A stretch of 64,000 bases of DNA from Ancylobacter sp. WKF20 (lineage in GTDB: Bacteria > Pseudomonadota > Alphaproteobacteria > Rhizobiales > Xanthobacteraceae), in the NCBI RefSeq assembly GCF_029760895.1, contig NZ_CP121679.1:2356001-2420000 (forward strand), in the 5' to 3' direction. Each line of letters begins with the position of its first letter. Positions within the stretch are counted from its first letter, which is position 1. Position numbers and translations under genes: made by a program. Below, in pieces: positions 1 through 64,000 of the stretch. The notes under the pieces are model-generated. The model made no database searches. It was not told the origin of the DNA and was given only the letters and a program-made list of their open reading frames with translations.

Positions 1-1097
1 GCGATCCGGCTGTCAATGTCTCCCCTGGCAATCGCCCGCGCGAGAAGTACTCCGGTTCCCGGACCACCGGCCCAGCCATAGGACCAGCCGGCGCTAAACC
101 ACAGATCCTTGAGATCTGGATGCTCGCCGATCAAGGGAGCATAGTCGGGCGTGGCGTGGATCAGCCCGGCCCAATGCCGCAGCACGCGCAGCGTGCGCAG
201 CCGGGGAAACAGGCGCGCATAGACAGCGGCCGTTTGCGCCAGCACGGGAAGATCGGTGCTGAGGCTCATCCGCGGGCGCTCGGGCACCTCCGTGCCACCA
301 ACCACCTCGCCGCGACCGGTCTGATGCATGTAGCAGAGGCTGTCGATCAGCGCGATGGCTTGCCGGATGAGCGGGCGCACCGGCTCGAGTGCCATGGCCT
401 CGATGCGCATGCCGAAACCGGGAAGCGTCACTCCCGCCAGAGCGGCCACCTCCGGATTGTGGCCGCCAGCGGCCACCATCACGCTGTCCGCCTCAATGCG
501 ATGATCGCCCACCCTGACGGCGGCGACCCGCCCCCCGGTGCGCTCGATGCCCGTGACCGGCGTGCGGTAGCGCACCATGATGCCACGGTCCTCGCAGGCG
601 TGACGCAGCGCCTTCATCGCGGCATGATGAGGGGCGACGCCTCCGTCCGGCAGCATCAGCGCGCACTTCACCTGTCGCCCGTCGATTGCCGGCAGCACCT
701 CGGTAATGCGCGCGCCACGGACCATCTCATTACGAACGCCATATTGGCGGTGAATGCCGGTGATGGATTGGAGCATGTCGGCCGTGCGGTCGGTCTCCGC
801 TACCATCATGTAGCCCCGCCGGGTGAACATGGCGTTGTGGCCGAGGGTGCGCGAGAGGGTCTGCCACGCCTGGTTGGAGTACTGGAACAGGCCGGTCCAT
901 TCCGGCGTGCCAAAGCCACCGCGGATCAGCGTGCCGTTGCGGCCGGACGCGCCGCCCTGCCAGTAGCCGGCATCGAGCACCACAACACCGGAGACGCCGA
1001 GCTCCGCGAGATTGAACGCGCAGGCCAGGCCCTGGATGCCTCCGCCTATGATGACGACGGACGCCTTGGAGGGAAGACCGAGGGAAGAGGTGCTCAT
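1..1097 (-). CDS. FAD-dependent amine/amino-acid oxidoreductase (DAO family, sarcosine oxidase beta-like), 3' end cut by window
   Basis: Reading the minus strand from the ATG at 1097 gives an N-terminal dinucleotide-binding fold with GGGIQG after a short lead (residues about 14-24). Further on come a conserved GRNG segment near residue 50 and, close to the window edge, a C-terminal FAD-contact stretch (GWAGGPGTG), so only the last few residues are missing. This is the pattern of D-amino-acid oxidase family proteins that act as the catalytic beta subunit of sarcosine, opine or hydroxyproline oxidases. The start overlaps the stop of the upstream gene by four bases (ATGA), so the two are translationally coupled and probably form one complex. 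The substrate cannot be read from sequence. Confidence 0.85.
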   Translation of the reverse strand, partial: MSTSSLGLPSKASVVIIGGGIQGLACAFNLAELGVSGVVVLDAGYWQGGASGRNGTLIRGGFGTPEWTGLFQYSNQAWQTLSRTLGHNAMFTRRGYMMVAETDRTADMLQSITGIHRQYGVRNEMVRGARITEVLPAIDGRQVKCALMLPDGGVAPHHAAMKALRHACEDRGIMVRYRTPVTGIERTGGRVAAVRVGDHRIEADSVMVAAGGHNPEVAALAGVTLPGFGMRIEAMALEPVRPLIRQAIALIDSLCYMHQTGRGEVVGGTEVPERPRMSLSTDLPVLAQTAAVYARLFPRLRTLRVLRHWAGLIHATPDYAPLIGEHPDLKDLWFSAGWSYGWAGGPGTGVLLARAIARGDIDSRI

Positions 1098-2545
1098 CGG
1101 TCGGGCTCCACCAGTCCATGCAGGCCGGCGGCCTGCGCCACGGTGATGGCACGACGCGGCGCGCGGTGGCTGGGTCGTGGCACCGCCTGGGCCGCCTGCG
1201 GCGCCGCCTTGGCGACGACGGCGGCGAGCATCTCCCAGCAGGGAAAACCCTGGCACGGGCCCATGCCACAGGAGGTGAGCCGCTTCAGCACCTCGAGATC
1301 CGTCTCACCCTCGCGAATGCGATGCAGCACTTCGCCAACCGTCACATCCATGCAGGGGCAGACATAGGCATGCGCGTCGAGCCTCTCCGGCAGAATAATC
1401 GGGTCCGCCGCCCCGGCAGCATCCCCGATCACGGACACCGAAGATCCGCTGTCGCTGGAGGTGCCCAATTGGCCGAGTCCCTCGGCCATCGCCTGAAAAC
1501 CGAGACCAGGATCGGCGCGCCAGGGCCCGGCATGCACCAGGCAGTCACAGGCGATGCGACGGTCGAGAACCGCACCCGTCACTGTGTTGCGGCCGAGAAT
1601 GCTCTGCAGCTTTCCGACGGACGCCACGGCAACGACATTGGCTCCGGCGTCGTTCAGGCGCGCGGCAATCGCCGTCTCGGCTCCTGTGCCCACCACGACC
1701 ACGCGCCGCCCGAGTGCGACACCGGCATCGACCGCCAGCGACAGGGCGAAATGCGCGTCGATCACGCCGGGCAGGTGATTGCCCCTGACCAGCGGGGGAA
1801 TAGAGCGCCGACCAAGAGCCAGCACGGTGCGACCCGGAGTGAAGACGAGCGCGCCCTGCTGCGGATCGAACGGCGCCGCCGCGACAAGTCCGCCCTTTCG
1901 ATAGATGCCGAACACCTCCGTTCGGCCGAAGATTTGGACGCGCGGATCGAGCGCCGGTAGTTCCGCTCCACTCGCGCGGGCGAAACTGCCGGGTTCGAGC
2001 GAGCGCGAGACCAGGGCAACCGACCGCCCTTCGGCCGCGGCCGCGTTCGCGGCGCTACGCCCGGCAACGCCCCCGCCGACGACGAGGACGTCGACCGCGA
2101 TACGCCGCCCTTGAGGCATGGCCCCCTCTCCCACATGCGTGGCGTCGCCGACACCGGCCAGGAAGGCGAGAAGCCGTTCCCAAAGTTCAAACAGGCGCGG
2201 ATGGCGCGGCGCGAAAGCGCCATGCTCGAAGCCGCCATAGACCAGGCGCGCCGGCAACAGGCGGGCTGCGCGCAGGAGATCAAAACGAGGTCCGGGCCAG
2301 GTGTTCTGCTCCGTCACCCTCAGCGGCTCGCCCAGAAACGTTTGATCGAGGCGGGTGTTCGGACGCCCATCCACGCCAGCCAGGCAGCCGGCGATGAAGC
2401 TCCCCGAGGGGCCGAGCGGTCGATGGCGCTTGCGCGTGCTCGCCGTCGTGCGGATGCCAGCCCGCCACAGTGCCGCCGCGAGGCTCTCGCCGGGCTGTCC
2501 CGCCAGGGGACGTCCGTTCCAGAAGAAGTTCACCGGTTCGCCCAC
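1094..2545 (-). CDS. (2Fe-2S)/FAD-dependent oxidoreductase subunit, sarcosine oxidase alpha-like
   Basis: The 483-residue protein has three parts. Residues about 1-95 resemble the Fer2_4-type N-terminal domain of SoxA-like proteins (an FxxNG start and an LRVTEQNTWPG end) but lack a full ferredoxin cysteine set. Residues about 148-380 form a pyridine-nucleotide-disulfide-reductase-type FAD domain with GGGVAG and a second GTGAE motif. Residues about 390-440 form a BFD-like [2Fe-2S] domain with CPC and then SCGMGPCQGFPC, all four cysteines present. Such proteins pass electrons from a DAO-type partner, here the overlapping downstream gene. The pair resembles opine oxidase, hydrogen cyanide synthase and D-hydroxyproline dehydrogenase systems. 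The first methionine gives a sensible domain start. Confidence 0.87.
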   Translation of the reverse strand: MGEPVNFFWNGRPLAGQPGESLAAALWRAGIRTTASTRKRHRPLGPSGSFIAGCLAGVDGRPNTRLDQTFLGEPLRVTEQNTWPGPRFDLLRAARLLPARLVYGGFEHGAFAPRHPRLFELWERLLAFLAGVGDATHVGEGAMPQGRRIAVDVLVVGGGVAGRSAANAAAAEGRSVALVSRSLEPGSFARASGAELPALDPRVQIFGRTEVFGIYRKGGLVAAAPFDPQQGALVFTPGRTVLALGRRSIPPLVRGNHLPGVIDAHFALSLAVDAGVALGRRVVVVGTGAETAIAARLNDAGANVVAVASVGKLQSILGRNTVTGAVLDRRIACDCLVHAGPWRADPGLGFQAMAEGLGQLGTSSDSGSSVSVIGDAAGAADPIILPERLDAHAYVCPCMDVTVGEVLHRIREGETDLEVLKRLTSCGMGPCQGFPCWEMLAAVVAKAAPQAAQAVPRPSHRAPRRAITVAQAAGLHGLVEPDR

Positions 2546-2587
2546 AGCGCAGCCCCCAGATCTTCAGAATGTCGCGAATGCCGATCC

Positions 2588-2646
2588 AATCGGCATCCAT
2601 AAAAATGAAAATATCAGAAAAATTTCATTCTTACGAAAATTTTGAT
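2588..2646. promoter_or_regulatory. AT-rich palindromic region upstream of the oxidase operon
   Basis: This stretch is strikingly A+T-rich inside GC-rich DNA. It contains ATGAAA...TTTCAT (2604-2627) and an overlapping AAAATTT...AAAATTTT pair (2618-2642). It lies just upstream of the minus-strand oxidase operon, so it could hold the promoter and an operator. GAAA/TTTC-type inverted repeats are typical of RpiR-family operators, but no such regulator is visible here, so the link is only a suggestion. Confidence 0.35.
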
Positions 2647-2730
2647 TGCAGAGCCGCGAGGCAGGACGGCCTGCGCAGCGACCGAACCACAAGCCGATCA
2701 TTTCCGAGCTCTGACAGCTCGCGAACTTGA

Positions 2731-3309
2731 CGGCGCGTCCGCGACCCCGAACGGCTTTCCATCCTGCTGGAACAGTTTCTCGACCGGCGCGAGGAATGGG
2801 TCGAGCGGCGGCGCAGCCACATCACCGAGCTCAACAAGCGGGCGATGGAGTCCGAGGCCAAGCTGAAGCGCCTTTATGAGGCGATCGAAAACGGCCTCAT
2901 CGACATGGCCTATCTCTCATTGAAAGACCGCATTGAAGAACTGACCGCGATTCGCGACCAGGCCCATGCCGACGCCGAGCGCGCGCAAGCGGCTGTGGAG
3001 AGGACTGGCCAGAAGGTCACCGTCGAGAGCCTGACGCGCTTTTCCGAGATAGCCCGCGACAAGCTACGCACCGAGACCGGCGAGTATCACCGCGACCATC
3101 TTCGCGCGCCCGCTCAACGCGTCGAGGTGGTGAGCAAGTCGGAGATTCTGCTGATGGGAAACAAACCGGACCTTCTGCGCACGTTGGCTGCCGCATCAAG
3201 CGCAGGAGCGGCGGCGAACGGCGTTCGCCGTTTTGTACCGAAGTGGCGCACCCGGCACGATTCGAACGTGCGACCTTTGCCTTCGGAGGGCAACGCTCTA
3301 TCCAGCTGA
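2731..3309 (+). pseudogene. C-terminal remnant of a large serine recombinase (resolvase family)
   Basis: The frame opens after an in-frame TGA near 2728 and has no catalytic domain. It contains only the coiled-coil and C-terminal part of a large serine recombinase: an ERRRSHITELNKRA helix, a LKDRIEEL segment, and the RDHLRA/QRVEV/SKSEI region. It ends FVPKWRTRHDSNVRP, and those last residues are encoded by the complement of the adjacent tRNA-Arg gene. In intact Rhizobiales relatives this tail is typical of recombinases inserted at that tRNA. The resolvase domain, with its catalytic serine, and the zinc-ribbon part are gone, so I call it a decayed integrase. An ATG at 2845 could still start a 154-residue peptide, but function is unlikely. 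Confidence 0.75.
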
Positions 3310-3320
3310 GCTACGGGTGC
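3244..3320 (-). tRNA. tRNA-Arg (anticodon CCG)
   Basis: Read on the minus strand, the acceptor arms GCACCCG and CGGGTGC pair, a G discriminator base follows, and CCA is encoded at the 3' end (3244-3246). The D arm contains AGCTCAGCTGGATAGAGC. The anticodon stem TTGCC/GGCAA encloses loop CTCCGAA, giving anticodon CCG. The T arm contains GTTCGAATC. The length is 77 bases. Its 3' half overlaps the end of the recombinase remnant in antisense, which suggests that it served as an integration target. Confidence 0.96.
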
Positions 3321-3349
3321 CCGGCGGGCGGGCCCGCGGATCACGCGCT

Positions 3350-3378
3350 TTCATAGTCGATGCGCGCGGGGTGGGCAA
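3350..3378 (-). promoter_or_regulatory. Sigma70-type promoter for tRNA-Arg
   Basis: On the minus strand TTGCCC (3378-3373) is followed after 17 bases by TATGAA (3355-3350). That places the start of transcription about 20 bases before the tRNA 5' end at 3320. Confidence 0.6.
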
Positions 3379-3692
3379 CCGCTCCGCGCGGGGGGACGGG
3401 TGCCGTCCCGGAAATTCTGCCGGTACGACGCGATGCCGGCGGAGCCGCACCGCTGAAGGCATGGGCTGGTCGCCGCTGGGGCGACCGGATGCGGAGCCCG
3501 CGAGACGACCCCGTGCCGGGCGGCGGCGAACGCCACGCGCCTGCGCGCCATGCCGACGCAACGTCGTACCCCCAAGCGCGGGCCTCCCGGCTGGCGCACA
3601 GGCCGCAGACCGGGCCCCGGCGCAGGATGAGGCCGGGCGCGGTGGCCCTCCCCCACCGTGGCGCGGGGCGGCGGGCTTGCTATATAGGCGCC
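3379..3692. other. Gene-free GC-rich gap
   Basis: Between the tRNA-Arg promoter and the MoeB-like gene I see only very GC-rich sequence with long arginine/proline/glycine-rich frames and no recognisable protein. A TATATA sequence at 3681-3686 sits six bases before the ATG at 3693. If it is a -10 box, the MoeB mRNA would have almost no leader. Confidence 0.5.
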
Positions 3693-4550
3693 ATGAGCAC
3701 CGACACGCCGGCCGTTTCCGCCACCACAGCCCCTACCCGCCCCTCGCTCTTCGCGCCGGAGGAGGTCGAGCGCTATGCGCGCCATCTCGTGCTGGCGGAA
3801 ATTGGCGGGCCGGGCCAGCAGAAGCTGAAGAAGGCGTCGATCCTCGTGGTCGGCGCAGGCGGGCTCGGGGCGCCGGCGCTGCTTTATCTCGCCGCTGCCG
3901 GCGTCGGGCGGCTGGTGCTGGTCGATGATGACGAGGTGTCGCTGTCGAATCTGCAGCGGCAGGTGATCCACACCACCGCCGCCATCGGGCGGGCCAAGAC
4001 CGACAGCGCGGCGGAGACCATTGCCGCCCTCAACCCGCATGTGACGGTGGAGGGCGTGAGGGCGCGCCTCACCGCCGACAATGCGCTGGATCTGATCGGC
4101 GGCGTCGACGTGGTGATCGACGGGTCGGATAATTTCGCCACGCGCTATCTGGTGTCGGACGCCTGCGCGCTCGCCGGCAAGCCGCTGGTGACCGCCGCGC
4201 TCGGGCGCTTCGACGCGACGGTGACGACGCTGCGCCCGCATGAAAAGACGCCCGACGGCACGCCCAACCCGACCTATCGCTGCCTCTTCCCCGAGCCCCC
4301 GCCGGCCGGCACGGTGCCGAGCTGCGCCGAGGCCGGCATTCTCGGCGCGGTCGCCGGCATCGCCGGCTCGCTGGTGGCGCTGGAGGCGATCCGCGCCGTC
4401 ACCGGCTTCGGCGAGGGGCTGGTCGGGCGCCTGCTCATGATCGACACGCTCACCATGCGCTTCGAGACGCTGAGCTATGGCTGGGACCCGGACAACCCGC
4501 TGACGGGCGAGGCGCCGACGATTCGCGATCTGTCGGCGCATCTGCGCTGA
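3693..4550 (+). CDS. moeB: MoeB/ThiF/HesA family sulfur-carrier adenylyltransferase
   Basis: The 285-residue protein matches E1-like enzymes that adenylate the C-terminus of MoaD or ThiS for molybdopterin or thiamine synthesis. Features are the YARHLVL entry motif (residues about 26-34), the nucleotide-binding GAGGLGAP (about 52-59), SNLQRQVIH with the conserved Arg, and a C-terminal ALEAIRAVTG helix. The two CxxC zinc pairs of E. coli MoeB are not intact: YRC lacks its upstream Cys partner, and the C-terminal pair is replaced by DPDNPLTG. No rhodanese domain follows. The long upstream open frame is low-complexity, so I start at the ATG at 3693. Whether MoaD or ThiS is the partner is open. 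Confidence 0.88.
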   Translation: MSTDTPAVSATTAPTRPSLFAPEEVERYARHLVLAEIGGPGQQKLKKASILVVGAGGLGAPALLYLAAAGVGRLVLVDDDEVSLSNLQRQVIHTTAAIGRAKTDSAAETIAALNPHVTVEGVRARLTADNALDLIGGVDVVIDGSDNFATRYLVSDACALAGKPLVTAALGRFDATVTTLRPHEKTPDGTPNPTYRCLFPEPPPAGTVPSCAEAGILGAVAGIAGSLVALEAIRAVTGFGEGLVGRLLMIDTLTMRFETLSYGWDPDNPLTGEAPTIRDLSAHLR

Positions 4551-4583
4551 CGGGCGGCGGAGAGGTGCAGCCGACCCCTTGTC

Positions 4584-4685
4584 GTCATCCCGGCCGAGCG
4601 CAGCGAGAGCCGGGATCGTTGGCCCATGGTGCGCAGGGACAACCGTCACGCGATCCCGGATCGGCGGTTGGCCGTCCGGGATGAC
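4584..4685. repeat. Palindromic intergenic repeat, family A copy 1
   Basis: It starts GTCATCCCGGCCGAGCGCAG and ends GGCCGTCCGGGATGAC, so the outer arms are inverted repeats. The inner part carries GAGCCGGGATCG and GCGATCCCGGATCGG. The same architecture recurs at 11781, 11909 and 18697. It fills the gap between the convergent moeB and hydroxyacid dehydrogenase genes, where its hairpins might also stop transcription. Confidence 0.85.
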
Positions 4686-4710
4686 GGGTCGGGGAATAGG
4701 CGTCAGCCCC

Positions 4711-5712
4711 TCACAGCATCGCCGGCAGCACGCGGTCGGGCGGGCGGTGGCCGTCCATGAAGGCGCGGATGTTGACGATCACCTTCTCGCCGGTGTCGAC
4801 GCGCGCCTCCACCGTGGCCGAGCCCATATGCGGCAGCAGCACCACCTTGCCGGCACGCGCGAGGCGCAGCAGGCGCGGGCTCACGGCCGGCTCGCGCTCG
4901 AACACGTCGAGGCCGGCGCCGGCGATTTCGCCCTGCTCGATCATGCGGATCAGCGCGCTCTCGTCGATCACCTCGCCGCGCGCGGTGTTGACGATATAGG
5001 CGTCCGGGCGGATCAGCTTCAGCCGGCGGGCCGAGAGCAGATGGAAGGTGCCGGGCGTGTGCGGGCAGTTCACGGACAAGATGTCCATGCGCGCCAGCAT
5101 CTGGTCGAGGCTGTCCCAATAGGTCGCCTCCAGCTCCTCCTCGATCTGCGCGGGGAGCGGGCGACGGTTGTGATAGTGGATCTGCAGGCCGAAGGCGCGG
5201 GCGCGGCGGGCGACCGCCTGGCCGATGCGGCCCATGCCGATGATGCCGAGCCGCTTGCCCCAGATGCGATGGCCGAGCATCCAGGTCGGCGACCAGCCGG
5301 GCCAGGCGCCGTCATCGCTGGTGATCAGCGCGGCGCCCTCGGTGAGCCGGCGCGGCACGGCGAGGATGAGCGCCATGGTCATGTCGGCCGTGTCTTCGGT
5401 CAGCACGCCCGGCGTGTTGGTGATGGTGATGCCGCGTTCCGTCGCGGCGGTGACGTCGATATGGTCGACGCCATTGCCGAAATTGGCGATCAGCTTGAGG
5501 TTGGGCCCGGCGGCCTCGATCACTTTCGTGTCGATCCGGTCGCAGATGGCGGGCACCAGCACGTCAGCGGTGGCGACCGCCTCGGCGAGCTGCGCCTGCG
5601 TCATCGGCGCATCCTCGACATTCAGCCGCGCGTCGAACAGCTCGCGCATCCGGGTTTCGATCTTGTCCGGCAGCTTGCGCGTGACGACGACCAGCGGCTT
5701 TTTGCGGCCCAT
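4711..5712 (-). CDS. D-2-hydroxyacid dehydrogenase (glyoxylate/hydroxypyruvate reductase type)
   Basis: The 333-residue protein belongs to the NAD(P)-dependent D-2-hydroxyacid dehydrogenase family. Features are the N-terminal substrate-domain FGNGVDHIDV (about 85-94), the Rossmann motif GMGRIGQAVARR (about 157-168), a catalytic Arg in NTARGEVIDE, a Glu in the REPAV region, and His in LLPHMGSAT. These fit reduction of glyoxylate or hydroxypyruvate in the cytosol. A longer frame begins at 5733, but the ATG at 5712 has a good GGGGAG ribosome-binding site and is the better start. It is a single gene, convergent with moeB. Confidence 0.9.
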   Translation of the reverse strand: MGRKKPLVVVTRKLPDKIETRMRELFDARLNVEDAPMTQAQLAEAVATADVLVPAICDRIDTKVIEAAGPNLKLIANFGNGVDHIDVTAATERGITITNTPGVLTEDTADMTMALILAVPRRLTEGAALITSDDGAWPGWSPTWMLGHRIWGKRLGIIGMGRIGQAVARRARAFGLQIHYHNRRPLPAQIEEELEATYWDSLDQMLARMDILSVNCPHTPGTFHLLSARRLKLIRPDAYIVNTARGEVIDESALIRMIEQGEIAGAGLDVFEREPAVSPRLLRLARAGKVVLLPHMGSATVEARVDTGEKVIVNIRAFMDGHRPPDRVLPAML

Positions 5713-5891
5713 CTCGACTCCCCGTAGGAACACCCCGCGACAATCAAGCTCCCGTTAACGCTGAGAGCCCCAAAATGCCACCGACGGGACGGTGCGATCC
5801 TTAGCAGACGGGTCCGTGAAACACAAAAATGTCCGCAATTGCGGTGCAGGCGGTGCGGCGGCGCGGCGACAGCGGCACGACGTGCAGACGA

Positions 5892-6563
5892 ATGGGTAAC
5901 GGAACGATGGTGATGGACTGGCTTCGGACTGGGGCGAAGCCTCTGGATCGGCAACGCATGCGGGCCAGCGGGGGCACCGGCGGGAGCACGCGGCGGCGCG
6001 CCGGCGCGGCGCTGGTGCTCGGCCTTGGCGGCGCCATCGCTCTCGCCCATCTCCTCGCCACCCCGCCCGCGCAGGCTCAGGCGCCTCAGGCCACCACGCC
6101 ACCGGAGGCCGCGCAGAGCGGACCGGTCGGCCGGGTGAGCGGGCTTCCCGTGCCGCGATTCGTCAGCCTCAAGGCCGACAAGGTGAATGTGCGCTCCGGC
6201 CCGACGCGCGACCATGCGGTGGCCTGGGTGTTCACCCGCGCCGGCCTGCCGGTGGAAATCACCGCCGAATTCGAGACCTGGCGGCGCATCCGCGATGCCG
6301 ATGGCGCGGAAGGCTGGGTCTACCATTCCATGCTCTCGGCCCGGCGCACCGCGCTGGTCAGCCCGTGGTCGAAGGGCGAGCCGACCGCGCTGCGCGAGCA
6401 GCCCTCGACCGATTCGGCGATCAAGGCGCGGCTGGAGCCGGGCGTGCTCGGCAAGGTCGATCACTGCAACGGCAAATGGTGCCGCTTCTTCGACAGTGGC
6501 TTCGACGGCTATGTCGAGCAGGAACGCCTCTGGGGCGTCTATCCCGGCGAAAAGATCGACTGA
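5892..6563 (+). CDS. Secreted SH3-domain (SH3b, type 4) protein
   Basis: After a basic N-terminus (STRRRAG) comes a hydrophobic segment and then an APPAQAQA-like stretch, consistent with a signal peptide or membrane anchor. The mature part has two tandem bacterial SH3 repeats: the first around KADKVNVRSGPTRDHAV, with GWVYHSMLS at its end, and the second around ALREQPSTDSAI, with GYVEQERLWG at its end. Such proteins act in the periplasm, probably on or near peptidoglycan, and no enzymatic domain is present. The start is uncertain: in-frame ATGs lie at 5829, 5892, 5907 and 5913, none with a strong ribosome site, and 5892 was chosen to precede the signal. Confidence 0.8.
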   Translation: MGNGTMVMDWLRTGAKPLDRQRMRASGGTGGSTRRRAGAALVLGLGGAIALAHLLATPPAQAQAPQATTPPEAAQSGPVGRVSGLPVPRFVSLKADKVNVRSGPTRDHAVAWVFTRAGLPVEITAEFETWRRIRDADGAEGWVYHSMLSARRTALVSPWSKGEPTALREQPSTDSAIKARLEPGVLGKVDHCNGKWCRFFDSGFDGYVEQERLWGVYPGEKID

Positions 6564-6578
6564 CGATACGCGCGGCCC

Positions 6579-6983
6579 TCACGGCGCCGGCCGCGCGGCG
6601 ATGTAGCGCCGCTCCTGGGTGAGGCCGGCATAGCCATAGGCGTCCGCCCGCGCCTCCACCACATGCACATAACTTTCCGGGTGCAGCGGGCCGATCAGCG
6701 CGGCCATGGCGGCGAAGGTCGCGGCGATGAAGGCCGCCTTCTCGTCCTTGGTGTTGGTGCCCTCGGTCACCCTTATGTCGAGCCAGAAGCCGGCAACGCC
6801 CTGCGCGGCGAGGCTTTGCCCGCCCGCGAACCAGTGCGCCGGCGGAACGGCAACTACGCTCACGGCGGTGAGCGCGGGATCCTTGCCGAGATGGTCGGCG
6901 GCGAGCTCCGCCGCCAGAGCGGCGATCTGCGATTCGAGGCCGGGCCGGCCGGCGGCGGCGAAACTGATCTGGATCATGGGCAT
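6579..6983 (-). CDS. Tautomerase-superfamily protein with N-terminal proline
   Basis: The 134-residue protein begins MPMIQISF, so removal of Met exposes Pro1, the catalytic base of the 4-oxalocrotonate tautomerase superfamily. It is about twice the length of the classic 4-OT monomer, like the fused-domain members (MIF- or CaaD-like). A longer frame begins at 7025, but only the start at 6983 yields Pro1. The substrate is unknown. It is divergent from the LysR gene at 7078, with a palindromic operator candidate between them, so it is probably that regulator's target. Confidence 0.8.
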   Translation of the reverse strand: MPMIQISFAAAGRPGLESQIAALAAELAADHLGKDPALTAVSVVAVPPAHWFAGGQSLAAQGVAGFWLDIRVTEGTNTKDEKAAFIAATFAAMAALIGPLHPESYVHVVEARADAYGYAGLTQERRYIAARPAP

Positions 6984-7028
6984 GCGACACACTCCGGTTG
7001 CGGACCGGGAGAGTCCTACCGCCACGCG

Positions 7029-7054
7029 TTCAATATGATAACGTTGTCATTGAA
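7029..7054. promoter_or_regulatory. Imperfect palindrome in the tautomerase/LysR divergent promoter
   Basis: The arms TTCAATATGATAAC and GTTGTCATTGAA face each other with two mismatches, and GATAACG is repeated just downstream (7064-7070). An A+T-rich inverted repeat between divergent genes, one of them a LysR regulator, is the usual place for LysR binding. Assignment is by position and symmetry only. Confidence 0.5.
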
Positions 7055-7077
7055 CGTATCTATGATAACGAAATGCA

Positions 7078-7938
7078 ATGAATGATCATCCCCTCGATCT
7101 GGACTGGGTTCTCGCCTTTGTCCGTGTGGCCGACCTGTCCAGCTTCACCCGCGCGGCCGAAGCGCTTGGCACCACGCAGGCCGGCGTCAGCCTCAAGGTG
7201 CGCAAGCTGGAGCAGCGTCTCGGGCGCACCCTGCTGGAGCGCACGCCGCGTCTTGTGCGCCTGACGCCCGATGGCGCGGCCTTTCTCGGCCGCGCGGTCC
7301 AGCTTCTCGCCCTGGAGCGCGATTTGTGGCTGTGGGACCGGCCGAACCTGCCGCTGCTGCGCCTCGGCTTCAGCGATCATGCGGTGGGTGATTCCCTCGC
7401 GCCCCTGCTGCGACGGGTGGCGATCGCCGTGCCGGAGCTGCGCCTGGAGGTGCGGCTCGGCTTTTCCCGCAGCCTGCTCGACGCCTATGACGCCGGCGAG
7501 TTCGACGCGGTCATCGTCCGGCGCGAGGGCGACCGGCGCGACGGCGAGACGCTGCGCCGCGATCCCTATGGCTGGTTCGCCGCGCCGGATTTCGAGCCGA
7601 CCGGCAACAGCTTGCCGCTCGCCCTGCTCGCCGCGCCCTGCGGCGTGCGGGCGGTGGCGACCCGCACGCTCGACGCCGCCGGCCTCGGCTGGCGCGAGGC
7701 CTTTGTCGGCGGCAGCGTCTCCTCGGTCGCGGCCGCCGTCGCCGCCGGCATCGCGGTGGCGCCGATGGCCGCCCATCTGGCGCCGCCCGGCAGCGTCGAT
7801 CTCGGCACGCGACTGAAGCTCCCGCCCTTGCCACCCAGCCCCATCGTGCTGATCGCCCGCGCGGGCGAGCCGGCCTGCGGGCGCGCCCTGGCGGAACTGG
7901 CGGCGGGCCTGCGCCCCACCCGCGCCGAGCGGCACTGA
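7078..7938 (+). CDS. LysR-family transcriptional regulator
   Basis: The 286-residue protein has the LysR winged helix-turn-helix at residues 7-65 (FVRVADLSSFTRAAEALG, then QAGVSLKVRKLEQ and LLERTPR). A co-inducer-binding domain follows, shorter in its last lobe than in typical 300-residue members. It reads away from the tautomerase gene and probably controls it and itself through the palindrome at 7029-7054. The effector is unknown. Confidence 0.9.
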   Translation: MNDHPLDLDWVLAFVRVADLSSFTRAAEALGTTQAGVSLKVRKLEQRLGRTLLERTPRLVRLTPDGAAFLGRAVQLLALERDLWLWDRPNLPLLRLGFSDHAVGDSLAPLLRRVAIAVPELRLEVRLGFSRSLLDAYDAGEFDAVIVRREGDRRDGETLRRDPYGWFAAPDFEPTGNSLPLALLAAPCGVRAVATRTLDAAGLGWREAFVGGSVSSVAAAVAAGIAVAPMAAHLAPPGSVDLGTRLKLPPLPPSPIVLIARAGEPACGRALAELAAGLRPTRAERH

Positions 7939-7975
7939 TGGCGCGCCCCACAAGGAAGGCCTGCCCCGCAACGAA

Positions 7976-8001
7976 AAAGGCCGGTCACGCGACCGGCCTT
8001 T
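7976..8001. terminator. Bidirectional intrinsic terminator
   Basis: AAAGGCCGGTC, a four-base loop and GACCGGCCTTT form a perfect 11-bp stem. Its A and T flanks give a U-tract in both directions. It lies between the convergent LysR gene and irr. Confidence 0.85.
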
Positions 8002-8034
8002 CAGGAAACCTATAAGTAGGCGAGCGCCTTGCGC

Positions 8035-8565
8035 TCAGCCCCGGCGCTTGGGGCGCAGGCGGACCACCACGTCGACGCGCGCGACCTCATAGCCTTCCGG
8101 CGGCTCAGGGATACGCTCGACCTCGACCGCCGCGCTGGGAATATCGAGAAGGTGATTCTCGCCTTCCATGAAGAAGTGGTGGTGTTCGGACGGGTTGGTG
8201 TCGAAATAGGTCTTGGAGCCGTCGATCGCCAGCTCGCGCAGCAGGCCCACCTCGGTGAACTGGTGCAGCGTGTTGTAGACGGTGGCCAGCGACACCGGGA
8301 AGCGGGCCTTGATCGCCTCCTCGTGCAGGATTTCCGCCGAGACGTGGCGGTCGCCCTTGGCGAAGAGCAGCCAGCCGAGCGCGAGGCGCTGGCGGGTCGG
8401 GCGCAGGCCGACATCGCGCAGCATGTGGCGCACGTCATGGAACGGGCAGCCGGTACGGCCGGTGCCGGCGCCGTCACGCAGTTTCGCGACCGGGAGCACG
8501 GGCTCCTCGTCATCGAGCACCATGCGGGAAACCGCGATCGGGTGGGGGCGAAGGAATTCGCTCAT
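8035..8565 (-). CDS. irr: Irr, iron response regulator of the Fur family
   Basis: The 176-residue protein has an N-terminal extension absent from Fur, carrying the heme regulatory motif GCPFHDV (Cys40-Pro41). It continues with LRDVGLRPTRQRLALGWLLF and the Fur-type DNA-binding region (PVSLATVYNTLHQF), then the histidine cluster EHHHFF (His128-130), the second heme site of rhizobial Irr. Irr binds iron-control elements when iron is low and is degraded or inactivated by heme. The frame could extend to a TTG at 8577, but the ATG at 8565 is preferred. The heme-uptake locus at 46.7-52.4 kb is a plausible target set. Confidence 0.93.
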   Translation of the reverse strand: MSEFLRPHPIAVSRMVLDDEEPVLPVAKLRDGAGTGRTGCPFHDVRHMLRDVGLRPTRQRLALGWLLFAKGDRHVSAEILHEEAIKARFPVSLATVYNTLHQFTEVGLLRELAIDGSKTYFDTNPSEHHHFFMEGENHLLDIPSAAVEVERIPEPPEGYEVARVDVVVRLRPKRRG

Positions 8566-8693
8566 CTCGTCATCCAACCATCGTAGTCAAGCCCTGCCCG
8601 TTCTCCCGGAAGAGGGAACCGACAGGACCGCATTTCCATTTAAGCACGGAGCGCGCCCGAAAACAGACGTCGGACCCGGCTTTTGTCCCTGGT

Positions 8694-8723
8694 ATTATAT
8701 CTGCACCCCTCGCGCCGGGGCAA
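8694..8723 (-). promoter_or_regulatory. Sigma70-type promoter of irr
   Basis: On the minus strand TTGCCC (8723-8718), an 18-base spacer and a consensus TATAAT (8699-8694) point toward irr. The predicted leader is about 120 bases. Confidence 0.6.
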
Positions 8724-8967
8724 GTTCGCGCGACATGATCGTAATCGTTCCAATCTGCGCCCGCCCCCCATCGGCCGCAACCACGCGCGAGCCGTGTCAC
8801 AGCCGTGACATTTTACGTCCACCGGCACGGATTACCCGGCTTTGAGCGCGCTCCCCCCTGTGTTAGGAAGCCCCGGGAATTCGGCCCGTGCCGACGCGCG
8901 GGCCGCCATTGGTGTCGGCGGCAGGGCGGGTGACCCCGGCCGTTCAAGGGTAGAAGAAACAACAGGT
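8724..8967. other. irr/fabA divergent regulatory region
   Basis: This gene-free stretch holds a perfect palindrome TGTCAC-AGCC-GTGACA (8795-8810), a candidate operator for fabAB. An upstream in-frame extension of fabA from 8842 exists but encodes nothing recognisable, so I treat it as leader. I found no convincing fabA promoter. Confidence 0.45.
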
Positions 8968-9486
8968 ATGACGGGGACGATGACCGGGCGGCAGACGAGT
9001 TTCACCTATGAGGAACTGCTCGCATGCGGGCGTGGCGAGCTTTTCGGGCCGGGCAATGCCCAGCTCCCGGCCCCGCCCATGCTGATGTTCAACCGCATCA
9101 CCGAGATTTCCGAGGATGGCGGTCCGAACGGCAAGGGCCATGTGCGCGCCGAGCTCGATATCAACCCGGACCTGTGGTTCTTCGGCTGCCACTTCATCGG
9201 CGATCCGGTGATGCCGGGCTGCCTCGGCCTTGACGCGCTCTGGCAGCTCGTCGGCTTCCATCTCGGCTGGCTCGGCGCGCCGGGTCGCGGCCGGGCGCTG
9301 GGCGCGGGCGAGATCAAGTTCTCCGGGCAGGTTCTGCCCAGCGTCAAGAAGGTGGTGTACGGCATCGACTTCAAGCGCGTCATGCGCTCCAAGCTCGTGC
9401 TCGGCATTGCCGATGGCTGGCTGGAGGCCGATGGCGAGGTGATCTACCGCGCCGGCGATCTCAAGGTCGGCCTGTTCCAGACCTGA
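8968..9486 (+). CDS. fabA: FabA, 3-hydroxydecanoyl-ACP dehydratase/isomerase
   Basis: The 172-residue hot-dog-fold enzyme makes trans-2-decenoyl-ACP and isomerises it to cis-3-decenoyl-ACP, the branch point of anaerobic-type unsaturated fatty acid synthesis. Visible are the N-terminal [16 protein letters not shown], the catalytic His75 in [11 protein letters not shown] and the catalytic Asp89 in [11 protein letters not shown]. The start at 8968 gives the same length as E. coli FabA. It is followed by fabB and fabI in the usual alphaproteobacterial order, so it is cytosolic and probably co-transcribed with them. Confidence 0.96.
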
Positions 9487-9623
9487 CGCGCCCCGCGCGA
9501 GGCGCCTCTTGAGGGGGCGCCTCTTGTATGCCGCCCCGCGCGGCGCCATCTCGCCTGCCGTGGCGCCGTCCCGGCGCCACCTTGTGCGTCCTCACCGTGC
9601 CTGTTCTGAAGGAAAGGAAGCCT

Positions 9624-10844
9624 ATGCGCCGCGTCGTCGTCACCGGAATGGGCATCGTCTCGTCAATCGGCAATTCCACCCAGGAAGTGCTGGCCTCGCT
9701 GCGCGAGGGCAAGAGCGGCATCACCCGCGCCGAGAAATATGCCGAGCTGGGCTTCCGCTCGCAGGTGCAGGGCGCCCCGCAGCTCGACGCCAGCGAGATC
9801 GTCGACCGCCGCGCCATGCGCTTCCACGGCGGCGGCACCGCCTGGAACCATGTCGCCATGGAACAGGCGATCCGCGACGCGGGCCTGGAAGAGAACGAGA
9901 TTTCCAACGAGCGCACCGGCCTCGTCATGGGCTCGGGCGGTTCCTCCACCCGCACCATCGTGGAAGCGGCCGACATCACCCGCAAGAATTCCAACCCGAA
10001 GCGCGTCGGCCCCTTCGCGGTGCCGAAGGCGATGGGCTCCACCGCCTCGGCGACGCTGTCGACCTGGTTCAAGATCAAGGGCGCGAGCTATTCCATCTCG
10101 GCGGCCTGCGCGACCACCAATATCTGCATCGGCAACGCCGCCGAGCAGATCCAGTACGGCAAGCAGGACATCATGTTCGCTGGCGGCTGCGAGGATCTCG
10201 ACTGGACCCTTTCCTGCCTGTTCGACGCCATGGGCGCCATGTCGTCCGACTATAATGACCGCCCCTCGGTCGCCTCCCGCCCCTATGACAAGAACCGCGA
10301 CGGCTTTGTCATCTCCGGCGGCGCCGGCGTGCTGGTTCTGGAAGAGCTGGAGCACGCCAAGGCCCGCGGCGCGCGCATCTATGCCGAGATCGTCGGCTAT
10401 GGCGCCTCCTCGGACGGCGCCGACATGGTCGCCCCCTCCGGCGAGGGCGCGGCCCGCGCCATGCGCCTCGCGCTGCAGAATGTGAAGGGCGGCATCGACT
10501 ACATCAACCCGCACGCCACCTCGACGCCGATCGGCGATCTCAAGGAGATCGAGGCGATCCGCGCCGTGTTCGGCGACAAGTGCCCGCCCATCTCGGCCAC
10601 CAAGTCGCTCACCGGCCACTCGCAGGGCGCGACCGGCGTGCATGAGGCGATCTACTCGATCCTGATGATGCAGAACGGCTTCATCTCGGCGAGCGCCCAT
10701 ATCGACGAGATCGACCCCGACTTCGCCGACATGCCGATCGTGCGCGAGCGCGTCGACCATGCGCGGCTCGGCCGGGTGCTGTCGAACGGCTTCGGCTTCG
10801 GCGGCACCAATGCCGTGCTGGTTCTCCAGCACCCGGATGCGTGA
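9624..10844 (+). CDS. fabB: FabB, beta-ketoacyl-ACP synthase I
   Basis: The 406-residue thiolase-fold condensing enzyme elongates the cis-3-decenoyl-ACP made by FabA. The catalytic triad is visible as Cys162 (SAACATTN), His297 ([11 protein letters not shown]) and His332 ([12 protein letters not shown]). The start at 9624 has a strong AAGGAAAGGAAG ribosome-binding region. The frame is open upstream to 9528 without family similarity. It sits between fabA and fabI. Confidence 0.96.
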
Positions 10845-10878
10845 CCAGACCCTCGCGGCGGTGGAAGGACGAACCAGA

Positions 10879-11715
10879 ATGAGCCTGATGCAGGGCAAAC
10901 GCGGCCTGATCATGGGTGTCGCGAACGACCACTCCATCGCGTGGGGCATCGCCCGCTCGCTGGCGGCGCAGGGGGCGGAACTCGCCTTCACCTATCAGGG
11001 CGAGGCGCTCGGGCGCCGCGTCAAGCCGCTGGCCCAGAGCCTCGGCTCGGACACGGTGCTGGCCTGCGATGTCGAGGATCTCGCCTCGGTCGACGCCACC
11101 TTCGCCGCGCTGCAGGAGAAGTGGGGCGGCATCGACTTCCTCGTCCACGCCATCGGCTTCTCCGACAAGAACGAGCTGAAGGGCCGCTACGCCGACACCA
11201 CGCGGGCCAATTTCACCCGCACCATGGTGATCTCCTGCTTCTCCTTCACCGAGCTCGCCAAGCGCGCGGCGGCGATCATGCCGAATGGCGGCTCGCTGAT
11301 CACGCTGACCTATGGCGGCTCGACGCGGGTGATGCCGAACTACAATGTGATGGGCGTCGCCAAGGCCGCGCTTGAGGCCAGCGTGCGCTACCTCGCCGCC
11401 GATTACGGCCCGCAGGGCATCCGCGTGAACGCCATCTCCGCCGGCCCGATCCGCACCCTCGCGGGCGCCGGCATCGCCGATGCGCGCCTCATGTTCAACT
11501 ACCAGAAGCGCCACGCCCCGCTGCGCCGCACCGTCACCATCGACGAGGTCGGCGGCGCCGCGCTGTACCTGCTCTCCGACCTGTCGAGCGGCGTGACCGG
11601 CGAGGTGCACTTCGTCGATTCCGGCTACAACATCATCTCCATGCCGCACCCCGACGCGCTGAAGGCGATCGAAGACGCCGAAGCCAGCATCACCGGCGAA
11701 GCCGCGGCGGAGTGA
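10879..11715 (+). CDS. fabI: FabI, enoyl-ACP reductase (NADH)
   Basis: The 278-residue short-chain dehydrogenase-like protein reduces enoyl-ACP in the last step of each elongation cycle. It has GVANDHSIAWGIA at the nucleotide site, Tyr145, and the catalytic pair Tyr155 and Lys162 in YNVMGVAK, the YX6K spacing of FabI. Gly93 in HAIGFS is the residue whose change gives triclosan resistance in E. coli, and it is unchanged here. It begins 34 bases after fabB and probably belongs to the same operon. Confidence 0.95.
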   Translation: MSLMQGKRGLIMGVANDHSIAWGIARSLAAQGAELAFTYQGEALGRRVKPLAQSLGSDTVLACDVEDLASVDATFAALQEKWGGIDFLVHAIGFSDKNELKGRYADTTRANFTRTMVISCFSFTELAKRAAAIMPNGGSLITLTYGGSTRVMPNYNVMGVAKAALEASVRYLAADYGPQGIRVNAISAGPIRTLAGAGIADARLMFNYQKRHAPLRRTVTIDEVGGAALYLLSDLSSGVTGEVHFVDSGYNIISMPHPDALKAIEDAEASITGEAAAE

Positions 11716-11780
11716 GGCGCGGCGGCGTGAGGCGGACATCCGCGACGCTCACCTGCCTGCCCTTGCCGATGATTCAAGAC

Positions 11781-11895
11781 GTCATCCCGGCCGACGCGCA
11801 GCGGAGCGCCGGGATCGTCTGCCATTCACCTGAGGGACGACCGCCGCCACGTTTGCACGCGATCCCGGATCGGCCTGTCGGCCGTCCGGGATGAC
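11781..11895. repeat. Palindromic intergenic repeat, family A copy 2
   Basis: It begins GTCATCCCGGCCGACGCGCA and ends GGCCGTCCGGGATGAC, with GCCGGGATCG and GCGATCCCGGATCGG inside. It is in tandem with copy 3. Together they occupy most of the 316-base gap between the convergent fabI and pheA. Confidence 0.88.
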
Positions 11896-11908
11896 AGCGC
11901 AACAAGTC

Positions 11909-12022
11909 GTCATCCCGGCCGAAGCGCAGCGTAGAGCCGGGATCGGCTGCCATTCTGCTGGGGCGACCGCCGCCACGTCGGCACGCGATCCCGGATCGGC
12001 CTGTCGGCCCGTCCGGGATGAC
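11909..12022. repeat. Palindromic intergenic repeat, family A copy 3
   Basis: It is in the same orientation as copy 2 and nearly identical at both ends, separated from it by 13 bases. The middle segment, about 40 bases, differs more than the ends, as in the other copies. Confidence 0.88.
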
Positions 12023-12031
12023 AGCGCACCC

Positions 12032-12889
12032 CTACTCGGCCGCGCTGAGGGCGATGCGGTAGGGGTGGGCGGGGTAGACGCCGAGGATGCGCAGTTCCTT
12101 GGAGAAGAAGGCGAGTTCTTCCAGAGCCAGCTTCACCGAGGCGTCGTCCGGGTGGCCGACCACATCGGCATAGAACTGCGTGGCGAAGAACTTGCCGTCC
12201 ATCTGGTAGGATTCCAGCTTGGTCATGTTCACGCCATTGGTGGCGAAGCCGCCCATCGCCTTGTAGAGCGCCGCCGGCACGTTGCGCACGCGGAACACGA
12301 AGGTGGTCACCGTCGGCCCGTTATTGGCCGGGGCCCATTCGCCGTCCTTGGCGAGGATGATGAAGCGCGTGGTGTTGTGCGCCTCGTCCTCGATATTCTC
12401 GGCGATGATGTCGAGCCCGTAGATTTCCGCCGCGAGGCGCGAGGCGATGGCGGCCTGGGTCGGGTCGCCCGCCTCGGCGACGAGACGCGCGGAACCCGCC
12501 GTGTCGGCGCCGACGATCGCCTTCAGCCCGAGCTTGCGGATGATGTTGCGGCACTGGCCGAGCGCCATCACATGGCTCTCCACCGTCTTCACCGTCGCCA
12601 GCGAGGCGCCGGGAATCGCCATGAGCTGGTGCGACAGCGGCAGGAAGAACTCGCCGATGATGGTGAGGCCCGAGGTCGGCATCAGATGGTGGATGTCGGC
12701 CACGCGCCCGGCGACCGAATTCTCGATCGGGATCATGCCGAGATCGGCCTCGCCATTCTGCAGCGCGGCGAAGGCGTCCTCGAAGGTGGCGCAGGGCACC
12801 GCCTCATGGTCGGGGAAAACCTCGCGGCAGGCGATGTGCGAATTGGCGCCGGGCTCCCCCTGGAACACGACGGTGCGGCGCAGGCTCAT
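12032..12889 (-). CDS. pheA: Prephenate dehydratase (PheA) with ACT domain
   Basis: The 285-residue enzyme converts prephenate to phenylpyruvate for phenylalanine synthesis. The catalytic domain (about 1-180) has [12 protein letters not shown], the IENSVAGRV segment and the conserved Thr-Arg-Phe in HNTTRFIIL. An ACT regulatory domain (about 195-275) carries the [14 protein letters not shown] motif where Phe binds. There is no chorismate mutase domain, as usual in alphaproteobacteria. Its ATG overlaps the kdsB stop by four bases (ATGA), so the two are one operon. Confidence 0.95.
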
Positions 12890-13650
12890 GATGCACGTCC
12901 CTGATTGGCGTCCTCGCGCGCGATCAGCTCGCGCGCCTTGACGAGATCCTCCGGCGTATCGACGCCGAGCGGCACCGTGTCGACGATGGCGACATCGATG
13001 CGCATGCCGGCCTCCAGGGCGCGCAGCTGCTCCAGCTTCTCGCGGCTCTCCAGCGGCGAGGGCGGCAGGCTGACGAAGCGCTCCAGCGCGGCGCGGCGAT
13101 AGGCGTAGAGGCCGATATGGTGGAACAGCGGGCCCTCGCCATGAGGGGCGGTGGCGCGGGTGAAATAGAGCGCGCGGAGCCGGTCAGGGGTCAGCGCGCT
13201 GCCGACCACCTTCACCACATTCGGGTTGGTGCGCTCATGTGGATCGGTAATCTCGGCGGTCAGCGTGCCGATATCGACGGCGTCGTCGTCGAGCAGGTCC
13301 ACCGCCGCGCGGATCAGCGCCGGGTCGATGGTCGGCAGGTCGCCCTGCACGTTGACGATGCGCCCGGCCCGGCCCTCGGGGTCGATGGCGGTGAGTGCCT
13401 CGAAGATTCGGTCCGAGCCCGACGCATGGTCGGGCCGGGTCATCACCACCTCGAATCCGGCGGCATCCACAGCCGCGAACACCGCCGCATCGTCGGTGGC
13501 GACCACAACACGGCCGATACCTGCCGCGGCGGAACGCCGCGCCACTTCGACGATCATCGGGCGGCCGCCGACATCGGCGAGCGGCTTGCCGGGCAGCCTT
13601 GTCGAGGCCATGCGGGCTGGAATGAGTATAAGGGCGTCCCTGGCGGACAT
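12886..13650 (-). CDS. kdsB: KdsB, 3-deoxy-manno-octulosonate cytidylyltransferase
   Basis: The 254-residue protein activates Kdo to CMP-Kdo for the LPS inner core. It shows the cytidylyltransferase P-loop [16 protein letters not shown] at the N-terminus, VVATDD, NVQGDLP and a C-terminal VDTPEDL. The frame is open to 13743, but the ATG at 13650 gives the standard N-terminus. It is divergent from the cytochrome c gene and overlaps pheA downstream by four bases. Confidence 0.94.
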
Positions 13651-13865
13651 AAGCGGGCCTTCGCAACGCAGAAGCGGCCCCCGATCCCGCCCCTCGTGGC
13701 GAAACGTAGCAACCGCGGCGCGCTTATACGGGTTGCACGGCAACCGTCAAAATGATTAGTTCCGCCGCGGCATTGGCGGCTGTTTCAGACGGCTGCTAAA
13801 CTGCGCGCGGGGCGCGGGGAACCTTCGGGAAGGGGCCGCGCCGGGTTTAGGGAGCGAATGTTTCG

Positions 13866-14447
13866 ATGGACAGCTTCGAGCTGAACAAGATTGCGGGAGC
13901 CGTGCTCGGCGTGCTGACCTTCACGCTGGGGCTGAACGTGTTCTCCGACATATTGTTCTCCAGCCACGCGCCGGAGAAGCCGGGCTACGAGATCGCTGTC
14001 CAGGAAGCCGCCTCGGGCGAGGCGCAGGCCGCGGCCACGCCGTCCGTGCCGCTGCCGGAGCTGCTGGCCGCCGCGAGCGCCGAGAAGGGCGCCGCCCAGG
14101 CCAAGAAGTGCGCCGCCTGCCACAACTTCGTCGAGGGCGCCGGCGCCAAGGTTGGCCCGGATCTCTACGGCATTGTCGGCCGCCCGGTCGCCAGCGCGGA
14201 AGGCTTCGCCTATTCCGCCGCGATGAAGGCGCATGGCGGCGCCTGGACCTTCGAGGATCTCGACGCCTTCATCAAGAACCCGAAGGCCGACATTCCCGGC
14301 ACCGCCATGGGCTTCGCCGGCATCGCCAAGGACAGCGACCGCGCCGACCTGCTGGTCTATCTCAACACGCTCTCGCACAGCCCGCAGCCGCTGCCGGCCG
14401 CTGGCGCGGCGCCCGCCGCTGCTCCGGCCGCTGCCCCCGCGCCCTGA
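13866..14447 (+). CDS. cycM: Membrane-anchored cytochrome c (CycM/c552-like)
   Basis: The 193-residue protein has an N-terminal uncleaved hydrophobic anchor (residues about 8-30) and an Ala-rich linker. A class I cytochrome c domain follows, with heme attachment CAACH near residue 79 and the axial Met in PGTAMGFAG. The tail is Ala/Pro repetitive. This is the layout of CycM, which passes electrons from the bc1 complex to the aa3 oxidase at the periplasmic face. It is probably a single gene, with a terminator immediately after it. Confidence 0.9.
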   Translation: MDSFELNKIAGAVLGVLTFTLGLNVFSDILFSSHAPEKPGYEIAVQEAASGEAQAAATPSVPLPELLAAASAEKGAAQAKKCAACHNFVEGAGAKVGPDLYGIVGRPVASAEGFAYSAAMKAHGGAWTFEDLDAFIKNPKADIPGTAMGFAGIAKDSDRADLLVYLNTLSHSPQPLPAAGAAPAAAPAAAPAP

Positions 14448-14463
14448 TCGGGCCGATGAAGCC

Positions 14464-14497
14464 GGGCGGCCGATGCCGCCCGTTGCTTCGATTTTTT
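14464..14497 (+). terminator. Intrinsic terminator after the cytochrome c gene
   Basis: GGGCGG and CCGCCC form a stem (14464-14481), followed ten bases later by a run of six T at 14492-14497. Confidence 0.55.
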
Positions 14498-14688
14498 CAC
14501 GATTCCGTCAGGCCGGCGGCGCTTTGCGCCCCGGCCTTATTCTTTTCATGACGTAACGGTCCATAATCCCCGCGACACGGCGCGGCGCGCCGGGGATGCG
14601 GCGCAGTCGCGCGCACCCGGCACCGCGCCGCACGACGCGTGATGTGAGACGCGGCGTCCAAGAAGCGTGGCCTGAGAAGGATGTGTGC

Positions 14689-16611
14689 ATGACGAGCCGT
14701 TCCGCCTGTTCCCCCGCCCCCGTCCGGCTGATGGCCTCGCGCCGGCACATGCTGGCGGCCCTGTGCGGAGGCGCCGCGCTTCTCGGCCTCGCAGTGACCG
14801 GCCCCGCCGGCGCGCAGGAGGCTAGCCCGGCCGCGGCGCCGGCGAAGGAATGGAGGCACGGCCTCTCCTTGCTCGGCGAGCCGAAATACAAGCCCGGCTT
14901 CGCCCATTTCGACTATGTGAACCCGGATGCGCCCAAGGGCGGACTGCTGCGCCTCTCGGTCGACGGCACCTTCGATTCGCTGAACGATCTCATCCCGCGC
15001 GGCACGCCGGCCTCCGGCCTCCAGCTCATCTATGACACGCTGATGACCCCCGCCTCCGACGAGGTGGCGACCGAATATGGCCTGCTCGCCGAGGCGGTGA
15101 GCTACCCGGCCGACTTCTCCTCCGTCACCTACCGCCTGCGCCCGGAGGCCAAATGGCATGACGGCCAGCCGGTGACCGCCGAGGACGTCGTCTGGTCCTT
15201 CGAGCAGATGACCAAGAACAACCCGCGCATGGGCTATTACTACAGCCATGTGAAGGGCGCCGCCGTCACCGGCGAGCGCGAGGTGACCTTCACCTTCGAC
15301 CAGACCGGCAATCGCGAGCTGCCGCAGATCGTCGGCCAGATCCGCGTGCTGCCCAAGCACTGGTGGACCGCCACTGACGCCTCCGGCAAGCCGCGCGACA
15401 TCAGCCAGGGCACGCTGGAAATCCCGCTCGGCTCCGGCCCCTACAAGGTCAAGCAGGTGACGCCCGGCCGCTCCATCTCGTTCGAGCGTGTGGCGGATTA
15501 CTGGGGCAAGGATCTGCCGGTGAACATCGGCACCAACAACTTCGCCGAGCAGCGCTACGAGTATTTCCGCGACGGCACGGTGGAGCTCGAGGCGTTCAAG
15601 GGCGACCAGTACGATTTCCGCGTCGAGACCTCGGCCAAGGACTGGGCGACCGCCTATGACTTCCCGGCGGTGAAGGAGGGCCGCGTGGTGCTGGAGGAAT
15701 TCCCCAACCGCGCCTCCGGCTCGATGCAGGCCTTCATTCCGAACCTCCGCCGCGAGAAGTTTCAGGACCAGCGGGTGCGCCGGGCGCTGAACCTGGCGCT
15801 CGACTTCGACGGCATGAACCGCACGCTGTTCTTCGGCCAGTACAAGCGCACCTCCTCCTATTTCCAGAATACCGAACTCGCCTCCTCCGGCCTGCCGCAG
15901 GGCCAGGAATTGGCGATACTGGAAAGCGTGAAGGACAAGATCCCGGCCAGCGTCTTCACCACGCCCTACACCAACCCGGAAGGCTGGAGCGAGGGCCTGC
16001 GCCGCGGCAATCTGCGCGAGGCGGCGAACCTGCTGCGCCAGGCCGGCTATGAGGTGAAGGGCGGCAAGCTGGTCAACGCCAAGGGCGAGCCCTTCACGCT
16101 GGAAATCCTCATCGCCAACCCGGCCTTCGAGCGCGTCGCGCTCTATTACAAGCCCTCGCTGGAGCGGCTCGGCATGACGGTGAATGTCCGGCAGGTCGAC
16201 ACCTCGCAATATATCAACCGCCTGCGCGCCCGCGACTTCGACATGATCATCACCGGCTGGGGCCAGTCGCTTTCGCCCGGCAATGAGCAGCGCGATTTCT
16301 GGGGCTCAGCCGCCGCCGATCAGGAAGGCTCGAGCAATTATGCCGGCATCAAGGATCCCGGCATCGACGCGCTGATCGAGAAGGTGATCTACGCCAAGGA
16401 CCGCGCCGAACTCGTCGCCGCCACCCGCGCCCTCGACCGCGTGCTGCTGGCGCATGAATATGTGGTGCCGAGCTGGAACTATCCGAACATCCGCACCGCC
16501 CGCTGGAACCGCTTCGGCCATCCCGACAAGCTGCCGGAATATTCCTTCTCCTTCCCCGACATCTGGTGGTGGGACGCGGAGAAAGCCGCCAAGACCGGGG
16601 GCGCCCGGTGA
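14689..16611 (+). CDS. yejA: Peptide ABC transporter periplasmic binding protein (YejA type), first copy
   Basis: The protein is about 640 residues of the SBP_bac_5 family. A signal sequence (MLAALCGGAALLGLAVTG, ending near AGAQ) precedes the mature part. Family markers include the HGLSLLGEPKYK start of the mature domain, FAHFDYVNPDAPKGG, a LGSGPYKV segment and a C-terminal WNYPNIRTARWNRFG. YejA proteins deliver oligopeptides (microcin C in E. coli, antimicrobial peptides in rhizobia and Brucella) to YejBEF in the membrane. The ATG at 14689 has AGAAGGA upstream. It is coupled to a second, divergent copy by a GTGA overlap. Confidence 0.92.
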   Translation: MTSRSACSPAPVRLMASRRHMLAALCGGAALLGLAVTGPAGAQEASPAAAPAKEWRHGLSLLGEPKYKPGFAHFDYVNPDAPKGGLLRLSVDGTFDSLNDLIPRGTPASGLQLIYDTLMTPASDEVATEYGLLAEAVSYPADFSSVTYRLRPEAKWHDGQPVTAEDVVWSFEQMTKNNPRMGYYYSHVKGAAVTGEREVTFTFDQTGNRELPQIVGQIRVLPKHWWTATDASGKPRDISQGTLEIPLGSGPYKVKQVTPGRSISFERVADYWGKDLPVNIGTNNFAEQRYEYFRDGTVELEAFKGDQYDFRVETSAKDWATAYDFPAVKEGRVVLEEFPNRASGSMQAFIPNLRREKFQDQRVRRALNLALDFDGMNRTLFFGQYKRTSSYFQNTELASSGLPQGQELAILESVKDKIPASVFTTPYTNPEGWSEGLRRGNLREAANLLRQAGYEVKGGKLVNAKGEPFTLEILIANPAFERVALYYKPSLERLGMTVNVRQVDTSQYINRLRARDFDMIITGWGQSLSPGNEQRDFWGSAAADQEGSSNYAGIKDPGIDALIEKVIYAKDRAELVAATRALDRVLLAHEYVVPSWNYPNIRTARWNRFGHPDKLPEYSFSFPDIWWWDAEKAAKTGGAR

Positions 16612-18683
16612 GCGGCGCATGGGGGCGTGATGTGCCGTCATCCCGGCCGGAGGCGTCCACCCCGCACGCCGCCCCCTCTCCCCGTGGGGGAGAGGGTTGG
16701 GGTGAGGGGCCACTGCGCACGGCCGGGGGTGCCATCCCCTCACCCGGCGGCTGCGCCGCCGACCTCTCCCCCACGGGGAGAGGTGAGGCGCCGGGCGCCC
16801 TCTCCCGCCGCTCTGTCCTGACGCTCGCCGCCGGCGCGGGCGCGGCGATTGCCCTGCCCCGGCGCACCTTCGCGCAGACGTCCCCCGAGGCCCCGGCCAC
16901 CGGCGTGGCGCCCGACGCGGAGCGCCACGGGCTCTCCGCCTTTGGCGACCTGAAATACCCCGCCGATTTCGCCCATTTCGCCTATGTCGACCCGAAGGCG
17001 CCCAAGGGTGGCACCTTCTCGCAGATCGGCCCGACGGCGGCGTACAACCAGTCCTTCCAGACCTTCAACTCGCTCAACGCCTATATCCTCCGGGGCGATG
17101 GCGCGCAGGGCATGGAGCTGACCTTCGATTCGCTGATGGCCCGCGCCAATGACGAGCCCGACGCGGTCTATGGGCTGGTGGCGAAAAGCGTCGCCATCTC
17201 CGCCGATGGCACGCTCTACCGCTTCCGCCTGCGCCCGCAGGCGCGCTTTCATGACGGCACGGCGCTGACCGCCGAGGATGTCGCCTTCTCGCTGAACCTC
17301 CTGAAGGCCAAGGGCCATCCCGTCATCACGCAGGTGCTGCGCGAGATGGAGGGGGCGCAGGCCGAGGCGCCCGATCTCGTGGCGGTGCGCTTCACCCCCG
17401 CCCGCGCCCGCGACGTGCCGCTCTTCGTCGCCACGCTGCCGATCTTCTCCAAGGCCTATTACAGCGTGAAGAGCTTCGAGGAGAGCACCCTCGAGCCCCC
17501 GCTCGGCTCCGGCCCCTACAAGGTCGGCCGCGTCGAGCCCGGCCGCACCATCGCCTTCGAGCGCGTGACGGATTATTGGGGCGCCGGCCTGCCGGTGAAT
17601 GTCGGCACCGACAATTTCGACACCATCCGCTTCGAGTATTTCCGCGACCGCGAGGTCGGCTTCGAGGCGTTCAAGGCCAAGGCCTACCTGTTCCGCCAGG
17701 AATTCACCGCCCGCTCCTGGGCGACCGGCTACACCTTCCCCGCCTTCACCGAAGGCAAGGTGAAACGCGCGATCCTGCCGGACGCCACGCCCTCGGGCGC
17801 GCAGGGCTGGTTCCTCAACACCCGCCGCCCGAAATTTTCCGATCCGCGCGTGCGCGAGGCGCTGTCCTACGCCTTCGATTTCGAGTGGACCAACAAGAAC
17901 CTGATGTTCGACGCCTATCGGCGCACCTCCTCCTTCTTCGCGAATTCCGACCTTGAGGCGCAAGGCCCCGCCGGGCCGGAGGAAATCGCGCTGATCGAGA
18001 GCCTTGGCGACAGGCTCACCCCCGCCGACATCGCCGCGCTCAAGGCCCCGCCCTGGTCGCCGCCGGTCTCCGACGGTTCGGGCCAGGACCGCGCGCTGCT
18101 GCGCAAGGGCGCCCAGCTCCTGCGCGAGGCCGGCTGGGAGATCAAAAGCGGGCGGCTGGTGAACCCGCAGGGCGAGGGGCTCACCATCGAGTTTCTCGAC
18201 GATGAGGGCGGGCTGGAGCGTCACACCGCGCCCTTCATCAAGAACCTCAAGCTCTTGGGCATCGAGGCCAATTTCCGTCTGGTGGACGGGCCGCAATATC
18301 AGCGACGGCTGAACGAGTTCGATTTCGACAGCACGGTGCGGCGCTATTCCATGTCCACCGTGCCCGGCGAATCGCTGCGCAACTATTTCGGCTCGCGTGC
18401 CGCCGCCACGCCCGGCTCGAACAACCTGTCCGGCATTTCCGACCCGGTCGTCGACCTCCTGATCGAGCAGGTCATCGCCGCGCCGACCCGCGAGGCGCTG
18501 CGCACCGCCTGCCGGGTGCTCGACCGACGCCTGCGCGCCGGGCGCTACTGGGTGCCGCACTGGTACTCGGCCGAGTTCCGCATCGCTTTCTGGGACGAGT
18601 TCGGCTGGCCGGACGTCCCGCGCCCGACCTATGCCCGCGCCATCCCCGACATCTGGTCCTCCCGCGCACGGACGGCGGGGTGA
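16608..18683 (+). CDS. Peptide ABC transporter periplasmic binding protein (YejA type), second copy with repeat-derived N-terminus
   Basis: This is a 691-residue SBP_bac_5 protein clearly related to its neighbour (HGLSAFGDLKYP, FAHFAYVDPKAPKGG, LGSGPYKV). The only well-placed start is the GTG at 16608, overlapping the previous stop (GTGA). The signal peptide, a twin-arginine-like SRRSVLTLAAGAGAA, does not begin until about residue 66. The first 60 or so codons are Gly/Pro/Arg-rich and are encoded by a palindromic repeat (16673-16783) plus a fragment of the other repeat family. The repeat therefore seems to have entered the 5' end of the gene in frame. No other usable in-frame start was found before the signal sequence. 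Confidence 0.87.
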   Translation: MSGAWGRDVPSSRPEASTPHAAPSPRGGEGWGEGPLRTAGGAIPSPGGCAADLSPTGRGEAPGALSRRSVLTLAAGAGAAIALPRRTFAQTSPEAPATGVAPDAERHGLSAFGDLKYPADFAHFAYVDPKAPKGGTFSQIGPTAAYNQSFQTFNSLNAYILRGDGAQGMELTFDSLMARANDEPDAVYGLVAKSVAISADGTLYRFRLRPQARFHDGTALTAEDVAFSLNLLKAKGHPVITQVLREMEGAQAEAPDLVAVRFTPARARDVPLFVATLPIFSKAYYSVKSFEESTLEPPLGSGPYKVGRVEPGRTIAFERVTDYWGAGLPVNVGTDNFDTIRFEYFRDREVGFEAFKAKAYLFRQEFTARSWATGYTFPAFTEGKVKRAILPDATPSGAQGWFLNTRRPKFSDPRVREALSYAFDFEWTNKNLMFDAYRRTSSFFANSDLEAQGPAGPEEIALIESLGDRLTPADIAALKAPPWSPPVSDGSGQDRALLRKGAQLLREAGWEIKSGRLVNPQGEGLTIEFLDDEGGLERHTAPFIKNLKLLGIEANFRLVDGPQYQRRLNEFDFDSTVRRYSMSTVPGESLRNYFGSRAAATPGSNNLSGISDPVVDLLIEQVIAAPTREALRTACRVLDRRLRAGRYWVPHWYSAEFRIAFWDEFGWPDVPRPTYARAIPDIWSSRARTAG
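16673..16783 (-). repeat. Palindromic repeat, family B copy 1, inside yejA second copy
   Basis: Left CCTCTCCCCGTGGGGGAGAGG and right CCTCTCCCCCACGGGGAGAGG hairpins flank inner GGGGTGAGGGG / CCCCTCACCC arms. Compared with the copy at 59421-59533 it is in reverse orientation. Just upstream (about 16637-16655) is a fragment of family A (GTCATCCCGGCCGGAGGCGT). It is read in frame as the start of the second YejA protein. Confidence 0.85.
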
Positions 18684-18696
18684 GGGAAGGGTGGGC

Positions 18697-18788
18697 GTCA
18701 TCCCGGAACGGCCTTAGGCCGTATCCGGGATCGCATACCGAATATGGTCGGCGATCCCGGCTCTACGCTTCGCTTCGGCCGGGATGAC
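18697..18788. repeat. Palindromic intergenic repeat, family A copy 4
   Basis: It begins GTCATCCCGGAACGGCCTTA and ends TTCGGCCGGGATGAC, with CCGGGATCGC and GCGATCCCGG inside. It is the inverted orientation of copies 1-3. It lies between the second binding-protein gene and yejB inside the operon. Confidence 0.85.
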
Positions 18789-18879
18789 GGATCGATCTAA
18801 CAGGACGTTAAGTTGACGCGGTAGCGCACGACCGCCACCTTGATGCGCTGCCGGAGCCCCGCGGAGGACATCGCGCCGA

Positions 18880-19986
18880 ATGCTCGCCTATATTGTGAGA
18901 CGCCTCGCGCTGATGGTGCCGACCATCATCGGCATCATGCTGATCTCCTTCGCGGTCGTGCAGTTCGCCCCCGGCGGGCCGGTGGAACGCGTCATCGCCG
19001 AGATCACCGGCCAGGGCTCCTCGGCCACGGCGCGGATTTCCGGCGGTGGCGGCGATTTCGGCGGCATGTCGCAGGGCGCGCCGGCCGGCGATCCTGTCTC
19101 CTCGAAATATAGGGGCGCGCAGGGGCTGGACCCCGCCTTCATCAAGGAGCTGGAGAAGCAGTTCGGCTTCGACAAGCCGGCCTATGAGCGCTTCGGCCTG
19201 ATGATGTGGAACTATCTGCGCTTCGACTTCGGCCGCTCCTATTTCCGCGACATCTCGGTGATCGACCTCATCGGCGAGAAGATGGCCGTCTCCATCTCGC
19301 TCGGCCTGTGGATGACGCTCATCACCTACGCCATCTCCATCCCGCTCGGCATCGCGAAAGCCGTGCGCGACGGCTCGCGCTTCGATGTGTGGACCTCGGC
19401 GGTGATCGTGGTCGGCTACGCCATACCGAGCTTCCTGTTCGCCATCCTGCTCATCATCCTGTTCGCTGGCGGCTCCTTCTTCTCCTGGTTCCCCTTGCGC
19501 GGCCTGACCTCGGACAATTGGGAACAGCTCTCGCTCGGCGCCAAGATCGTCGATTATTTCTGGCACCTCGCTCTGCCCATCATCTCCATGGTGCTCGGCG
19601 CCTTCGCCACCATGACGCTGCTCACCAAGAACTCCTTCCTCGACGAGATCAGGAAGCAGTATGTGGTCACCGCCCGCATGAAGGGCCTGTCGGAACGGGC
19701 GGTGCTCTACCGCCATGTGTTCCGCAACGCGATGCTCATCATCATCGCCGGCTTCCCCGGCGCCTTCATCTCCGCCTTCTTCACCGGCTCGCTGCTGATC
19801 GAGACCATCTTCTCGCTGGATGGCCTCGGCCTGCTCGGCTTCGAGAGCGTGCTGAACCGCGACTACCCGGTTGTGTTCGCCAATCTCTACATCTTCTCAT
19901 TGGTGGGCCTGCTGGTGAACCTCATCTCCGACCTCACCTACACCTGGGTCGATCCGCGCATCGACTTCGACACGCGGGACGTCTGA
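18880..19986 (+). CDS. yejB: Peptide ABC transporter permease YejB
   Basis: The 368-residue inner-membrane protein starts with the conserved LAYIVRRLALMVPTIIGI and has several membrane segments. The permease EAA region is at about 255-285 (VTARMKGLSERAVLYRHVFRNA). It ends with the DLTYTWVDPRIDF of oligopeptide permeases. A GGAGGA ribosome site lies 11 bases before the ATG. With YejE it forms the membrane pore. Confidence 0.95.
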   Translation: MLAYIVRRLALMVPTIIGIMLISFAVVQFAPGGPVERVIAEITGQGSSATARISGGGGDFGGMSQGAPAGDPVSSKYRGAQGLDPAFIKELEKQFGFDKPAYERFGLMMWNYLRFDFGRSYFRDISVIDLIGEKMAVSISLGLWMTLITYAISIPLGIAKAVRDGSRFDVWTSAVIVVGYAIPSFLFAILLIILFAGGSFFSWFPLRGLTSDNWEQLSLGAKIVDYFWHLALPIISMVLGAFATMTLLTKNSFLDEIRKQYVVTARMKGLSERAVLYRHVFRNAMLIIIAGFPGAFISAFFTGSLLIETIFSLDGLGLLGFESVLNRDYPVVFANLYIFSLVGLLVNLISDLTYTWVDPRIDFDTRDV

Positions 19987-19989
19987 GCC

Positions 19990-21198
19990 ATGGACGCCGC
20001 CAACACGATGCCACCGCCGGACACATCGGCCACACCCGCCACGGGGCTGGACACATCGGCTTCATCGTCCACCTCACTGCACTCACACGCCACGCGCAAA
20101 TCGCGGCTTTCGCCGATAAACCAGCGGCGCTGGGAGAATTTCAAGCGCAACCGGCGCGGGTGGTGGAGCTTCTGGATCTTCATGGTGCTGTTCGTGCTGA
20201 GTCTGGGCGCGGAGATCATCGCCAACAACAAGCCGTTCCTCGTAAGCTACGATGGCGGCTACTATTTTCCCGCCTTCAAGGCCTATCCCGAGACCACCTT
20301 CGGCGGCGATTTCGAGACCGAGGCGGATTACCGCGACCCGTTCCTGCAGAACCTGATCGCGGAGAAGCATGGCTGGATGCTGTGGCCGCCGATTCGCTAT
20401 AGCTACCAGACACATAACCTCGATCTGCCGACCCCCGCCCCCTCCCCGCCAACCTGGATGCTGACCGATGCGCAGTGCCAGCCAGTGGCGGAAAAGCTCG
20501 GCGGCAATGGCTGCGGCGCGCTTGAATGGAACTGGCTCGGCACCGACGACCAAGGCCGCGACGTGCTCGCCCGCCTGATCTATGGCTTTAGACTTTCAGT
20601 GCTTTTCGGCCTGATCCTGACGATCATATCGTCGGCCATCGGTGTCGCCGCCGGCGCCGTGCAGGGCTATTTCGGCGGCTGGACAGACCTTATTTTTCAA
20701 CGGTTTATCGAGATATGGACATCGATCCCGGCGCTCTATCTGCTGCTGATCGTGTCCTCCATCCTGGCGCCCGGCTTCTGGGTGCTGCTCGGTATCATGC
20801 TGCTGTTTTCCTGGGTGTCGCTGGTCGGGCTGGTGCGCGCCGAATTCCTGCGCGCCCGCAACTTTGAGTATGTGCAGGCCGCCCGCGCGCTCGGGGTCTC
20901 CAGCGGCACCATCATGTGGCGGCATTTGCTCCCCAACGCCATGGTGGCGACGCTCACCATGCTGCCCTTCATCGTCTCGTCCTCGGTTATGACCTTGACA
21001 GCATTGGACTTTTTGGGCTTCGGCCTGCCCCCCGGCTCGCCCTCGCTGGGTGAATTGCTGGCGCAGGGCAAGTCGAATGTGCAGGCCCCCTGGCTTGGCC
21101 TCACCGGCTTCTTCACCGTCGCCCTGATGCTCAGCCTGCTGATCTTCATCGGCGAAGCGGTCCGCGACGCCTTCGACCCGAGGAAGACTTTCCAGTGA
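19990..21198 (+). CDS. yejE: Peptide ABC transporter permease YejE
   Basis: The 402-residue inner-membrane permease has an unusually polar Ser/Thr/Ala-rich N-terminus (residues 1-36, including an imperfect duplication of a GGACACATCGGC unit in the DNA). The canonical RRWENFKRNRRGWWS and the first membrane helix follow, then NWLGTDDQGRDVLARLIYGFR and the EAA motif (AARALGVSSGTIMWRHLLPNA). Its last bases overlap the yejF start (GTGA), so it is coupled to the ATPase. Confidence 0.95.
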   Translation: MDAANTMPPPDTSATPATGLDTSASSSTSLHSHATRKSRLSPINQRRWENFKRNRRGWWSFWIFMVLFVLSLGAEIIANNKPFLVSYDGGYYFPAFKAYPETTFGGDFETEADYRDPFLQNLIAEKHGWMLWPPIRYSYQTHNLDLPTPAPSPPTWMLTDAQCQPVAEKLGGNGCGALEWNWLGTDDQGRDVLARLIYGFRLSVLFGLILTIISSAIGVAAGAVQGYFGGWTDLIFQRFIEIWTSIPALYLLLIVSSILAPGFWVLLGIMLLFSWVSLVGLVRAEFLRARNFEYVQAARALGVSSGTIMWRHLLPNAMVATLTMLPFIVSSSVMTLTALDFLGFGLPPGSPSLGELLAQGKSNVQAPWLGLTGFFTVALMLSLLIFIGEAVRDAFDPRKTFQ

Positions 21199-22847
21199 GC
21201 AAGCCCTTGCAGGATCAAGCACTTCTCACGGTCGACGACCTCTCCGTCGCCTTCGCGCAGGGCGGGCGGACGACGCTGGCGGTCGATCATGTGTCGTTCA
21301 CGCTGAACCGGGGCGAGACCCTCGCGCTGGTTGGTGAATCCGGCTCCGGCAAATCCGTCACCGCGCTCTCCATCCTCAAGCTGCTGCAATACCCGGCCGC
21401 CTCGCACCCCTCCGGCCGGGTGATCTTCAACGGCGCCGACCTCCTCGCCATGGAGGAGCACGAGATCCGCCGCGTGCGCGGCAACGACGTCACCATGGTG
21501 TTCCAGGAGCCGATGACCTCGCTCAATCCGCTGCACACAGTGGAGCAGCAGATCGGCGAAATCCTTTTCCTGCACAAGGGGATGCGTGGCCCGTCAGCCC
21601 GCGCGCGGGTGATTGAGCTGCTCACCGAGGTCGGCATCGCCGACCCCGAAACCCGGCTCGGCGCCTACCCGCACCAGCTTTCCGGCGGACAGCGCCAGCG
21701 GGTGATGATCGCCATGGCGCTCGCCAATGAGCCGCAATTGCTGATCGCCGATGAGCCGACCACCGCGCTCGACGTGACCGTGCAGGCGCAGATCCTCGCA
21801 CTGTTGAAGGATCTCCAGCGCCGGCTCGGCATGGCCATGCTGTTCATCACCCACGACCTCGGCATCGTGCGCAAGGTTGCGGACCGGATTTGCGTGATGA
21901 ATCATGGGCGTATCGTCGAGGCCGGCGATGTCGCGACGATCTTCGAGGCGCCGCAACATCCCTACACGAAGGCGCTTCTGGCCGCCCAGCCCCGCGGCAA
22001 TCCCTCCCCGCCCCACCCCGAGGCGCCAGTGGTGCTGGAAGCGGACAATCTCAAAGTGTGGTTCCCGATCAAGGCCGGAATCATGCGGCGCGCGGTCGGT
22101 CACATCAAGGCGGTGGACGGCGTATCGCTCGCCATCCGCCGGGGCGAGACGCTGGGCGTGGTCGGCGAGAGCGGTTCGGGCAAGACCACGCTCGGCCTCG
22201 CGCTTCTGCGGCTGATCTCCTCGCAGGGGCCGATCGTGTTCATGGGCCAGAACATAAATGCTCTTGGAATCAAGGAGATGCGGGCCCACCGCAACGCTAT
22301 GCAGGTGGTCTTCCAGGATCCGTTCGGCTCGCTCAGCCCGCGCATGTCGATCACCGACATCATCGGCGAGGGGCTGCGCGTGCATCAGCCGCGGCTCAGC
22401 GCCGAGGAGCGCGACGCCCGCGTCGTCGCCGCGCTGCGCGATGTCGGGCTGGAGCCGGAGACGCGCCACCGCTACCCGCATGAATTCTCCGGCGGCCAGC
22501 GCCAGCGCGTCGCCATCGCCCGCGCCATCGTGCTGGAGCCGTCCTTCATCGTGCTGGACGAGCCCACCAGCGCGCTGGACATGATCGTGCAGGCGCAGAT
22601 CGTCGACCTGCTGCGCGACCTGCAGCAGAAGCGCAATCTCACCTACATGTTCATCAGCCACGATCTGCGCGTCGTCGCCGCCCTCGCCTCGCGCCTTCTG
22701 GTGATGAAGGGCGGCGTGGTGGTCGAGCAGGGCCCGGCGGCCGAGCTGTTCGCCGCGCCGAAGAGCGCCTATACCCGCGCTTTGTTCGCCGCCGCCTTCA
22801 ATATGGAGACGGAAGAAGGCGCCGCGCAACCGGAGGTTGCATCTTGA
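21195..22847 (+). CDS. yejF: Peptide ABC transporter ATPase YejF (two ABC domains)
   Basis: The 550-residue protein has two complete ATP-binding cassettes. The first, near residues 8-265, has GESGSGKSV and LSGGQRQRV. The second, from about 278, has [11 protein letters not shown] and [15 protein letters not shown], each followed by a Walker B and His-loop. One fused protein therefore powers YejBE. The GTG start at 21195 overlaps the yejE stop, and its own stop is overlapped by the Nudix gene's TTG. Confidence 0.95.
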
Positions 22848-23485
22848 CTGAACGTGCCAAGGCCGGCCCGCTCGAGGACCGCGCCGTCGAGGTCGTGAGC
22901 GAGACGCCGATCCGCATCGGCGACGGCTTCCGCCCCTATGAGCGCCATCACATTACAACCTCGGGTCGCGGCGGCGCGCCCCTGCGCCAGCAACGCGACA
23001 TTATACGCGTCGGCCCTGTGGTTGCGACACTCGCCTATGACCCCGACGCTGCACTCTTTGTCCTCATCCGTCAGTTCCGCGTAGCCGCCCACCTCGCCAC
23101 CGGGCGGGGGGAGATCGTCGAGCTGGCGGCGGGGCTGCTGGAGCCGGGGGAAGTGCCGATCGAGGCGGCGGCGCGCGAATGTCGCGAGGAAATCGGCGTG
23201 GCCCCGCGTAAACTCCTGCCGATGTTCAATTTTCTGCCGAGCCCCGGCGTTTCCGACGAATACGCGCATGTCTTTCTCGCCCTCGTCGATTCATCGCAGG
23301 CTCCTGCCGAGGCCGGTGAGGCCGGTGAGACCGAGCACACGCGCCCGCTGCTGGTGCCGGTCGAGAACGCCCTCGCCAGCCTCACGCGCCCCGATCCAGG
23401 CATCGAGAACGGCTTCGTCCTGCTGGCGCTGCAATGGTTCGCGCTGAACCGGGAGCGTGTTCGCGCGTGGGCGTCAGGCGCCTGA
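22844..23485 (+). CDS. Nudix hydrolase (ADP-ribose pyrophosphatase-like)
   Basis: The 213-residue protein has a Nudix box at about residues 95-117 (GLLEPGEVPIEAAARECREE, then IGV) and the VLIRQFRVAA strand typical of ADP-sugar pyrophosphatases. It probably hydrolyses ADP-ribose or another nucleoside diphosphate sugar in the cytosol. The TTG start overlaps the yejF stop (TTGA), so it belongs to the yej operon in transcription and translation. What a Nudix enzyme has to do with peptide import is not evident. Confidence 0.85.
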   Translation: MTERAKAGPLEDRAVEVVSETPIRIGDGFRPYERHHITTSGRGGAPLRQQRDIIRVGPVVATLAYDPDAALFVLIRQFRVAAHLATGRGEIVELAAGLLEPGEVPIEAAARECREEIGVAPRKLLPMFNFLPSPGVSDEYAHVFLALVDSSQAPAEAGEAGETEHTRPLLVPVENALASLTRPDPGIENGFVLLALQWFALNRERVRAWASGA

Positions 23486-23659
23486 GGTATTTAGAGACCA
23501 TATCGACCGTTGCGCGGCGCGCATGACGCGCGCCACAGTCAGACATATTTTGAAACTCGCCACCGAAAGACGCTGGGCGTATAGCTTCGCGGATAGTTTG
23601 GAGACGATCTATCTTTGCGTCTTGCATCGGCTTCCCGCCGAACCTGTCATGTAGGACTT

Positions 23660-24898
23660 ATGCAGCGCCGCGCCTTTGAAGTGAGCCCCAGGGCCAACGT
23701 GTCCCGGCTGTTGTCCGAGTTGCAGGTGGAGATTGGTGGGCGTCTCACGCGCCTGAACCTGCCATCCATTGATGGGCTCACCTATCAGCTCGTCACCAAG
23801 GTCGATGCGCCGGTCACCCTGGCCGGGCAGGACTTTTCCATTAAGCCCTGTGGTTTCCTGCGCGGCCTGCTGATGCGCGCGCGCGCCCGCTGGCTCGTGA
23901 AACCGAAGGATCGCCTGGTCTTGGACCAGATGGTCATCTTCGCCCGCGGCCCACGCGGCAAACGGCGCGAATTTCGCAAGGCCCTGCAAAGCTTTCGTAA
24001 TGGCGGCCTCGCGCTGGACCGGCCCGAGCTCTCGCAGTTCCCCGAGCTGCTCGCCGGCTGGGCCGATCGGCCAGCGGCCCCGTCCGAGGCGTCCCCTCAT
24101 CCGCGCCGCCCGAGCCCCCCGCGCTTCGCCATCGTCGCGCATGTCTACTATCCCGAGGTGTGGCCGGAATTCTCGACCATCCTTCACACGGTTACCGAGC
24201 CCTTCGACCTCATCATCACGACGGTCCCCGACCGGGAGGCACTGAGCGCCCGGATCGTTCAGGACTTCCCGGACGCCGACATCCGCGTCTTCGAGAATCG
24301 CGGGCGGGATGTGCGTCCGTTCCTGTGTCTGCTCGAGGAAGGCCGGCTCGACCGCTACGCCTATGTCTGCAAGATCCACGGCAAGAAGTCGGTCGATGGC
24401 GGGCGCGTGGCGCTGCTTGGAAACATCTGGCGCAACCGGCTGCTGTTCGATCTGCTCGCCGCCCCCGGCGTGATTGACCGGATCCTCGGCATCTTCGACG
24501 CGTTTCCCCGCGCCGGCATGGTCGGTTCCCAGTCCTACCGCTATCCCAGCGACCATTTCGACCTCAAGGCGAGCTGGGGCAAGAACCGCGAGACGGTGCT
24601 GGCGATCGCCAGTCGCATGGGAATACCGCCCGAGCTCTTCAAGCTCGATTTCTTTGGCGGCACCATGTTCTGGGCTCGTCCGGAGGCGCTTTCTCCGCTA
24701 AGGGAGCTCAGGCTGTCGGCGGCTTTTGCGGAGGAGCAGGGCAAGCTGGACGGCGCCTTGGAACATGCCGTGGAACGGCTGTTCTCGACAGCCGCGGAAG
24801 CGGCGGGCTACAGGCTCGCCTCCGTGGATGGGCTTGAAACCGCCACTCAATCGTCCTTAGCTCCGGCGCCCGCCGAACCGATCATCCGCCTGGTGTGA
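23660..24898 (+). CDS. RgpF-type rhamnan synthesis protein F
   Basis: The protein of about 412 residues has its C-terminal half (about 165-400) matching the rhamnan-synthesis F family. Markers are the FAIVAHVYYPEVWPEF strand, FENRGRDVRPFL, a KIHGKKS motif, WRNRLLFDLL and GTMFWARPEAL. The N-terminal 140 residues are not recognisable. RgpF proteins take part in building rhamnose-glucose or rhamnan polysaccharides, probably as glycosyltransferases at the cytoplasmic side. It sits directly before the dTDP-rhamnose genes, which fits. The start at 23660 is chosen over 23615 because the extension has no family similarity. Confidence 0.8.
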   Translation: MQRRAFEVSPRANVSRLLSELQVEIGGRLTRLNLPSIDGLTYQLVTKVDAPVTLAGQDFSIKPCGFLRGLLMRARARWLVKPKDRLVLDQMVIFARGPRGKRREFRKALQSFRNGGLALDRPELSQFPELLAGWADRPAAPSEASPHPRRPSPPRFAIVAHVYYPEVWPEFSTILHTVTEPFDLIITTVPDREALSARIVQDFPDADIRVFENRGRDVRPFLCLLEEGRLDRYAYVCKIHGKKSVDGGRVALLGNIWRNRLLFDLLAAPGVIDRILGIFDAFPRAGMVGSQSYRYPSDHFDLKASWGKNRETVLAIASRMGIPPELFKLDFFGGTMFWARPEALSPLRELRLSAAFAEEQGKLDGALEHAVERLFSTAAEAAGYRLASVDGLETATQSSLAPAPAEPIIRLV

Positions 24899-24908
24899 GT
24901 AGCGTTAG

Positions 24909-25463
24909 ATGCGATTTGACCGTTTCGACATCGCCGACCTCCTTCTCGTGACGCCCAAGCGGATCGGTGACGAGCGGGGCTGGTTCTCAGAGATCTTTCG
25001 CGAGGATCTCTTCCGCGCGGAAGCCGGAGACGTGCATTTCGTCCAGCACAACCAGTCCTATTCCCGCCCCAAGGGCACCGTGCGCGGCCTGCACTTCCAG
25101 CTGGAGCCGAAGGCGCAGGGCAAGCTGGTGCGCTGCGCGCGCGGGCGGATGCTCGATGTCGCCGTCGATCTGCGCCGCGCATCCCCGACCTTCGGCCAGC
25201 ATGTTGCCGTGGAGCTTTCCGCCGAGAATGGCTGCCAGTTCTGGATTCCGGCCGGCTTCGCCCATGGCTTCTGCACCCTCACCGAGGATTGCGAGGTCGC
25301 CTATCTCGTGACGGATTATTACAGCGCCGCGCATGACCGTGGCCTTCTATGGAACGATTCCGAGCTTGCCATCGCGTGGCCGGTGAAAGAAGAGGATGCC
25401 ATCCTGTCCGAGAAGGACCGGCGGCAACCTCGTCTTCGCGACCTCGGGCCCGTCTTCGCCTGA
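24909..25463 (+). CDS. rfbC: dTDP-4-dehydrorhamnose 3,5-epimerase
   Basis: The 184-residue cupin (RmlC) is the third enzyme of dTDP-L-rhamnose synthesis. Visible are DERGWFSEIFRED, VQHNQSYS, RGLHFQ with the catalytic His, the KLVRCARGRMLDVAVDLR strand and the PAGFAHGF segment. It starts 10 bases after the rgpF stop and is followed by rfbB, rfbD and rfbA in the same orientation. Confidence 0.96.
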   Translation: MRFDRFDIADLLLVTPKRIGDERGWFSEIFREDLFRAEAGDVHFVQHNQSYSRPKGTVRGLHFQLEPKAQGKLVRCARGRMLDVAVDLRRASPTFGQHVAVELSAENGCQFWIPAGFAHGFCTLTEDCEVAYLVTDYYSAAHDRGLLWNDSELAIAWPVKEEDAILSEKDRRQPRLRDLGPVFA

Positions 25464-25515
25464 GGGGGCACACTCGACCGGCGTTCCATGACGCGCGGCG
25501 CAAGGGAGATCACGC

Positions 25516-26577
25516 ATGCGAATCTTGGTGACAGGTGGCGCGGGTTTCATTGGATCCGCCGTCGTTCGCCACCTGGTGCGTGAGGTCGGCGCCGAGGTGC
25601 TTACCTTCGACAAGCTGACCTATGCCGGCAACCTCGCCAATCTGGCGGAGATCGGCAACCTGCCGAATCACCAGTTCCTGAAGGCCGACATCTGCGACGC
25701 CGACGCCGTGCGTGAGGCGTTCCAGACGTTCCGCCCCGACCGCGTCTATCACCTCGCCGCCGAGAGCCATGTCGACCGCTCGATCACCGGCGCGGCGGAC
25801 TTCGTGCAGACCAACGTCCTCGGCACCTTCACACTGCTCGAGGCTGCGCGCGGCTATTGGAGCGGGCTCGATCCTGCCGCCAAGGCCGCGTTTCGCTTCC
25901 TGCATGTCTCGACCGACGAGGTCTATGGCTCGCTCGGGCCCGACGGGCTGTTCACCGAGACGACGCCCTACGACCCCTCCTCGCCCTATTCCGCCTCCAA
26001 GGCGGCGTCCGATCATCTGGTCGTGGCCTGGGGCCGCACCTATGGGCTGCCCGTTCTGGTCTCGAACTGCTCGAACAATTACGGCCCCTACCATTTCCCC
26101 GAGAAGTTGATCCCGCTCACCATTCTCAACGCTCTGCACGGCAAGAAGCTGCCGGTTTATGGCAATGGCTCGAACATCCGCGACTGGCTCTATGTCGAGG
26201 ATCACGCCCGGGCGCTGCACCTCATCGCCAGCGAAGGCCGGCTGAACGAGACGTACAATGTCGGCGGCCGCAATGAGCGCAGCAATATCGAGGTGGTGCG
26301 GGTCGTTTGCGGCATTCTCGATGAGCTGGCGCCCAAAAGCTTCCCGCATAGCGATCTCATCACCTTCGTCGCCGACCGGCCCGGCCATGATGCGCGCTAT
26401 GCCATCGACGCCACCAAGCTCGAGACCGAGCTGAGCTGGCAGGCGCAGGAGAACTTCGAGACCGGCATTCGCAAGACGGTTGAATGGTACCTCGCCAACG
26501 AGGCCTGGTGGCGCCCGCTGCGGGACAAGGTCTATGCCGGCGAGCGCCTGGGCCTTCTCGCCGCCGCGGACCGCTGA
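25516..26577 (+). CDS. rfbB: dTDP-glucose 4,6-dehydratase
   Basis: The 353-residue extended short-chain dehydrogenase (RmlB) turns dTDP-glucose into the 4-keto-6-deoxy sugar. It has [27 protein letters not shown], the [10 protein letters not shown] loop with the catalytic Asp-Glu, and [12 protein letters not shown] with the Tyr-Lys pair. Ribosome site GGGAGA precedes the ATG. It is the second gene of the rhamnose set. Confidence 0.96.
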
Positions 26578-26580
26578 GCG

Positions 26581-27495
26581 ATGCGGCTCGCGGTTACCGG
26601 CACATCGGGGCAGGTCGCCCAGTCGCTCGCCCGCCATGCTGCCAGCTTGGGTGGCGAGGTTGTGTTGATCGGGCGCCCGGATTTTGATCTCGCCACGCCC
26701 GACAACGCCGCCGCCGTGTTTGCGGCCGCGCGGCCGGACGTCATCGTCTCCGCTGCCGCCTATACGGCCGTCGACAAGGCGGAAAGCGAGCCGGAACTCG
26801 CCTACCGCATCAATGCCGACGGCGCCGGCGCCGTAGCGCGCGCGGCGGCTGCGCTGAACGTGCCGGTCATTCACCTGTCCACCGATTATGTCTTCGACGG
26901 CTCGAAGACGGGCGAATGGGTGGAGGACGACGCAACCGGCCCGCTTGGCGTCTATGGCGCCTCCAAACTCGCCGGCGAGCAAGCCGTTTTGGCGGCCACC
27001 TCGAACGCGGCGATCCTGCGCGTCTCCTGGGTCTACGCACCCTTCGGCGCGAATTTCGTGCGCACCATGCTGCGCCTTGCGGAAACACGCGACAGCCTCG
27101 GCGTGGTCGCCGACCAAATCGGCCGGCCGACCTCCGCGCTCGACATCGCCAGTGCGATCTGGCAGGTGGCGGAGCAGCTGACCGCGCGCCCGCAGGAGAC
27201 GGCGCTGCGCGGTCTCTTCCACCTGCCGGCGGGCGGGCCTGCCGCCAGCTGGGCCGATTTCGCCGAGGCGATCTTTGCCGACGCGGCGCGGCGCGGTCAG
27301 AAGGCGGCAAAGGTCGGGCGCATCGGCACCGCCGACTACCCGACACCGGCGCGGCGGCCGGCCAATTCGCTGATGGATGGATCAAAGATCGCCCGCGTCT
27401 ATGGCATTAATCTCCCGGACTGGCGCCGTTCGCTAGAGGTCGTGATGGACCAACTGGCCGGCACCGCTCCGGGCAGCGGGCTGAAGAAGGATTGA
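26581..27495 (+). CDS. rfbD: dTDP-4-dehydrorhamnose reductase
   Basis: The 304-residue protein (RmlD) reduces the 4-keto sugar to dTDP-L-rhamnose. It shows the N-terminal [14 protein letters not shown], the [17 protein letters not shown] segment, LSTDYVFDG and [12 protein letters not shown]. It begins three bases after the rfbB stop and ends four bases before the rfbA start, consistent with one transcript. Confidence 0.95.
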
Positions 27496-27499
27496 GACG

Positions 27500-28372
27500 T
27501 TGAAGGGCATCATTCTCGCCGGCGGGGCCGGGACACGCCTCCATCCGATGACGCTTGTCACGTCCAAACAGATGATGCCGGTCTACGACAAGCCGATGAT
27601 CTACTACCCGCTGTCGGTGCTGATGCTGGCCGGCATACGCGACATTCTGGTGATCTCGACGCCGCACGACCTGCCGAATTTCGAGCGCCTGCTCGGCGAT
27701 GGCTCGCAGTGGGGGCTGAACCTCTCCTTCCGCGTGCAGCCCGACCCCGGCGGCCTCGCGCAGGCCTACACGATCGGCGCGGACTTCGTTGGCAACAGCC
27801 CCTCCTGCCTGATCCTCGGCGACAACATCTTCTATGGCGCTGGCCTGCAGCGGATGCTGAACGATGCGCGCAACCGGACGGATGGCGCGACGGTTTTTGC
27901 CTACCATGTCACCGACCCCGAGCGTTACGGCGTGGTCGAGTTCGACGCGTCGATGCGGGCGCTGTCGATCGAGGAAAAGCCGCTCCAGCCCAAATCCAAC
28001 TGGGCGGTGACGGGGCTTTATTTCTACGATGGCACGGTCGTCGACATCGCCGCCAATCTGAAGCCCTCGGCGCGCGGGGAGCTCGAAATCACCGACGTCA
28101 ACCGCGCCTATCTCGAGCGAAAGACGCTGTCGGTCGAGGTGATGGGGCGCGGCTATGCCTGGCTGGACACGGGCACGCCGGACAGCCTGGTGGAAGCCGC
28201 CGAATTCGTGCGCACGCTCGAGAAGCGGCAGGGCTTCAAGATCGCCTGCCCCGAAGAGATCGCCTTCCGCCAGGGCTTCATCGACGCCGCGCAATTGCAG
28301 CGACTGGCCGGCGCCTTGGGCAAGAGCGCCTATGGGCGCTATCTGGCGGCGCTCACGCACGAGAATTTCTAG
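27500..28372 (+). CDS. rfbA: Glucose-1-phosphate thymidylyltransferase
   Basis: The 290-residue enzyme (RmlA) makes dTDP-glucose, the first step of the pathway. The nucleotidyltransferase signature [16 protein letters not shown] is followed by [17 protein letters not shown] and LGDNIFYG. The start is a TTG at 27500. No better in-frame ATG exists before the signature. With rfbC, rfbB and rfbD the four-step pathway to dTDP-L-rhamnose is complete. Confidence 0.96.
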
Positions 28373-28431
28373 CGCTTCGTCGACACGCCGATGCCTGCCG
28401 CGAGTCGGGTGTGAACAGCCTCAGGAAGGGG

Positions 28432-28460
28432 TTGAAGCTCCCGCCTCGGCCCTCTAATGT
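28432..28460 (+). promoter_or_regulatory. Sigma70-type promoter of tRNA-Gly
   Basis: TTGAAG (28432-28437), a 17-base spacer and TAATGT (28455-28460) end 12 bases before the tRNA 5' end. Confidence 0.55.
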
Positions 28461-28472
28461 GCCGGCGCCTGA

Positions 28473-28546
28473 GCGGGCGTAGTTCAATGGTAGAACGGCA
28501 GCTTCCCAAGCTGCATACGAGGGTTCGATTCCCTTCGCCCGCTCCA
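28473..28546 (+). tRNA. tRNA-Gly (anticodon CCC)
   Basis: Acceptor arms GCGGGCG and CGCCCGC pair, and TCCA closes the 3' end. The D arm contains AGTTCAATGGTAGAAC. The anticodon stem GCAGC/GCTGC holds loop TTCCCAA, giving CCC. The T arm contains GGTTCGATTCC. The length is 74 bases including CCA. Confidence 0.96.
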
Positions 28547-28623
28547 GCCTCCGCGCTCCCTTCGGCGTGCGCCGCGGACCATCCAAGCTCGCAGCCCCTT
28601 GATCGGCCTGTCCTGCCAGCGGC

Positions 28624-30198
28624 TCACGAAGAGCGCTGAGCGGCGAGAAGCTGGCACCCGCCAAACTCACCCATTACCGCACGATCTGCCACGAAGCTCT
28701 GCACCAAAGGCGCGGCGGCGCCGTAATCAGCCGCTCTGTTCGCGCAGAACACGATGCCACCGAGGGGCCGGTCACCGAGAAACGCCTGCGGGTCCGCGAA
28801 CACCCTCTCGATGTTTGCTCGCGTCGCCCAAGCCGGCAAGGTCAGCGACTTGCGCTCGGAATAGTAGGCAACGGCGGAGGACCAGTCCTCACCGATAACG
28901 AGCAGGCTCTGGCTGGGCTGTGTTTGCGCTTTCGCGATGAGCGCGATCTGGAGCGTGCGATCCTGAACGTGATCGTTCTTTATCACCTCGCTATAAATTT
29001 TCTGAAAAAACAAATACTGCCCAACGCCAATAACCATGAGACATAGCAGAGAAATAGCGCGCAAGCCGCGATCGAACATCGCTCCAAGCGCGATTCCTGT
29101 CGCCATAATCAGAAATAGCCCATTGGCGACTTGATAATAATTATGAACCATATGAACATTTGTGAATAACATTATTGACGAAAAGAAGCCAACTATGGCA
29201 ATTAATGCAAACACCGCCGACTTACGTAAGACGAGGCCAAAAACAATTACCGCAACGGCCATCAAATAAAATGAGCCTGCGATGTCGGGTAGGATTCGCG
29301 CCAGGATGATGTCTTTCCACAGATGGGCGCTCAGCTTCTGATCGAGAGTCCCGAAATTCCAGGACGACAGGGCCGTCGATGTGAGGTGACTGCCGAACTC
29401 GTTGGCCAGTTTCACCTGATCAGAATAGCTGACCCAGACCCAGGCGATGGTGAAGGGCACGATGACGGTAAGGCTCAAAATGAGAGCCTCCGCCAACAAC
29501 CGAATGAGCCTCTCACCACCCCGCAACCGCGCGATGAGTGTCCAGGCGGCACCCAACCCGCCCACAAGAACAAACGCCGGGAAGGTCGTGGACTTGGCGA
29601 GCACGGCCAGACAACCCGCAACAACGGCGCCGGCAACGAACACCCAGCCACCACGCGTCAGGTAATGCGCGAGCAGCGCCAGCCAAAGCATGGAGAAGAA
29701 CAGCGCGCACGACTCAATCAGAAAGGTGCGGCTCCAATAGAGGTACAGGGGAGACAATACGTACAGGATCGCCGTGGCAAGGTAGCTGGCGGGGCCCAGG
29801 CGCAGCGCCCGAAACAGCAGCCAGAGCGGGCCAAGTGTCCCGAGGAAAAAGCCAAAATTGACAAGCCGGCCCGCGACATCGAGCGGAACGCCAAGCATTG
29901 CCAGAGCCGAAACGATAAGCTGGTAGACGGGAAACTCGAAAGGCATGGCCCAAGGGGCCCCAAGGACCGGGGTCTCATAGGCGATCCAAGGCCCGCCGTG
30001 GAGAAGCCAGTATGACGTCAACGCGGTCTGCGTCTGACGAAAACTGTACATGTCCATGATCGGATTCTTCAGTCCGACAAACAGGACGAACAGTGAGAAT
30101 GAAAGCGACAACGCCAAGAAAAAGCGCAGCACATTTATATAGATCGATACTCGACCAACGGAGGAGAAGCGCCCGTCACCCTCGATTGCACGTCGCAT
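28624..30198 (-). CDS. GT-C type integral-membrane glycosyltransferase (PMT_2/ArnT-like)
   Basis: The 524-residue protein has about 10-12 hydrophobic segments and a soluble C-terminal portion from about residue 420. The first periplasmic loop carries MYSFRQTQTAL, and the topology matches GT-C enzymes (PMT_2 family) that transfer sugars from polyprenyl-phosphate donors on the periplasmic side. Substrate is not predictable. It lies on the opposite strand between the rhamnose genes and the arabinose-type operon, so it is a candidate user of the lipid-linked pentose made by that operon. Its sequence is noticeably less GC-rich than the rfb genes. Confidence 0.75.
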   Translation of the reverse strand: MRRAIEGDGRFSSVGRVSIYINVLRFFLALSLSFSLFVLFVGLKNPIMDMYSFRQTQTALTSYWLLHGGPWIAYETPVLGAPWAMPFEFPVYQLIVSALAMLGVPLDVAGRLVNFGFFLGTLGPLWLLFRALRLGPASYLATAILYVLSPLYLYWSRTFLIESCALFFSMLWLALLAHYLTRGGWVFVAGAVVAGCLAVLAKSTTFPAFVLVGGLGAAWTLIARLRGGERLIRLLAEALILSLTVIVPFTIAWVWVSYSDQVKLANEFGSHLTSTALSSWNFGTLDQKLSAHLWKDIILARILPDIAGSFYLMAVAVIVFGLVLRKSAVFALIAIVGFFSSIMLFTNVHMVHNYYQVANGLFLIMATGIALGAMFDRGLRAISLLCLMVIGVGQYLFFQKIYSEVIKNDHVQDRTLQIALIAKAQTQPSQSLLVIGEDWSSAVAYYSERKSLTLPAWATRANIERVFADPQAFLGDRPLGGIVFCANRAADYGAAAPLVQSFVADRAVMGEFGGCQLLAAQRSS

Positions 30199-30396
30199 CG
30201 TTCGACCTCACATCCAGCAAAACGGAGAGGCGCTCGTTCAGTATCGGTGCGCCCATTCTGGAAAAATGATTCGCCAGCCGCGACGCATAGGAAGCATAAA
30301 CACCTATCTCAAAAAGGCGCGGGGGAACAGGCAAGATGAACCGCCCCTAGATTCCTGGACGCCTTCTTCCCTAAATTTTGAGGCAAGGAGGCCCCG

Positions 30397-30672
30397 ATGG
30401 GCAAAGCGAACTTCACCGAGGACTTCAAACGCGACGCGGTCCTTCAGATCACCGAGCGGGGCTATCCGGTTGCGGAGGTGGCGGCGCGGCTAGGGATCAG
30501 CAAGTACTCGCTCTACGAGTGGAGGAAACGGTACGGCAAGCCTGCCGCCGTGGCCCGCGATGACGATCAGGCTGCCGAGGTCCGCCGGCTGAAGCGCGAG
30601 TTGCAGCGCGTGACGGAGGAGCGCGACATCCTAAAAAAAGCGGCCGCGTACTTCGCCAAGGATGCAAAGTGA
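30397..30672 (+). CDS. IS3-family transposase OrfA (helix-turn-helix)
   Basis: The 91-residue protein has a HTH_Tnp_1 domain (FTEDFKRDAVLQITERGY, ARLGISKYSLYEWRKRY) and a leucine-zipper-like C-terminus that binds the IS ends. A run of seven A at 30633-30639 (codons cta aaa aaa) is a typical -1 frameshift site. Slippage there joins the frame of orfB. Confidence 0.92.
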   Translation: MGKANFTEDFKRDAVLQITERGYPVAEVAARLGISKYSLYEWRKRYGKPAAVARDDDQAAEVRRLKRELQRVTEERDILKKAAAYFAKDAK

Positions 30673-31544
30673 AGTACGCGTTCATCGCCGCGCATCGCCT
30701 GCAGTTTTCGATCCGCGCCATGTGTCGGTGCCTGCGTGTCCAGCCCAGCGGCTTTTACGCCTGGCTGAAGGATCCGCTGAGCAGGCGCGCTCGGGAGGAC
30801 CAACGACAGATCGAGCTGATCCGCGCGGCATGGAGCGAGAGCGGCAAGGTCTATGGCTATCGTAAGCTTCACGACGATCTGGCGGACATGGGCGAGAGCT
30901 GCTGCCCAAACCGGGTTGCGCGGCTGACGCGACTTGCCGGCATCCGGGCGCAGATCGGCTACAAGCGCCGCCCCGGCCACTATGCCGGCAAGCCGTCCCT
31001 GGCCGTCGACAACACGCTCGATCGCCGGTTCGACGTGGAGGCGCCTGACAAGGCCTGGGTGACCGACATCACCTATATCCGCACCCATGAGGGCTTCGCC
31101 TATCTGGCGGTCGTGATCGATCTTTTCTCCCGCCGCGTCGTCGGCTGGTCCATGCAGGCCCGGCAGACGACCAACGTCGTGCTTCAGGCGCTGCTGGCTG
31201 CCGTCTGGCGACGTAAGCCGAAGGAGCGTGTGTTGGTGCATTCGGACCAGGGAAGCCAGTTCACCAGCATGGAGTGGGCTTCGTTCCTGAAACACCACGA
31301 TCTGCAGCCGTCGATGAGCCGTCGCGGCAACTGCCATGACAACGCCGTCGCCGAGAGCTTTTTCAACCTGCTCAAGCGCGAGCGTATCCGCCGCAAGGTC
31401 TACCGCACGCGCGACGAGGCACGCGGGGACGTGTTCGATTACATCGAGATGTTCTACAACCCCACCCGCAAGCACGCACGGAATGGGATGCTGTCGCCCA
31501 TCGAGTTCGAACGGCAGTACAAAGCCAAAGCCGAGGGCGTCTAG
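30669..31544 (+). CDS. IS3-family transposase OrfB (DDE integrase domain)
   Basis: The 291-residue protein has an N-terminal HTH_21-like region and an rve integrase core. The DDE residues are visible in WVTDITYI, VHSDQGSQFTS and the NAVAESFFNLLK segment. It starts at a GTG overlapping the orfA stop (GTGA), but the active form is probably the OrfAB transframe product made through the A7 slippery run at 30633-30639. Confidence 0.93.
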   Translation: MKYAFIAAHRLQFSIRAMCRCLRVQPSGFYAWLKDPLSRRAREDQRQIELIRAAWSESGKVYGYRKLHDDLADMGESCCPNRVARLTRLAGIRAQIGYKRRPGHYAGKPSLAVDNTLDRRFDVEAPDKAWVTDITYIRTHEGFAYLAVVIDLFSRRVVGWSMQARQTTNVVLQALLAAVWRRKPKERVLVHSDQGSQFTSMEWASFLKHHDLQPSMSRRGNCHDNAVAESFFNLLKRERIRRKVYRTRDEARGDVFDYIEMFYNPTRKHARNGMLSPIEFERQYKAKAEGV

Positions 31545-31566
31545 AAAACGCGGGGCGGTTCAAGAT

Positions 31567-31892
31567 GGCCTTGTTACCGCACCAATCCCCGTTACCATCA
31601 AGCTCATTCACTTATATTCGTACGTTCCTCTGTCACCGATTGTCAAAAATTATCATCCTGATCTTTGAACTAACGAAATAGCGCATTATTTGACGCTCAA
31701 TCATTGACGTACTTCCCCAGCGATGGTTGTCTCCCTACTGCTGAAGCGGGATCGAAGAAGATCGTTATGCTGTCGTCATACCCTCGTTCCCTCGAGGCTG
31801 GTTTGGATTCGACGGAATGCCGGGCGCTTATCTCGTAGCTGGGTTGGCTTATCTCGGCGCTGCCACCGTCACTTCGGTTTGGAGCTCGGCCG
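31567..31892. other. A+T-richer leader region of the arabinose-type operon
   Basis: This gene-free stretch lies between the IS element and the HAD-UbiA gene. It is locally A+T-rich (31620-31720) and contains two TTGACG sequences (31690 and 31704) that could serve as -35 elements, but I cannot match a clear -10. A GGAG ribosome site precedes the ATG at 31893. Confidence 0.4.
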
Positions 31893-33350
31893 ATGCCCGT
31901 CAGCCCCGCTGAAATGCCGGCCTCGCGCCGCGTGGTCGTGGTGGACCTCGATAACACCTTGATCAAGGCTGACACGTTGCACGAGCAAGTCGCTCGGATC
32001 GTGTTTCAAAAGCCGCGGCTTCTGCCACACCTCATAGGTGCGCTGTTCAAGGGAAAGGCGGCATTCAAGGACTTCTGCGCCGAGGCGATCGTCCTTGACC
32101 CGGCCAACCTCGACACCTGCGACGAGGTACTGAGCTATCTGGCGACAGAGCGTGAGCGCGGCAGTTATCTGGTGCTGTGTACCGCCGCCGATCACCGCGT
32201 TGCCCGCCTCGTCGCCGACCATCTCGGCATTTTCGACGAGGTGATCGCCACCGAAGCTGGCCTCAATTTGAAGGGCGAGGCCAAGGCCGCCATGCTGGCG
32301 CGACGCTTCCCGCAAGGTTTCGTCTATGCGGGCGACCACGCCTCGGATCTGGTCGTATGGGCCAAGGCCGATGGCATTGTGCTGGTCGGCGTCAGCGCCA
32401 GCGTCGCCCGGCGGGCGAACGCTCTGGGAAAGCCGATTATCGCTGAATTCCGCAGCCGCGCGCAGCGCCCTCGTCCGCTGCAGGTCTGGCCGCGTGCGCT
32501 GCGCGTGCATCATTGGTCGAAGAACCTGCTGATGTTCGTGCCGTTGATCCTGGCTCACGCCTGGGGCGATCTCGGCATGGTCATCCACGCCGGGATGGGA
32601 TTTGTCCTGCTGCTGCTGATCTCCTCATCCAGTTATCTCATCAACGACATCGCCGACATCGACGCCGACCGCCGGCACCTGACCAAACGATACCGGCCAG
32701 TGGCCAGCGGCCAGTTGCCGCTGATGCAGGCGGTGCTGTTTCCAGTCCTGGTCATTCCCTGCACCTTGGTGGCGGCCTTGGTGCTGGACCCCGCCTTTGC
32801 GTTGGCTCTCGTCTCCTATCTCGTCCTCACCCTCGCCTACTCCTTCGGGCTCAAGCGTATTCCGCTGCTGGATACCTTCATCATCGCGGTCCTGTTCACG
32901 CTCCGCCTGGTCATGGGCGTCGCGCTGCTCGGAGGGCCGATGCCGATATGGCTGCTCACCTTTTCGATGTTCTTCTTCTTCTCGCTTGCCACGGCAAAGC
33001 GACATGTCGAGATCGTTCAGGCCCGCGGCGCGAAAGACAGCATGCTGAGAGGGCGCGGGTATGAGGCGGACGACTGGCCGCTGACGCTGACCTTCGGGAT
33101 CGGCTCCGGCCTGGCCTCGCTCATCATATTGGTGCTCTACATGGTGGATGAGGCGTTTCGGGCTGCGGGCTATGGACAGCCTGAATATCTCTGGGCGGTG
33201 AATCTTCTGGTGGCGATCTGGATCGGGCGAATCTGGCTTCTCACCCATCGCGGCCGCATGCATGACGACCCGGTCTCCTTCGCGCTGCGCGACTGGCCAA
33301 GCCGGTTCCTCGCCATTTGTGTTGCCGTCTTCTTCCTGGCCGCCCTGTGA
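31893..33350 (+). CDS. HAD phosphatase-UbiA prenyltransferase fusion (polyprenyl-phosphate phosphoribosyltransferase type)
   Basis: The 485-residue protein has an N-terminal HAD domain (about 12-185) with the nucleophile motif DLDNTL (Asp18, Asp20), a Lys in LKGEAK and the acidic YAGDHASD motif. About eight or nine membrane helices of the UbiA family follow, with NDIADIDAD and KRYRPVASG near residues 251-274. These motifs match decaprenyl-phosphate 5-phosphoribosyltransferase (mycobacterial Rv3806c), which loads PRPP-derived ribose-5-phosphate onto a polyprenyl phosphate. The fused HAD domain could remove the 5-phosphate. Its stop is overlapped by the DprE1-like gene (GTGA). Confidence 0.85.
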   Translation: MPVSPAEMPASRRVVVVDLDNTLIKADTLHEQVARIVFQKPRLLPHLIGALFKGKAAFKDFCAEAIVLDPANLDTCDEVLSYLATERERGSYLVLCTAADHRVARLVADHLGIFDEVIATEAGLNLKGEAKAAMLARRFPQGFVYAGDHASDLVVWAKADGIVLVGVSASVARRANALGKPIIAEFRSRAQRPRPLQVWPRALRVHHWSKNLLMFVPLILAHAWGDLGMVIHAGMGFVLLLLISSSSYLINDIADIDADRRHLTKRYRPVASGQLPLMQAVLFPVLVIPCTLVAALVLDPAFALALVSYLVLTLAYSFGLKRIPLLDTFIIAVLFTLRLVMGVALLGGPMPIWLLTFSMFFFFSLATAKRHVEIVQARGAKDSMLRGRGYEADDWPLTLTFGIGSGLASLIILVLYMVDEAFRAAGYGQPEYLWAVNLLVAIWIGRIWLLTHRGRMHDDPVSFALRDWPSRFLAICVAVFFLAAL

Positions 33351-34678
33351 GCGCGTTTCTCACCCGAACGGATATCGTCTCCTGGGGGCGCGTGATCCGG
33401 GCACCCCATCACGTGGCAAACCCGCAATTCCTCGATCAGCTACCTGGCCTGCTGGCGGAAGGAGCCACCCACGCCAACGGTGTTCTCGCCACCGGCCTGC
33501 GCCGATCCTATGGCGACACCGCTCTGAATGCCGAGGGGGCGCTGATCGAGACCCGCTCCCTGAACCGCCTCATCAGCTTCGACCCGGCAAGCGGTCATCT
33601 GGAGGCCGAGGCGGGCATCTCGATCGCCGAGTTGCTCGCCTTCGCGATACCGCGTGGTTTCTTTCTGCCGGTCACCCCCGGCACAAAATTTGTCACGCTG
33701 GGCGGAGCTGTCGCCAACGATGTGCATGGAAAGAACCATCACCGCGCCGGCACTTTCGGGCGATGGGTGCGCCGCCTCACGCTGCTGCGTTCGGATGGGT
33801 CGCAGCATGTACTCACTCCCGACGACGCGAGCGGCTTGTTCGCCGCGACCATCGGTGGGCTCGGCCTGACCGGAATTATCACCCGCGTGGCCCTTCAACT
33901 GAAGCCGATCGTCAGTTCCGACATGATCGTAGAGACGATCCCTTTCGCAGATCTCGCAGGATTTTTTGCCCTGTCGCGCGAGAGCGCGGAGACGCACGAA
34001 TACTCCGTAGCCTGGATCGATTGCCTCGCCGGCGGACGGGATCTGGGGCGGGGGCTTATGAGCCGCGCCAATCACGCCTCCGCGGGCGAACTCAAGGCCG
34101 CCAGCAAGAGTGGCCCGACGGTGCCGGTGGACATGCCGGAGTTGATGCTCAACCGTCTGTCGATCTCGGCCTTCAATAGCCTCTATTACTGGAAGGGATC
34201 GCGCAGCCGCGGGACCAGGAGTATCTCCTACGATCCCTATTTCTACCCTCTCGACGGCCTCCAGCACTGGAACCGGCTCTACGGACGGCGCGGTATGTAC
34301 CAATACCAGAGCGTGGTCCCGCCCGCGGTCGCCCATGACGCAACCGCCGCGATGCTGAAGACCATCTCAAGCGCCGGCACGGGCTCGTTTCTCGCCGTGC
34401 TCAAGGATTTCGGTGACGCGCCCTCTCCTGGCTTCCTGTCATTTCCGCGCGCCGGAACGACATTGGCGCTTGATTTCCCCAATCGTGGCGCCGAGACACT
34501 TCATCTGCTCGCGCGCCTCGACAGCATCGTCCGAGAGGCTGGCGGGCGGCTTTATCCCGCAAAGGATGGGCGTTTGCCGGCCGACCTCTTCAGGTCGGGC
34601 TATCCCGCGATGGAGAGCTTCGTGACCCATCTGGACCCGGGACTCTCCTCCTCCTTCTGGCGGCGCATGCAGGGATAG
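33347..34678 (+). CDS. dprE1: DprE1-like FAD-dependent decaprenyl-phosphoryl-ribose 2'-oxidase
   Basis: The protein of about 443 residues has the FAD_binding_4 (VAO) fold with GLRRSYGDTAL (50-60), the NDVHGKNHH flavin-contact motif (125-132), IGGLGLTG and a C-terminal ALO-like domain ending YPAKDGR (Lys406). Mycobacterial DprE1 oxidises decaprenyl-P-ribose at C2. The benzothiazinone-target cysteine of that enzyme (in NICVDFP) aligns by eye with Ala374 (TLALDFP). Start GTG at 33347 overlaps the upstream stop. DprE2 follows, so the order is that of the mycobacterial epimerase pair. Confidence 0.87.
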   Translation: MSAFLTRTDIVSWGRVIRAPHHVANPQFLDQLPGLLAEGATHANGVLATGLRRSYGDTALNAEGALIETRSLNRLISFDPASGHLEAEAGISIAELLAFAIPRGFFLPVTPGTKFVTLGGAVANDVHGKNHHRAGTFGRWVRRLTLLRSDGSQHVLTPDDASGLFAATIGGLGLTGIITRVALQLKPIVSSDMIVETIPFADLAGFFALSRESAETHEYSVAWIDCLAGGRDLGRGLMSRANHASAGELKAASKSGPTVPVDMPELMLNRLSISAFNSLYYWKGSRSRGTRSISYDPYFYPLDGLQHWNRLYGRRGMYQYQSVVPPAVAHDATAAMLKTISSAGTGSFLAVLKDFGDAPSPGFLSFPRAGTTLALDFPNRGAETLHLLARLDSIVREAGGRLYPAKDGRLPADLFRSGYPAMESFVTHLDPGLSSSFWRRMQG

Positions 34679-34680
34679 AC

Positions 34681-35430
34681 ATGGCGAACCCCAAACTCAG
34701 CGTCCTCATTCTCGGAGCTGCCTCCGGCATCGCGCAGGCCACCGCTCGCCTCTATGCCGCCGAGGGTGCGGCCTTGGTGTTGACCGGCCGCCACAAGGAA
34801 CGCCTGGACCAGATTGGCGCGGACCTCACCGTGCGCGGAGCCTCTTCCGCAACGAGTGTCGAGCTCGATTTCCTGGCAGTAGATCCTCGCTCGGCATGGC
34901 AGGAATTGTGGGCACAGCACGGCCCCTTCGACCACATCCTCATCGCCTATGGGGTACTGGGCGATCATGCGCGGGCCGAAAAAGAGCCCGGCGCTGCGCA
35001 GGACATACTGGCGGTCAACTTCACCTCGGCTGCCGCATGGTCTCTGCTGATCGCGGAAGAACTGGAGCGGCGGGGCAAGGGTTCGCTCGTCGTACTCGGC
35101 TCCGTTGCGGGGGATCGCGGGCGACGGGCCAATTACATTTACGGCGCCGCCAAAGCGGGTCTCGCGACCCTGATACAGGGGATCGCTCATCGCTTCGCCG
35201 ATAAGGGCCCGCGCGCGGTGATCGTCAAGCCGGGCCCGACGGACACGCCGATGACCGCCGGCATGACGAAGGGCGGACCGTTATGGGCGACGCCCGAGCA
35301 GGTCGCGAAAGTGGTGCGCCGGGCGGCCGACGCGGGTGGACCCGTCCAATATGCACCCGCACGCTGGCGATTGATCATGCTGATCATTGGTTTCATTCCG
35401 TCGCGCATCTTCAATAAGATGAACCTGTAA
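34681..35430 (+). CDS. dprE2: DprE2-like short-chain dehydrogenase (decaprenyl-phospho-2-keto-ribose reductase)
   Basis: The 249-residue classical SDR has LGAASGIAQATARLY at the NAD(P) site, a serine in VVLGSVAGDRG, the catalytic pair YGAAK and a hydrophobic C-terminus (LIMLIIGFIPSRIF) that may contact the membrane, as in DprE2. With DprE1 it would epimerise polyprenyl-P-ribose to polyprenyl-P-D-arabinose. Two bases separate it from the DprE1-like stop, and its TAA overlaps the next ATG (TAATGA). Confidence 0.85.
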   Translation: MANPKLSVLILGAASGIAQATARLYAAEGAALVLTGRHKERLDQIGADLTVRGASSATSVELDFLAVDPRSAWQELWAQHGPFDHILIAYGVLGDHARAEKEPGAAQDILAVNFTSAAAWSLLIAEELERRGKGSLVVLGSVAGDRGRRANYIYGAAKAGLATLIQGIAHRFADKGPRAVIVKPGPTDTPMTAGMTKGGPLWATPEQVAKVVRRAADAGGPVQYAPARWRLIMLIIGFIPSRIFNKMNL

Positions 35431-36359
35431 TGAGCAAAATCGTCGTCACCGGCGCTGCCGGACTGGTTGGACAGAACCTGATTGCACGGCTCAAGCAGCG
35501 GCCGGATGTCACGCTGGTGGGCATCGACAAGCACCCGGCGAATGTTGCGCTGTTCCGCAAGGTGCATCCGGACGTCCCGATCATCGAGGCAGATCTGTCT
35601 TTGCCCGGCGACTGGATGGAAGCCTTGAAGGGCGCGGATGCCGTTGTCATCAATCAGGCCCAGATTGGCGGGCTGGATGAGGGTGAGTTCGTCGCCAACA
35701 ATGTCACGGCGACGCGCCACATTCTCGCGGCCATGGAACAACATGGCGTGGGCTATTTCGTCGGCATCTCGTCTTCGGTGGTGAACTCGCGCGCTGATGA
35801 TTTCTACACGCGCTCCAAGACGGCACAGGAGAAGCTCTTCCTCGCGAGCCCGATCCCGCATGTTATCCTGCGCCCCACCTTGATGTTCGGCTGGTTCGAT
35901 CGCAAGCACCTCGGCTGGTTACGGCGCTTCATGGACCGCACGCCGGTCTTCCCGATACCCGGCGACGGCAACTATCTGCGCCAGCCGCTTTATGTCGGCG
36001 ACTTTGTCTCGGTCATTGCTGCCAGCCTCGCCACGCGGGCGACCGGAACCTATGACATCTCCGGGCATGAGAAGGTCAGCTATGGCGCCTTGATCGGCAT
36101 GATCCATGACACGGTCAAACCGCGCGCCCGCCTCGTGCATATTCCCTATCGCATGTTCTGGCTCCTCCTGTGGCTCTATGCACGCTTCAGCCGCACGCCC
36201 CCCTTCACCACAAGCCAACTGGAAGCGCTCGTGATCCCTGAGGAGTTTCCGGTGACCGACTGGCCGGGCGCGTTCGGGGTTGCACGCACGCCGCTGAAAC
36301 AGGCGCTGGCCGAAACCTATCTCGATCCGGTCTACGGCCAGATCGTTCTTGAGTTCTGA
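35430..36359 (+). CDS. NAD-dependent epimerase/dehydratase family protein
   Basis: The 309-residue extended SDR has VTGAAGLVGQNLIARL at the N-terminus, the GISSSVVNS strand, YTRSK as the Tyr-Lys pair, and a short C-terminal region with an aromatic hydrophobic patch (RMFWLLLWLYARF). It presumably modifies a nucleotide- or lipid-linked sugar. Its ATG overlaps the DprE2-like stop by one base and its end overlaps the neighbourhood of the next start, so it is a fixed part of the operon. The mycobacterial arabinose pathway has no such gene, and the substrate is unknown. Confidence 0.85.
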   Translation: MSKIVVTGAAGLVGQNLIARLKQRPDVTLVGIDKHPANVALFRKVHPDVPIIEADLSLPGDWMEALKGADAVVINQAQIGGLDEGEFVANNVTATRHILAAMEQHGVGYFVGISSSVVNSRADDFYTRSKTAQEKLFLASPIPHVILRPTLMFGWFDRKHLGWLRRFMDRTPVFPIPGDGNYLRQPLYVGDFVSVIAASLATRATGTYDISGHEKVSYGALIGMIHDTVKPRARLVHIPYRMFWLLLWLYARFSRTPPFTTSQLEALVIPEEFPVTDWPGAFGVARTPLKQALAETYLDPVYGQIVLEF

Positions 36360-36369
36360 GGGGGTCTGC

Positions 36370-37650
36370 TTGACACGGGTCGTGGTGATCGGAGCCGGCC
36401 TGATGGGCCTTGCCGCAGCCTGGGAGGCTGTCAGGCGCGGCCATTCGGTCGATCTGGTGGAGGCCGACGTGCACGCCGGCGGCATGGCCGCGCATTTCGA
36501 TTTCGACGGCGTGTCGATCGAGCGCTTCTATCATTTCGTCTGCAAGTCGGACGCGCCCACCTTTGAGATGATGGCTGAACTCGGCATCGGCGACAAAATG
36601 CGGTGGCGCGACACGTCCATGGCCTATCGTATGGCTGGAGCGCTCCACAAATGGGGCGACCCGGTCTCGCTACTGACCTTCCCGCACCTGACCCTCGTGG
36701 AGAAATTCCGCACGGGACTGCAGATGTTCCTCGCCACCAAGGCGCGCAGCTTCGCGTCCATCGAACATCTGACATCCCGCCAATGGATCGAGCGCGGATC
36801 CGGCAAGGCCGTCTACGCCAAAATGTGGAAGCGGCTTCAGGAGCTCAAATTCTACGAATATGCCGACCATGTCTCAGCCTCCTGGATCGCGACGCGGGTG
36901 CGGCGCATCGGCAATTCCCGTCGCAGCCTGTTCCATGAGCAACTCGGCTATATCGAGGGTGGGTCGCAGACTCTCGTGGACGCCCTGGTCAGCGCATTCA
37001 TGGCCAAGGGCGGGCGTTTGCACCTCGCGACCCCCGCGGAACAGGTTCTGACAGCCGACGGGCGCGTCACTGGCGTGCGGGCGGGTGGCAAGGAATTCCC
37101 CGCCGACGCCGTGATCTCAACTGTGCCGACGCCGCTGATCAGCACCCTCGTCCCCGCTCTACCGGAGGCCGACAAGAACCGCTACGACGCCATCGAGAAC
37201 ATCGGCGTGGTGTGCTTGTTGTTCAAACTCAGGAAGTCGGTGAGCCCGCATTTCTGGATCAATATCGTCGAGCCAGACATCGAGATACCCGGGATCATCG
37301 AGTTCTCCAATCTGCGCCCGCTACCGCAGACAATGGTATACGTGCCCTATTACATGCCGGTTACGCATCCGAAGTGGAGCTCGCCAGATGCAGCGTTCAC
37401 GGCGGAAGCTTTCGGCTACATCAAGCGGCTGAATCCGGCGATCACCGATGATGACCTGATCGACGCCAAGGTAGGCCGCCTGCGTTACGCTCAACCCGTC
37501 TGCGGTCCGAACTTCCAACAGATGATCCCACCCGTGCAAACTGCCCTTGCCGGGCTGCAGATTGCCGACACCTGTTATTACTACCCCGAGGATCGGGGCA
37601 TCGCCGAAAGCATCCGTCTGGGCCGCGCCATGGCGCAGGTCATCCGATGA
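36370..37650 (+). CDS. FAD-dependent amine-oxidase-family oxidoreductase
   Basis: The 426-residue protein has an FAD dinucleotide fold at the very start (VVVIGAGLMGLAAAWEA), a HAGGMAAHF glutathione-reductase-like patch, GGSQTLVDALV and a C-terminal FAD segment with TCYYYPEDRGIAESIRLG. It belongs to the amine oxidase / protoporphyrinogen-oxidase-like group, which also includes UDP-galactopyranose mutase relatives and desaturases. In glycan operons such enzymes act on sugars or lipid carriers, but no reaction can be assigned. I start at the TTG at 36370, after a GGGG ribosome-like site, since the family begins exactly there. Another TTG lies at 36349. Confidence 0.82.
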   Translation: MTRVVVIGAGLMGLAAAWEAVRRGHSVDLVEADVHAGGMAAHFDFDGVSIERFYHFVCKSDAPTFEMMAELGIGDKMRWRDTSMAYRMAGALHKWGDPVSLLTFPHLTLVEKFRTGLQMFLATKARSFASIEHLTSRQWIERGSGKAVYAKMWKRLQELKFYEYADHVSASWIATRVRRIGNSRRSLFHEQLGYIEGGSQTLVDALVSAFMAKGGRLHLATPAEQVLTADGRVTGVRAGGKEFPADAVISTVPTPLISTLVPALPEADKNRYDAIENIGVVCLLFKLRKSVSPHFWINIVEPDIEIPGIIEFSNLRPLPQTMVYVPYYMPVTHPKWSSPDAAFTAEAFGYIKRLNPAITDDDLIDAKVGRLRYAQPVCGPNFQQMIPPVQTALAGLQIADTCYYYPEDRGIAESIRLGRAMAQVIR

Positions 37651-37669
37651 ACATTTGACAGGAGCTCAT

Positions 37670-38335
37670 ATGGACGACCTCGCCAGTATTTATCGTGAGC
37701 GTTTCGCGAATACCGGACTGGAAAAGCGTCAACGGGTCTGGCGCATCCTCTGTAACGACTTCTTTTCGACGATGATCAAGCCGACCGACACGGTTCTCGA
37801 TCTGGCGTGCGGCTATGGGGAATTCATCAATAATATTAAGGCAGGCCGCAAATTCGCCGTCGATCTGAACCCGGATTCACCCGCACATCTGGCGGCGGAC
37901 GTATCCTTTGCCAGCGCGTCGGCCAATGATCTCTTCTTCATTCCCGACAACACGCTCGACGTCGCGTTCACCTCCAACTTCCTGGAGCACCTGCCGGATA
38001 AGGCGGCGTGCAACGCGGTACTCAAGGAGGTTCTTCGCAAGCTCAAGCCCGGTGGCCGCTTCATCATCCTCGGACCCAATATCCGCTATGCCTACAAGGA
38101 ATACTGGGACTATTACGACCACTACCTCCCGCTGTCGCACCTGTCGCTCAGCGAGGGTCTGCTGATCAATGGCTATGAGCTCGAGCGCGTCATTGACCGG
38201 TTCCTGCCTTACACAATGAACAACAGTACACCGACGCATGACCTGCTGATCCGCGCTTACCTCGCCCTGCCATTGGCCTGGAAAATCATGGGCAAGCAGT
38301 TCCTCGTCGTGGCGCGCAAGCGGAGCGCTTCGTGA
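37670..38335 (+). CDS. Class I SAM-dependent methyltransferase
   Basis: The 221-residue protein has the SAM motif I VLDLACGYGEF (about 44-54), an acidic AVDLNP motif II, FTSNFLEHLPD and LRKLKPGGRFIILGPN. These place it in the Methyltransf_11/23 group. A clear AGGAG precedes the ATG at 37670. Its stop is overlapped by gtrA (GTGA). It is probably an O-methyltransferase for a sugar or lipid-linked intermediate, inferred from context. Confidence 0.87.
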   Translation: MDDLASIYRERFANTGLEKRQRVWRILCNDFFSTMIKPTDTVLDLACGYGEFINNIKAGRKFAVDLNPDSPAHLAADVSFASASANDLFFIPDNTLDVAFTSNFLEHLPDKAACNAVLKEVLRKLKPGGRFIILGPNIRYAYKEYWDYYDHYLPLSHLSLSEGLLINGYELERVIDRFLPYTMNNSTPTHDLLIRAYLALPLAWKIMGKQFLVVARKRSAS

Positions 38336-38730
38336 CGTCACGCTTCCTGTTGTTTCTTGTGGCCGGCGCGATAGCCGCGACCGTCAATATCGTTGCTCGC
38401 ATCCTCCTGAATTATGTCGTTCCTTTTGAGGTCGCCGTCGCACTTGCCTTCCCGATAGCCCTCACTGTCGGGTTCTTTCTCAATCGGCATTATGTTTTCG
38501 ATGCGGATACTGGAGCCGTCGGGGGACAGTATGCCCGCTTCCTCATGGTGAACCTCGTCGCTCTCGGCCACGTGTGGGTGATCAGCGTGGGCCTCGCCGG
38601 CTGGGTGCTGCCAGCGATCGGATACGACTACCATCGCGAACTCGTCGCGCACGCCATAGGCGTCGCCAGCCCCATCTTCACCAGTTATTTCCTGCACAAG
38701 TTTTTCACGTTCCGCACGAGGCGGATCTGA
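38332..38730 (+). CDS. GtrA-family small membrane protein
   Basis: The 132-residue protein has four hydrophobic helices and the GtrA features FLNRHYVFD between helices 2 and 3 and SYFLHKFFTFR at the end. GtrA proteins are linked to flipping or presenting polyprenyl-phosphate sugars. The mycobacterial homologue Rv3789 sits next to dprE1 and dprE2, so its presence here at the end of a dprE-type operon supports a lipid-linked pentose pathway. The GTG start overlaps the methyltransferase stop. Confidence 0.88.
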   Translation: MTSRFLLFLVAGAIAATVNIVARILLNYVVPFEVAVALAFPIALTVGFFLNRHYVFDADTGAVGGQYARFLMVNLVALGHVWVISVGLAGWVLPAIGYDYHRELVAHAIGVASPIFTSYFLHKFFTFRTRRI

Positions 38731-38804
38731 GTTGAGGCGTGCAACCACCACGTTCGGGTACGATTAAACCCAAACTCGCCAAATCACCCCAACTCAAACC
38801 GGCC

Positions 38805-41800
38805 TCAGTCGCTTCTACTGATTTCTGCCGGACCTGTCCGGTGCTCAGCGACAAGATTTTGATAGGTATTGGCATATTCACGAGCCAATGCGACCATGTC
38901 GTAACTGCTGCCCAAATGCTTTGCCGCGTCTGAATAACGGGCACGTTGAGCATCATCAATCATCGCCTGCATCGCGTCTGCCAGGACGGCAACGAAGCGC
39001 TGATCGTCAGCATCTGCGGGGATAACAACTCCTGCAGCATCCTGCCCTTCGGGAGAAACCATGTTGCTGATCTCCCCAACGTCGCTGGCGACAACGGGGC
39101 GGCCACACTGAAGTGCTTGAATGATGCAAAGAGGGAACGATTCACCGGGGAACCGCGTGGGAACGACCGCGACGTCACTCAGTCGGTACAGGCCGGCGAT
39201 GTGCGATTGATACCCGAGAAAAGTGATGTCTGGATCGGCTCCGTACAGGGGGGCCAGTCGCTCATGTTCCTCGCCATCACCGCAGAGCAAAAGATGCAGC
39301 GATCGACCCGCATGCGCCTTACGCACGCTCTGGAACGCCTTGATGCACGGCTCCCACCCCTTGGACGGAATGCCGCGAGCAACAAAAGTGAAGACGACGG
39401 CATCCTCGCGGATGCCGAGTTCGGCGCGCGTCTCCGGAAAGGGTCGTTCATCGAGCGGCATGGCATTGGGCAGCTTCTGAAACCTGCTCGCCGGTACCTG
39501 CAATTCCCTGAGGAATGTACGATTTCTTTCCGCCGTGTAGACGAAATGATCGACCTTGGCCGCCAGCTCAGCAAGTCTCTCGCGTTCCAGATCCGACGCT
39601 TCATAGGAACCGTGCAGGGTCACGAGGTAGGGTACACCCCCCTGCATATTCCACTGTTCGAAGAAATGAATTTCGGAACCCACATTATGAGAATGGACCA
39701 GAGTAACTCCAGCCTCCCTCAAGAACCGGTCGACACCATATTTTTGTATGACCTCTTTACTGTAGACCGGGATCGAGGGGTTCAGTGCAGATCTAAGTTC
39801 AGGATTTACATGGCTCAATTCAAAGCAAACGAACGATACGTTCCATCCTAAATCAAAGAGACTATTCGCCAAATTTATCGGAAAAAGCTCGCCGCCGCCC
39901 GGCACAAAACCGTATGACGCAATCAAGACGTGATTCTTGATCCGCTTTTGGCGACGTAGCTTCGCGTGATTCAGCAGGCCATCGAGAGGTCCAAATTTCT
40001 TATCAAGCTCGAGCCATGTAAATTGCCCAAGCATGTTCTCGTAGAATTTTCGCAACGTTTCATCCAACACCTCCCACGTGCTGCAAAGCTTAAGCATGAA
40101 TCGCTCAAGCTCTTGATAGAAATCAGCACGATATATACCGGTCGAAGATGTGTTATTTCCATGCCGACGAAAATAGGATACGGCATCAGGCCGCCAGGCA
40201 ATTTGTCCACCAGCCGAGATCTGCAAATATAGGAACCAGTCGCCGGCGACGCGATAGGTTTTCGCTTCGCTCCAGACTTCTGGGCAAATATCGACACGCC
40301 GGAAAAGGCAGCCCCCAACATTAGCAATAACGTTATTGACCCCAAAGCCTTTCGCGAACCAATCAGCCGCAGGCCGGACAAGGCGGCGCTCCCAAATGCC
40401 GGCTTCGGCGCCCTCGCGATAAGCGTCCATACCGTCCTGAAAATTACCCCCTTCGTCGACGTACAGTATGCGACCGAAGGCAATCATCACGCTCATATCG
40501 ACGAATTCGCCGTACAACTTCTCCACAAAATCGGGCTCACAGAAATCATCGCTCTCGCAGATCCATATCAGATCTCCGCGGCTGCTCTCGACACCCTTCT
40601 GCCATTGATGGAACACGCCCCCCGAATTGACGCTATTCAGAACACATCGAATGCGATCAGGGTACTCGGCGCAGTATGATTGAATGATGCTCTGGCTACC
40701 GTCCGTTGAGCTATCATCCAAAATGATGATTTCGATATTTGAGTATGTCTGAGCGAGGATCGATTCGATACGCTGCGGTAAGAAGCGCGCGTGATTGTAA
40801 TTGGGGACGATGGCGCTGATTTTCGGCCGGAAACTGCTCACACCGCCAGGTGGTGCGGCCTGCCGCCGTTCAGCTTTGCCATGAAGCACCCAGTGAATGA
40901 ACGGATTGATGCCCCCTTCCCGAATGTCCGGCCAGCGATCGAGATAGTAGGACGTGACGAAATCCGCTTGCGGATTCCGTCCCTCTCGCCAGCCATGGGT
41001 CAAGAAGTGCTGAAAGGGATTCAACCCGGCCGCAGCGACGTCCGGGTACGTATCGAGATAATACGACGGATCGAAAGCCGCGACGACCCGCTCGATGTCT
41101 TCTTGTGACAACCCTTCAAGTCCGGTTGGAAGCGAAGGGACTGCTGAGGACTTAAAACGGGCCTGCAGAGATTTGGGAATCCACTTCTGCCACGACTTAC
41201 GACGCTTGATTGAATGGGCCTGCTGCCCGGCAACGACCAACGCATTATGCACGGTGGCCTTCTGCAAGCTAATGGCCGCAGCGTCTACTGGTCGCGCACG
41301 CGGAAGACTGTCCCTATAGTTCTGGCTGAACAAAGCAAGCAGCCACCTAGACCGCATCAAAATATCCTGCGGAAGCGTCGCTCCGCCGAACTCGGATGAG
41401 GTCGTGTGACCAACGTCCCGCTGGCGCTCGAGCAGATCCGCCGTGATCCATCGGCTCCCGAGCTGCGCGAAGAAATCCTGCACAGCATTGGTGTCGTCTG
41501 TCTCCAAACCTGCGAGGAGGCCCATAATGTCCGGCGCCTCACGGCCGACGGCGAGGACGCCGAGCCCGTGCCCGTGCAGAAACTCAAAGGACGGATAGAT
41601 AGTGCGCAGCTCCTCCCAGAGCCGCCACACACCGAAGCCTCGCTCGCGAACATTGATGTCGTGGAACAGGATGACACCCCGCTCGGACATTTTGGGTAGC
41701 CAGCCCTCGAAGTCGGCTTTCACCGCCTCGTAGGTGTGCAGGCCGTCGATATGCAGGAGATCGACAAAGCCGTCGGCAAAATAGGGCAGCGCCTCATCGA

Positions 41801-42158
41801 AGGTCATGCGCATCAGTTCGGCGAACGAGCCAAAGCGCGTGGCGATGAAGGGCTGCAGATCGGCAAACACGCCCTCACCATAACGGCCCGCATGATCGTC
41901 ACCTTGCCAGGTGTCGACGGCATAGCAGCGACAGCTCAGATGCTGGCGCAGCACGGCCTCGCAGAAAGCGGCGAACGAGACGCCGTTATGCGTGCCCAAC
42001 TCCACGATGCAGCGCGGTCGGAGCTCCGAGACTATCCAGTGAGCGAAGGGAACATGCCCCCACCAGGCGCTCATTGATCCCGTTCGCGTCGGCATCCACA
42101 ACGCCGGGTGGCCTTGGAGCCGGACGATATCGGCAATCTGCGTCTCGTCGAGAGGCAT
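38805..42158 (-). CDS. Four-part glycan assembly protein: methyltransferase, spacer repeats, GT2 and GT4
   Basis: The 1117-residue protein has several domains. Residues about 20-215 are a class I methyltransferase (Methyltransf_24-like: IVELGTHNGVSFAAF, LLHIDGLHTYEA, LFHDINVRERG). Residues about 365-435 hold two copies of a short motif often linked to glycosyltransferases (SYYLDTYPDVAAAGLNPFQH and the matching SYYLDRWPDIREGGINPFIH). Residues about 447-680 form a GT2 domain (SAIVPNYNHARFL, ILDDSSTDGS, CESDDF). Residues about 765-1090 form a GT4 domain (IASYGFVPGGGELF, FVARGIPSKG, ESFPLCIIQALQCGRPVV). It could methylate and extend a glycan from one polypeptide. The middle of the gene is visibly richer in A+T than its surroundings. 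Confidence 0.87.
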   Translation of the reverse strand: MPLDETQIADIVRLQGHPALWMPTRTGSMSAWWGHVPFAHWIVSELRPRCIVELGTHNGVSFAAFCEAVLRQHLSCRCYAVDTWQGDDHAGRYGEGVFADLQPFIATRFGSFAELMRMTFDEALPYFADGFVDLLHIDGLHTYEAVKADFEGWLPKMSERGVILFHDINVRERGFGVWRLWEELRTIYPSFEFLHGHGLGVLAVGREAPDIMGLLAGLETDDTNAVQDFFAQLGSRWITADLLERQRDVGHTTSSEFGGATLPQDILMRSRWLLALFSQNYRDSLPRARPVDAAAISLQKATVHNALVVAGQQAHSIKRRKSWQKWIPKSLQARFKSSAVPSLPTGLEGLSQEDIERVVAAFDPSYYLDTYPDVAAAGLNPFQHFLTHGWREGRNPQADFVTSYYLDRWPDIREGGINPFIHWVLHGKAERRQAAPPGGVSSFRPKISAIVPNYNHARFLPQRIESILAQTYSNIEIIILDDSSTDGSQSIIQSYCAEYPDRIRCVLNSVNSGGVFHQWQKGVESSRGDLIWICESDDFCEPDFVEKLYGEFVDMSVMIAFGRILYVDEGGNFQDGMDAYREGAEAGIWERRLVRPAADWFAKGFGVNNVIANVGGCLFRRVDICPEVWSEAKTYRVAGDWFLYLQISAGGQIAWRPDAVSYFRRHGNNTSSTGIYRADFYQELERFMLKLCSTWEVLDETLRKFYENMLGQFTWLELDKKFGPLDGLLNHAKLRRQKRIKNHVLIASYGFVPGGGELFPINLANSLFDLGWNVSFVCFELSHVNPELRSALNPSIPVYSKEVIQKYGVDRFLREAGVTLVHSHNVGSEIHFFEQWNMQGGVPYLVTLHGSYEASDLERERLAELAAKVDHFVYTAERNRTFLRELQVPASRFQKLPNAMPLDERPFPETRAELGIREDAVVFTFVARGIPSKGWEPCIKAFQSVRKAHAGRSLHLLLCGDGEEHERLAPLYGADPDITFLGYQSHIAGLYRLSDVAVVPTRFPGESFPLCIIQALQCGRPVVASDVGEISNMVSPEGQDAAGVVIPADADDQRFVAVLADAMQAMIDDAQRARYSDAAKHLGSSYDMVALAREYANTYQNLVAEHRTGPAEISRSD

Positions 42159-42356
42159 TCTAGCACTCCAAGGGGCACATCGCTGTTACACAACAGGATG
42201 GATGCAGCCGCAACCCAATCCATCCAGCACGACACATGAATAAACGCGCGCGTGCATCAAGGGAAGCTACGCTTTCAGGAGCGGCTCTGAAATTTTCTAC
42301 CTTTTAAAACAGCCAAACACTTACACTCGGCAAAAATGTAACCGCCCGCGACAGAT

Positions 42357-44735
42357 TTACCACGTGGTATTTGCCACGCGCAGGCCCGCGACGCTGAGCC
42401 CGGTCTGGCGAGCGGCAAATGGGATCAGCCGCTCGAGCGCATGAAGAAGGGTGCCGTCGTCAGGCGCCGGTTCTTCGGGGTAGTCCTCAACGGTCAGATG
42501 AAGATCCAGCAGAGGCTTCAATGCCGCCGGGCGCGCCCAGAACATGGTGCCCAGGGGAAAATCGAACTGCATGGGCAAAGGCTGATCAATGCCCATGCGT
42601 CGCGCGAGCGTCTGGGCAAGCTCCAGATTCGCGTTCCAGCCCACCACATGCGGGTCTTCAGCCATCAGCAGGCCGAGCGATGCATCCTCGGCGAAGGCGG
42701 CGATCGCCGTGTCGACCATGGCGAAGCGCCCACCCACCAGATTCTCGAACAAAAAGTCGCGCCAGCGCTCGCCCATCTGGGCGTCGGTAGAGTGACTGCG
42801 CTTGCCATGCACGTGACCGATCACGTCATAGTCCCCGCTGGAAATGACGTCCGCGAGCCCCGTGAGCAGCGGGCCGATGTCGCGCCCGCGGTTCGGCATA
42901 AGCCGAACCTGCGACGGCCCTTGATAGGCGGCGAGCGCCGAACGCAATTGGTCGGCCTTCGCCTCCGTGTCGCAGGTCAGAATGAGGTGCGGCCGGCTCT
43001 GGTTCGCCGCCAGGCGCGCCAGCAGATCGTCAACCAGCTCAGGATAGTGGAAATGGCCGTGGAGAGCGGTTCTTAGCCCTGCAGCGCGGCCGGCGTCGCC
43101 ACGGGCAGCTGGAAGGGGCGAATAGACGCGCCGCGACCACGCACCAGCGGGCCGCCCGTTCTCGATCCAGTGCGCCAGGGGATCGCGTCCATTGGCGAGA
43201 CACGCGTCCTCGTGAGCAAGCGCATAAATCCCCGGATGGAAGCCCGCACAGGCACGCCGGTAGGGTCGGGGCCGATTGGCATGTGCGAGTTCCACGGTCG
43301 ATCCACCCCACAGCCGCCAGCGGATCAACGCTGTCTGGGCCAGTTCGGCGCGGCTGGCTGTCTCTTCACCGGGCGCAAGGACGAAGGACGGATCGAGCGC
43401 ATCCGCCGCCGCGATCAATTCCGCATCGCGTGTGTTACGGCGCGCCGCCGCGGCCCGCCCCAACGCGTCGAGACGCTCGATATAGGTCGGCATATCGAAC
43501 GTTGCCTGGGCGAGGCGCTGCACCGACGTCTTCAGCTCGACCAGTTCGCTGCCTTCACTGGCCAGCCGACAAATGGCCACCGCCGCAGCGTGCGCATCGA
43601 GGTGGGGGATTACCAGCTGGCTGGTGGCGGGATCGGAAGCAAGGATTTCCGCCGTGCCGGCAGCGCCTTCGAAGCACAAGACCGGTACGCCAAAGGTCAT
43701 CGCATCAATGGCGACGTTCGGCTGCGGGTCCAGGCGCGAACTGAGCAGAAACAGATCGGCCTGCGGGTAGAGAGCGTCGAGATCATCGACCGGAGGGCGC
43801 ATGATGAGGCTGTCGCCGAGGTCGGATCGCTTGATCTGCTCATCGAGATAGATCGAGTAGCCGAGCTCCCGCTGCGGGTCGAACCCGTCGCCAATCCAGA
43901 CGAACAGCAAAGGAAGGTCAGGCCGCAGGCGGCGCGCCGCGGCGGCGGTCGCGACGAAGAGTTCGACGCCCTTTCGCAGGTGAACCGAGCCCGCGCCGAG
44001 CACGACAAACGCTTCCTCGCGACCTTTCGGTCGCAGTGGCGCCGGCGGGCGCCGTTCCGCGGCGGCACTCCCTTTTGGGACGGGGATCTCCGACCGTCCT
44101 TGCGGAATGAGGTGCACGCCCGCGCGTCGTTCGAGCCCCTGATAGTAGGTGGCGGCCGATTCAATGGTCATCTGCGAGGAGAACACGACCTCATCCGCCC
44201 ACCCGAACACGTCCTCAAGCTTGGAGAGCGGACGCGTATAGGCGGCGAACTCGTGGAAGAGTGCCACCACAGGGACGCCGGCGCGCGCGAAATGCGGCAC
44301 GAGAGAGTGGGTCTCGACACTGTTCGCAATGACATAGAGCGGGCGGTAATTCGCCACGAGAGCGTGCGCGATGGCATCCGCACTTCGCGGCTTGCGCCGC
44401 AACCAGAGGAGAGCCGCCGTCGTGAAGGTGGCAGCACTGCGCAAGTCGGCCTCGATCTCGCCCCCGCCGAACGGCACACAAATGACCTGATAACGGCCGA
44501 CGAGATCGCGGATGATGTTCCAGCCGAGGATCGGAGCGCCTGTTCGTGAGGCTTCGTGCAACAGCACGAGCACGACATCGCGCGGATCGCGCGGGTCGCG
44601 CTCACCGAGCAGGCGAGGAACCAGGTAGCGCGAAACGAAGCTTGATCGCCCGAGGCGAGAGGCCATCAGCTTGCGAAAGATGCCGCGCACTCGGCCCTTT
44701 CTGAAGAAGATGGGGTTCAATCCGCGAGCCGGCAT
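42357..44735 (-). CDS. GT4 glycosyltransferase fused to RgpF-type rhamnan synthesis domain
   Basis: The protein of about 792 residues has two main parts. The first (about 50-430) is a GT4/GT-B glycosyltransferase with LLHEASRTGAPILGWN, GAGSVHLRKGVELF and the nucleotide-binding RLDPQPNVAIDAMTFGVPVL. The second (about 560-790) is an RgpF domain with FHYPELVDDLL, MPNRGRDIGPLL, GHVHGKRS and FPLGTMFWARPAAL, parallel to the stand-alone RgpF at 23660. The enzyme probably adds sugars to a rhamnose-containing glycan. ATG at 44735 is preferred over a GTG at 44738. Confidence 0.85.
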   Translation of the reverse strand: MPARGLNPIFFRKGRVRGIFRKLMASRLGRSSFVSRYLVPRLLGERDPRDPRDVVLVLLHEASRTGAPILGWNIIRDLVGRYQVICVPFGGGEIEADLRSAATFTTAALLWLRRKPRSADAIAHALVANYRPLYVIANSVETHSLVPHFARAGVPVVALFHEFAAYTRPLSKLEDVFGWADEVVFSSQMTIESAATYYQGLERRAGVHLIPQGRSEIPVPKGSAAAERRPPAPLRPKGREEAFVVLGAGSVHLRKGVELFVATAAAARRLRPDLPLLFVWIGDGFDPQRELGYSIYLDEQIKRSDLGDSLIMRPPVDDLDALYPQADLFLLSSRLDPQPNVAIDAMTFGVPVLCFEGAAGTAEILASDPATSQLVIPHLDAHAAAVAICRLASEGSELVELKTSVQRLAQATFDMPTYIERLDALGRAAAARRNTRDAELIAAADALDPSFVLAPGEETASRAELAQTALIRWRLWGGSTVELAHANRPRPYRRACAGFHPGIYALAHEDACLANGRDPLAHWIENGRPAGAWSRRVYSPLPAARGDAGRAAGLRTALHGHFHYPELVDDLLARLAANQSRPHLILTCDTEAKADQLRSALAAYQGPSQVRLMPNRGRDIGPLLTGLADVISSGDYDVIGHVHGKRSHSTDAQMGERWRDFLFENLVGGRFAMVDTAIAAFAEDASLGLLMAEDPHVVGWNANLELAQTLARRMGIDQPLPMQFDFPLGTMFWARPAALKPLLDLHLTVEDYPEEPAPDDGTLLHALERLIPFAARQTGLSVAGLRVANTTW

Positions 44736-45072
44736 CACATGAACCGCCCGTCACAGAGGCGGTCGACGTGGCACACCCCGGCACATACGCCTATGAAGAA
44801 GCTGTCGGACCGAAACATCAGCGAAGGCGCGTGCGGGGCCATCATCCATCAACTCGTAAGGCGCCAACTCCGAAGGAGATTGAGCGGCGCTTAAAGGGTG
44901 TCGGCCAGCGCATAGAGGCGCCGCACACAGATATCCCGGAATGATTTTAATGTGTTGAGCCGCGATTCGATAGGTAGCAACCGGTCAGGGATATCTAGCG
45001 ATGCACTCGGCCTTACTCGGAAACCACCCGCACTGTGCGTCGCTACCTCGAATCTGCGTTCGGACCACACCA
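44736..45072. other. Gap with a possible gene remnant
   Basis: No complete gene is present. On the minus strand 44891-45073 is an open 60-codon frame ending FRDICVRRLYALADTL, which has the look of a protein C-terminus but has no N-terminal part. It may be the stump of a lost glycosyltransferase, or chance. Confidence 0.3.
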
Positions 45073-46008
45073 TCAGCGCGGGTGCGAGAGAGGGGCGTTA
45101 TTCTGTCGGATCCACCGCCAAAGCCGCTCCAGCCCTTCGCGGAACGACACATGCGGCTCCCAACCCAATTGCCTCTTCGCGGCCTGAATATCGAGAACGG
45201 ACCGAGGCACATCAATTGAGCGACCCGGCTGGTAGTTCACGCGCAACTCGCGGCCGGTGACCTCACGAAGGCCCGCGATTACCTCGTTGATGGAAACACC
45301 GACACCGCTTCCGGCATTGAATGTCCCGCCCTGGCCCGCGACCACGGCAGCGGCGCAGAGCGCCGCCAGATCCTCGACATAGACGTAGTCGCGTACGACG
45401 CTTCCATCGCCCCACACCTGGATGGGCTCGCCGTTCAACACGCGGTTCATGAAGGTGGTCACCACGCCCTGAACGCCCGTGTGCCCCTGCCGCGGCCCAT
45501 AGGGGTTGGAGGGACGGATGATCGTCGCCGCCATGCCATGGGCGCGCGCATACATCTCCACGTAGCTCTCTATGGCAACCTTGACGATTCCATAGGAGTT
45601 TACCGGCCTTAGCGGGTGCGTTTCCGGCGTCGGCACAACCTCCGGCACACCATAAACGGTGCCGCCCGATGAGGCGTAAACGATCTTTCGCACCGAAAGC
45701 TTGAGCATCGCCTCCAGAACGGCAATCGCCGGAAGCAGATTGTCGCGGACATCCGCCTGCGGATCGAGCGCAGCGGTGCCGGGAACGGTGGCACTGATCA
45801 GGTGAACGACGACATCAACGTCGACCAGCGACTCGTAGAGACGATTGGTGTCCCGAAAGTCCGCAAACACATAATCGACGCCCTCGAGAGGCGCTCGGAA
45901 CTTCTCCGGCCCTCTATCCAGGACGCGAACGCTCAGGTTCGCCGCCAGCATCGCATCGACGACATGCGAGCCGATGAAACCGCAGCCACCGAGAACGAGA
46001 ACTCTCAA
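45073..46008 (-). CDS. NAD-dependent nucleotide-sugar epimerase (GalE-like)
   Basis: The protein of about 311 residues is an extended SDR with VLVLGGCGFIGSHVV, ISATVPGT, YASSGGTVYG with the catalytic Ser/Thr, NSYGIVK as the Tyr-Lys pair, RPSNPYGPRQ and VRDYVYVEDLA. It resembles UDP-glucose 4-epimerase and supplies an epimerised nucleotide sugar. The start is taken as the TTG at 46008, which has AAGGGGGG six bases upstream and gives the standard N-terminus. An ATG at 46029 is possible. Confidence 0.87.
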   Translation of the reverse strand: MRVLVLGGCGFIGSHVVDAMLAANLSVRVLDRGPEKFRAPLEGVDYVFADFRDTNRLYESLVDVDVVVHLISATVPGTAALDPQADVRDNLLPAIAVLEAMLKLSVRKIVYASSGGTVYGVPEVVPTPETHPLRPVNSYGIVKVAIESYVEMYARAHGMAATIIRPSNPYGPRQGHTGVQGVVTTFMNRVLNGEPIQVWGDGSVVRDYVYVEDLAALCAAAVVAGQGGTFNAGSGVGVSINEVIAGLREVTGRELRVNYQPGRSIDVPRSVLDIQAAKRQLGWEPHVSFREGLERLWRWIRQNNAPLSHPR

Positions 46009-46743
46009 CCTATGCCCCCCTTGGAGCATGCCCCTTCGATGACGACGCCTTGCAACCTCGGGATGCCGCCGAAAAACCTCTCAGACCGACGCGAAACGAG
46101 GCCTTCCAGGCGCTCAAGCACTGAAAGCTGTCGCCCAAAGGCATCCGCCGGACGAACCAGCACGCAAAGTGTCAGCCCCGTCGCGGCACCAGCACCAAGG
46201 ATAGCAGAGCGAGGCAATCCAGCATTGGGCCAACTAGACTTAGGTTTATCTACGGAAGGCACCCAAACCACGTAACGACCCTAACGCACCATCGACGATC
46301 TTTCACTTTAACATTGGACAAATCTACAGCCAGAGCAAGGCAAAAGGTTCGACACACCGGCGCACGCTCCCGCACGCGCCACACGCCGAACGGAAAAAAT
46401 GCTCGACGAATCAATATTTTGGCTGACGATCCCGAGCCCACACATTGAGCAATAAATCATGGTGGAACGCGGGAATCCTGTATCGAAATCCCGGTTACTG
46501 GATACCCCACAGTTGAGCGCGATGAGGTCCTGGACCGCGTATGCCCGACACATGATTCGCGCGCAGGGGCGGGTTTGGCCGGCACGCAACCGCCAGATGC
46601 ACCACGCCATCACTCTGATTATTATTCTAATAATTCCAATTATTTAGCTTCAACGAGATATCATTTCACCATCCATCTGCGAGGCCTTATCTGTGTCGCG
46701 ACGACGGCCATGCTGAGGGGTCGCCTCAATGCTGGAGATACCC
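46009..46743. other. 735-base gap between the glycan region and the heme locus
   Basis: I see no convincing gene. Short frames (for example 46005-46271 on the minus strand and 46459-46647 on the plus strand) lack recognisable motifs. The right end (46610-46645) is A+T-rich and carries the palindrome listed separately. The composition is mixed, so it could be decayed DNA. Confidence 0.5.
46618..46634. promoter_or_regulatory. Iron-box-like palindrome upstream of hmuT
   Basis: ATTATTA-TTC-TAATAAT is a perfect seven-base inverted repeat 110 bases before the hmuT start. Its A+T-rich symmetry suits Irr- or Fur-type control of heme uptake. The core is not an exact Irr consensus. Confidence 0.45.
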
Positions 46744-47682
46744 ATGATGCGCTTGAGCCCGCACCTTACCTGGTCCCTGGCGCTTGGCATGGCTCTCCTG
46801 GTCCTGACAGCCTCGCGCGAACCCGTGCTGGCTCAATCCGCCCCCACGCCGCGCGACACCTCACGCATCGTCGCCATTGGCGGCGCTGTGACCGAGATTC
46901 TCTATGCGCTGGGAGCCGGCGATCGCATCGTGGCGATAGACACATCCAGCACCTATCCACCCGAGGCCCTGAAGACCAAGCCGAATGTCGGCTACATGCG
47001 CGCCTTGTCGCCGGAAGGCGTGCTGTCGGCGGGACCAAGCCTCATCATCGCACTTGAGGGCGCGGGGCCGCCGGACGCCGTGAAGGTTCTCAAAGGCGCC
47101 GCCGTGCCCTTCGAGACCGTCCCTGAGCCACGGGATGCCGGCAATGTCGTTGCCAATATCCGCCGGGTGGCTGACCTTGCCGGCGTGCCGGAACGGGGCG
47201 CCGCGCTGGCGCAGGCGGTTGAGCAGGATTTCGCCGCGCTCGCCGCCCTGCGGGCCCGCATCACGACCCCACGCAGCGCCGCCTTTGTCCTGTCGGCCTC
47301 GGGAACAGCACCGGTGGTCGGCGGCGCGCATACGAGTGCCGACGCGATTTTCGCGCTGGCGGGCGTCGAGAACGCCATGCGCGCGGTCAATGGTTACAAG
47401 CCCGCGGTTGACGAGGCGGTTCTCGGCGCCCAGCCCTATGCGATCATCCTGATGAAGGACAGCAACCACGCGGTGGGCGATGACGCGATCGCCGCCATGC
47501 CGGCCTTTGCCGGCTCGCCCGCAGCGGCGGCCCGGCGGCTCTATCGGATGGATGGCGGCTACCTGCTGGGATTTGGCCCACGCACGCCCCAGGCGGCCCG
47601 CGATCTCGCGGCCCTGATCTACCCGGAGCTGGAGCTGGCGACCCTCCCGAGCCATCCCTGGACCGCGCCCGCGGCGCCGTAG
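46744..47682 (+). CDS. hmuT: HmuT, periplasmic hemin-binding protein
   Basis: The protein of about 312 residues has an N-terminal signal (WSLALGMALLVLTA, ending near VLAQS) and a class III periplasmic binding-protein fold. Markers are IVAIGGAVTEILYALG, SSTYPPEAL, GYMRALSPEGVLS and a C-terminal YLLGFGPRTPQAARDLA. It carries heme from the outer-membrane receptor to HmuUV. GGAGA precedes the ATG at 46744. hmuU begins 16 bases after its stop. Confidence 0.93.
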   Translation: MMRLSPHLTWSLALGMALLVLTASREPVLAQSAPTPRDTSRIVAIGGAVTEILYALGAGDRIVAIDTSSTYPPEALKTKPNVGYMRALSPEGVLSAGPSLIIALEGAGPPDAVKVLKGAAVPFETVPEPRDAGNVVANIRRVADLAGVPERGAALAQAVEQDFAALAALRARITTPRSAAFVLSASGTAPVVGGAHTSADAIFALAGVENAMRAVNGYKPAVDEAVLGAQPYAIILMKDSNHAVGDDAIAAMPAFAGSPAAAARRLYRMDGGYLLGFGPRTPQAARDLAALIYPELELATLPSHPWTAPAAP

Positions 47683-47698
47683 GACCGGGGACGCGCGG

Positions 47699-48793
47699 AT
47701 GAGTGATGCACAGGTCTCGCCCCCTGCCTTAACCCGATCGGCGCGCTGGGTCGGCAGCGCCCGGCAGGGGCTGATGGTATGCGGGGCATTGCTGCTTCTG
47801 GCCTTTCTGGCCTCACTGGCGATCGGACCGGTCACCATCGCACCCCGCCGCGTCCTCGAGATTCTGCTCGGCGCGTTAGGCGGCACACAGCCGAGCGGCA
47901 TCAGCCTGCGTGAGAGCGTTATCGTGCTGGACATCCGCCTCCCGCGCACCCTGCTGGGAATGCTGGTCGGCGGCGGCATTGCCGTGGCGGGCGCGCTGAT
48001 GCAGGGCATCTTCCGCAATCCTCTCGCCGATCCCGCGCTCATTGGGATTTCCAATGGCGCCGCCTTTGGAGCCGTCATCTGGATCGTGCTCGGCGCTCAC
48101 CTCGCGCCGCTGATGCCGCAACTGCTGACAGAAGCCGGCCTGCCCCTGATGGCCTTTCTCGGGGCGCTCGCGGCCACATTGGGGCTCTACGCCATCGCCA
48201 CACATCAGGGCCGCACATCGATCCCCACCATGCTGTTCGCTGGTATCGCCATCGGGGCGCTCGCCGCCGCCGGCACCGGGTTCATGGTGTTCCTGGCATC
48301 AGACCAGCAATTGCGCGACTTCACCTTCTGGTCCTTTGGCAGCCTTGGTGGCGCGACCTGGCACAAGGTGGCGAGCATGCTGCCTTTCATGGCGCTCCTC
48401 GCCCTGGTCGCCGCGCGTCTTGGCCGGGCGCTCGACGCGCTCGCCCTCGGCGAAGCCGAGGCCTTCCATGTCGGGGTGAATGTTCAGTGGACGAAGGCTT
48501 TGGCCATCGCCGCGATCGCCGCCGGGACCGGGGCAGCCGTTGCGGTGGCAGGGGTGATTGGCTTCGTTGGGCTGGTGGTGCCTCACCTCATCCGCCTCGC
48601 CATGGGGCCGGGACACCGGATGCTGCTGCCGGCTGCAGGCCTACTGGGCGGCGCGCTGCTGCTCGGGGCGGATGTCGTGGCGCGCACGATCGCCAGCCCC
48701 GCCGAACTGCCGCTTGGCGTGGTCACGGCGGCGCTCGGCGCGCCCTTCTTCATCGGCCTTTTGCTGAAGCGCCGCGCGGCGCTGTTCGGATAG
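47699..48793 (+). CDS. hmuU: HmuU, hemin ABC transporter permease
   Basis: The 364-residue FecCD-family permease has about nine or ten helices. Marker segments are LDIRLPRTLLGMLVGGGIAV, the LADPALIGISNGAAFGA loop near the start, GVIGFVGLVVPHLIRLAMG and GADVVARTIASPAELPLGV. It forms the inner-membrane channel for heme with HmuV. The stop is seven bases before hmuV. Confidence 0.94.
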   Translation: MSDAQVSPPALTRSARWVGSARQGLMVCGALLLLAFLASLAIGPVTIAPRRVLEILLGALGGTQPSGISLRESVIVLDIRLPRTLLGMLVGGGIAVAGALMQGIFRNPLADPALIGISNGAAFGAVIWIVLGAHLAPLMPQLLTEAGLPLMAFLGALAATLGLYAIATHQGRTSIPTMLFAGIAIGALAAAGTGFMVFLASDQQLRDFTFWSFGSLGGATWHKVASMLPFMALLALVAARLGRALDALALGEAEAFHVGVNVQWTKALAIAAIAAGTGAAVAVAGVIGFVGLVVPHLIRLAMGPGHRMLLPAAGLLGGALLLGADVVARTIASPAELPLGVVTAALGAPFFIGLLLKRRAALFG

Positions 48794-48800
48794 GGCACCT

Positions 48801-49565
48801 ATGTACGAAGCCCGCGACATCCATTTTCGCGCCGGACGGCGTACCCTGCTCACCGGCGCCTCCGTGCGTGTGGTGCCCGGCCGCGTGACCGTGCTGATCG
48901 GCCCGAACGGGGCGGGAAAATCGACTCTGCTGAAGGTACTCGCGGGCGAGTATCGGCCACACGCTGGCGACGTATGGCTGGCGGGAACCGATATTCGCGA
49001 GCTTCGTCCCTCTGAGCTCGCCAGTCTCAGGGCCGTGGTGCCGCAGAGCGCCCAACTCGCCTTCCCCTTCACCGTGGCAGAAATCGTCGCCATCGGCTCC
49101 GACGGGGGCCGCCAGAGCGCCCCGCTGATCCGCAGGGTGCTCGATCAGGTGCAGCTCGGAGGATTCGAGGCCCGGCCTTATGACGAATTGTCGGGAGGCG
49201 AGCGCCAGCGCGTGCAAATCGCTCGGGCGCTGGCGCAGCTCGCGGGCGGCACCCGCCCCGGCTACCTGCTGCTGGACGAGCCGACCGCCAGCCTGGACCT
49301 TGCCCAGCAGCTGCTGGTCATCCGGCATTTGCGGAGGATGGCGGCCGAGGAGGGCGTCGGCGTGCTCGCCGTTCTGCACGACCTTAACCTCGCGGCCATG
49401 GCGGCCGATACGATCCTGGCGATGCGGGATGGCACGGTGCTGGCCGATGGCGCGCCGGGCAGCGTGCTCACGGACGCGACGATTCATGCCCTCTACGGGG
49501 TGCAGGCACGGGTCGGATGGACCCCGGCGGCACCGTTCCTGCTGCCGCAGTCGGTGGAGCACTGA
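48801..49565 (+). CDS. hmuV: HmuV, hemin ABC transporter ATPase
   Basis: The 254-residue ABC ATPase has Walker A GPNGAGKSTLLK (about 33-44), signature LSGGERQRVQIARAL, Walker B YLLLDEPTASLD and the switch His in AVLHDLNLAA. It is of the FecE/BtuD type that pairs with FecCD permeases. It is the third gene of the hmu operon, followed by a hairpin and the convergent heme oxygenase. Confidence 0.94.
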   Translation: MYEARDIHFRAGRRTLLTGASVRVVPGRVTVLIGPNGAGKSTLLKVLAGEYRPHAGDVWLAGTDIRELRPSELASLRAVVPQSAQLAFPFTVAEIVAIGSDGGRQSAPLIRRVLDQVQLGGFEARPYDELSGGERQRVQIARALAQLAGGTRPGYLLLDEPTASLDLAQQLLVIRHLRRMAAEEGVGVLAVLHDLNLAAMAADTILAMRDGTVLADGAPGSVLTDATIHALYGVQARVGWTPAAPFLLPQSVEH

Positions 49566-49571
49566 CGCTGC

Positions 49572-49596
49572 GGCCGGGCGAGGCACTCGTCCGGCC
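49572..49596. terminator. Hairpin between hmuV and heme oxygenase
   Basis: GGCCGGGCGAG and CTCGTCCGGCC pair across a three-base loop with one G-T pair, in the 50-base gap between convergent genes. It has no strong T-run, so it may end transcription in both directions only partially. Confidence 0.45.
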
Positions 49597-49615
49597 AGCC
49601 TGATAGGTGTTCAGC

Positions 49616-50242
49616 TCAGAGCATTTCCTGCCGGACGATTTCCAGCACATGATTGAATGCGCGGGTCGCCGCGGCTTCCGCCTCGCGCTCCTCGGCTTCG
49701 GTCAGTTCAACCGAATCCAGCCCGGCCGTGAAGCGGCGCCAATGCAGGCCGCGCCCCTCGACATGGCCCGCGAGATGGCGGGCACCAAATTCGCTGGAGA
49801 AACCGATCTTTGCCGCGTCCTTGGCCAGGAAGGCCGCCCCCATGTTCGAGCCCTCGACCACATAGAGCCAGCCCAGCGCCTCAGCCAAGGGACGCTCCGG
49901 ACCAAAGTCGGCGGCCGGCGGTGTCAAACCGAGATCGGCGAAATCCTGCTCCAGCGCATCGAGGCGCGAGCGCTCCGCCAGATCCGGCAGCAGGGGCTGG
50001 AAGGCCGGCGCGGCGTAGAGCGGCTCGACATGACGATGCAGCCGGTACTGGAAACGCAGGAAGCGCTCGTAATTCACGCGGCTGGCAAAGGGCTGCGCAC
50101 TCATGACGGTGGTGTCCACCACCTCATGCGCCGCCGTCGTCGCCGCCTTCAGCCGCTTGGCGCGAGTCTCCGGCTGGATATCCGTCACGATGGTCATTGT
50201 GTCCGCCTTCACTTCGTCTGTTCCCGACATCGCCGCACTCAC
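49616..50242 (-). CDS. hemO: Biliverdin-producing heme oxygenase
   Basis: The 208-residue protein of the heme oxygenase family has the proximal His in LKAATTAAHEVVD (about residues 31-43) and the conserved helix EALGWLYVVEGSNMGAAFL with the distal GSNMG glycine motif. It degrades imported heme to biliverdin, CO and iron in the cytosol. The GTG start at 50242 overlaps the stop of the receptor gene (GTGA). An ATG at 50197 is an alternative. Coupling to the receptor points to heme iron use rather than bilin synthesis for a phytochrome. Confidence 0.88.
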   Translation of the reverse strand: MSAAMSGTDEVKADTMTIVTDIQPETRAKRLKAATTAAHEVVDTTVMSAQPFASRVNYERFLRFQYRLHRHVEPLYAAPAFQPLLPDLAERSRLDALEQDFADLGLTPPAADFGPERPLAEALGWLYVVEGSNMGAAFLAKDAAKIGFSSEFGARHLAGHVEGRGLHWRRFTAGLDSVELTEAEEREAEAAATRAFNHVLEIVRQEML

Positions 50243-52431
50243 TTGGTGATGAGCGCGGGCGAGGCCTGTGCCACCTCGCCGCCGCCAAAGCGGATGGTCA
50301 AGCCGGCCTTCACCGTCAGGCCCGCGCTGGGGAGGAAATTCTCGTACTGCGTATATTGTTCATCCAGCAGATTTTCCACCGAGACGCGCCACAGCGTGTT
50401 GGCGTTCGGCTGATAGCCCGCATAGAGGCTGACAAGATTGAAGCTGTCGGTAGGCTCATAGACCGAATTGTCCGGAAGGTCGTCGGCCGTCACCGCCGCC
50501 ACCGCCGTCCAGCTGACCGCCAGCGTGAGCTTCTCATCCAGGAATCGGAAGCCGAGCGTGGTGGTGATCTGGTCGGGCGGGATGGTCGATAGCGGCTGCC
50601 CCGCATCGGGGCCCGCCGTGACTTCGCCCTCGGTGGTCTGGCCAGACAGCTTCAGGAACCACTGGCGCGCGTCATAGGTGCCCTCGAATTCGAAGCCGCG
50701 CAGGCGCGCCTCCTCGACGTTCTGGTACTGCGCCAGCGAATAGGAGTTGTAGGAGACGCAGCGCCCACGCACCGAGTAAATGCAGGCAGGGCTGCCATAC
50801 GTCACCAGCTCGATGTAATTGTCGACATCGTTCTGGTAGTAGTTCGCCTTAACCCTCAGCGTGTCGCCGCCCTTGAACAGGTTATCCTGCTTGATGTTGA
50901 CGCCGATTTCCTTGTTCTTTCCGACTTCAGCTTCGAGATCGGGATTGGCCACAAAGGTGAAGGGGGCAAGGCCGCCGGTGAAGAAGGCCGGGTGAGCGCC
51001 AGAGACCAGCGCCTCGGTAACGGTCGGCGCGCGATAGCCTTCCGCATAGGTGGCGTAAACGGTCAGCCATTCAACCGGCGTAATGCCCAGGGTGAACTTC
51101 GGCGACACGCGGCTGCCATCCGTGCCACCCGCGTCGGAACTGAGCGAGTAGGCGTCGTAGCGCAGCGCGGCGATGGCCTCGAGCCAGGTGGAGTAATTGG
51201 CCTTCCACTGCACGAAGGCGCCGCCCACACCGCGCTCGCCCGAGGGGTTGTAGCCGTCACCGAAGCCATAATCGTCGGTGTTGTTCACGTCGTCGTGGAA
51301 ATAGTCCCCACCATAGGTGATGGCGTTCTCCACCGAGCCCCAGTCGAAGCGGCTGGTGTTGTTGGCGTCGAAGCCGACCGTGTTGATCACGAAGCTGCGG
51401 GGATCGCCGATCGCGCCCGTGATCGCGCTGGCGCTGCCGGCCACCTTGACCTGGTCCTGATCGACCTGGTTCCAATAGACCGCCGAACGCCAGTCAAAGA
51501 GGTTGTCGTCGGGGTTCTGGTAGTTCCAGCTCAGCGTGAGGGTGCGGTTGGCAACATCGGTGCCGTAGACGGTCGCTGTCGAGGTGGCGCTGCTGCTGGT
51601 GTCGTACTGGCTCTCATAATTGAGGAAGCTCAGCTTGACCTCGTGGAAGTCGGCCGGGCGGACCGTGACCTTGGCGAGGCCGGTCCAGGTCTCGTAGCCG
51701 GTGTCGGCCACGACATCGCCGTCGCCGTCCTTGTAATCATCCTGGTTGCGGTAGGTGCCGCCGAACAGCACATCGATGTTCTGGCCGACATGAGCCGCCG
51801 CCAGCAGCGAACCATAGCCCATCGGGCCGTTGGTACCGCCTTCGGCATCGGCTTCGACGCCCCAGCTATTGCCCGCCGCGATGATGTCGTCCGCATCCTT
51901 GGTGCGCATCGTCACCACGCCGCCAATCGCGCCGGAGCCGTAGATGTTCGACACCGGGCCGCGCACCACGTCGACATCCGAGATGAGGCCCGGCTCGACG
52001 AAGAAGGTGCCCGCGCCGTTGCCGTGGCCGAGCTGGGTGAAGTTCTGACGGGCCCCGTCAATGATCACCGCCACGCGACCGTAATCCTGCAGGCCGCGAA
52101 TGTTGATCGCCGTCTGGGTCGAATTGCCGTTCTGGATGGCGGTGACGCCGGGCATGCCGAGGAAGAGATCCTGCGTCCGAACGGGCATGATCATCTCAAG
52201 ATCGTCGGGTCGCACGACACTGACCGCGGCCAGCGTATCAATCCAGCTTTCCGGCGTGAGGGTGGCAACGACGGTGACGGGATCAAGCTCGACGAACTCG
52301 TCGGTGGCAACCACCTGCGTCGTCGAGGCCGCCTGCTGCGCCAGCGCGGGCGCCGCCACAGCGAGCGTCAGGAGGGAGACGCCCAGCGAGAGTGCACGAC
52401 GGGTACGGGTGTGGTGGCGCGTGCGTGTCAT
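50239..52431 (-). CDS. hmuR: TonB-dependent heme/hemoglobin receptor
   Basis: The 730-residue outer-membrane receptor has a signal peptide (ALSLGVSLLTLAVAAPALAQ) and a plug domain from about 48 to 180 (LGMPGVTAI, NIRGLQDYGRVAVIIDGARQ, VRGPVSNIYGSGAIGG). A 22-strand barrel follows, with a GYRAPTVTEAL box and NPDLEAE, the FRAP and NPNL heme-receptor motifs, and ends in a TonB-type LTIRFGG. This is the TIGR01786-like heme receptor group. It is translated together with the heme oxygenase. A TTAGA/TCTAA palindrome lies upstream. No TonB-ExbBD genes are in the window. Confidence 0.93.
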   Translation of the reverse strand: MTRTRHHTRTRRALSLGVSLLTLAVAAPALAQQAASTTQVVATDEFVELDPVTVVATLTPESWIDTLAAVSVVRPDDLEMIMPVRTQDLFLGMPGVTAIQNGNSTQTAINIRGLQDYGRVAVIIDGARQNFTQLGHGNGAGTFFVEPGLISDVDVVRGPVSNIYGSGAIGGVVTMRTKDADDIIAAGNSWGVEADAEGGTNGPMGYGSLLAAAHVGQNIDVLFGGTYRNQDDYKDGDGDVVADTGYETWTGLAKVTVRPADFHEVKLSFLNYESQYDTSSSATSTATVYGTDVANRTLTLSWNYQNPDDNLFDWRSAVYWNQVDQDQVKVAGSASAITGAIGDPRSFVINTVGFDANNTSRFDWGSVENAITYGGDYFHDDVNNTDDYGFGDGYNPSGERGVGGAFVQWKANYSTWLEAIAALRYDAYSLSSDAGGTDGSRVSPKFTLGITPVEWLTVYATYAEGYRAPTVTEALVSGAHPAFFTGGLAPFTFVANPDLEAEVGKNKEIGVNIKQDNLFKGGDTLRVKANYYQNDVDNYIELVTYGSPACIYSVRGRCVSYNSYSLAQYQNVEEARLRGFEFEGTYDARQWFLKLSGQTTEGEVTAGPDAGQPLSTIPPDQITTTLGFRFLDEKLTLAVSWTAVAAVTADDLPDNSVYEPTDSFNLVSLYAGYQPNANTLWRVSVENLLDEQYTQYENFLPSAGLTVKAGLTIRFGGGEVAQASPALITK

Positions 52432-52598
52432 TCGGTGTCCCCAAGCCGGCGCGCGTCGGAGTTCTCACCCCAAGCCGCCCCCAATATTTGAAGATTCGGG
52501 ACTCGCGCCCCGATGAACTCGAATGACTGCTTAATTTGAGCAAAAACTTGAGTCAATTAATGTATTCGTTAGTTTAAATAGTTTCAAAGAAAGCCATA

Positions 52599-52616
52599 TT
52601 TTAGATTAACTCTAAG
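52599..52616. promoter_or_regulatory. Irr/ICE-like palindrome upstream of the heme receptor
   Basis: TTAGA-TTAAC-TCTAA (52601-52615) is a perfect inverted repeat, preceded by TT. It closely resembles the iron-control element TTTAGAA-N-TTCTAAA recognised by Irr. It is 168 bases before the receptor start, on the promoter side. Confidence 0.6.
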
Positions 52617-52711
52617 AGAAGGCCCTCTTTTGAACGATTATATGAATTAGCGTTGCTGAAACGACCCGCACCCCTAACGGGACGGGTGGAAAAGAGCGCA
52701 AAGCACGCAGC

Positions 52712-52735
52712 GCGTGCAGGCAAAGGCCTGCACGC
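52712..52735 (-). terminator. Perfect hairpin after the RND transporter gene
   Basis: GCGTGCAGGC and GCCTGCACGC form a 10-bp stem with a four-base loop, 30 bases past the RND gene stop on the minus strand. Only short T-runs follow, so termination is likely but not certain. Confidence 0.5.
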
Positions 52736-52766
52736 GGTACTTGGGCTCGGAAAGATGAGAACGGTT

Positions 52767-55700
52767 CTATTCGGCGGGGCTGTGGACGAGGCCGGGCGCG
52801 ATCTCGGCATGGGCCACATGATGGATGCGGCCGATCAGCGAATAGACGGCGGGGACGACAAAAAGGGTTAGCACTGTCCCGAGCGTCATGCCGCCCACGA
52901 TGACCCAGCCGATCTGCGAGCGGCTCTCGGCACCCGCCCCCGTCGCGAGCGCCAGCGGAACCGCGCCGAGCACCATGGCACCTGTGGTCATCAGGATCGG
53001 CCGCAGACGCAGCACCGCCGATTCAATCACCGCGCCGAGCCGGTCGTGACCGGCCTCCTGCTGCTGGTTGGCGAACTCGACGATCAGGATGCCGTGCTTG
53101 GTGATGAGGCCGACGAGGGTAACGAGGCCGATCTGCGAATAGACGTTGAGCGTCCCGCCCGTGAAATAAAGCGCTGCCAACGCTCCCGTCATCGACAGCG
53201 GCACCGTCAGCATGATGATGACCGGATCGCGGAAGCTCTCGAACTGCGCCGCCAGCACCAGATAGATGAAGCCGAGCGCCAGGATGAACACGACGAGCAG
53301 GCTCTGGCCCGTCGCCCGGAATTCACGGCTCTGGCCAGCCACATCCGTCTGCACGGTCTGGGGAAGGATCTCCCGAGCGGTCTGGTCGAGGAATGCCAGT
53401 GCCTCGCCTTGGGCGAAGCCCGGCGCGAGATTGGCCGAGATGGTCGCTGAACGCAGCTGATTGAAGCGCTTCAGCTCCTGGGGCGCTACCGTCTCGCGCA
53501 CCGTTACAAGGTTGGAGAGCTGCACCATGTCACCGCTCGCCGACCGCAGATAGATCGTGTCCAGCGTCGCCGGGGAGGCACGGTCCTGCGCGTCGAGCTG
53601 GACATAGACGTCATACTGCTCGCCACTCACCTCGAAGCGCGTGACCTGCCGCCCGCCGAGCAGGCTCTCGAGCGTGCGACCAAGCGCCGAGACGTCGATG
53701 CCCAGATCGGCCGCCTTGGCGCGGTCCACGGTGATGGAAATCTCCGGCTTGTTGAGCTTGAGGTCGCTCTCGACGCTGGTCAGGCCGGGGTAATCGGCGA
53801 CGCGCGCGAGGAAGCGCTCAACATACTGGTCGAGCTCCTCATAGGTACCGGAGGTCTGCAGCACGAACTCGATGGGGCGCGAATTATTGGAAGCGCCGAG
53901 CGAGGCGGGATTATTGGCGTAGGCATTCACGCCGGCGATGCGCCGCAGTTGCGGCGAGGTGGCGGCGACGATCTCCTGCTGCCGGCGGTCGCGCTCGTCC
54001 CAGTCCTTCAGCCGACCGATGACGAGGAACCGGTTCACCTCGGGCATACCGTTGATGATGAGCACGCTGTCGATCTCCGGAATCTTGTTCACGATTCCGT
54101 CGATCTGGTTGGTGTAGCGCGTGGTGTAGCCGAGAGTCGAACCTTCGGGCCCGCTGCCGGTAACACGGACGATGCCTCGATCCTCAACGGGGGAGAGTTC
54201 GGAGGGCAGGACATAAAGCAGCACGCCGCTCGAGGCGCCGACGAGCAGCGCCACGAGCAGCACCAGCGGACGTACCTTGAGCGTTGCGGTCAGCCAGCGG
54301 CGATAGCCGTTCTCGAGCCCACTGAGGCCGCGCTCGATGAAGGCGGAGACCCGGCCCGGCTTTGCCTCATGCCGAAGAAGCCGCGAGCACATCATCGGCG
54401 TCAGCGACAGCGCGACGAAGCCGGAGATGAGCACGGCTCCGGCGAGTGTCAGGGCAAATTCCAGGAACAGCCGTCCGGTACGCCCCGAGGCGAACGCCAC
54501 CGGCGCGTAGACCGCGGCGAGCGTCAGCGTCATGGCGATCACCGCGAAGCCGATCTCGCGCGAGCCTTTGATCGCGGCAGGGATCGGCTTCATGCCGTGC
54601 TCGATGTGCCGGAAAATGTTCTCCAGCACCACGATGGCGTCATCGACCACCAGGCCGATGGCCAGCACCATGGCGAGCAGGGTCAGCGTGTTCACGCTGA
54701 AACCGAGCGCGTACATGATCGCAAACGTGGTCACCAGCGAGATCGGGATGGTGACGATGGGGATGAGCGAGGCACGCCAGGAGCGCAGGAACAGCACGAT
54801 CACCAGCACGACCAGCACCACCGCCTCGAAGATGGTGTGGAACACCGACTTGATCGAGCGGTCGATGAAGACGGCATTGTCGTTGCCGACCGTCGCGCTC
54901 ATGCCCTCGGGCAGGCTCTGGTTCACCGCCGGCAGCACGCCGCGCACGCCGGAGGAGACGTCGAGCGGGTTGGCCACCGCCTGCTTGATGATGCCGACGA
55001 TGATCGCCTGGGCGCCCTGGAAGCGGCTGGAGCGCCGTTCATCGGCCGCGCCGAGTTCGACCCTCGCGACCTCGCCGAGGCGCACCTGCGCGCCATCGGC
55101 CCGCTTCACCACGATGTCGTTGAACTGATCGACCGTCGACAGCGCGGTGCGCGAGAGCACGTTGAACTCGCGATCCGTGCTTTCGATGCGCCCGGACGGG
55201 ATTTCGACATTCTGCGCCCGCAGCGAGTCCTCGATGTCCTGCACCGTCAGCGCATAGGAGGCGAGGCGCTCGCGGTCGATCCACACCCGCATGGCGTAGC
55301 GCCGCTCGCCATAGATCTGCACGTCGGCGACGCCGGTGAGGTTCTTGAAGCGGTCGACGACATAGCGGTCGATGTAGTCGGTCAGCTCCAAACCGTTCAT
55401 CCGGTCGGAACGGAACACGACGAAGACGACGGGCTGCGCGTCCGCCTCGACCTTGGAGATCACGGGCTCGTCGATCTCGTCCGGCAGACGCTGGCGCACG
55501 CGGCTGACACGATCGCGCACATCGCTGGCCGCAACGTCCGGGTTGATCTCCGGGCGGAAGCGCACGGTGATGCGGCTGGATTCCGAGCGGCTGGTGGATT
55601 CGAGAACGTCGATGCCCTCGATACCGGCGATCGAGCCTTCGAGAACCTGCGTGACCTGCGTCTCGACGATGCTCGCCGAGGCGCCGGTGTAGCTGGTGAC

Positions 55701-55841
55701 GACGGAAACCACCGGTTCGTCGATGTTAGGGTATTCACGCACCGTCAGGCGGCTATAGGCGACGATGCCGACCAGCACCATGAGCAGGCTGAGCACGGTC
55801 GCGAAGACCGGGCGCCGGATGCAGATCTCGGGAAGCCCCAT
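52767..55841 (-). CDS. RND-family efflux transporter, inner-membrane component (AcrB/MexB-like)
   Basis: The 1024-residue protein has the RND layout: 12 membrane helices, two large periplasmic loops, and the proton-relay Asp pair in AIGLVVDDAIVVLEN on helix 4. The start is MGLPEICIRRPVFATVLSLL, and the second half repeats the first. It exports hydrophobic compounds through a tripartite complex. The adaptor gene lies 10 bases upstream. The outer-membrane channel gene is not adjacent. The substrate cannot be inferred. Confidence 0.95.
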   Translation of the reverse strand: MGLPEICIRRPVFATVLSLLMVLVGIVAYSRLTVREYPNIDEPVVSVVTSYTGASASIVETQVTQVLEGSIAGIEGIDVLESTSRSESSRITVRFRPEINPDVAASDVRDRVSRVRQRLPDEIDEPVISKVEADAQPVVFVVFRSDRMNGLELTDYIDRYVVDRFKNLTGVADVQIYGERRYAMRVWIDRERLASYALTVQDIEDSLRAQNVEIPSGRIESTDREFNVLSRTALSTVDQFNDIVVKRADGAQVRLGEVARVELGAADERRSSRFQGAQAIIVGIIKQAVANPLDVSSGVRGVLPAVNQSLPEGMSATVGNDNAVFIDRSIKSVFHTIFEAVVLVVLVIVLFLRSWRASLIPIVTIPISLVTTFAIMYALGFSVNTLTLLAMVLAIGLVVDDAIVVLENIFRHIEHGMKPIPAAIKGSREIGFAVIAMTLTLAAVYAPVAFASGRTGRLFLEFALTLAGAVLISGFVALSLTPMMCSRLLRHEAKPGRVSAFIERGLSGLENGYRRWLTATLKVRPLVLLVALLVGASSGVLLYVLPSELSPVEDRGIVRVTGSGPEGSTLGYTTRYTNQIDGIVNKIPEIDSVLIINGMPEVNRFLVIGRLKDWDERDRRQQEIVAATSPQLRRIAGVNAYANNPASLGASNNSRPIEFVLQTSGTYEELDQYVERFLARVADYPGLTSVESDLKLNKPEISITVDRAKAADLGIDVSALGRTLESLLGGRQVTRFEVSGEQYDVYVQLDAQDRASPATLDTIYLRSASGDMVQLSNLVTVRETVAPQELKRFNQLRSATISANLAPGFAQGEALAFLDQTAREILPQTVQTDVAGQSREFRATGQSLLVVFILALGFIYLVLAAQFESFRDPVIIMLTVPLSMTGALAALYFTGGTLNVYSQIGLVTLVGLITKHGILIVEFANQQQEAGHDRLGAVIESAVLRLRPILMTTGAMVLGAVPLALATGAGAESRSQIGWVIVGGMTLGTVLTLFVVPAVYSLIGRIHHVAHAEIAPGLVHSPAE

Positions 55842-55851
55842 CCTCGCCTCC

Positions 55852-56949
55852 TCAGCTCTGCGGAGCCGGCGGGGCGCTCACGATATCGACAGCCGCATTG
55901 GGACGCAGCCGTCCCTGCCCGGCGGTGACGACGGTGGCGCCGGCCTGAAGGCCGCTCACAACCTCCACCTCACCGGCCTGGCGCTCGCCCAGAATCACCT
56001 TCTTCTGCAAGGCCTTACCGGCCTCAATCACCCACACAAGCCGCTCCTGCCCCCGCGGCACGACAGCGCTCTCCGGCACGAAGACGGCGCTACGGACATC
56101 ACGCCCCTTCAGCACCACGCGCACAAACAGGCCGGGGCGAAGCGTCAGGTCAGGATTGGGCAGGCGGGCACGGACGCTGAGCGCACGCCCGTTCACGTCG
56201 ATCAGCGGGTCGATGGCGTAGACGGTGCCGGTGAAGCTGCGTCCGGGCAGCGCATCCACCATCACGTCCACGGACTGGTCGGCCGCCACGCGCCCGAGCT
56301 GGGTTTCCGGCACTTTGAAATCGACCTTGAGGGTGTCGATCTTCTCCAGATTGACCAGCTCCGTACCGATGGCGATGTAGGCACCGGGGGACACTGAGCG
56401 CAGACCCACGGTTCCATCGAACGGGGCGGTAATCGTGTGCTTGGCGATCTGCACCCGCTGTGAATCGAGCAGCGCGTTGGCCGTGTTCAGCTCGGCCCGC
56501 GCTTCATCGAGCGCCCGCGCCGTGCCGGAACCACTCTGCTGAAGGCGCTGCGCCCGCTCGTAATTCGCCTTGGCGAGCTCCAGCCGCGCCTCGGTTTCCT
56601 CGCGGGAGGCGTTGACCAGCGCGGCGTCGAGCTGAATCAGCACGTCGCCCGCCTTGACGTGCTGACCTTCCCGGAAACGGATCTCCTGAATGCGGCCGGC
56701 GACCTCGGAGGCGACCTTGACCGATTCATCGGACTGCAGACTACCGATGGAACGTATGTCGGTAGTGACGTCAGCTTGCCGTGCGGTCGCGACCTCGACC
56801 GCGACGCGCGGGGCGGCGCCACGCGGCTCCTGCGCCGCCGCCTCTCCCTTGAACGCGGGCAGAGCAGCCAGCCATCCCTTCTGGTAGGCGAAAGCTCCGC
56901 CTCCCACTGTGAGGACAAGACAAAGCAGCAGGCCGGTCCCGCGTCGCAT
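55852..56949 (-). CDS. RND efflux periplasmic adaptor (membrane fusion protein)
   Basis: The protein of about 365 residues has an N-terminal membrane anchor (GLLLCLVLTVGGGAFAYQ) and a barrel-sandwich domain (EVAGRIQEIRFREGQHVKAG) around a helical hairpin (ELAKANYERAQRLQQ). The beta-barrel and membrane-proximal parts follow (PAVV-like FVPESAVVPRGQERLVWV). It links the RND pump to an outer-membrane channel. The frame extends to 57063, but the ATG at 56949 has an AGGGG site and starts the signal segment. Confidence 0.92.
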   Translation of the reverse strand: MRRGTGLLLCLVLTVGGGAFAYQKGWLAALPAFKGEAAAQEPRGAAPRVAVEVATARQADVTTDIRSIGSLQSDESVKVASEVAGRIQEIRFREGQHVKAGDVLIQLDAALVNASREETEARLELAKANYERAQRLQQSGSGTARALDEARAELNTANALLDSQRVQIAKHTITAPFDGTVGLRSVSPGAYIAIGTELVNLEKIDTLKVDFKVPETQLGRVAADQSVDVMVDALPGRSFTGTVYAIDPLIDVNGRALSVRARLPNPDLTLRPGLFVRVVLKGRDVRSAVFVPESAVVPRGQERLVWVIEAGKALQKKVILGERQAGEVEVVSGLQAGATVVTAGQGRLRPNAAVDIVSAPPAPQS

Positions 56950-57137
56950 AAGCACCCCTTCGCTGGCCGTTGTCGCAGGCAGATATATTACGCTGCGACA
57001 CAGCAGACGGCGCATGGCGTGCCAACTTAAATCTCCGTCATAAACGGGATCGGTCGGACACAATTGCGCGTCAAGGTATTAGCTTACACCTTTCCGGGAG
57101 TGGCGCCGATGGTTTTGCCCGATCGGCGCCAGATGCT

Positions 57138-58589
57138 TCAGCCATTCTTGATCATGACGTGCCGCACGACCGTGTAGTCCTCCAACGCATAGGCCGAGAG
57201 ATCCTTGCCATAGCCGGACTGCTTGAGCCCGCCATGCGGCATCTCGCTGACCAGCATGAAATGGCAGTTCACCCAGGTGCAGCCATATTGCAGGCGCGAG
57301 GCCGTCGCCATGCCCTTGCCGACATCGCGGGTCCAGACCGAGGAAGCGAGGCCGTAATCGCTGTCATTGGCCCACCCCACCGCCTCGTCGACATCCGAGA
57401 AGCGCGTGACGGACACGACTGGCCCGAACACCTCGCGCCGGACGATCTCGTCGCTCTGCAGCGCGCCAGCCACCACGGTGGGCTCATAGAAGAAGCCCTT
57501 GCCGGTTCCCGCCCCGCCCGCAAGCTTGCCGCCAGTGGCAATCTCGATGTGATTGAGCTCGGAGGCGCGCTCCACGAAGGAAGCGACGCGGGCGCGCTGG
57601 CGGGCGGAGATCAGCGGGCCGATATCGTTCTGCGTGTCGTCGGCCTGGCCGAATTTCAGGCCGGACACCGCGGAAGCGAGGTCGGCAACCAGCTTTTCAT
57701 AGACCTTCTCGCCGGCATAGATGCGGCAGGCCGCCGTGCAGTCCTGCCCGGCATTGTAGTAGCCGAAGATCTTCACCCCCTCGATGACTGCCGCGATGTC
57801 GGCATCGTCGAACACGATGACGGGTGCCTTGCCACCAAGCTCGAGATGGGTCCGCTTCACCGTCCTTGCGGCGGCGGTCAGCACCTTCTTGCCGGTGGCA
57901 ATATCGCCGGTGAGCGAGATCATCGACACTTTTGGGTGGTTGATCAGCGCGTTACCCACGCTTTCACCGCGCCCGACGACGACATTGACCACGCCCGCGG
58001 GGAAGAGCTCGGCGATGATCTTCGCGAGCTTCAGCAGCGTCAGCGGCGTCTGTTCGGACGGCTTGATGACCACCGTGTTGCCGCCGGCCAGCGCCGGCGC
58101 GAGCTTCCAGGCGGCCATCATAAGCGGGTAGTTCCACGGCGCGATGGAGGCGACGACGCCGATCGGATCCCGCCGGATCATCGAGGTGTGCCCGGCCATG
58201 TACTCGCCCGCCACCATGCCGTGTTGCGTCCGCGCGGCGCCGGCGAAGAAGCGGAAACAGTCAACGACGCCGGGAATCTCGTCGTTCAGCACGGCGTGTC
58301 GCGGCTTGCCGCAGTTGAGCGCCTCCAGCGTGGCAAAGGCTTCGGCTTCGGCCTCGATGCGGTCGGCGAGCTTCAGCAGGAGATAAGAGCGCTCGGCCGG
58401 GGTGGTGCGCGACCAGGTGGTGAATGCCTTGTCGGCGGCATTCACCGCCGCATCTATCTGTTCTGCCGATGCCTCCGGCAGATCTATCAAAATTTCCTCA
58501 GTCTTCGGATTGAGGACGTTCTCCACCGTCTCCGTGCCGGCGACGAATTCGGAGCCGATGAGCATCTGCGTGTCGGAAAGGGCGGCCAT
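57138..58589 (-). CDS. Aldehyde dehydrogenase (gamma-aminobutyraldehyde/betaine-aldehyde type)
   Basis: The 483-residue NAD-dependent aldehyde dehydrogenase has the catalytic Glu in LELGGKAP (about 250-257), the catalytic Cys in GQDCTAACR (about 287), and [18 protein letters not shown] and KPSEQTPL at the cofactor site. The closest functional class by eye is PatD/YdcW, the 4-aminobutyraldehyde dehydrogenase of putrescine breakdown. It is last in the operon that carries a polyamine-type importer, so the likely pathway is uptake of a polyamine and its oxidation toward GABA. No matching transaminase is in the window. Confidence 0.88.
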
Positions 58590-58598
58590 GAACGTCTC

Positions 58599-59399
58599 CT
58601 ATTTGCCTGAACCGGCCACGGCCTCGCCCTCGCGGGTCAGATAGTACGCGGCGAGGATGGGGAGGAAGGTTACGAGGATGATGAGGACGGCGACGACATT
58701 GGTGACCGGTCGCTGCCGCGGGCGGATCAGCTCGGACAGCATCCATATCGGCAACGTGGATTGCTGGCCGGCGGTAAAGGTCGTGACGATGACTTCATCG
58801 AAGCTCAGCGCGAAGGCGAGCATGCCGCCCGCCAGCAGCGCCGTGCCGATATTGGGCAGCACGATGAGGCGGAAGGTCTGGAACGCATCCGCCCCCAGAT
58901 CCATCGACGCCTCGATCAGCGAGGGCGAGAGCCGCCGCAGCCGCGCGACCGCGTTGTTGTAGACGACGACGATGCAGAAGGTCGCGTGGCCGAGCACGAT
59001 GGTCCAGAAGGAGAAGGGAATCTCCATCAGCCCGAAGGCCTGGCGCAGCGCGATCCCGGTGACAATGCCCGGCAGGGCGATGGGCAGCACGAAGAGCAGC
59101 GAGATCGGCTCCCGGCCGAAAAAGCGCGTGCGCGCCAGCGCACCGGCGGCGAGCGTGCCGAGCACCAGAGCCAGCACCGTCGCGATGGTCGCCACCTTCA
59201 GCGAGAGCCCGACCGCCGCCCAGATATCCGCCCGCCCCCACACCACGCCGAACCATTTCAGCGTGAAGCCCGGCGGGGGAAAGGCGTAGCTCTTCTCTTC
59301 CGTGGTGAAGCAGTAGAGCAGGATGAACAGCAGCGGCAGATGCAGGAAGGCCAGCCCGCCAAGGGCGGCGATCTTGAGGGTGAGCGGGGCGCGGGTCAT
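58599..59399 (-). CDS. Polyamine-type ABC transporter permease (PotI/YdcV-like)
   Basis: The 266-residue inner-membrane permease has about six helices and the EAA motif ([21 protein letters not shown]). Its loop [14 protein letters not shown] is typical of the spermidine/putrescine family. It is 9 bases upstream of the aldehyde dehydrogenase gene and downstream of the second permease, separated from it by a palindromic repeat. Confidence 0.91.
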
Positions 59400-59420
59400 C
59401 GGGTGCTTCCTTCAGCCTTA

Positions 59421-59533
59421 CCTCTCCCCGTCGGGGAGAGGTCGGACGCACAGCGTCCGGGTGAGGGGGAACACGCGCGCGGATGATAAGCGAAGGCCCC
59501 CTCACCCCAACCCTCTCCCCGACGGGGAGAGGG
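59421..59533 (+). repeat. Palindromic repeat, family B copy 2
   Basis: Left CCTCTCCCCGTCGGGGAGAGG and right CCTCTCCCCGACGGGGAGAGG hairpins flank inner GTGAGGGG / CCCCTCACCCCAACC arms. This is the same design as the copy at 16673-16783 in reverse orientation. It occupies the gap between the two permease genes of the polyamine operon. Confidence 0.85.
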
Positions 59534-59549
59534 AGCAGAACTCATCCCC

Positions 59550-60497
59550 TCACAGCGCATCGAACGCCCCCATGCGCTTGGCCAGCGTCAGGAACAGCGC
59601 CATGACGAGGATCGGCACCAGCGAGAAGGCGGCGGCGAGCGGGATGTTTCCGGCGGTGCCCTGCTGCATATAGACCGCCTGGCCGAGCACCAGCGCCGAG
59701 GTGCCGATGATCTGCGGCACGATGTAGTCGCCCAGCGTCAGCGAGAAGGTGAAGATCGCCCCGGCCACCAGCCCCGGCAGAGCGAGCGGCAGGATCACCG
59801 TGCGGAACACGAGGCCAGGGGAGGCGCCGAGATCGCCGGCCGCCTCGATCAGGCTTTTCGGCACGCGCTCCAGCGCCGCCTGCACCGGCAGGATCATGAA
59901 GGGCAGCCAGAGATAGGTGAACACCAAGACCATGCCGGTGTAGCTGACCGAGAGCGAGGGCCCGCCCACCACCGGCAAGGCGAGCCAGGCTTCCAGCGCG
60001 CCGCCGAGGCCGAGCCGCCCGGCGAACCAGCCAATGGCGCCTTCCTTGGCCAGCAGCAGCTTCCAGCCATAGACCTTGACCAGATAGCTCGACCACAGCG
60101 GCATCATCACCGCGAGGTAGAACGCCGCCTTGGCGCGCGGGCCGGCATAGCGCGCCGCGTAATAGGCGATGGGAAAGGCGATCACCGCGCAAAGCCCTGT
60201 CACCGCAGCGGAAATCGCCACGGTGCGCAGCACGATGTCGTAATTGGCGGGGCGGAACAGCTCGATCAGCGTCGCCGTGGTCGGCTCGCGCACGATGGTG
60301 CCGGAGAACTCGTCGATGGAGAAGATCGACTGGCCGAGGAAGACGAACAGGCTGCCGAGATAGATCAGCCCCAGCCAGAGCAGCGGCGGCACCAGAAGCA
60401 GCAGCGTCAGCAGCCGCGTGTGGCGCACCAGCCGGTCGGAGAGCCGGCGCAGCAGCCCGTCGCGCGGGGCGGGCAAGTCGAGTGTGGCAAGGCTCAC
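59550..60497 (-). CDS. Polyamine-type ABC transporter permease (PotH/YdcU-like)
   Basis: The 315-residue permease has a cytosolic N-terminus and about six helices, with the EAA motif IEAAGDLGASPGLVFRTVILP and the SYLVKVYGWKLLLA loop of spermidine/putrescine systems. Its GTG start at 60497 overlaps the ATPase stop (GTGA), so the ATPase and this permease are translated together. Confidence 0.92.
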   Translation of the reverse strand: MSLATLDLPAPRDGLLRRLSDRLVRHTRLLTLLLLVPPLLWLGLIYLGSLFVFLGQSIFSIDEFSGTIVREPTTATLIELFRPANYDIVLRTVAISAAVTGLCAVIAFPIAYYAARYAGPRAKAAFYLAVMMPLWSSYLVKVYGWKLLLAKEGAIGWFAGRLGLGGALEAWLALPVVGGPSLSVSYTGMVLVFTYLWLPFMILPVQAALERVPKSLIEAAGDLGASPGLVFRTVILPLALPGLVAGAIFTFSLTLGDYIVPQIIGTSALVLGQAVYMQQGTAGNIPLAAAFSLVPILVMALFLTLAKRMGAFDAL

Positions 60498-61534
60498 CGC
60501 TCGCCCTCCATCGGCTGGAGCGCACCGCGCGGAATGGCGAGCTGCACCGTGCCGCCCACCATCACGCCGGCGGCGGCCGCCGGAACCAGCGCGGTGAGCG
60601 ACAGGCCGGCCTCGGAGCGCACCGACACGCGGCGCACCGGGCCCTGATAGGACACGTCCGTCACCTGCCCGGCGACAAGGACTGCGTTTTCCGGCGCGGG
60701 CAGGCCATGGCCGACAAGGCCGATCTTCTCCGGGCGCAGGCTGGACGGCACTTCCTCGCCACCGAGCGCCGCCGCCTGCGCCGCGCCGAGCACATTGGCC
60801 GAGCCGACAAAGCTGGCGACAAAGCGGGTGGCCGGCCGCTCATAGACCTCTTCCGGCGGGCCGACCTGCACGATCCGCCCCTCATTGAACACCGCGACGC
60901 GGTCCGCCATGGACAGCGCCTCGCTCTGGTCATGCGTGACGAAGACGAAGGAGAGACCGAGCACGCGTTGCAAGCTCTTGAGCTCGCTCTGCATTTCCTC
61001 ACGCAGCTTGAGATCGAGCGCGCCCAGCGGCTCGTCCAGCAGCAGCACCTTGGGCCGCACCACCAGCGCGCGGGCGAGCGCGACGCGCTGGCGCTGGCCG
61101 CCGGACAATTGCGCCGGGCGGCGCGCTTCCATGCCGGCGAGCTTGACGAGGGCGAGCGCCTCGCGGGCCAGCCGATCCCTCTCGGCTCGCCCGATACCGC
61201 GTACCTTCAGCCCATAGGCGACATTGTCGCCGACGCTGAGATGCGGGAACAGCGCGTAATCCTGAAACACCGTGTTCACCGGCCGGCGATAGGGCGGCAG
61301 CCCCTCGACCGCCTCGCCGAAGATCTCGATATGTCCGGCATCGGGCTGCTCAAAGCCGGCGATCAGGCGCAGGCAGGTCGTCTTGCCCGAGCCGGAAGGG
61401 CCGAGCATCGCGAAGAACTCGCCCGGCGCGATGGCAAGATCCACCCCGTCCACGGCCCGCACCGCGCCGAAATGCCGGGTCACTCCGGCAAAGCGGACGG
61501 CGGGTGTGGTGGCGGTAAGTGGATGAACATGCAT
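60494..61534 (-). CDS. Polyamine-type ABC transporter ATPase (PotA/YdcT-like)
   Basis: The 346-residue protein has Walker A LGPSGSGKTTCLRLIAGFE, Q-loop NTVFQDYALFPHL, signature [15 protein letters not shown], Walker B LLLDEPLGALD and a C-terminal TOBE-type regulatory domain (about 265-345). The frame is open to 62062 over shadow sequence. The ATG at 61534 (MHVHPLT) is the first start with family match. It couples to PotH-like by GTGA. Confidence 0.92.
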   Translation of the reverse strand: MHVHPLTATTPAVRFAGVTRHFGAVRAVDGVDLAIAPGEFFAMLGPSGSGKTTCLRLIAGFEQPDAGHIEIFGEAVEGLPPYRRPVNTVFQDYALFPHLSVGDNVAYGLKVRGIGRAERDRLAREALALVKLAGMEARRPAQLSGGQRQRVALARALVVRPKVLLLDEPLGALDLKLREEMQSELKSLQRVLGLSFVFVTHDQSEALSMADRVAVFNEGRIVQVGPPEEVYERPATRFVASFVGSANVLGAAQAAALGGEEVPSSLRPEKIGLVGHGLPAPENAVLVAGQVTDVSYQGPVRRVSVRSEAGLSLTALVPAAAAGVMVGGTVQLAIPRGALQPMEGER

Positions 61535-61591
61535 AGGAAAAATCCGGCGAGAGCGGTTGGTAATAGCGACGCTGCGCGAAGCTTTGCGCGA

Positions 61592-61690
61592 GGTCCCGGA
61601 TCGGCGTTCCGCCTCCGGCGTCACGTGTCCGGGACACAGGGCCGGTTTCCCGGACAAGCTGCGCGGCGCGCAGCGCCGATCCGGGATCCA
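61592..61690. repeat. Palindromic repeat, family A variant copy 5
   Basis: It has the family-A core (GGTCCCGGATCGGCGTTCCG and CGCAGCGCCGATCCGGGATC) but with GTCCGGGACAC instead of GTCCGGGATGAC in the middle. A half copy of family B (CCCCCTCTCCC...GGGAGAGGGGG, 61721-61748) lies beside it. Both occupy the gap between the binding-protein and ATPase genes of the polyamine operon. Confidence 0.65.
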
Positions 61691-61772
61691 GCGCAGAATC
61701 CCGCCAAAGGCGGACCTGATCCCCCTCTCCCGCAGGAGGGAGAGGGGGCGTTGGGCTTGAGGGCTGGCGACG

Positions 61773-62948
61773 TCAGCGCCCGCCGAGCACGGCGATGTAG
61801 TCGGAGACCCAGCGGTAATAAGGCACGCAACCGGCAGGCTGGGTGGCGCATTTGGCGACCGGGGTGCGCCAGAAGCGAATCTTCTCGAAATCGCCCATGC
61901 CGTTGGTGGCGCAGCCCTCGGCGCCCAGCAACTCATTGCCCTTGCAGGCGGCGGGAACGGCGGGCACCGAGCCGAACCAGGCGGCGAGATCGCCCTGCAC
62001 CTTCGGGCTGATGGAGTGCTCCATCCACATATAGGCGCAGTTCGGGTGAGCGGCGTCCACATGAATCATGGTGGTGTCGGCCCAGCCGGTCGCGCCCTCC
62101 TTCGGAATGGTGGAGGCGATCGGCTTCTTCTGACTTTGCAGCAGGTTGACCTGGAACGGCCAGGAGGAGGAGGCAACGACGCCCTCATTGGTGAAGTCGT
62201 CGATCTGGATCATCGCGTCGTGCCAGTAACGCTGGACGATCTTGCGCTGGCTGCGCAGCAGGTCGAGTGCCGCCTTGTACTGCTCCTCGGTCAGCTCATA
62301 GGGATCCTTGATGCCGAGTTCCGGCTTGGTCGCCATGAGATAGAGCGCGGCGTCGGCGATGTAGATCGGCCCGTCAAAGGCCTGGATGCGGCCCTTGTTC
62401 GACTTGCCGTCGGGCAGCGTCTGCTCCTCGAACACCACGCTCCAGCTCTTGGGCGCCTCGCCCTTGAAGGTTTCCGTGTTGTACATCAACACGTTAGAGC
62501 CCCACTGATAGGGCACGCCGTAATGCACGCCATTGACCGTGTGCCAGGGCGCGTCCTGCAGGCGGGTGTCGACGGTGCCCCAGCTCGGAATGAGCTTGGT
62601 ATTGATGGGGGCGACCTTCTTGCCGGCGATGAGGCGAAGCGAGGCGTCGCCGGAGGCGGTGACGAGGTCGAAGCCGCCCTCATTCATCAGCGCCACCATC
62701 TCGTCGGAGGTGCCGGCGGTCTTCACATTGACCTTGCAGCCGGATTTCTTCTCGAAATCGGTCACCCAGTCATAGGCCTTGTCGGTCTCGCCGCGCTCGA
62801 TATAGCCCGGCCAGGCGACGATATCGACTTGGCCCTCGCCGGGACCGATGGAGGAAAGCTCAGCAGCAACAACGGGTTGGAAGGCGAGCGAGGCGCAGGC
62901 GGCGAGCGCAGGCAGGCGCAGACAGGAGGTGAGATGCGACGTCGGCAT
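61773..62948 (-). CDS. Polyamine-type ABC transporter substrate-binding protein (PotD/YdcS-like)
   Basis: The protein of about 391 residues has a signal peptide (LRLPALAACASLAFQPVVAAEL) and a PotD-like fold. Markers are VDIVAWPGYIERGETD, FEKKSGCKVNVKTAG, DLVTASGDASLRLI, YGVPYQWGSNVLMYN and VASSSWPFQVNLL. A cysteine-containing C-terminal region (CKGNELLGAEGC, CATQPAGCVPYYRW) may hold disulfides in the periplasm. It is first in the operon. The start at 62948 is chosen over 63116 because the extension is not family-like. Confidence 0.92.
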   Translation of the reverse strand: MPTSHLTSCLRLPALAACASLAFQPVVAAELSSIGPGEGQVDIVAWPGYIERGETDKAYDWVTDFEKKSGCKVNVKTAGTSDEMVALMNEGGFDLVTASGDASLRLIAGKKVAPINTKLIPSWGTVDTRLQDAPWHTVNGVHYGVPYQWGSNVLMYNTETFKGEAPKSWSVVFEEQTLPDGKSNKGRIQAFDGPIYIADAALYLMATKPELGIKDPYELTEEQYKAALDLLRSQRKIVQRYWHDAMIQIDDFTNEGVVASSSWPFQVNLLQSQKKPIASTIPKEGATGWADTTMIHVDAAHPNCAYMWMEHSISPKVQGDLAAWFGSVPAVPAACKGNELLGAEGCATNGMGDFEKIRFWRTPVAKCATQPAGCVPYYRWVSDYIAVLGGR

Positions 62949-63148
62949 GATCGTGATCCCTCTGGTTCCCCGGGCGTTTTCCGCCCTTTGACGCCAGTGT
63001 GCCGCCGCGATTTCCCCTGCGCCACACCAAAGATCAGAAAGCAGGTATCGGAAAAACCGATGAGCAACTTTTGGGCGGGATGTGGCGAGAGGGTCGGACT
63101 TTTGGCGTGGAGGCAAGGGGGTTCAGTGCCTGCGGCGGAGAGCCTTCC

Positions 63149-63198
63149 CTGGACCCCGGATCAGCGCGGCGCGGAGCGCCGCTTGTCCGGGACACGAG
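63149..63198. repeat. Palindromic repeat, family A fragment copy 6
   Basis: CCCCGGATCAGCGCGGCGC and GCGCCGCTTGTCCGGGACAC give one arm pair of the family-A variant seen at 61592-61690. The rest of the gap upstream of the polyamine-binding protein (62949-63216) shows no gene. Confidence 0.5.
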
Positions 63199-63216
63199 AA
63201 AGCATGAGACCGCTCC

Positions 63217-64000
63217 CTACCGCCCCCGCCCGGCATGGCGCGTCGCCGCCAGCGCGACGAAGCCGGCGGCGGCGGCCGAGAGCGGCGAGCCGCGCCGCCA
63301 GGCGGTGGCGACCTCGACCGCCGGCACGTCCTCGCTCAGCGCGCGGGCCTCGATCTTGTCGCCTTCCAGCGACCAGGGGCGGTAGGTGAGGTCCGGCAGC
63401 ACCGCGACGCCCGCTCCCGTCGCCACCAGCGAGCGCACCGCCTCGACCGAGCGCGTGCGGAACGCGACCGGCGGGCGGATGCCGAGGCGGCGCCACACCA
63501 GCTCCGAGGCTTCGGCGATTTCGTCAATGGTGAGAAGCACATGCGGCTCGCCTGAGAGATCGCGCAGGCTCACCCGCTCCTGCGCCAGCGCGGGATGGCC
63601 GAGCGGCGTCCACAGGCGATAGGGCGAGATTTCGACCGTCTCGGTCTGGAGCGCGGGGGAGCGGCGCTCCTGCGGCAGCACCATCACCGCCACATCGAGT
63701 TCGCCCCCCACCAGCAGATGCTCGAGATAGTCGCCGGCATCCTCCACCGCCTCGACGGTGACGCCGGCAAAGGCGCGGCGGAAGCGGGCGATGAGATCGG
63801 GATAGATGTAGCCGGCGACCAGCGGGGTGACGCCGATGGTGAGCCGCCCCGTCAGCGCGGTCGCCCCCGCCCCAGCCAGCGCCCGGCGCGCATCGGCGAC
63901 ATCGCCGAGGATTTTCCGCGCATGGCGCAGGAAATGATGGCCCTTCAGCGTGAGGTCGGCGCCGCGCGCGTGGCGTTCCAAGAGCTTGAAGCCTAAGTCC
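63217..64000 (-). CDS. LysR-family regulator, N-terminus cut by window
   Basis: The visible 261 residues begin just inside the end of the LysR DNA-binding domain (LGFKLLERHARGADLTLKG). They cover the whole effector domain, with LTIGVTPLVAGYIYPDLI, LHHLL-like LEHLLVGGELDVAVM and VATGAGVAVLPDLTY. The helix-turn-helix lies outside the window. It is a plausible regulator of the polyamine operon by proximity, but it reads the same way, so it is not divergent from it. Confidence 0.85.
   Translation of the reverse strand, partial: DLGFKLLERHARGADLTLKGHHFLRHARKILGDVADARRALAGAGATALTGRLTIGVTPLVAGYIYPDLIARFRRAFAGVTVEAVEDAGDYLEHLLVGGELDVAVMVLPQERRSPALQTETVEISPYRLWTPLGHPALAQERVSLRDLSGEPHVLLTIDEIAEASELVWRRLGIRPPVAFRTRSVEAVRSLVATGAGVAVLPDLTYRPWSLEGDKIEARALSEDVPAVEVATAWRRGSPLSAAAAGFVALAATRHAGRGR

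Follow-up and report, generated by a model that had tools for sequence, protein, structure and literature searches.

Described lipid-linked pentofuranose systems

A fusion of HAD and UbiA domains has been demonstrated biochemically to make lipid-linked ribofuranose, and homologues of DprE1 and DprE2 have been assigned to arabinofuranose glycan systems in Gram-negative bacteria (PMC11127046, 2024). Systems of greater complexity, in which several epimerases or GT-Cs are candidates, were noted there as an open question, and lyxofuranose was present in no solved structure (PMC11127046). The pentofuranose system of Citrobacter youngae O1/O2 combines, like the locus described here, a HAD-UbiA phosphoribosyltransferase, on-lipid epimerisation, a flippase and a GT-C, the O2 system using a single SDR epimerase (ribose to xylose) and a MATE flippase (PMC11127046). 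The operon studied here—located in a window of 64,000 nucleotides from Ancylobacter sp. WKF20, in which all positions are counted—differs by its DprE1- and DprE2-like proteins together with a conserved extra SDR and an FAD oxidoreductase, by a presumed flippase of the GtrA family and by an optional methyltransferase.

The mycobacterial decaprenyl-phospho-arabinose pathway (Rv3806c, DprE1, DprE2, Rv3789) has a homologous phosphoribosyltransferase, DprE1 and DprE2, the GtrA protein Rv3789 being encoded nearby in mycobacteria. To our knowledge, that pathway lacks counterparts of g4 and g5, the fourth and fifth genes of the operon. Whereas the phosphatase of the operon is a HAD domain fused to the transferase, the mycobacterial one is the separate and unrelated Rv3807c (PMC11127046). 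Concerning the noeCHOP genes for Nod-factor arabinosylation in Azorhizobium and Rhizobium IRBG74, the shared elements are UbiA, DprE1, DprE2 and a membrane protein in the place of noeP; a noe-type locus (L116) contains UbiA, GtrA, DprE1, DprE2 and the membrane protein, with g4, g5 and the methyltransferase gene g6 absent, and its UbiA protein gave no HAD match in Pfam.

The core half of the operon (g1–g3 and g7) is of an already known kind, i.e. the three-component pentofuranose pathway (PMC11127046, 2024), and the new part is g4 with g5. The system, which the preliminary description had called the strongest candidate for something new in the window, is less new than supposed there, since the core route in Gram-negatives had already been described (PMC11127046).

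Operon layout and the donor half

The seven open reading frames g1–g7 (Table 1) all lie on the + strand at 31893–38730 and are tightly coupled, with overlaps or short gaps between them, so that both the coupling and the coordinates claimed earlier were confirmed. Overlaps of 4 bp join g1 to g2, which starts with GTG (33347; a TTG at 33317 is open, too), and g6 to g7, which also starts with GTG (38332), whereas g3 and g4 meet in a TAATG overlap. The start of g5 is a TTG at either 36349 or 36370, its homologues starting near the second one. Among the loci containing g5 (FADox)—collected with FADox as the query and partly near-copies—the six genes other than the methyltransferase occur together in 42/57, covering Alpha-, Beta- (L113) and Gammaproteobacteria (L021), and their grouping is therefore not due to chance. 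The methyltransferase is found in 7/57.

Table 1 Operon g1–g7 and surrounding features in the window
Feature	Position	Strand	Basis or remark
Rhamnan synthesis protein F-like	23615..24898	+	PF05045, 143 bits
dTDP-rhamnose genes, rmlC-, rmlB-, rmlD-, rmlA-like	24909..28372	+	Pfam dTDP_sugar_isom, GDP_Man_Dehyd/Epimerase, RmlD_sub_bind, NTP_transferase
Putative GT-C type glycosyltransferase, likely periplasmic pentosyltransferase of the module	28624..30198	-	524 aa; homologues beside the same module
Insertion element, IS3 type, between transferase gene and operon	30337..31562	+	ORFs 30397-30672, 30669-31544
g1: fusion of HAD phosphatase and UbiA-type polyprenyl-phosphate 5-phosphoribosyltransferase	31893..33350	+	Pfam HAD + UbiA; NF006088; PDB 8j8j
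g2: DprE1-like FAD oxidase (UndP-ribose 2'-oxidation, predicted)	33347..34678	+	NF053785; DprE1 structures
g3: DprE2-like SDR (2'-keto reductase, predicted)	34681..35430	+	NF005489, NF053786; DprE2 structure
g4 (SDRe): extended SDR, SSS...YxxxK site; putative tailoring enzyme	35430..36359	+	Pfam Epimerase
g5 (FADox): PRK07233 FAD oxidoreductase, amine oxidase/HpnE superfamily; putative tailoring enzyme	36349..37650	+	NF005560
g6: class I SAM-dependent methyltransferase, optional	37670..38335	+	Pfam Methyltransf_11
g7: GtrA family, presumed flippase	38332..38730	+	PF04138
Multidomain glycosyltransferase and RgpF-like glycosyltransferase (probable backbone enzymes)	38805..44738	-	Glycos_transf_2, Methyltransf_24, Glycos_transf_1; RgpF

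In the NCBIfam profile search, g1 passed the cut-off of NF006088/PRK08238 (543 bits, cut-off 351). It carries the Pfam HAD and UbiA domains in a single protein—the architecture of the HAD-UbiA polyprenyl phosphoribose synthase (PPPRS)—with nine TM-like segments by a simple hydropathy count, and its best solved-structure match is the decaprenyl-phosphate phosphoribosyltransferase (PDB 8j8j, E 1e-24), with the NDxxDxxxD motif aligned. The fused phosphatase domain had been missed in the preliminary description. For g2, the best NCBIfam model is DprE1 (NF053785) with 379.5 bits, below the equivalog cut-off of 500, so that the protein is described as working like DprE1 without being filed as an equivalog; its best solved-structure match is likewise DprE1 (E 5e-74). 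In the alignment to the DprE1 PDB chain u21141, Y60, H132, K134, K367 and K418 are kept and C387 is replaced by A; Y60, H132, K134 and K418 are active-site residues of DprE1. With regard to g3, PRK07102 (NF005489; 246 bits, cut-off 267) is followed by DprE2 (NF053786; 183.8 bits, cut-off 250), both being below threshold, and the best solved-structure match is DprE2 (E 3e-34), with YxxxK kept. That g2 and g3 fall under the NCBIfam DprE1 and DprE2 cut-offs counts against the overall scheme proposed below. Finally, g7 passed PF04138 (GtrA) with 53.9 bits against a gathering score of 26.1, confirming the GtrA protein noted earlier; GtrA is present in 49/57 FADox loci and is not specific to them.

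Grouping with unrelated families was also checked in NCBIfam: no model of the sugar/lactone oxidase type exceeded 40 bits with g2, where DprE1 scored 379, and with g1 no prenyltransferase model other than those of phosphoribosyltransferases exceeded 57 bits, where PRK08238 scored 543. The family and structure matches thus bear out the lipid-linked D-arabinose donor previously read from the UbiA-type, DprE1-like, DprE2-like and GtrA proteins, and make it very likely that the operon makes membrane-lipid-linked D-arabinose by a mycobacterium-like route.

The additional enzymes and their association with DprE1

The protein g4 matches both the Pfam Epimerase family and the 3-beta-HSD family, its best solved-structure match being NDUFA9 subunits (E 2e-10), and S114–S116, Y126 and K130 are invariant in 30 sequences. 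The protein g5 passed NF005560/PRK07233 (490.7 bits, cut-off 252), a family named 'hypothetical protein' in NCBIfam; no reaction assigned to any PRK07233 protein is known to us. Its profile aligns with that of the hydroxysqualene dehydroxylase HpnE (TIGR03467) over 360 columns, yet the score is 73.3 bits against a cut-off of 283, and weak matches to phytoene desaturase models were seen, too. Assignment of g5 as a UDP-galactopyranose mutase was tried and rejected, there being no GLF (PF03275) match at E 0.001 and the similarity being limited to the N-terminal 229 columns. It should be noted that, by profile comparison, FADox resembles the prenyl-lipid enzyme HpnE more closely than the single sugar enzyme included; a substrate of lipid nature would fit this, too, which counts against the scheme below. 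As for g6, a Methyltransf_11 protein, it is reduced to a 43-residue fragment in the sister genome G018, and a methyltransferase is found in 0/21 DprE1-only loci, eight of these 21 rows being plasmids, with their chromosomes outside the search.

DprE1 lies within 10 kb in 34/45 of the FADox loci collected as above and elsewhere in the genome in nine of the other 11 (43/45 in total), not being found genome-wide in the remaining two (L001 and L039), whereas g4 is in the locus in 40/45. All seven of the seven plasmids whose FADox has an identity of 47% or more also contain DprE1. In a class-wide genome sample, 30 of 32 DprE1-bearing genomes are without a close FADox, and both genomes with a close FADox—one being Ancylobacter sp. 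WKF20—have DprE1; the genome G121, in which DprE1 gave no match, carries a distant relative of FADox (30%). Nearly all occurrences of the two enzymes were together with DprE1, the pair being present in Alpha-, Beta- and Gammaproteobacteria and Acidobacteriota having g5 without g4. No g4 match was found in the genomes of L024, L026 and L027 (Acidobacteriaceae) and L022, all with FADox, so that the pairing of g4 with g5 is not obligatory. Families, coupling and the association with DprE1 are thus established at the level of sequence and gene association.

When the presence of FADox was mapped on a tree of 67 DprE1 proteins, eight changes were needed, seven of which supported branches make unavoidable, compared with 18 in shuffles (0/500 as low), a pattern like that of a cassette repeatedly gained or lost. 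Three Methylobacterium loci have g4-g5-g7 as a unit divergent from g1-g2-g3. With FADox accompanied by DprE1 in 43/45 and by g4 in 40/45 cases, most DprE1 genomes free of FADox and the methyltransferase optional, the pair g4/g5 resembles a movable cassette for tailoring the lipid-linked D-arabinose donor. The earlier proposal that three extra enzymes further modify the pentose is accordingly supported in part, g4 and g5 being conserved companions of DprE1 but the methyltransferase optional.

Possible pathway and its glycan surroundings

Based on the above results, it appears somewhat probable that a polyprenyl-phosphate-linked pentose, made and tailored by the operon, serves to decorate a rhamnose-rich surface polysaccharide. 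In this scheme, (undeca)prenyl phosphate would receive 5-phosphoribose from PRPP through g1, whose HAD domain would strip the 5-phosphate; oxidation of C2 by g2 and its inverting reduction by g3 would yield the D-arabinofuranosyl donor; the latter would be turned by g4 and g5 into a further-altered pentose, which g6 may O-methylate in some lineages; g7 would flip the donor, and the GT-C-like protein would move the pentose onto the glycan in the periplasm. We infer each of the reactions, their order, the acceptor and a sugar rather than a lipid as the substrate of g4 and g5; the pair then probably makes a different pentose for the surface polysaccharide. More specifically, although only tentatively, g4/g5 may be a movable second-stage pair converting polyprenyl-phosphate-D-arabinofuranose into a pentose donor new to lipid-linked pathways—e.g. 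a C2/C3-inverted lyxofuranose, a pyranose, an L-pentose or a pentose that has been oxidised or deoxygenated, O-methylation being added where g6 takes part.

It is unlikely that the donor is plain D-arabinofuranose, with g4, g5 and g6 being merely co-inherited and acting on a different sugar of that polysaccharide. The window is a large glycan cluster, the presence of g6 and the gene order vary, and the distance correlations of g5 with g1–g3 (0.53–0.55) are below those among g1–g3 (0.75–0.87), all of which would agree with such a reading; a common second sugar is, however, made less likely by the presence of DprE1, even unlinked, with FADox across differing clusters of Proteobacteria and Acidobacteriota. 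Modification of the polyprenyl carrier by g4 and g5, e.g. oxidation, saturation and reduction of its alpha-isoprene unit to give a dedicated carrier for the arabinose donor, is likewise improbable. The nearly end-to-end alignment of g5 with HpnE and its desaturase matches point in that direction, as do the g4 matches to NDUFA9 and the 3-beta-HSD family, which are lipid-facing or lipid-using SDRs. A carrier enzyme need not, however, be so tied to one sugar—other lipid-linked sugar routes being outside the search—as FADox is to DprE1, which nearly all FADox genomes examined possess, while most DprE1 genomes do without a close g5.

A role of g5 like that of UDP-galactopyranose mutase, turning the lipid-linked furanose into a pyranose before C4 epimerisation by g4 to an L-xylose donor, is held to be very improbable. 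A redox-neutral flavin reaction would explain the g5 genomes without a g4 match, and a precedent is offered by a Ralstonia O-polysaccharide that is built from L-rhamnose and GlcNAc and bears beta-L-xylopyranose on a minority of its repeats (PMC10450222). Against this stand the missing GLF match, the N-terminal extent of the mutase alignment and the lack of a Ralstonia FADox among the matches listed (best 120 of 5003, best 120 of 7988 and 8/8 plasmids). Under the preferred scheme of sugar tailoring, g4/g5 suggest that the lipid-linked pentose pathway has a further branch, and solving them would name the sugar donor and bear on the elaborate multi-epimerase systems (PMC11127046). The operon also provides soil-bacterial relatives of the drug target DprE1 and genes usable for glycoengineering.

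Rhamnan genes are close to the module both here and on an Agrobacterium plasmid; no sugar analysis of the genus was among the literature titles listed. Of the three components synthase, flippase and GT-C, the synthase and GtrA are present, the transferase candidate having only a sub-threshold family match (TIGR03663, 21 bits, cut-off 126) and no Pfam match. Its roughly ten hydrophobic, TM-like segments (simple hydropathy count) and its homologues beside the module in L094 (83%), L097 (58%), L045 (44%), L042 (42%) and L031/L032/L034 (29–30%) suggest that it is likely the GT-C transferase of the module. This probable transferase had been missed in the preliminary description.

The insertion element has terminal inverted repeats (30337–30366/31533–31562, 80% complementary) and Pfam HTH_Tnp_1 and rve domains, its IS3 label resting on inspection and on its resemblance to an L112 transposase that carries an IS3 annotation. 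Bases 30380–31560 occur in five identical copies in the genome. The element moved recently, cutting off the transferase gene from the operon; in the sister genome G018 (L094) some 465 bp separate the start of the transferase gene from g1.

Layout of the operon and nature of its core

The genome carrying the window, which spans positions 2356001-2420000, is a single contig of 4.63 Mb. The preliminary description had reported a compact seven-gene operon, which is confirmed here: all genes (g1 to g7) lie on one strand at window positions 31893-38730, no overlap or gap between them exceeding 19 bases. The genes and the features discussed with them are listed in the table.

Features of the operon and of its flank (window coordinates)
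Feature	Position	Strand	Description
g1		+	HAD phosphatase fused to UbiA-type phosphoribosyltransferase (domain/profile matches)
g2	33347-34678	+	DprE1-like
g3		+	DprE2-like
g4		+	Extended SDR, SSS...YxxxK site intact
g5 (FADox)		+	Member of PRK07233, "hypothetical protein" by NCBIfam name
g6		+	Class I methyltransferase
g7		+	GtrA
Membrane protein	28624-30198	-	524 residues, ~10 hydrophobic segments
Insertion element	30337-31562		~1.2 kb, terminal inverted repeats; between the divergent gene of this putative transferase and the operon

Among solved structures, g1 is best matched by decaprenyl-phosphate phosphoribosyltransferase (E 1e-24), g2 by DprE1 (E 5e-74) and g3 by DprE2 (E 3e-34). Aligned to the DprE1 chain, g2 retains Tyr 60, His 132, Lys 134, Lys 367 and Lys 418, with substitutions of Tyr 314 by Phe, Asn 385 by Thr and Cys 387 by Ala; since Cys387 is the benzothiazinone target, g2 would be expected to be naturally insensitive to covalent inhibitors. 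Both g2 (379 bits) and g3 (184 bits) score under the respective NCBIfam equivalog cut-offs of 500 and 250, and are therefore described as working like DprE1 and DprE2 rather than assigned to those equivalogs. The ALO domain (PF04030) gave no match in the own genome.

According to a 2024 paper on a three-component pentofuranose pathway (PMC11127046), a Citrobacter HAD-UbiA fusion has been shown to make lipid-linked ribofuranose, a single SDR sets xylofuranose in its place, DprE1/E2 homologues are reported for arabinofuranose glycans, and Xanthomonas and Bacillus have systems of greater complexity, in which several candidate epimerases or GT-Cs occur. The operon core (g1-g3) is thus a system of an already known kind. 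The same source mentions a phage-encoded system; the phage collection searched here contained no copy of g1 at E 1e-10. Among the papers listed in full-text searches of a largely open-access library, only this one comes close to the gene combination, judged by title and abstract start.

Distribution of the g4-g5 pair

The nearest named relative of g5 among the matches listed is a protein from Ancylobacter sp. SL191 (97% identity), and the source organism is accordingly regarded as an Ancylobacter. When public genomes were searched with g5, 46 loci were obtained, of which L046, a spurious 25% match, was excluded. Among the remaining 45, at the thresholds used, a DprE1-like gene lies within ~10 kb in 34, g4 is present in 40, GtrA in 37 and a UbiA-type protein in 34. 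Nine of the 11 loci without linked DprE1 have it elsewhere in the genome—the corresponding search matched in 11 of the 13 genomes covered, which included two (L002 and L023) with DprE1 already linked—and it was not found for L001, whose contig starts inside DprE2, or for L039, whose contig comes from a metagenome-assembled genome and measures 8.6 kb. A whole-genome search for g4 in 15 genomes gave 11 with a match and none anywhere in those of L022, L024, L026 and L027. The last three, all from Acidobacteriaceae, have DprE1 elsewhere in the genome, and their FADox adjoins a membrane protein of a related type, which Pfam shows to be PMT-like in L024.

A close g5 occurs in 9 of 61 relatives, the own genome counted (E <=6e-177, the next match being 5e-19). 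DprE1 stands beside it in G000, G018, G021, G055, G012, G003, G046 and G035 (the last identical in coordinates with L009), and on another contig in G030 (coordinates of L003). Across the class, 289 sampled genomes (own genome included) contain DprE1 in 32, the UbiA-type protein in 27, g4 in 2 and a close g5 in 2; both of the latter also have DprE1, 30 of the 32 DprE1-bearing genomes thus being devoid of a close g5. A third g5 match in this sample (G121, 30% identity) comes from a genome without a DprE1 match. Eight plasmid records match g5, seven of them with at least 47% identity, and all seven carry DprE1 on the same record (63 plasmid records have DprE1 in total); the eighth, an Embleya plasmid (30%), is absent from the best 60 of these 63.

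Two records deserve caution. A spread of the module to Streptomyces and Nostoc was considered and rejected on G+C content and high identity to the window genes: L002 (recorded as Streptomyces sp. AcH 505) has 54.6% G+C and L001 (recorded as Nostoc favosum) 50.4%, the usual values being ~72% for Streptomyces and ~41% for Nostoc, and their module genes mostly share 63-72% identity with those of the window, with lower values for g1 (43%) and GtrA (46%) of L002 and GtrA (48%) of L001. Contamination or recent transfer is therefore likely; both stay in the locus counts and are not taken as actinomycete or cyanobacterial evidence.

The comparison of loci with and without FADox rests on 57 FADox loci, all obtained from FADox searches and hence not independent (L013/L018, L011/L012/L014 and L030/L043 are near-copies), and on a chosen subset of 21 FADox-less loci, 13 taken from the 30 class-sample genomes and 8 from the 56 plasmid records, the latter judged on the plasmid alone. 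The minimum match scores counted in it, in bits, were 250 (FADox), 150 (DprE1, g4), 120 (g1), 100 (DprE2, g6) and 40 (GtrA). In the tree of 67 DprE1 proteins (46 with FADox and 21 without), the FADox label needs 8 changes, 7 of them forced by supported branches, while shuffled labels need 18 and none of 500 shuffles was as low as 8; the sampling is non-random, the FADox loci having been picked via FADox. In three Methylobacterium loci, g4-g5-g7 form a separate unit divergent from g1-g2-g3. The mean identity between the 42 loci with the six core genes (g1-g5 and g7) is 59% for both g4 and g5, 41% for g1, 50% for g2 and 46% for g3, and their distances correlate at 0.87 for g2-g3, 0.70 for g4-g5 and 0.53 for g2-g5, values of a kind that shared ancestry alone also gives. 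Based on the few label changes, the Methylobacterium unit and these identities and correlations, we read g4-g5 as a movable cassette that would plug into the D-arabinose donor route. This cassette is the new part of the system.

Possible roles of g4, g5 and the accessory genes

A noe-type locus of Sinorhizobium alkalisoli (L116) near nodA and nodB, with the order UbiA, GtrA, DprE1, DprE2 and membrane protein, contains neither g4 nor g5. Since noe genes are linked to D-arabinose on Nod factors (PMC5080398, PMC2443382), plain D-arabinose probably does not require g4 and g5, which supports a further step performed by them. It may be added that the GtrA gene of this locus (L116:5567-5986) lies between the UbiA and DprE1 genes; in Rhizobium IRBG74, noeN, proposed as a phosphatase, is written between noeC and noeH in noeCNHOP (PMC5080398), so that by analogy noeN may encode a GtrA protein.

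With regard to the reaction, the closest named families of g5 are PRK07208 and HpnE. In rough profile comparisons, 360 columns align with HpnE (2 sequences), whereas the alignment with UDP-galactopyranose mutases (6 sequences, one start doubtful) is confined to the N-terminal 229 columns. A mutase is thus less likely and stays a minor rival reading of g5, and a redox reaction, on a sugar or a lipid, appears more likely from these alignments. We prefer a sugar as the substrate of g5, because g5 follows one sugar pathway and not a common carrier. For the SDR, a single-enzyme epimerisation like that of ORF13, the ribose-to-xylose epimerase of Citrobacter, would lead to lyxofuranose if it followed DprE1/E2. 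No xylose-type SDR was found by a crude motif filter next to the UbiA-HAD genes of L103-L109, and the absence of Xanthomonas or Ralstonia FADox among the matches listed counts neither way for a link to L-xylose. Named Ancylobacter glycan structures were not present among the literature titles listed.

The preliminary description had read the operon as a lipid-linked D-arabinose system with further modification of the pentose, possibly its methylation. This reading is supported in part: the core of UbiA-type, DprE1-like, DprE2-like and GtrA proteins stands on the matches obtained, but the methyltransferase is an optional extra, which 7 of the 57 FADox loci contain, one on a Burkholderia plasmid, and none of the 21 DprE1-only loci. 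In the sister genome G018, the operon end is altered (L094:8446-8966), with only a fragment of the methyltransferase, and GtrA is just 77% identical, g1-g5 being 95-98% identical. On the Burkholderia stagnalis plasmid (L113), the module and methyltransferase lie near isonitrile synthase and sugar-transferase-like genes, so that in this case the acceptor could be a secondary metabolite. A restriction of GtrA to FADox loci was rejected, since in a Pfam search 5 of 13 FADox-less genomes have GtrA immediately next to DprE1; it is also annotated in the FADox-less L116, L118, L119 and L120, and the BLAST threshold (0 of 21 FADox-less loci) missed copies seen by Pfam or annotation.

Putative transferase and glycan surroundings

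The membrane protein encoded divergently from the operon has no Pfam match and is a probable GT-C transferase; its relatives adjoin the module at seven further loci (L094, L097, L045, L042, L031, L032 and L034), and large membrane-type proteins of other kinds occur nearby in some of the remaining FADox loci, PMT-like ones in L017 and L024. In G018, the transferase start is ~465 bp from g1. In the window, the insertion element lies between them; its bases 30380-31560 are present in five identical copies in the genome, which indicates recent movement, and it may alter the expression of both the operon and the transferase gene.

The operon is surrounded by dTDP-rhamnose genes and by genes for a multidomain glycosyltransferase and two RgpF-like proteins, and the same association is seen on an Agrobacterium salinitolerans plasmid, where rfbA and a rhamnan synthesis F protein precede the six core genes. 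A rhamnose-rich polysaccharide is therefore the probable acceptor. The glycan genes are followed, at window positions 46729-52431, by genes for a periplasmic binding protein, a FecCD permease, an ABC ATPase and a TonB-dependent receptor.
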